In this document: positions 1 through 64,000 of the stretch, in pieces
Layout of the letters: the number at the start of each line of letters is the position of its first letter
How positions within the stretch are numbered: the first letter of the stretch is position 1
Origin: Protula sp. h YS-2021
Taxonomy: Eukaryota > Annelida > Polychaeta > Sabellida > Serpulidae
Direction of reading: 5' to 3'
Assembly: GCA_949752745.1 (NCBI GenBank)
Contig: OX457026.1
Location: 48,640,456 to 48,704,455 of the forward strand
DNA: 64,000 bases
The notes under the pieces: model-generated
The model's input: only the letters and a program-made list of their open reading frames with translations
Told to the model about the DNA's origin: nothing
Databases searched by the model: none
Translations under genes and position numbers: made by a program

Positions 1-1095
1 GGTACCTCGGTGACCTTGACCTCCTCCGTCATGGTCAAGGTCAAAAAGAGGTACCTCGGTGACCTTGACCTCCGTCATGGTCAAGGTGAAAAAGCGGAAG
101 TTGACCATTATCTCTAAAACGGTTAGAGATAGAGCGATTTTGAGCTTATTTTCGACCCTATCGGCTTAAGGACGTTATATAAGAGGTACCTCGGTGACCT
201 TGACCTCCTCCGTCATGGTCAAGGTCAAAAAGCGAAAGTTGACCATTATCTCGAAAACGGTTAGAGGTAGAGCGATTTTGAGCTTATTTTCGACACTTTG
301 GGCCTAAAAGACGTTATATAAGAGGTACCTCGGTAACCTTCACCTCCTCCGTCATGGTCAAGGTCAAAAAGCGGAAGTTGACCATTATCTTGAAAACGGT
401 TAGAGATAGAGCGATTTTGAGCTTATTTTCGACTCTTTGGGCCTAAAAGACGTTATATAAGAGGTACCTCGGTGACCTTGACCTCCTCCGTCATGGTCAT
501 CTTGAAAAAGCGGAAGTTGACCATTATCTGGAAAACGGTTATAGATAGAGCGATTTTGAGCTTATTTTCGACCCTATCGGCCTAAAGACGTTATAAAAGA
601 GGTACCTCGGTGACCTTGACCTCCTCCGTCATGGTCAAGGTGAAAAAGCGGAAGTTGACCATTATCTCGAAAACGGTTCTAGATAGAGCGATTTTGAGCT
701 TATTTTCGACCCTTTGGGCCTAAAAGACGTTATATACGAGGTACCTCGGTGACCTTGACTTCCGTCATGGTCAAGGTGAAAAACCGGAAGTTGACCATTA
801 TCTGGAAAACGGTTACAGATCGAGCGATTTTGAGCTTATTTACGACCCTTTGGGCCTATAGACGTTATAAAAGAGGTACCTCGGTGACCTTGACCTCCTC
901 CGTCATGGTCAAGGTGAAAAAGCGGAAGTTGACCATTATCTCGAAAACGATTAGAGATAGAGCGATTTTGAGCTTATTTTCGACCCTTTGGGCCTAAAAG
1001 ACGTTATATAAGAGGTACCTTTGTGACCTTGACCTCCTCCGTCATGGTCAAGGTGAAAAACCGGAAGTTGACCATTATCTTAAAAATGGTTAGAA
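1..1095. repeat. 139-bp tandem repeat array, about 8 units
   Basis: Units begin with GAGGTACCTCGG at 50, 183, 322, 461, 599, 738, 873 and 1012 (spacing 133-139 bp); the window opens inside the array. Each unit carries facing copies of TGACCTTGA and TCAAGGTCA separated by a CTCCTCCGTCATGG-like spacer, so each can form a hairpin with arms GACCTTGACC and GGTCAAGGTC. Units then run through a conserved AAAACGGTTAGAGATAGAGCG stretch to ACGTTATATA. The last unit decays after about 1095. The 82-codon open frame inside is a by-product of repetition. Confidence 0.95.
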
Positions 1096-2020
1096 AACTG
1101 AATTTGATTATTTGAGATTACATTATATTTACTTCGATATCCTTGTTCATGGTAATAATTCGGAAGCTGACAATTATTTGGAAAGACTGAAAAATGTGTC
1201 GGTCTAGTTATGGTTTGGTTTGCTTTTATACGCTTTTGCAATGGCAAAGGAATGTCCAAAAATGTCAAACATTAGGTGCTTCTTCAGACAAGGAAATCCC
1301 GCGCAGTTTCAAGTAGACTATTTATTAACAAATTCGCCTTTCCGTTTACCGTGCTTAGCATTTTTTTCATTATTGCATAAGTTCATATAGCTCCTGGGAA
1401 CTTAGTAGGTAAGGTTTATTAACATTTTTATCGCTTCTAAAACATATTGCTTGTTTGGATACACGAAATTGTCCCCCACTCTACCTCTGCCAGGTCCTGG
1501 TCGTAGCGGACCTGGGGCAAAAACAGTCCCAGTTCCTGTAATAGAAATAGCCACAGATGTCAACTTTCCAGGCTGTGAATCTTTGGGCGCACAAATAAAA
1601 CAACGAGGTTCAGACTGGCAGACTTTTCCTTTGAAAGCACGCTGAGGAGAGACCTGGCCCACTGTTTTCGACCTCAACAAACTCAAACTTGAGAGTAATG
1701 AGTGGTTATAAAGGGAAAAATGGTTAAGTGCTAAAAACGGAAATTATAGTAATTTATTCATATTTGAGATAAGGGTTCATTTTTATTTAAGAAACTGTTC
1801 TACATGCCTACTCAACATCCAAGAAAATCCACTCAGTGCCTAAAATGCCACAAAATGCCAGGCCTCGCGTCAATACCAGGAGCTTTTATAATCCCAATGT
1901 CTGCATTGCTACGGGAGTAGCGGCGCCTTTGCACATTGTGTAGTTAATCCATGGACATGAACATTATGAAAGCTCCGACACATTCAGATTTTCTTCTTAA
2001 CCATGGAGATAATTGCAAAC
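1096..2020. other. Unassigned sequence
   Basis: I recognise no gene, RNA or repeat family here. A 94-codon open frame lies on the - strand at 1402-1686, opposite a 64-codon + frame, in a locally GC-richer patch (about 1470-1650). Neither product matches a family I know and neither has convincing splice context. If the ribokinase first exon were in the window it would have to lie left of 5195, but I find no stretch encoding the expected beta-strand plus GSxxxD motif. Confidence 0.3.
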
Positions 2021-2215
2021 TAGAGCAGTGTGCATAGCCCACATATTCCCCACAGGCAGCCATCAGTTAAAACACGGCCATCAATAGCCAATCAAGAGCT
2101 GAAATTTTCAAAGTCCAGTTGGTGCATTTTCCTTGGACGAACCTGGCCCATTTACAATACCGATCTGTGTTTGTTCCCATAGAAGCTACATACCACGTTT
2201 TTGTGGTATTTTGGG
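2021..2215 (-). repeat. Dispersed repeat, inverted copy of 9776-9956
   Basis: The block from AGAGCAGTGTGCATAGCCC to the CTACATACCA stretch is the reverse complement, with scattered changes, of 9776-9956 (TGGCTTCTATGGGAGCAAAC through GGGCTATGCACACTGCTCT). It belongs to a dispersed non-coding family. The following 290 bases hold nothing I recognise. Confidence 0.75.
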
Positions 2216-2504
2216 AGACCTGTTTTAGGCGCTTCGCCAACGAATAAATATTAAAGGACCTATGCCTTATTTAAATAACCAGTTTCTAATTTCTCATTTT
2301 GAGCATGATAAATGCTGTAAACTGGTGTTTTGTTTCGTAGCTAAAAGACTGGTGTTTTGTCACGTAGCTAAAAGACATTATTGATTATATGGTAAATATT
2401 TAGCTTGTTACAAGTATTATACCACCTCGTCAAAATTTTAACAATTTTTGCAATATGAAATACGAAATACTGTCATGGTTAATTCTATGCATTCCACCTG
2501 GTGA

Positions 2505-4440
2505 GTAGTATGTCAACTATGCGCTTCCGTAGAGTATGAATGTGCTGTACATTCTGTGGTGATAACCCCTAGGATGATGTGCAGGGACACCATGCTGAGT
2601 ATGAATGTGCTGTACATTCCATGATTAATTACTCCTAGGATGATGTGCAGGGACACCATGCTGAGTATGAATGTGCTGTACATTCTATGATGATAACCCC
2701 TAGGATGATGTGCAGGGACACCATGCTGAGTATGAATGTGCTGTACATTCTGTGATGATAACCCCTAGGATGATGTGCAGGAACACCATGCTGAGTATGA
2801 ATGTGCTGTACATTCTGTGATGATAACCCCTAGGATGATGTGCAGGGACACCATGCTGAGTATGAATGTGCTGTACATTCTATGATGATAACCCCTAGGA
2901 TGATGTGCAGGGACACCATGCTGAGTATGAATGTGCTGTACATTCTATGATGATAACCCCTAGGATGATGTGCAGGGACACCATGCTGAGTATGAATGTG
3001 CTGTACATTCTGTGATGATAACCCCTAGGATGATGTGCAGGAACACCATGCTGAGTATGAATGTGCTGTACATTCTGTGATGATAACCCCTAGGATGATG
3101 TGCAGGGACACCATGCTGAGTATGAATGTGCTGTACATTCTATGATGATAACCCCTAGGATGATGTGCAGGTACACCATGCTGTGTATGAATGTGCTGTA
3201 CATTCTGTGATGATAACCCCTAGGATGATGTGCAGGGACACCATGCTGAGTATGAATGTGCTGTACATTCTGTGATGATAACCCCTAGGATGATGTGCAG
3301 GGACACCATGCTGAGTATGAATGTGCTGTACATTCTATGATGATAACCCCTAGGATGATGTGCAGGGACACCATGCTGAGTATAAATGTGCTGTACATTC
3401 TGTGGTGATAACCCCTAGGATGATGTGCAGGGACACCATGCTGAGTATGAATGTGCTGTACATTCTGTGTTGATAACCCCTAGGATGATGTGCAGGGACA
3501 CCATGCTGAGTATGAATGTGCTGTACATTCTATGATGATAACCCCTAGGATGATGTGCAGGTACACCATGCTGTGTATGAATGTGCTGTACATTCTGTGA
3601 TGATAACCCCTAGGATGATGTGCAGGGACACCATGCTGAGTATGAATGTGCTGTACATTCCATGATTAATTACTCCTAGGATGATGTGCAGGGACACCAT
3701 GCTGAGTATGAATGTGCTGTACATTCTGTGATGATAACCCCTAGGATGATGTGCAGGGACACCATGCTGAGTATGAATGTGCTGTACATTCTATGATGAT
3801 AACCCCTAGGATGATGTGCAGGGACACCATGCTGAGTATGAATGTGCTGTACATTCTGTGATGATAACCCCTAGGATGATGTGCAGGGACACCATGCTGA
3901 GTATGAATGTATTGTACATTCTATGATGATAACCCCTAGGATGATGTGCAGGTACACCATGCTGTGTATGAATGTGCTGTACATTCTGTGATGATAACCC
4001 CTACGATGATGTGCAGGGACACCATGCTGAGTATGAATGTGCTGTACATTCTATGATGATAACCCCTAGGATGATGTGCAGGGACACCATGCTGAGTATG
4101 AATGTGTTGTACATTCTATGATGGTAACCCCTAGGATGATGTACAGGGACACCATGCTGAGTAAGAATGTGCTGTGCATTCTGTGGTGATAACCCCTAGG
4201 ATGATGTGCAGGGACACTATGCTGAATATGAATGTGCGGTACATGGTACATTGTGTTATGATCAGCCATAGGTTGAGGTACATTAGGAAAATGCTGAAAG
4301 TGAATGTGCTGTACTGCGTGTGATGGTGATCCACGCTTCGGTATTCGGGGAAACCGTGCCTAGTGTGAGTGTTCGGTATATTGTCTGATAATACCCGTGA
4401 CGATGTAGAGGATGCTGAGGGTGAATATACAGTACATCGT
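2505..4440. repeat. 65-bp tandem repeat array, first half
   Basis: About 27 copies of a 65-bp unit (for example TAGGATGATG at 2701, 2766, 2831) containing GGGACACCATGCTGAG, TATGAATGTGCTGTACATTC and GATGATAACCCC. Units are highly similar, with recurrent variants (GGAACACC, GGTACACC, CATGATTAATTACTCC) suggesting block amplification. Copies from about 4210 to 4440 are diverged and lead into the second half. Overlapping - strand frames here come from the repeat, not from genes. Confidence 0.95.
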
Positions 4441-42648
<38,208 letters not shown>

Positions 42649-42756
42649 ATCCATTGTGTTTTGTCTCAGGACTGCAGAATTGGCACATTAAAGGCTGAGA
42701 AAGGAGTTAGCGAGTAGTGATATGGAAGCGCTCATAAACTCCTTCCGATTTCTAGC

Positions 42757-43370
42757 CAGTCGACTGTGTCTTGTCTTATCACATCAGTGGGAAGCATCCG
42801 TCGTGTGTCCATACGTGTATAAGCTTTTACCTGACATACTTCTCCACCTTGAGCTTTGATCGGATTACTTCAGAATTTTGTATTGATGTTTCCAGGTAGT
42901 CTCTTTGTATAAACTATTTGAAAAAAATCCACTAAACTTTGACTAAATGGGGGTATTTATAAGTTTTGGTAAACAGTTCTCAAAATGCTTCTTCAGCCAC
43001 AGTTTTGTTGAGATTGCTTTAAAAATTTTTATCAATATTGCCCAGGTAATCCTCTCCTGAAAACACATCTTTTTCCTCTTTTTGGCGGCCAAATGTTGCA
43101 TTTTTAATTTTTAGAGGCTTCTCTCACAATTGTTGGTTTTTTGTGAGTATTCACTATGCTGTCTTCACTTGAAAAAAAAAAGATTCTGCCAAATTGGCCG
43201 ACGGCAGAATTTGAAATTTGTGTGAGCTATTTTCCCAAATGTGGTTCCCCCTGCAGTTTTGTCTTTTCCGGTGATATTTTTCTAAAGAATGTTTTTTTTT
43301 GCGTAGTAGCCACAGGAATTTTGGATTTGGATGGTCCGCCAGAGACGGCAAATGCGGGTCTTTGAAAAGT
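42757..43370 (+). repeat. Palindrome-headed degenerate tandem repeat
   Basis: The head is TAGCCAGTCGACTGTGTC with TCTTATCACATCAGTGGGA, a diverged version of 5513-5560. It is followed by degenerate units with GACTAAATGGGGGTATTTAT and CAAAATGCTTCTTC words. Confidence 0.7.
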
Positions 43371-44255
43371 TTTTTCATTAACCTGATATGAAGTGTTTCT
43401 ACCATTTTTTGGAAATCCTACAAGCCTTTTGATGCTTGATTAACTAGATCTCGGCTGGTCACGATATCCGTGAACATTTTGGTTGGTAAGTAACACAGAG
43501 CTGAGCAGAAAAATATGAACTAGACCTTGTATTACATTGTACATCAAGCAAATCAGATTTGTTGTTGAAGGTGAAATGAGACAACATCAACAAAGTGAGT
43601 CTTTTATAGGAATAGACTGATGAGGCCCATTCTAATTAAAATATATTAGAGTCATAGATGTTGAATTGTGCTAAATCTCCCGGTTCTGGAATAGACTAGC
43701 GATCAAATCAATGCCTTGTTTTGCAAATAATTAACATCCGCAAAAAACGGGTTAATTCTTATTTGCCTTATGTGTTCTTGTTTAACTGATAGAGCGTCAG
43801 TATGTGTTTCTTTACAAATGTGTTATTTACTCATCTGACCGGTGTCAATAAAAAAACATTGAAAGCTGTGTAAAAAACGACAATTTATACATTGAAACTG
43901 ATGAGAAACAGCAGCACCTCAAGAAAAAAAACAGCCCCGCTGAGCCGCCTGACCTGAACGCACGTGTGTCGCCAAAGACGAGCTTCGTTTACAAGCTGTA
44001 AATTCAGTATGTGGACCTTAGATAACAGTAAAGGTGTTGTATGCCGGGTTTTGCAGCTACATTTATAGTTCTGCTTCATCCAGAAGCAATCAATGTACAT
44101 TAGTGGTTCAGAATCGTATCTCGTGTTTGCCTCCGTTATAATAATCCTGAGCTTAAAGTGAGAAATAATTTCGATAACTGTTTGCTCGTCATGAATCATC
44201 TGAACAAGGTATATAAAAACTCACGATTGTCGTTATTGTTATTGCTTTTCTTAGT
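43371..44255. other. Unassigned sequence
   Basis: No gene or repeat family is recognised. The 104-codon - frame at 43885-44199 has no domain I know. Confidence 0.45.
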
Positions 44256-45495
44256 CACAGCTTCTTACAGAAGCAGGGGCTATAGCAATCGTTGAAAGTA
44301 TGTGCGTATGTATGCTTTTAAGTAGATCGTAATCGCATCAGCCCCGTGGTGTTTAGCCTAAATGTCTTGAAATTTTGCTTGATGCTAGCGGACATGAGTA
44401 CCAGGTTATTACCTTTTTCGGCAATTCGCCAAAGATTTGCAAAAATATTCACCAAAAAAATTTCTTAGAAACGTATCTCTTCCAAGAGTTTTGGTAGAGA
44501 CGTTCTAAAATTTTGGTGGAAGGTAGGGTGCATAAGTGTCCAACTGGCTATTACTTTTATGGCGACAAAAATTGGCGAAAACCCAAAATTCTTTTTCGTA
44601 AAATCTGAACTCTCTCCAGGAAAATAGTTTTACTGTCTTGAAATTTTAAATGAAGGTAGCAAGCGTTACTACCCACCTGGCTATTACTGTTTTTTTGGTG
44701 ATTGGCCAAATATTTTGACGAAAAACCAAAATATTTTCAGTAATTTCTTAAGTCACACCACAGAAACGACCTGTCTTGAAATTTTGGTTAAAGATAGTGC
44801 TCATTACTTTACCTGGCTACTGCTGTTTTTGCGTAATTCGGAAAAAAATGTCGGAAATATTAGCGAAAAACCAATCATTAGTAAAATCGTTAGTAACGCT
44901 AGGGAAAAAATGTTACCTTCTTAAAATTTTGAACTTAAGAAACGGAAATTAGTACCTCACTGGCTGTAACTTTTTCGGAGATTCGCCAAAAACATTATTG
45001 AAAACGCTGGCTCTAGGTATTTGGCCTTAATCTTTTGAAATTCTGATTAAAGGTAGGAGGCTTTGGTACCCACCTGGCGATTATGTTTTTTCGTGATTCG
45101 CCTAAAATTGGTGGCAGTATTAGCCAAAAACAATTTTCACAAAAACCTGTCTGATCCTTGGCTTTGCATGAAAACGTCCTAAAATTTTGGTTGAAGGTGG
45201 TAGTATATATGTCCAACTGGCTATTACCTTTCTGTTTGGCGATTCGAAAAAATTGGCCGAAACACGTGGCTATTACTTTATTTGCGATTCGCCAAAAATT
45301 GGCGGATATATTGGCGATAAACCATTTTTGCATTAAAACCTTGACTGGCGCCAGGTACATAGCCTCACTATCTTGAAATGCATTGAAAATTTTTTGGTTG
45401 CCTGTTTTCAAAATGCTTTTTCTCCCACAATTTTTATCAGATAATCTTTAAAGTTTGAACGAATGTTCTGTAGGTAGGCCTGTCTTAAAAACTTA
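44256..45495 (+). repeat. Palindrome-headed tandem repeat, about 8 units
   Basis: A head hairpin GCTTCTTACAGAAGC is followed by GGGGCTATAGCAATCG (44260-44292). Units of about 135 bp then follow with GATTCGCCAAAAATTGG, CTTGAAATTTTGG.T.AAGG and CTGGCTATTACT. The last 75 bases switch to the CCCACAATTTTTATCAG...GTAGGCCT body and are cut by the Polinton insertion at 45496. Confidence 0.78.
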
Positions 45496-45501
45496 CTTCT
45501 T
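45496..45501. repeat. Target site duplication, left copy (CTTCTT)
   Basis: CTTCTT directly precedes the terminal AGTAGTAGG and is repeated at 51045-51050. Removing the element joins ...AACTTACTTCTT to TTTGGCGACCCGCC, which restores an uninterrupted unit of the surrounding repeat. Confidence 0.92.
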
Positions 45502-46087
45502 AGTAGTAGGAAAACGACAGTTTTACCACACCCTGTGACGTCATAGGTCACGTGACACCCCCCTCCCCTCCCTAGGCGCCTGGCATAGACCCTATGGTGA
45601 AAAAGTGATGACCTCCCCCCCCCCCCCCCCCACCTAGGGGTCGACTGTCACGGGTAAGAAAATTTTGTTATTTCAGCCTAGTTATCCGTTTCAGACGATT
45701 CTGAGCAACTTTAGTTTTTATGACCGCCCCCCCCCCCCCCCTACGGGTCGACTGTCACCGGTAAGAAAATTTTGTGATTTCAGCATAGTTACCCGTTTCA
45801 GACGATTCTGAACAACTTTGGTTTTTATGACCCCCCCCCCCACCCCCCAGTCCCAGTGGTCGACTGTCACCGGTAAGAAAATTTTGTGATTTCAGCATAG
45901 TTATCCGTTTCAGACGATTCTAAAGAACTTTGGTTTTTATAGGTATATTTCGGTGATTGGTGATGTAGGAAGACCGCGCTCATTCGAACATGTCTTCGAA
46001 TGGCAAGCCCATTCAAACACATGTTCGAAAGAGCAGTCCATTCAAAACACGTGTTCAAATTATTTTTTGGATCATATGACGTCATGG
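45502..46087 (+). repeat. Left terminal inverted repeat of compact element
   Basis: It runs AGTAGTAGGAAAACGACAG, TGTGACGTCATA at bases 33-44, then GTCACGTGAC, a C-rich tract, CATAGACCCTATGG and three units of about 105 bp. Each unit has a C10-C17 tract, GGTCGACTGTCAC, GGTAAGAAAATTTTG, TTTCAGC and CCGTTTCAGACGATTCT. The inner part has hairpins of the type CATTCGAACATG...CTTCGAATG (45980-46010) and TGACGTCA at 46079-46086. Confidence 0.9.
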
Positions 46088-46726
46088 CATTGTTCAACAA
46101 TTTTTTTTAAACAAGTTGTTCAACAATTGTTCAACAAATTGCTTAACATGTTTATAAACATGTTCAACATGTTCTTAAACATGTTTAACATGTTCTTAAA
46201 CATGTTCAACATGTTCTTGAACATGTTCAACATGTTGCTGAACATGTTCTTAAGCATGTTCAACACGTTCTTGAACATGTTCAGCATGTTACTGAACATG
46301 TTCTTAAACATTTCAAACATGTTCAACATGTTCAACTTGTTGCTGAACATGTTCAACATGTTGCTCAACATGTTCTTGAACATGTTCAACATGTTGCTGA
46401 ACATGTTCTTGAACATGTTCAGCATGTTCAACATGTTGCTGATCATGTTCAACATGTTGCTGATCATGTTCAACATGTTGCTTAACATGTTCAATATGTT
46501 GCTGAACATGTTCAACATGTTCTTGAACATGTTCAACATGTTCTACATGTTTATAAACATGTTCAACATGTTCTTGAACATGTTCAACATGTTCAACATG
46601 TTACTGAACATGATCAACATTTTGTTGAACATGTTCAACATGTTCTTGAACATGTTAAACATATTAAACATGTTCAACATGTTCTTGAACATGTTGCTGA
46701 ACATGTTCAACATGTTGTATATAAAA
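46088..46726 (+). promoter_or_regulatory. AACATGTT palindrome array followed by TATATAAAA
   Basis: About 42 copies of AACATGTT, mostly as GAACATGTTC or CAACATGTTC/G, fill 46110-46719 with a 9+12-bp rhythm. The last copy is followed directly by TATATAAAA (46718-46726), about 146 bp before the ATG at 46872. GAACATGTTC fits the p53-family half-site consensus RRRCWWGYYY. The same arrangement, inverted, precedes the PC4-like gene, which is why I read it as a duplicated promoter/enhancer. The 282-codon + frame and 139-codon - frame through it are palindrome artefacts. Confidence 0.6.
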
Positions 46727-46871
46727 CTATGTTTTAAGACTTTTTTCATCATTTCAAAAGTGTATGTTGAACCGAAAGGTATAAATGCCACATTTGTGTG
46801 AAATCTTACAATTGGCCACAAAGTCTTAAAAGGCAGTTAAAGGATGCTCACACTTCAGTAGCGGATGAAGA

Positions 46872-47600
46872 ATGGAAAATCCTGTAAAACCACCTTTCAC
46901 GGACACTTTAGATGAGTCTTCTATGGAAAGTCAAAGCGTCGACGTGACTGACATTAATGCACATGCTTGTACAGAATGTGGTGCATTATACAATAGCGAA
47001 GAAGCTATGTTCAAACATATGGGGCAGTGTGGTGAGGGTGCTGATGACAGCAGTTCAGACAGCAGTTCTGACAGACTCTGTTTGGTATGATATGGTCCAA
47101 GAGTAAGATAACTATGATGACAAATTTCAAGAAAAGGTTTCAGAATATGAAGAACAAGGGCTTGAAGATGCGCGTCAAATAGCAATGATGACCTTCGACC
47201 CATTTATAAGCATGGGCTAAAACAACTGTTTATGAGACTATTCAAATATACCCAACGCCTAGAACAAAGCGAACATTATCAAACCATTTTAGAGGACCTT
47301 AATTACTTTGTTGATGAAAAACATTACAAGTATTCAAAGGCACTAAAGTCGGCTATAAAGAAAAACAATGCATTCTTTGAAGGGCTACTAGATAAGGAAG
47401 AGGAGGAGGATGACAGCAGTGATGAAGACGGTGATATCGACAGTGAACAGAATGAAACAGATGAAGAAAAATTTACTTATTTGACTTATTTGACTAAACT
47501 TTATAATAAAGACTTCATAAATCTTGTAATATTTTATTCACTTAAGCGTTGTGTATTAATATATGTCTTGCTTTGCAACAATGAAGTTGCGAGGGGCTAA
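46872..47600 (+). pseudogene. Polinton zinc-finger/acidic protein, broken
   Basis: It starts at ATG 46872. The first frame (to 47090) has a C2H2-like finger CTECGALYNSEEAMFKHMGQC at residues about 33-53, with the second histidine replaced by Cys, followed by an acidic Ser/Asp run. After a stop the coding signal shifts frame (47070-47220, with an internal TAA) and continues at 47232-47600 with an alpha-helical segment and a second acidic run (EEEEDDSSDEDGDIDSE). Finger, acidic run and helical C-terminus are what I recall for a common accessory protein of Maverick elements in invertebrates, function unknown. At least two frame breaks and one stop, so probably dead. A polyA signal AATAAA follows at about 47679. 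Confidence 0.6.
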
Positions 47601-47873
47601 GGTCCCTGGCGCGGTGTGAATTCACCCGTAAACCAAATATGATATATTATAATGAAGTACTATGTATTGTATGAGAAAAATAAAAAGTTGAAAAGCATCA
47701 TATGTGTTTTTATTGAATATTACAAATATGCACAATTATGATCAAAACAATATTTCAAATACATATTATGTTAATACATGTGCCCACTCACAAGAACTTG
47801 ATATAAGTTTACAAATATTATAAAAACTGACTTCACATCAACATAGATTGATAATGTTAATTCATTTCATAGT
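47601..47873. terminator. Convergent polyadenylation region
   Basis: AATAAA lies on + at about 47679, and on - (TTTATT) at about 47709. The two convergent genes of the compact element thus appear to end within about 40 bp of each other. The rest is AT-rich with no other feature. Confidence 0.5.
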
Positions 47874-48122
47874 CTACATATCAAGCATAAAGACAATTTC
47901 ATTTGAACTACATATCAAATGTACATGTCCATTTGGGTCAAAGCTAAGTTTCAAGTTCTTGTCAAGCCTCAAAAACTTTGCTCCAATCTTCTGCACTGAG
48001 GGTGATGAAACCATAGCATCCACTAAGCTCGTCCTACTGTTAAAATTGTATATAGCGTTCACCGTCTCGTTCAATGACTTTCTACTCAACCATCTTCTGA
48101 CAGTCACTGCATTTATACACAT
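47874..48122 (-). CDS. Small unknown ORF overlapping the end of the PC4-like gene
   Basis: Eighty-two codons starting at ATG 48120-48122, overlapping the last 13 codons of the PC4-like gene in another frame. The product has balanced composition (VRRWLSRKSLNETVNAIYNF) and reads more like protein than its + strand counterpart. It could be a separate small gene or a frameshifted C-terminal extension of the PC4-like protein. I do not recognise it. Confidence 0.35.
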   Translation of the reverse strand: MCINAVTVRRWLSRKSLNETVNAIYNFNSRTSLVDAMVSSPSVQKIGAKFLRLDKNLKLSFDPNGHVHLICSSNEIVFMLDM

Positions 48123-48636
48123 CCATTTCCTGAAGCATAAGATCTACTGACGTCATTTGCTTCTTCAGCATTTGCCAATCTTTCAATGACAACAAAATTC
48201 CCCTTTTGGTAGGATATAACCTCCCAGATGTGTGATCCGTAATATATTTACGAATGTTAACCATCACTTTCTGTTGATATTTCGCCAATTTAATATATAT
48301 TTCTCTATTAATGGGTATCATAACCGGTAAATCATCTACACTCATCTTTTTCGTGGACTTTGTAGTGGCAGCTTTACTCTCCGGTTCTCGCTTCATTTTA
48401 GGCTCTGTCTTAATTTTTCGCTTTTTACACGGCGATGTCGTAGCTGGTAACTCATGTCTTTTTATCTTTCTAAGATGCGGTCGCTTTTGACGCTGCTGCA
48501 TTGGTAGTGACTTCACCTCAGACTTTACCATGGGCATTGCCTTAGACTTTGCTGTAGGTATTGTCTCAGGCTTTGCTATAAAATCTTCTGGAGGCATTAT
48601 CTTAGACTTTTCTGCAGGCATTGTCATAGATGACAT
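48082..48636 (-). CDS. PC4-like ssDNA-binding/transcription cofactor protein
   Basis: 184 residues from ATG 48634-48636, uninterrupted. Residues 1-110 are a low-complexity basic tail with KSKxMP-type repeats and nuclear-localisation-like clusters (SPCKKRKIKTEPKMKRE). Residues about 115-170 match the PC4/p15 C-terminal fold: a strand ending in VNIRKYI, a turn, PTKRGILLSLKDWQMLKK, then an amphipathic helix. PC4 dimers bind single-stranded or melted DNA and assist RNA polymerase II. The C-terminus adds CSDC, a possible half metal site. The gene faces the zinc-finger gene and has its own AACATGTT array plus TATA box about 230 bp upstream. A relative lies in the larger element (58629-58985). The role in the element is inferred: replication or transcription of its DNA. 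Confidence 0.75.
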   Translation of the reverse strand: MSSMTMPAEKSKIMPPEDFIAKPETIPTAKSKAMPMVKSEVKSLPMQQRQKRPHLRKIKRHELPATTSPCKKRKIKTEPKMKREPESKAATTKSTKKMSVDDLPVMIPINREIYIKLAKYQQKVMVNIRKYITDHTSGRLYPTKRGILLSLKDWQMLKKQMTSVDLMLQEMDVYKCSDCQKMVE

Positions 48637-48865
48637 GTTTACTCTTCAGTATCTTAATACAGAATGTGTGTTACGTCTGAGGGCGGGTGCCTTTTATGCT
48701 CTATAGGAAGTTGTCACACTCGACATTGGACACACTATGCCGTAATATGTTTAGAAATAACTACATGTGACTTTGTAGCCAATTGTAAGATTTCAAACAA
48801 ATGTTGCATTTATACCTTTCGGTTCAACATACACTTTTCAAATGATCAAAAGTCTTAAAACATAG
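48637..48865 (-). other. Leader of PC4-like gene, inverted copy of 46727-46815
   Basis: Bases 48780-48865 repeat, inverted, the stretch between the left array and the zinc-finger gene (GTATGTTGAACCGAAAGGTA, ATAAATGC.ACATTTGT, ATCTTACAATTGGC). Both genes therefore share the same 5' leader as well as the same array. Confidence 0.8.
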
Positions 48866-49195
48866 TTTTATATACAACAAGTTGTTGAACAACATGTTGA
48901 ACATGTTTAGCAACATGTTAAACATGTTTAAGAACATATTGAACATGTTTAAGAACATGTTGAACATGTTCAAGCACATGTTGAACATGTTGAACATGTT
49001 CAAGAACATGTGGAACATGTTCAAGCACATGCTGAACATGTTGAACATTTTTTGAACAACATGTTGAACATGTTGAACTTGTTAAACAACATTTTGAACA
49101 TGTTGAACAACTTGTTGAACATTTTGTTGAACAATTGTTAAACAGCTTGTTGAAAAAATACTTGTTGAACAATATCATGACGTCATATGATCAAA
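48866..49195 (-). promoter_or_regulatory. Inverted AACATGTT array plus TATA box before the PC4-like gene
   Basis: On the - strand the order is TGACGTCA (about 49177-49184), GTTCAACAA-type words, about 15 AACATGTT palindromes, and then TATATAAAA (48866-48874). It is a shorter inverted version of 46079-46726, with more decayed units. Confidence 0.58.
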
Positions 49196-50348
49196 AAAAA
49201 ATCGAACACGTCTTTTGAATGGGTCTGTCATATTCTATTTATAGAAGATCCTGTTTGTCATTCGAACGCATCTTGTGAATGGGCAGAGCTTCTCATTCAA
49301 ACACGCCCTAGAGTGATGTGTTAAAAAAAACTTACTTACTGTGGATCTAACACTTCGCCTTCAACGCCGCGCAAATGACTTGGCAGATAAGACCAATGTG
49401 AAGTTTCCAAGAAGAACAAAAAAGGCCACTTTTCTTTGTTACATGATATGGGGGGAGGGGAGGGGGGTCCCCAGACGGCGGCTACCCATTCGAGCACACC
49501 TTGTGACTGTTTGTCATTCGGTCACATCTTTAAATGCCGTGTTCAGCTGTTTCAATTGTACAGTGAAAAAAACTGCAGTTTTCCTTTGTTACAAGTAACA
49601 AAGACGGGTGTGACAGATATTTCTGCTGACCGGCACAGGCATCTTGGAGGAAATTTCATTGCTCGCCACGCGGTGAGTCTTTGTTCTAGCCGTCTGCCCG
49701 CACATCAGAGGCTTCTCACACTCACGTCTTCTCACATTATCTCAAAGCATAGAGTTTAAAGAGGAATTCAGACAGAAATATCTCCTCACTGAGTTGGATA
49801 TGTATCTCTTTGAAGAAAACTTCGCAGGTTAGTTTTTTTTTATCATAACCACATCAAATATATACAAATTCTAGCGTCTTTCTAAATAAAGAAAATTAGG
49901 CAGACTGACTTACGTGATTCACTTAGATAACTTTTCTATAAGCTTTTTTCCCGTTCATTTCCTACATATTGTGCCTGATTTTAATAACTTGATTAGAATG
50001 TACTCCGTTATTGTTGCCTGTCATATTTTTAGATACTGCTTTGTTGTTGTCGAAAGGAGTTTATCTGTCAAGTACATATAAGTACAAAAAAACATTTGGG
50101 CAAAGCCTTACTTCATGAGGCTGCATCACTAATACAAACAGGGCTTTGTCTAACAAAAAAAACATTATACTAAATCACTTCCCTATTCCACGTAACTGAT
50201 AAAAACACTGTACTTATTTATGCCATATTAAGGCCGTCTGTCGCTAATGACTTTATGCGTCTGTTGTGTATATAATAGGTATATCTAGGCCAACTGTCAC
50301 TTCACGCGTATTGCCTCACATAATTGCTTGACATTTGACCTGGTAAAA
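49196..50348. other. Interior of compact element, mostly unassigned
   Basis: Bases 49200-49320 repeat, inverted and diverged, the CATTCGAAC / GTTCGAATG hairpin region of the left end. CTTTGTTAC occurs twice (49434 and 49583), bracketing 150 bp with a G-rich tract. Around 49680-49828 one + frame stays open to a possible donor GCAG|GTTAGT with coding-like FKEEFRQKYLLTELDMYLF, but no acceptor or start was settled. The rest (49830-50340) is AT-rich and unrecognised. Confidence 0.35.
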
Positions 50349-50684
50349 CTAGAGTGATTTTTTTAAATAACTGAAAAATACACTTAAAAAATAATAATAA
50401 AAATAAATAAAAAAGTAGTGGGAAAAAGAGCGTTCTACGCCAGTCAGAAAATCCCATCCTTGATAAAAAAGCATGTATATAATTTCATCCATATTGTCTC
50501 TTTGACGTTTAATAGAAGATTTATCTAAACATTCGTGAAAGGTGTTTTTATAGGGTTTTTCCATATCCTTCTCCCATTCTTCTGAAGTGTGAGCATCCTT
50601 TAAATGTCTTTTAAGACTTTGCAACTTGTTGAATGGACTGCTCATTCGAACATGTGTTTGAATGGGCTTGCCATACGAACACAT
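50349..50684 (-). pseudogene. Inverted fragment of the zinc-finger gene 5' part
   Basis: On the - strand this encodes SLKRHLKDAHTSEEWEKDME followed by a KPYKNTFHECLDKSS segment, which aligns with the start region of the gene at 46817-46930 (there split between two frames: LKDAHTSVADEEWK, then PVKPPFTDTLDESS). HxxxxH spacing in KRHLKDAH suggests the end of a C2H2 finger. The inverted repeats of the element therefore reach into coding sequence on both sides, and this arm keeps the frame that the left arm has lost. Homology fades after about 50400. Confidence 0.6.
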
Positions 50685-51044
50685 GTTCGAATGAGCGCGG
50701 TCTTCCTACATCACCAATCAGCGAATTATACATATAAAAACCAAAGTTCTTTAGAATCGTCTGAAACGGATAACTATGCTGAAATCACAAAATTTTCTTA
50801 CCGGTGAAAGTCGACCCCTATGGGGGGGGGGGGTCATAAGAACCAAAGTTGTTCAGAATCGTCTGAAACGGATAACTAGGCTGAAATCACAAAATTTTCT
50901 TACCCGTGACAGTCGACCCCTAGGGGGGGGAGGTCATCACTTTTTCGCCATAGGGTCTATGCCGGCTGGCGCCTAGGGGGGGGGGGGGTGTCACGTGATC
51001 TATGACGTCACAGTGAGTGGTAAAACTGTCGCTTCCCTACTACT
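50640..51044 (-). repeat. Right terminal inverted repeat of compact element
   Basis: Reverse complement of the left end with about 90 percent identity by eye: AGTAGTAGG.AA.CGACAG, TGTGACGTCATA at the same bases 33-44, TCACGTGAC, CATAGACCCTATGG-like, then two (not three) C-tract units, then TGATTGGTGATGTAGGAAGA and the TTCGAACATGTG hairpin. The AACATGTT array is absent on this arm. Confidence 0.9.
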
Positions 51045-51050
51045 CTTCTT
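51045..51050. repeat. Target site duplication, right copy (CTTCTT)
   Basis: Matches 45496-45501 and is followed by TTTGGCGACCCGCCAAAAAT, the continuation of the split host repeat. Confidence 0.92.
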
Positions 51051-51345
51051 TTTGGCGACCCGCCAAAAATTGTTTAAATGGGGGGTGGGGGCGGTCATTT
51101 TTTTACTGATTGCCAATTTTCAAAATACTTCATCTCCTACAACTTGGATGGGATTCCTTTCCAATTTTGATGTTTCTGTCTTATGAAATTACTTTTCTTT
51201 TGCGGTTCACCAAAAATTTTGGCCAAATGGGAGGGCATTTATAATTTTATGGTTGCCAGTTTTTGAAATGCTTCTTCTCTCACAATTTTGATAACATTTT
51301 CTTCAAATTTTGAACGAATGTACGCATGATCATTCCCCAGACCCA
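51051..51345 (+). repeat. Right half of the host repeat split by the compact element
   Basis: Two degenerate units with GGCGACCCGCCAAAAATTG, AATTTTCAAAATACTTC and CACAATTTTGAT, as in 5512-7000. Confidence 0.8.
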
Positions 51346-51900
51346 ACAGGACTTAATGTATCAATACACTTATCTACAAGGAAAATTTCATGTTTTTCTA
51401 CCCAGGCTGAATCTAGAAATGATTTGATTAATAGCAAAATATGCTCTCTCATAACTAACAAATACAAGTTTATTTTTATGTGTATCTGATAGATTTCTAT
51501 ATGATTTATTGCCTACCTGGTACTTTAGAGCCACCACCAATAAAAATGTAATCGATTTTAACACACAAGCATTTCTTGAAAATTGTATTGACCGAACGCT
51601 ATTTTCATAAAGCTATCTGCTGCCTCATACTCTCGGGGTTAAGTGGATTCATTTTGTTATGAATTAAACTACATGGGATCATTCCCTCTTTGTAATTGTA
51701 TCATTTTCCTAATTCTACAGCTTACGTATTAGTGGTCATGCTAATAAAGATATCAGTGGATTCAAAACGTTTCGCTTTAAACACCACAGAAATTTAGATT
51801 TCAGTGCCAGAAATTGAAACCCTTGTCTGAAACAGATATCATGAAGATTCAGTTTAAGCATTAAACTAAAAGCCAGGTAGAAAAACATCCCCGATTTTTT
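51346..51900. other. Unassigned sequence
   Basis: AT-rich, no gene or repeat recognised. Confidence 0.5.
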
Positions 51901-52180
51901 TGTTGCTTAGGCTCGGAGGAGGCCTATAAGTTTGGGTGTTGTCCGTCCATCGCGGCTGTTACTCCCACTATGGTATTCCTATTCTGTGTGGTATACAGAT
52001 GACCTATCACAGTGGCTAGGCGCACGTTATTTTCTTTTTTTTTCACCTTGACCAAATTTCAAGTTCATATTGGCAGCCATCTTGAATTTTCTCTGGCAAT
52101 TTCTTGTCAACAGGATAATACGAGAACTAACAGTTGTTTCACTAACGAATGCCATTGAATGCCCAGTTCCGGTTTGGACT
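51901..52180 (+). repeat. Palindrome-headed fragment
   Basis: TTAGGCTCGGAGGAGGCCTATAAG followed by GTTGTCCGTCCATCG and ACTCCCACTATGG has the layout of the other headed repeats (short palindrome, GTCC-rich tract, body) but only one body unit. Confidence 0.5.
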
Positions 52181-52182
52181 GA

Positions 52183-53355
<1,173 letters not shown>

Positions 53356-53756
53356 TTCACATTTGTTAGGCTATTATTGATATAAAGAATTACTTTTTGA
53401 TCTCAAACATTAAGTTTTTGATGTCAAGAATTAATTTTTTTAATTTTTGGTACTGGTATCTAAATGTATTCTTGATATCAGTAAATATTTAGAGATATCA
53501 CAAATGATTTAATGATGTCTAAAATTAATTTTAGAGATCAAAAGTTCAATTCTGGGTAGTAAAAATGACATGCTTGATAGAAAATCTCAATTTTGAGCTC
53601 AATAATTTGTGTTCTTTTTATTGATATAAAAAAAAAATATTTTAGAAAACATTATTTCAGAAGAAGGCTATTTTAAATTTACATTTTGAAATCTGCAAAT
53701 GATTTTTGATCCCAAAATTTAATTTTTTGTGTCAAAACAGCCATCTAATTTTATGT
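53356..53756. repeat. AT-rich degenerate array of TTGATATCAA-like words
   Basis: Words such as TTTTTGATGTCAAGAATTAA, TTGATATAAAGAATTA and GATATCA recur every 25-30 bp with strong divergence. Confidence 0.55.
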
Positions 53757-53829
53757 CCCGACCTGACTAGGGTCAGGAGGGGCATTATGTTTTTGACTGG
53801 TCCGTCTGTCCGTCCGTCTCTGCGTCACG
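53757..53829 (+). repeat. Palindrome-headed repeat, head only, cut by the larger Polinton
   Basis: CCCGACCTGACTAGGGTCAGG palindrome, then GGGGCATTATGTTTTTGACT and a GTCCGTCTGTCCGTCC tract. The Polinton begins at 53830, so 53824-53829 (GTCACG) should be its 6-bp target duplication and should recur at the right end outside this window. Confidence 0.65.
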
Positions 53830-54095
53830 AGTAGTATGAAAACGGGGGTGCTGCGTCACTTTGTGACGTCATAACAGGCGTAACCATGGTAACGACCTCC
53901 CCCCAGGACATATTATGTACCGACCCCCCTCCTAGGACATACTATGTACCGACCCCCCCCCCCCCCCTAGGCGGCAGGCGGGACAGACCCTATGATAAAA
54001 AAGTGATGACCTCCCCCCAGGACATACTATGTACCAACCCCCCCCCCCCTAGGATATACTATGTACCGACCCCCCCCCCCCCCCTAGGAGAGCAA
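53830..54095 (+). repeat. Left terminal repeat region of larger element
   Basis: After the shared 45-bp end come four copies of AGGACATACTATGTACCGAC followed by C-tracts (near 53905, 53932, 54018 and 54049). Between them is GACAGACCCTATGATAAAAA, also found in the compact element. Frames here are artefacts. Confidence 0.8.
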
Positions 54096-54118
54096 GATTT
54101 AGCCGAATCATCATTAAT

Positions 54119-54130
54119 AAGCATATATAG
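54119..54130 (+). promoter_or_regulatory. TATA box of the first gene of the larger element
   Basis: CATATATAG lies about 45 bp upstream of ATG 54174 and just inside the terminal repeat. Confidence 0.45.
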
Positions 54131-54173
54131 GTGCTGTGTCTCGAGGCTTAGCAATGACATCGCTAGAAACATC

Positions 54174-55359
54174 ATGGACAGCACACCTCAGGAGACTCCA
54201 GCTATCAACACAGACATGGATGACCTGTTTAGCTTTGAAACAGTTACTTTTGATGATGCATTATTACTGGTGGAAGAGCTGACAAAGCTTTGGAGGAAGC
54301 GTTAGGCGCTCCGTCAGATGTCACCGCAGTGCAGCAGGGAATGCCTCAGGAAAAAGCCTTGGAGGAAGCGTTAGACGCTTCATCAGACGTCTCTACAGTG
54401 CAGCAAGGAATGCCAGATCCTGAGGGACCTGACTACCCGTTCTGGGTTGCGAATAAACTTGTAAATGGTAGCAACTCACAACTTAGCGCAAAGTTAAAAG
54501 CATATATGGAGCATTTTGAGGAAAACGAAGTGAGTGATGACGACGATGAGGATTCAGAAGTGGACATGTCAAGCGATGACGAAGAAGGTAAACATCTGAA
54601 ATCTAAAATTGAATCAAGCATGACCATACCTGTTACTGAGGAAGATGTCACGCTGTTGAAAAGAGACTTTCAAGCAGTGCTTCCTCTGATTGATTGCAAC
54701 ATTTTATTGTGTTTATGTGAAGAAGGCTTTACAACCAACACACGTAAATGCACTTAACGGAAGAAGTGAATACTGTTATTCAACTCGTCTACATGCTAGA
54801 AGGAAACCTAGAGCATGTTTTCCCGTCAGAGCCAAAGTTCTCCAAAGCCATGATCCGACGTTATGTTCAACTTATTAAACGTCTTCGTGAGGAACTTTTT
54901 AACACTTTATGTCTACCAGCGCCAAAGTGTGTTGATGAGGATCGCGATTCTAAATGTGCAAAGGTCATGCTACAGGGCTTCAAATACCTTGAAGAACGCA
55001 TTCAGGTGTATGATATGATGGCTTACCGCTATGAAAAAGAATATTTTACCATGCCAATGGTCTTTAAATGGATAACAGGTAGTCGCGAACGAAGAGATTT
55101 TTTAGTGATTGTCATGACACAATCTCTAACAAACGGTTTGCCAACAACCTTTCTTGATGGTTTCAACGAGATGACTCCGCGATTTTACAAACATCTCATG
55201 AGAACCTACATGTAACACCTGTACAAAAGGAGTGGATCAAAGTCATTGTACAGCCATGAAGAAGAAGAGCAGCTTGGAAGAGTGAGACGTGCATTTCAAG
55301 CAGCGATAACTCCTACTGAGTCAGCAATTTTGACAAGTTTGACAACTTTGACAATTTAA
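54174..55359 (+). pseudogene. Acidic Polinton protein of unknown function, broken
   Basis: It starts at ATG 54174 (MDSTPQETPAINTDMDDLF). The frame shifts near 54280, again near 54745, and a stop at 55213-55215 interrupts a frame that stays coding-like to 55359. Visible parts: two tandem copies of about 23 residues (ALEEAL...SDV..VQQGMP) at about residues 40-85; a long acidic run (EVSDDDDEDSEVDMSSDDEE) near residue 125; then a helical domain of about 150 residues (54748-55215) rich in charged pairs; and finally a basic/TPTES tail. Intact length would be near 390 residues. Its place next to the left end, before the polymerase, and its acidic nature resemble the zinc-finger/acidic gene of the compact element, but I see no sequence match. 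Function unknown. Confidence 0.55.
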
Positions 55360-55545
55360 CAAGTTACACACCACATTTTGATTACATCGAAGTGGTATGA
55401 AAGGAAGAGTGAGACGTGCATTTCAAACAGCGATAAATTCTGCTGAGTCAGCAATTTTAACAAGTTACACACCATATTTTGATTACATTAGCATAAAGTA
55501 GCATTAAAGGAAGAGTGAAACGTGTATTTCACCCATTTCAGTTCT
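55277..55545 (+). repeat. Imperfect internal duplication
   Basis: GGAAGAGTGAGACGTGCATTT begins blocks at about 55273, 55402 and (diverged) 55508. The first two continue with CAGCGATAA...GCTGAGTCAGCAATTTT and AACAAGTTACACACC. The first copy overlaps the end of the acidic gene; the others are non-coding. Confidence 0.75.
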
Positions 55546-55561
55546 AGCAACAACAACACCG

Positions 55562-58500
55562 ATGGCAGCAGTCTTCTGTCATGATTACAATGTGACATTT
55601 CCATCTCTGGAATTGTTCGTGGCACATACATGCATACATCGTGAAGAGCTTATTGAGAAGATTGAAGCCAAGAGACGAAAGGCGTTGCAAGATGGCGTTG
55701 ACAGACCTGATCCAGTCCTCTGCTGTGGATGCACTAAAATATTTTCATCTTTGGATGCGTTCGAGGCACATGCATGTGTACCGATTGGAGAACAAAAGAC
55801 AGCACAAGTAGGCAGAGGCAGAAGAGTTAGTCTTGGTGAAAACGCACAGGAAAGACGGTTTGAGCCTGAAGATTTATCGGATTTACTGCTTGAAATGCAA
55901 CAACAAGAGAATCGGATCAAGGCACATTTGCTAGAAACGTTAAACCATGAAATGAAATGGTATATTGTCATACATGCGCGCTTCAAGAAAATGACGGCGA
56001 ATGCCGAATATGTTATGGTAGAACAAGTGGATAATGCCTTCATCAGCAGTCCAACATATGCAGCATACAATCCAGCGGATATTGAGAAGGACTTGCCAGA
56101 AGCCTATAAAGAATTGTTTACCAAGTTTGATGAACATGAGCGACAAGGTTCTGGCTTGGTGTTGGATAACATACTGTGCATTGAAGTGCATACAGCTACG
56201 TCATCACCACTGGAAGTGAGTAGTTTTATCAAACTGCCGAAGAAAGTGAAGAATACAAAAGCTGTGTTGAACATTCGGAATAAAGACAACAAGTGTTTCT
56301 TATGGTCTGTATTGGCTCATCTTCACCCTTCAACAAATAGAAACCAATGCCGTGTGAATCAATACAAAGTATTTGAGAAGGAATTAAAGGTGGAAGGTAT
56401 GACATTTCCGACACCGATTACAAACATTCCAAAGTTTGAAAAGGAGTGTTATGTGTCTATCAATGTGTTTGGATATGAACATAGTTGTTCCGATACAACT
56501 GAGTCGAAACAGCGCGAGAGAAATCAAATTCCTTTTGATTAGCGATGACAAGAAAAGACATTACTGCCTCATCAAGAATTTCAGCAGACTTATGGCTTAT
56601 CGATCAAAGCATAAGGCTGCAGCATTTTATTGTTTCAACTGTCTTCACGAGTTTATGCGACAAGATCTTTTAGATGAGCATCACGAAGTGTGTGGTAAGC
56701 ATGGAGCGCAACGTTTATCATTCCCTAAGAAACCTTTCATCAAGTTTAAGAATGTAGTCAAACAACAGCGAGCACCTTTTGTGATTTATGCGCACTTTGA
56801 ATGTTTCACGAAAAAGCATGAAGAAGGAGACAAGTATCAGCATCATCGTCCAAACAGCTTCGCCTATGTGGTTGTTAGTCAATATGACACACGTGCACCA
56901 GTCGTGTATCGAGGAGACAATGCTGTGAAAGTCTTTTTAGACCATATGGTGAATGAGCGTGATCGTATTGTGCATGGTTTACAACAGAAAAAGGAAATGG
57001 TGATGACTCGTGAAGACAAAGATAATTTCAAGAACGCTGTCGATTGCTACATTTGTCATGAGCCTCTAGGAGCGGATCGTGTGAGAGATCATGACCATAT
57101 CAATGGCAAATACCGCGGAGCTGCACATAATGAATGCAACTTACAATTTCGACTTAGGAAGGATAAGCAGGACGATAAAGATTCTTTTATCATTCCTGTA
57201 TTTTTCCACAATTTACGAGGTTACGACAGCCATTTGATCATGGAAGAAATTGGAAAGTTTAAAAATGAAACGATTACAGTCATTCCCAACACCGTTGAGA
57301 AATATATTGCATTCACCATGAGCAATCTGAAATTTACGGACAGTTATCAGTTTATGAGTACTTCTCTACAGAAGTTGGTATCCAACGTTGCGGCAGAAGG
57401 GAAAGACAACTTTTATAACATGACGTCACACATTCACAACAGTGACCAACAAGATTTGTTGCTGAGAAAGGGAGTGCATCCTTATGATTATGTGGACGAG
57501 TCATCCAAGTTTGCGTAAACACAACTACCGTCCAAGGACAAGTTTCACAGCCAACTCAGTGAAGAAGACATTAGCGATAAGGATTATGCGCATGCACAGA
57601 AGGTATGGGATACATTAACTGTACTACATTTGAATACCATGACCTGTACCTGAAATCATATGTGTTACTGCTGGCTGACGTGTTTGAAAACTTTCATCAA
57701 GTATGTTTTAACACATATGAATTGGATCCTGCTCATTACTATACAGCGCCAGGACTGTCGTGGGATGCGATGTTGAAAGCGACAAAGGTGAAGTTGGAAT
57801 TGATCAATGACATTAACATGTACCAAATGGTTGAACAAGGTCCACGTGGAGGAATATCTGTCATCACACAGAAGTATGCGAAAGCAAATAACCCCTACGT
57901 AGTCTGCAAAACCAACCAATTGCATGGTGTACCTGGATGCAAACAACCTGTATGGTTGGGCCATGTCACAAAGCATGCCAGAAAGTGGATTTATGTGGGT
58001 GAGCGAGCCAGAATCCGTCGACTTTATGGATGTGGATGAAGATGACGAGATTGGATACATTTTAGAAGTGGATTTAGAATACCCACAGACCATTCATGAT
58101 CGTCATAATCACTACCCAGTGGCTCCAGCACGGAAAAGTATCAAAGTGGGAAAATTGTCAGAGCATAGTCAGAAGCTACGAAGATCTAAACATGAAAGAC
58201 AAACCTAGTGAAAAGCTCATTCCCAACTTGTGTGACAAGAAGAAATATGTACATCTACGCAAAGTGGATTTGCTTCTGGATAAACCCATTCAAGTCGGCT
58301 TCACCATTCTTGACCTCAGCAAAGTGCTCATGTTTCACTTTCATTACAACTACATCATGACCAAAGACGTATGAAACATAAGCAGTATAAAGACAGTTTG
58401 TTCAACCACACGCAAACGATGGCTACAGGACACATCATTCGAAGTCATGACCAGATTTTCTCGGAGAAGATGAGGAAAGTGGCTCTCTCTCCCTATGACG

Positions 58501-58562
58501 ACAAGCAATATGTGCTGAATGATGGCTATTCCACTTTGGCGCATGGGCATTACAGTATATAA
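55562..58562 (+). pseudogene. Polinton family B DNA polymerase, degraded
   Basis: This is a protein-primed-type family B polymerase that would replicate the element. It begins at ATG 55562. Residues 1-90 hold two finger-like motifs (second: CCGCTKIFSSLDAFEAHAC), then the usual N-terminal region (KAVLNIRNKDNKCFLWSVL). Exonuclease motif I is altered (YAHFECF where DxE is expected), exonuclease II is present (FFHNLRGYDSHLI), and exonuclease III has Tyr for the usual Asp (YLKSYVLLLAD). An HNH-like zinc segment (CYICHEPL...DHDHINGKYRGAAHNECN) sits between I and II. Motif A is present (YLDANNLYGWAMSQ, 57924), but the segment with motif B and motif C (DTDS) is missing near 58255-58370; the C-terminal RSH...VALS.DDK.Y..DG..TLAHGHY block remains. 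Frame breaks lie near 56495, 57605, 57925, 58185 and 58370, with a stop at 57516-57518. It is inactive. About 1000 residues would be seen, against 1100-1300 in intact relatives. Confidence 0.88.
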
Positions 58563-58563
58563 G
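58556..58563 (+). promoter_or_regulatory. TATATAAG box overlapping the polymerase stop codon
   Basis: TATATAAG includes the TAA stop (58560-58562) of the last polymerase frame and lies 66 bp before ATG 58629 of the PC4-like gene. A G-tract follows immediately. Confidence 0.55.
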
Positions 58564-58628
58564 TGGGGGGGGGGGGGAGGGACTCTCCAACTTGAGAGTT
58601 AGTTGAGGTGTGAACACTGAACGTGAAC

Positions 58629-58985
58629 ATGAATCGAAAGAGATCTGCAACGGATATGGATACTCTTGCAGATACAGTTAAAGAGTTGAAAGTGAAAAAT
58701 CTTGACAATACCACCACCATCAAGAAATTGAAAGTGGAGACGACACCAACACCACCACAGTCGTGGGAGGGAATGCTTTCTCTAGGCAATGGAAAGTATA
58801 TCAAGATTATGAAGCAAAGCAATGAAGGAGTGGTAAACATGCGCAAATACCTCAGAGATGAGGGAACTGGAAGAAACCGTCCTACGAAAAAAGGAATTTT
58901 GCTGACAATACCTGAATGGAAAATGCTGAAGAAGCAGGTGAAAGAAGTGGACAAAGGGCTTTGCAGACAAGAAGACAGCGCATAA
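58629..58985 (+). CDS. PC4-like ssDNA-binding/transcription cofactor protein
   Basis: 118 residues from ATG 58629 (a frame extending to 58623 begins with GTG and is not needed). Residues 1-45 are charged and probably coiled or disordered (TVKELKVKNLDN). Residues about 50-112 match the PC4/p15 domain: MLSLGNGKYIKI strand, VNMRKYL, PTKKGILLTIPEWKMLKKQV, then a short helix. The domain is close to that of the compact element (shared pattern RKY, PTK.GILL, W.MLKKQ). The gene is intact although its neighbours are broken. In the element it may coat displaced single strands during replication or help late transcription; this is inference from the fold. Confidence 0.78.
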   Translation: MNRKRSATDMDTLADTVKELKVKNLDNTTTIKKLKVETTPTPPQSWEGMLSLGNGKYIKIMKQSNEGVVNMRKYLRDEGTGRNRPTKKGILLTIPEWKMLKKQVKEVDKGLCRQEDSA

Positions 58986-59051
58986 CAAGGTACTGTCATC
59001 ATAAGCGCACTCCTTTTTAACGACGGTGTTTATTCCACCGTGAATGAAGTG

Positions 59052-59291
59052 ATGATAAATTCTGCTTATCGGTTTAAACCTGAAGTGTGGAAAGACTTTC
59101 AAAACATACCGCTTGAACCTGGGTTTAAACGCAGACTTGAAGATAATGTTGAAGTGATGGTGATTGGACATGATTCTGACATACGTGTTAGATTCTGGAA
59201 AAATCTTTTACAGGATTATTCAGAGGATTATAATGGAGATGGACCAGATACTCCATATACAGATTTGATTGACTTTAATATCAAGAAATGA
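59052..59291 (+). CDS. Small unknown Polinton ORF
   Basis: 79 residues from ATG 59052 (the open frame reaches GTG 59040). Acidic C-terminus (QDYSEDYNGDGPDTPYTDL). No domain recognised; it may be the remnant of a larger gene. It follows the PC4-like gene by 66 bp and could share its transcript. Confidence 0.4.
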   Translation: MINSAYRFKPEVWKDFQNIPLEPGFKRRLEDNVEVMVIGHDSDIRVRFWKNLLQDYSEDYNGDGPDTPYTDLIDFNIKK

Positions 59292-59342
59292 CACGCAGTC
59301 ATACAATTTGTAGATATCATGCAGCATCCGCTCTTCGCCATC

Positions 59343-59349
59343 ATATAAG
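59343..59349 (+). promoter_or_regulatory. TATA box before the 59386 gene
   Basis: CATATAAG lies 37 bp upstream of ATG 59386. Confidence 0.4.
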
Positions 59350-59385
59350 CACTGTCACAGACGAGATAGCTCATAGTTAAACGAG

Positions 59386-59819
59386 ATGGAGGACTATTTG
59401 TTGGATTATGAACCCATCACATATGGATTCTCATATATGAGAAACTTATGTGATGAGATTGTGCTAAGACATTTTGGAAAGTATGTCATACTTTCGCCTG
59501 ACGACCAATCCGTGTTGAAGGATCATCTAGACAAGTTGAGGATGCCCGGCTTTCTCCCTGTACTCTCAAATGAATCAGAAGTGCGTGTGACTCCGTCTAG
59601 ACGTGTTTGTACAATTTCGCCAACATGACGAACTTACAGAACACTACGACATCATCACCCTCAGCACAGTGGAATGGAAGGCGCTGTTACAAGCATTGGA
59701 TTGGGAAGAACCTTATGCTTGAATTCAAAGAGGAAGGAATACAACTTATGCGGGGTAGCAAATCCATTGAGCTGACACATCCCATGTGTGTGATGGACAT
59801 AGACATTAATGAAGATTGA
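59386..59819 (+). pseudogene. Small unknown Polinton gene with two frameshifts
   Basis: ATG 59386 starts MEDYLLDYEPITYGFSYMRN. Near 59605 the coding signal moves to a second frame (VQFRQHDELTEHYDIITLST then VEWKALLQAL), and near 59720 to a third that ends at 59819 with LEFKEEGIQLMRGSK and an acidic tail. About 144 codons in all. The middle part (FRQ, then ITLS..EWKALL) has the rhythm of a PC4-like domain, which would make it a divergent third member; this is weak. Function unknown. Confidence 0.42.
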
Positions 59820-59999
59820 TATGAACTGAAACTGTCTGAACATGAAACTTTTACAGTGATAAAGTTTGGTGATGTGAGTTATGTGAGTTTTCATAGCATT
59901 TACAAATGTGAGTGTAATGTCTATGATACATATATTAATTTAGATTCTAATGAATGGCATTCATTGATCAATGTATTGAATGCATTTAGTGACATGTAT

Positions 60000-60196
60000 T
60001 GAATGTGTTTTGTAAATAGAGTTTGTAAATAAAAGTTTGCAAATAACAGTTTGTAAATAAGAGTTTGTAAATAGAGTTTGTAAATATAAGTTTGTAGATA
60101 AGAGTTTGTAAATAGAGTTTTGTAAATAAAAATTTGTAAATAGAGTTTGTAAATAGAGTTTGTAAATAAGAGTTTGTAAATAGAGTTTGAAACACA
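60000..60196. repeat. 13-14-bp repeat GTTTGTAAATA.AGA between convergent gene groups
   Basis: About 13 copies of TTTGTAAATA(A)GAG lie between the + and - gene groups. GTAAATA fits the forkhead consensus RYAAAYA, but AT-rich chance matches are easy. AATAAA follows on + at about 60197 and on - at about 60224, so this is the convergent 3' end region. Confidence 0.85.
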
Positions 60197-60339
60197 ATAA
60201 ACAAGACAGTTGTTTGAAACTTGGTTTTTTATTGATCATCAAAATTGAACAATTATCAACAACTTAATTAATATAACTAACTTAACTAATATAAGTTAAC
60301 TACAACTTAACTACAACAACAACAACAACAACAGCAACA

Positions 60340-60774
60340 CTAATAAAACAAAGGCTTATAATGTCTGTATACAAAATCCTTTACAATAAAATCACCATCC
60401 TTTCTTTTTAATATATTGACAATATCAAACATACTCTGATCTCGAGCTCTATGCAATATACGATATACACAATAAAAACCACATGACGATGATATTTGTG
60501 TTTGAAATGATACGGAATTATACACATAGTCATTTCTCAAAAACGTTTCTAAACGATCATCTAGAGGTAAAAGTCCATAAGAGTCAAAATATTCTACAGG
60601 ATCTTTGTCATGATACACTGCCACCCAATGTTCTCCTGGTTCATCTTGATCGTCTGTGTGGATGACATAGGCATCGCGTTGTAAAGACGATAACTGGTTC
60701 ATGGCAAACACGGTTTGAAACAAGTCTTTTGTCATGACATGGCTCAATATGGCATCAATCTGCTTCGTGTTCAT
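60340..60774 (-). CDS. Adenovirus-type maturation cysteine protease
   Basis: 144 residues from ATG 60772-60774, uninterrupted. Matches the short Polinton version of the adenain (C5/Ulp1-like) protease, which cleaves capsid precursors. Expected active-site elements are visible: His in GEHWVAVY (about residue 48), acidic residue in EYFDSYG (about 60-65), Gln in FQTQISS and Cys in SSCGFYCVYRI (about 98). An N-terminal MNTKQIDAIL is typical. It is the first gene on the - side of the convergence and the last in the capsid group. An intact catalytic set next to a broken capsid gene suggests recent or uneven decay. Confidence 0.9.
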   Translation of the reverse strand: MNTKQIDAILSHVMTKDLFQTVFAMNQLSSLQRDAYVIHTDDQDEPGEHWVAVYHDKDPVEYFDSYGLLPLDDRLETFLRNDYVYNSVSFQTQISSSCGFYCVYRILHRARDQSMFDIVNILKRKDGDFIVKDFVYRHYKPLFY

Positions 60775-62142
60775 GACTGGTAGTCGAATTGGATGCTGCG
60801 ATTTGCACTAATTTCAAAAATTTTGTCAAATTCAGCATAGACGATAACATTGATTGTATGTTGCAAAGCCCTGCTAAAATTCATTTCTAGCCGCGAATTT
60901 CCATACTTGATTAGGGAAAAATGATCATCACCATCATAATCAGGTGTTAAGTCGAACGAAAATGAAGCATAACCTCTAGGCCAATCTTCCCGTTTTATGA
61001 TAGAACTTTTCTCGCCATTCAATCTATCAAACGATTTGTAAAGCGTTTCAAAAGTGTCCAGGTATTTGTTCTGTGTAATGGCAAGCTTGAGAGGTTTGGA
61101 TAGAACTGGTTCACCATCAGTGTACAGTTGCATTTAGTCTAGATCAAAATGTTTGAAATCATATGGATTTCTCAATGCTGTTCCACCAAAGGCTTCATTA
61201 TGAACCAGAGCAATGACAATGCGTTTTGGTAATTGACCCAGAAAGATGTTATCTTTCACAAAAGACTGAAATTCTGCTGGAATGGCCAAAACTTTATTCT
61301 TTTCTAGTGATGAGAAACTTGGCAGGACTTTTCATCAATGCATCTGTATGTCCTAACTGAATACCTGGACTAACCCTCACTTTGCGAATGGTTAAAAATG
61401 CCTCTTTCACTTCTACCTTATAGGTATTATTTGCAGCCATCAATACATGTTCATCTTTTTGTCTATGGAAACGCAATTTAAAACTGATGCCATTAGGAAG
61501 ATAATGATCCTGCTCAAACAAATTTACCCTTAAACCACCTTTTAGCACAAAATCACGGCTGAGACGTGTATGCAAATAACGATTATGTAAATCATTATTT
61601 CCTTGCTCAGCTAGGTCATCACCGTCAGCATTGACATGAAACCCTGATACATATCGTTCATGATTAGGTCTTTTCACCTCATAACTATTCATTGACCCAG
61701 CAGTATCCTTATACATGAGGCGCATAGAGCGCTCAGAATGGAGACTTTCTTCCGAATCATGAATGAGGTGAGAGATAATACTGGTATAACCATGGGTATT
61801 GTTACTATGGGATATCAATCGATCATTCAGAAACAACTCAATATTAGACCATAACCCATTTAACAAATCATTGATGCATGATACATTATCATCTGCGCCA
61901 CAGGCTGTTCCATCAGCCTTTACAATGCGACATATAATATGAAGTTTGCTGTTCTTTAAATCCAGATATTCTTCTGTACTCGCAGGAATGTAGAATTCTA
62001 TTGGAGCGCCTTCTCTAATGGTAGTGAGTGGTTGATAGTCAACATTATAACTTTTCTCTACAGCAGTTTGCGTCGGTGGTATGTGAAACCATTCCAATGG
62101 AGAAAGACTACATTCACACGAATGATTATGAATGAGAGACAT
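60771..62142 (-). pseudogene. Major capsid protein (double jelly-roll), broken
   Basis: This is the virion-type major capsid protein of Polintons, annotated in animal genomes as F54H12.2-like. Frame 1 runs from ATG 62140-62142 to TAA 61294-61296 (282 residues; IEFYIPASTEEYLDLKNSKL near residue 50 is the first jelly-roll signature). The homologous sequence continues one frame over (about 61290-61137; FLGQLPKRIVIALV is characteristic), hits an in-frame TAA at 61134-61136, and goes on from 61133 to 60771 with LSKPLKLAITQNKYLDTFET and the family-typical C-terminus. One frameshift plus one stop; total length (about 455 codons) is normal, so little is deleted. Its downstream end overlaps the protease start by 4 bp (ATGA). 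Confidence 0.9.
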
Positions 62143-62160
62143 GATTAAAAGATATCTTTT

Positions 62161-62487
62161 TTAATATTTTTTGATGTTATCCGTCTGGCTGTTTTTCGTC
62201 TTCTGACACGGTTGCACCCCCTTTTCAAGCATATCGCCAATCACATGCTGTGCAACTCGACCTGTAACATCTTTCGCGACATTCTTTGCAGCCTTTTTAA
62301 GATGTGGCGCAGCGATCTTAGCCCCTGCCTTAAGTAGTGGAATAGCTTTACGAGCCAGTGATCCCAGTATTGAACCAATACCATCGTCATATTGAATTCG
62401 CGCTCCTTTGAATCCTGGTAATTCCCCGTCCACTTGACGAAGAAAATGGTTGCGATATGCAGACGGATCGTTTGTGTAGGCTTTCAT
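62161..62487 (-). CDS. pVI/pX-like basic core or membrane-active capsid protein
   Basis: 108 residues from ATG 62485-62487. The central segment GIGSILGSLARKAIPLLKAG followed by Lys/Ala-rich helix (PHLKKAAKNVAKDVTG) is the short amphipathic pattern seen in a small virion protein encoded beside capsid genes in Polintons and adintoviruses, compared with adenovirus pVI/pX. Its start overlaps the stop of the penton-like gene (ATGA), suggesting coupled expression. Intact. Confidence 0.7.
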   Translation of the reverse strand: MKAYTNDPSAYRNHFLRQVDGELPGFKGARIQYDDGIGSILGSLARKAIPLLKAGAKIAAPHLKKAAKNVAKDVTGRVAQHVIGDMLEKGVQPCQKTKNSQTDNIKKY

Positions 62488-63248
62488 AATGCTTTTGGTC
62501 GAAAATGAAGTTTACAGATCACCTTTCCAGTTTGAAATGTAACATTATGGCCTGTGTCGTCCTTAATATTCATTTCTATCACGTCAAATTTGGACGTGTT
62601 TACAGGAACATAATGCGGTTCGCCGTAAGTTTTCATAACAATATCGACATCATGGCCTTGAATGGGAACAGAACGTAGCAAAGGAACATAATAATCGCCA
62701 ACAACTTGTGGTTCCCAAATGCTACAATACACATAAAGTGTATAAAAATCCTGTTTCACATCGGCTTTATGATCACCTGTACACGTTTCAGCATACCATT
62801 GATCTGGGATAAATCCTAAAATCTCAGCTAATCCTGCGGAGAATGACACTTCAAAGTTGTAATTTAGAAAAAGAAAAACTTGTGGTCTAATTTTATCATA
62901 CTTTAACCGAATAGCTTGTTTAAGATAATCTTTCATAGAATTAGCCGCTTCTTCATTCACTGCATTACATATCTCTTGTATGGTTCTGTAATAACCATAA
63001 GGAACAGTGATTGTGTCAAGGACAGAATCTGTCAGTTGTTGTTGTCGATACTGAATAGAATAGTCCATCCCATGTCTCATAGTTGTCCATGTATGTGGAT
63101 ATTGAATTTCGGCTAAAGCCACTTCATATTTTCCTTTCAGATAGATGGTTCGAGGCATATGAATTTGGTTATTCGAAGCCTTGTTGTTGGGATAATAGTT
63201 CATACTAGCATTGCTAGGCAAAGTAATGCAAAAACTTGTTGACTCCAT
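62484..63248 (-). CDS. Minor capsid (penton-like) protein
   Basis: 254 residues from ATG 63246-63248, uninterrupted. The N-terminus (MESTSFCITLPSNASMNYYP, then NKASNNQIHMPRTIYL, YEVALAEIQYPHTW) is characteristic of the conserved minor capsid gene (often called PX) next to the major capsid gene in Polintons; a single jelly-roll penton is the accepted model. The C-terminus ends KLHFRPKAL. It overlaps the pVI-like gene by 4 bp and, at its start, the small Cys-rich frame. Confidence 0.8.
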   Translation of the reverse strand: MESTSFCITLPSNASMNYYPNNKASNNQIHMPRTIYLKGKYEVALAEIQYPHTWTTMRHGMDYSIQYRQQQLTDSVLDTITVPYGYYRTIQEICNAVNEEAANSMKDYLKQAIRLKYDKIRPQVFLFLNYNFEVSFSAGLAEILGFIPDQWYAETCTGDHKADVKQDFYTLYVYCSIWEPQVVGDYYVPLLRSVPIQGHDVDIVMKTYGEPHYVPVNTSKFDVIEMNIKDDTGHNVTFQTGKVICKLHFRPKAL

Positions 63249-63477
63249 AATGACTATATGGTATATGTGCGTTGACGGAATGGATGTCTATATACATCAC
63301 TATAGCGCGCACCATTCGCATGTGTAAATGATGTTTCTCATCATCGTTCACATCATTATGATCTACATGGTCTATTACTTCTCTTTCACAACAAGCACTT
63401 GCACATCTTATTTTTATGTGATTTGTCGTTTCTTGACAACAACATAGCTCTTTAAGCCATGTTAAAAATTTTCCCAT
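63214..63477 (-). CDS. Small MG-start Cys-rich protein
   Basis: 87 residues from ATG 63475-63477. MGKFLTWLKELCCCQETTNH followed by IKIRCASACC gives a possible N-terminal myristoylation site plus seven cysteines in the first 30 residues, a layout I recall for small membrane-linked proteins of Polintons. After about residue 45 the sequence looks less conserved, so the frame may be shifted there. It overlaps the penton-like gene start by about 35 bp and the upstream gene end by 16 bp. Confidence 0.5.
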   Translation of the reverse strand: MGKFLTWLKELCCCQETTNHIKIRCASACCEREVIDHVDHNDVNDDEKHHLHMRMVRAIVMYIDIHSVNAHIPYSHYGVNKFLHYFA

Positions 63478-63999
63478 CCTTCAGGAAACTGTCTTTGTTG
63501 ACGCTGTTTCATTTCTGTTTTAATGTCGTCACGAGTGGTCTTTTTACTAAACATTGTTATTGGAATATTAGCATCTACAATTTCCTGGATAAACGGATGC
63601 CAACCATGTGGTATTGCTCGTTCTTTTCTTCTTGTCGCAACCAATGCTTCTTTCATCAAATCAACAATGTCAGAATTTGTAATGACATCGCCCGTTTTCA
63701 ACACAAGTTCATTCTTGTCTGTCCATTTTACACCATGTTTCTTCAGTTCTGCTAAAAGTTGTATTACTTTTCCATGATAGATAGGTTGAAAATGACTTAG
63801 AAATAACTTTTCTGGTTTTTCAGGAGATGGAACAGAGATTTGTCTGGATTGATTTATTCATAAATGACGACCAAGAAGTTGAGACATTTCCATGGCCTTT
63901 TCACGAGTTCGTTTCCCATGTAAAAGTTTATTTAATGCCACTATCTTTCTTTTCTAATAACATTTTGTATTCATATTCAGGAATGAGAACCATTTTCAT
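63462..63999 (-). pseudogene. Conserved Polinton protein of unknown function, broken
   Basis: ATG at 63997-63999 starts MKMVLIPEYEYKMLLEKKDS, then a frameshift (about 63930) leads to ALNKLLHGKRTREKAMEMSQ, a TGA near 63857, and a further open stretch to 63462 ending in PHGWHPFIQEIV and QFPEGWENF. Order and sequence style (short N-terminal strand, basic middle, GW..F motif) match a conserved unknown protein coded upstream of the capsid group in Polintons. One frameshift and one stop. Confidence 0.55.
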
Positions 64000-64000
64000 A

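What the first reader, a model, noticed from the sequence alone, without database searches (positions are those of the whole stretch)
45502..51044. Compact Polinton-type element with exact ends and its own two-gene cargo
A 5,543-bp unit has perfect terminal AGTAGTAGG / CCTACTACT, a perfect 6-bp duplication CTTCTT, long inverted repeats, and restores a split host repeat when removed. Yet it lacks polymerase, integrase and capsid genes. It keeps a zinc-finger/acidic gene and a PC4-like gene instead. A reduced Polinton that retains putative regulators but not its replication machinery would be an unusual non-autonomous type.
Basis: partly seen in the sequence, partly recalled or inferred. Interest (0 to 1): 0.75.

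Follow-up and report, generated by a model that had tools for sequence, protein, structure and literature searches.

The report
Gene-carrying satellite of Polinton transposons
A short DNA element in an animal genome has the ends of a large virus-like transposon but none of its copying machinery, carries two small regulator-like genes, and has close relatives at many sites, so it looks like a parasite living on its larger relatives.

Summary
Observation confirmed. Window 45502-51044 (5,543 bp) has perfect AGTAGTAGG/CCTACTACT ends, a CTTCTT duplication and inverted repeats (94-95% in the main blocks), and sits inside a host repeat. No long-Polinton core gene is detected in it.

It is not a unique deletion. 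A 34-mer of its PC4 gene occurs exactly at 291 places in the 863-Mb genome and at 1,057 within 3 mismatches (control 0). In the 29 best-scoring other PC4 loci, DNA of the zinc-finger (ZF) gene lies within 1.5 kb in 29 of 29. Four further complete copies (5.6-6.6 kb) have perfect 6-bp duplications and no core genes.

"Own cargo" needs correcting. PC4 is also a gene of the long Polintons here, directly behind the polymerase gene in 4 of 4 examined (about 40% identical). The window copy's right arm is a long Polinton's right end (89% over 1.45 kb), and its ZF gene is broken. Intact ZF copies (243 aa) exist elsewhere; ZF shows purifying selection, short PC4 only suggestively.

Best reading: a non-autonomous Polinton satellite moved in trans by long Polintons, with PC4 as single-strand-binding helper or coactivator and ZF perhaps binding the AACATGTT arrays before each gene. 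Trans supply and both gene roles are inferred.

The parts
45496..45501 (.). left target-site duplication CTTCTT
51045..51050 (.). right target-site duplication CTTCTT
45502..46045 (+). left terminal inverted repeat, ending AGTAGTAGG, with internal C-tract-bounded sub-repeats; first 67 bp 94% identical to the right end of the long Polinton at C7:72910212-72940113
50629..51044 (-). right terminal inverted repeat
46145..46716 (.). left array of AACATGTT palindromes (42 of the 56 in the element)
46718..46727 (+). TATA-box-like TATATAAAAC directly after the left array, ahead of the ZF gene
   Evidence: consensus match only, no transcript evidence
46780..47471 (+). ZF gene (two C2H2 fingers, acidic stretch, predicted helical C-terminal region), frame broken in this copy; unbroken 243-aa frame in copies B and C
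48082..48636 (-). PC4-like gene, intact 184-aa frame; PF02229 E 1.5e-9; human PC4 1pcf E 4.3e-6
48690..48699 (-). second TATA-like GCATAAAAGG about 55-65 bp before the PC4 start codon
   Evidence: consensus match only
48865..48874 (-). TATATAAAAC, inverted copy of the ZF promoter, upstream of PC4
48891..49104 (.). right array of AACATGTT palindromes (14 of the 56)
49255..50634 (+). right arm: 88.8% identical over 1,451 columns to the right end of a long Polinton (C7:72937856-72939296); at two other places it directly abuts a Polinton integrase gene
50484..50642 (-). relic of the ZF gene's first finger at the inner edge of the right inverted repeat and right arm
53830..64000 (+). neighbouring long Polinton (continues to C3:48709223, 14.9 kb in all; duplication GTCACG): comparison element, not part of the short one. 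Integrase (PF00665) and ATPase (PF02456) supported by Pfam; polymerase by recalled motifs; protease and capsid labels by eye only
58623..58982 (+). PC4-like gene of the long Polinton, directly behind the polymerase gene; PF02229 E 8.1e-8

Best explanation
The element is a non-autonomous Polinton (Maverick): a satellite that keeps the ends recognised by Polinton integrase and, presumably, by the protein-primed polymerase system, and is copied and inserted in trans by long Polintons of the same genome. It keeps two convergent genes. Each stands behind an array of AACATGTT palindromes and a TATA box; the two promoters are inverted copies of each other. PC4 is a diverged paralogue of the PC4 gene that the long Polintons carry beside the polymerase gene, so I take it to be a single-strand-DNA-binding helper of strand-displacement replication and/or a transcription coactivator. 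ZF most likely binds DNA, perhaps the arrays themselves, and so controls both genes. Shown: ends, duplications, copy number of the PC4 gene, no detected core genes, ends shared with long elements, PC4 in long elements, selection on ZF. Inferred: supply in trans, the roles of PC4 and ZF, array binding, promoter use.
For: Perfect ends and 6-bp duplications at W (CTTCTT), A (GTTCGA), B (AAAGGC), C (ACCCCG) and E (TACATT). PC4 34-mer: 291 exact, 1,057 within 3 mismatches, reversed-pattern control 0. ZF-region DNA within 1.5 kb of PC4 in 29 of 29 loci (the best-scoring ones besides the window's; two of them overlap), at least 90% of the ZF region in 25 of 29. No core-gene hit in the 30 PC4 loci L017-L046 nor in copies W, A, B, C, E. 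Partner elements: the long element C11:5714210-5724917 has the same ends plus polymerase and integrase homologues; C7:72910212-72940113 has polymerase, ATPase and further core-gene hits and shares the first 67 bp (94%) and 1.45 kb of right arm; at C5:41099112 and C6:67288035 the arm abuts an integrase homologue. Among the 110 scored polymerase matches many frames of 1,242-1,248 aa show no stop, so possible helpers exist. Recent activity: four loci, the query's own included, score as full identity over the 243-aa ZF protein; copies A, B, C are 96-97% identical over their longest aligned stretches of 4.4-6.5 kb. Selection on ZF: omega 0.27-0.43, reached by 0-3 of 300 neutral simulations in each of six pairs (five of the six share one member).
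Against: No experiment, no transcript, no observed excision. Twelve short elements were followed towards their ends and eight were complete; most of the 1,057 PC4 places were not read, so the number of complete copies is unknown. The C7 partner is decayed, holds another Polinton in inverse orientation, and its flanking hexamers do not match cleanly; the C11 hexamers match in 5 of 6. The ends of the long copies with the intact polymerase frames were not matched to the short ends; only subterminal blocks are shared (about 85% over 300 bp). L012, a 6,150-bp copy, keeps a polymerase N-terminal fragment. Selection on short PC4 is not clear: in seven of eight pairs 21-106 of 300 neutral simulations were as low, in one 7. 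Selection could have acted in a lost autonomous ancestor. ZF gave no fold match and only a poor model. The polymerase itself matched no Pfam polymerase family even at full length.
Confidence: 0.72

Rival explanations
1. Ordinary internal-deletion derivatives: the long Polinton lost its core genes and what is left (an old regulator plus an SSB) is passive hitch-hiking with no role.
For: The right arm is long-Polinton DNA; L012 (6,150 bp, duplication GCGGAC) keeps a polymerase N-terminal fragment beside ZF and PC4; a ZF relic lies in the long element's right end; PC4 exists in long elements; selection on short PC4 is weak.
Against: Short PC4 is only about 40% identical to long PC4, so the split is old and not a fresh deletion. 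No intact ZF was found in the long-element pieces read. ZF shows purifying selection among short copies and the gene pair is kept in 29 of 29 sampled loci, in 25 nearly whole.
Confidence: 0.2
2. A host-derived gene pair (expanded PC4 family) that was captured by Polinton ends and serves the host.
For: Bivalves are reported to have expanded PC4 families (PMC9223095, passages and section 3.1 read); many unbroken frames among the best-scoring PC4 places.
Against: The copies followed to their ends sit inside mobile elements with duplications and inverted repeats. The scallop single-exon PC4s have two PC4 domains, unlike the one-domain genes here. The host phylum was not named by any search.
Confidence: 0.05
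3. A distinct lineage with its own unrecognised mobility enzyme (the helical C-terminal half of ZF acting in transposition).
For: The C-terminal region of ZF is conserved and matches no Pfam family above cut-off and no viral fold at E 0.001; a 37%-identical full-length relative exists on a short ENA contig.
Against: Ends and 6-bp duplications are those of Polintons, whose integrase gene is present in trans (PF00665); the model is poor and no catalytic motif was looked for beyond the family searches.
Confidence: 0.03

Closest known systems
Polinton/Maverick self-synthesising transposons
   Same: AGT-type ends, long inverted repeats, 6-bp target duplication (end motifs and 6-bp duplications as in PMC8097293, passages); the neighbouring 14.9-kb element is a full-sized example
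   Different: no polymerase, integrase, ATPase or other core gene detected; 5.5-6.6 kb; two small genes under paired inverted promoters
Non-autonomous Polintons (recalled: Repbase and the early Polinton/Maverick papers; not seen in any call)
   Same: ends only, moved in trans
   Different: those that I recall are non-coding or decayed; this one keeps two genes, unbroken in many copies
Gene-carrying satellites: phage P4, virophages, transpovirons (recalled)
   Same: works-like: depends on a larger relative and brings its own regulators or helper
   Different: no capsid, no replicase, a chromosomal transposon; no interference with the helper shown
Phage T5 PC4 homologue, implicated in recombination-dependent replication (seen only as a citation in PMC9600219)
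   Same: a PC4 domain used by a selfish DNA element in DNA metabolism
   Different: unrelated element; function here not tested

Membership tests
Polinton/Maverick (autonomous) | AGT...ACT ends with long inverted repeats | tested here: met
Polinton/Maverick (autonomous) | 6-bp target-site duplication | tested here: met
   W, A, B, C, E, also L009, L012, L014/L015:
Polinton/Maverick (autonomous) | protein-primed polymerase and retroviral-type integrase | tested here: not met
   no tblastn hit in W or copies A, B, C, E
Polinton/Maverick (autonomous) | ATPase, protease, capsid genes | tested here: not met
   no tblastn hit with the neighbour's genes; the neighbour's protease and capsid labels are by eye and had no Pfam or PDB support
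Non-autonomous Polinton | shares terminal sequence with a resident autonomous-type element | tested here: met
   94% over the first 67 bp with the decayed C7 long element and 89% over 1.45 kb of arm; C11 long element with the same ends plus polymerase and integrase homologues
Non-autonomous Polinton | multiple insertions without core genes | tested here: met
   five complete core-less copies read (W, A, B, C, E); 291/1,057 PC4 places
Non-autonomous Polinton | mobilised in trans by Polinton proteins | not testable with these tools
   needs a transposition assay
PC4/Sub1 ssDNA-binding family | PC4 domain by profile | tested here: met
   PF02229 1.5e-9; PDB 1pcf/4usg
PC4/Sub1 ssDNA-binding family | binds single-stranded DNA | not testable with these tools
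   needs expression and a binding assay
Satellite of a mobile element (P4- or virophage-like) | depends on and interferes with a helper | not tested
   dependence inferred from missing genes; interference unknown

The most novel reading that the evidence does not exclude
A protein-coding satellite of Polintons: an animal transposon that has dropped replication and integration genes but maintains, under selection, its own DNA-binding regulator and a PC4-type single-strand-binding protein, both driven by mirrored promoters with operator-like palindrome arrays, and parasitises (and possibly controls) the long Polintons, in the way P4 lives on P2. With it goes the claim that a PC4-like gene is a regular part of the Polinton replication gene set in this host lineage.
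Probability: 0.4. Interest if true: 0.72.

Novelty: new variant of a known kind. Interest (0 to 1): 0.58.

Why it matters
Non-autonomous transposons are usually thought of as gene-free or decaying. One that keeps a gene pair across many sites would be a satellite with genes of its own and would let one ask what a Polinton needs in cis and in trans. The PC4 gene next to the polymerase gene in the long elements points to a possible single-strand-binding component of Polinton replication. It also warns that PC4 copies counted in animal genomes may include transposon genes; the one published family that I looked into (scallop) does not show this.

Tried and rejected
p53-type response elements: the window copy holds 16 GAACATGTTC and 27 RRRCATGYYY sites, but copies A, B and C hold 0 and 1 each. 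Only the AACATGTT core and the array are kept, so I dropped a p53 reading.

'Thousands of copies': the 6,774 (PC4), 6,520 (ZF) and 10,464 (polymerase) figures are loose first-look candidates; pattern counts give 291 and 1,057 for PC4. I use the latter. No such count was obtained for the polymerase, so I make no copy-number claim for the long elements.

Gene labels of the long Polinton: Pfam supports integrase (PF00665, 1.3e-10) and ATPase (PF02456, 2.4e-5). The polymerase matched no Pfam or NCBIfam polymerase family, in pieces or as an unbroken 1,236-aa frame from another copy, and no PDB chain; the label rests on motifs that I recall (NS-x-FG and DTDS) and a weak PHROG polymerase hit of one piece (0.0016; not seen with the whole protein). 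An endonuclease VII-like stretch lies inside it. The protease and capsid labels are by eye: no Pfam hit above cut-off and no PDB hit.

Relatives elsewhere: ZF, one protein in 5.8 billion (P0001, 37%); short PC4 none; long PC4 none; ZF and polymerase none in viral contigs. I do not know how many animal genomes these collections hold, so this is weak evidence. Fold search of ZF: nothing at E 0.001. Rfam: nothing at gathering score in 45400-51200.

Bivalve PC4 expansion as Polinton genes: a lead; section 3.1 shows that the scallop single-exon genes have two PC4 domains, so that case does not fit.

Of twelve short elements followed towards their ends, eight had both ends and a perfect duplication (W, A, B, C, E, L009, L012, L014/L015). 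Four had not: D (left end only), F (no end by the motif), L013 and L016 (end homology, but no intact pair of end motifs in the stretch fetched).

Literature: Polinton with PC4, 0 papers; phrases for non-autonomous Polinton/Maverick, 3 papers, all by 'Polinton-derived'; further searches. Subscription journals are mostly missing and Repbase is not held.
Full report
THE OBSERVATION. The 5,543-bp unit at 45502-51044 is as described: perfect AGTAGTAGG/CCTACTACT ends, the 6-bp duplication CTTCTT on both sides, inverted repeats of 94-95% in the main blocks, and an insertion into a host repeat whose other copies in the window align across the joined flanks. The 26-base end is found nowhere else in the window and 0 times in shuffles.

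GENES. The PC4 frame (48082-48636, minus, 184 aa) is intact and hits PF02229 at 1.5e-9 and human PC4 structures at 2e-6 to 4e-6. The ZF gene (46780-47471) is broken in this copy: two ORFs and homology in more than one frame. In copies B and C the same gene is an unbroken 243-aa frame with two C2H2 fingers, a Ser/Glu/Asp stretch and a conserved, predicted helical C-terminal region; in copy A it is broken too (the model is poor, mean pLDDT 60.5). No homologue of the neighbouring long Polinton's core genes is detected in the element.

A REPEATED LINEAGE. The genome is held (G000, 863 Mb; on). COX1 on contig C218 reads well with the invertebrate mitochondrial code, so I take it for an invertebrate animal; no call names it. 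PC4 protein search: 150 of 150 scored places match; by my hand count of the printed table 126 list no stop inside. These are the best-scoring places and so biased to unbroken copies. Pattern counts of a 34-mer of the gene: 291 exact, 1,057 within 3 mismatches, 0 for the reversed control. ZF protein search: four loci, the query's own included, score as full identity over 243 aa, and many others are listed at 91-100%. Of the 29 PC4 loci fetched besides the window copy (the best-scoring; L034 and L035 overlap), all 29 hold ZF-region DNA within 1.5 kb and 25 hold at least 90% of it. Copies A, B, C (6,348, 6,507 and 6,641 bp) have inverted repeats of about 2 kb (97% in A), 96-97% identity over their longest aligned stretches, and duplications GTTCGA, AAAGGC, ACCCCG. 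Copy E (5,647 bp, TACATT) has the window copy's module and arm.

RELATION TO LONG POLINTONS. The window itself holds a long Polinton from 53830, running to C3:48709223 (14.9 kb, duplication GTCACG). Pfam supports its integrase (PF00665, 1.3e-10) and its ATPase (PF02456, 2.4e-5). Its polymerase is named from motifs that I recall and one weak PHROG hit; no Pfam polymerase family matches, also not with an unbroken 1,236-aa frame of another copy. Its protease and capsid labels are by eye, without support. Directly behind the polymerase gene lies a 120-aa PC4 gene (PF02229, 8.1e-8). The same gene lies behind the polymerase in three other long copies fetched for the purpose (L063, L064, L065; 84% identical by tblastn), so 4 of 4. 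Short and long PC4 are about 40% identical. The window copy's right arm (49255-50634) is 88.8% identical to the right end of the long element C7:72910212-72940113. That element is decayed and has a second Polinton in inverse orientation inside; its left part has polymerase, ATPase and further core-gene hits, and its flanking hexamers do not match cleanly. At two other places the arm abuts an integrase homologue. The C7 element's right end holds a relic of the ZF gene's first finger. Long element C11:5714210-5724917, with the same ends, has polymerase and integrase homologues (flanking hexamers agree in 5 of 6 bases). Thus the window copy is a chimera of long-Polinton end and ZF-PC4 module, and genes for moving it are present in the genome.

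PROMOTERS. In W and C the ZF and PC4 genes are each preceded by an array of AACATGTT palindromes and a TATATAAA box, and the two promoters align as inverted copies of each other; B has TATA-like matches at the same places (56, 52 and 44 palindromes in W, B and C). In C the copy in front of PC4 extends into the first codons of ZF. A second TATA-like box lies close to the PC4 start. These are sequence matches, not mapped promoters.

SELECTION. Against simulations that keep the observed changes but place them at random, ZF shows omega 0.27-0.43 in six pairs, with 0-3 of 300 simulations as low; five of the six pairs share copy L044, so they are not independent. Long PC4 shows 0.32-0.33 in two pairs (3 and 4 of 300) and is uninformative in the third (43 of 300). 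Short PC4 is suggestive only: in seven of eight pairs (omega 0.46-0.63) 21-106 of 300 simulations were as low, in one pair (0.31) 7. The PC4 domain alone pools at 0.29-0.39 and the N-terminal part at 0.52-0.61 (no simulation). An earlier pooled table gave 0.36-0.68 for the two genes.

MECHANISM. Most likely a satellite: ends in cis, integrase and polymerase from long Polintons in trans, PC4 as ssDNA-binding helper or coactivator, ZF as regulator of the two mirrored promoters. The first step follows from Polinton biology and the shared ends; the gene roles are inference. Non-autonomous Polintons as such are known (recalled); a gene-keeping, amplified one with PC4 I did not find in print in the held library, which lacks most subscription journals. 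Of the papers, I saw passages of PMC6431247, PMC11071296, PMC11071308, PMC8097293, PMC9223095 (plus its section 3.1), PMC9600219 and PMC7831173; the rest only as search listings. PMC11071296 reports zinc-finger regulator genes in some adintoviruses (passage), which would fit a viral origin for ZF.

VERDICT. Real, repeated, with near-identical young copies, and ordinary in its ends. Unusual in keeping two genes, and informative because PC4 turns out to belong to the long Polintons as well.

Noticed in passing
window 58623-58982; L063, L064, L065: A PC4-like gene sits directly behind the polymerase gene in 4 of 4 long Polintons examined: a possible ssDNA-binding part of their replication gene set.
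   Followed up: partly
L034/L035 (C4:18669298-18673742); C2:69575465-69579754; C6:8503314-8507313: Palindromic dimers ZF-PC4-PC4-ZF; L034 is 98.6% self-complementary over 2,638 columns. Could be products of fold-back replication.
   Followed up: partly
L029 and L030 (C4:94335142-94345494): Two copies of the module 6.8 kb apart, same orientation, 3,528 of 3,537 letters equal: a tandem pair.
   Followed up: no
L012, C7:10461904-10468053: A 6,150-bp element (duplication GCGGAC) that keeps a polymerase N-terminal fragment beside ZF and PC4: possibly an intermediate.
   Followed up: partly
L009, C6:18643857-18647464: A 3.6-kb element with remnants of both genes (duplication TATATC) that contains two further AGTAGTACGAAAATG starts, each preceded by the same 12 bases TTCTAAAGTTAT.
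   Followed up: no
window 56403-57515; L069 200-3907: An endonuclease VII-like stretch lies inside the long Polinton's polymerase frame (PHROG 423, 1.5e-6; Pfam PF02945 below cut-off).
   Followed up: no
window 17000-22000: Strand-asymmetric stretch (AT skew about 0.35) with coding-like repeats (TTRQRMLNKHLHWSKIST...).
   Followed up: no
L055 5314-7320: Long open reading frame with a RING-finger look (by eye) just beyond the long Polinton.
   Followed up: no
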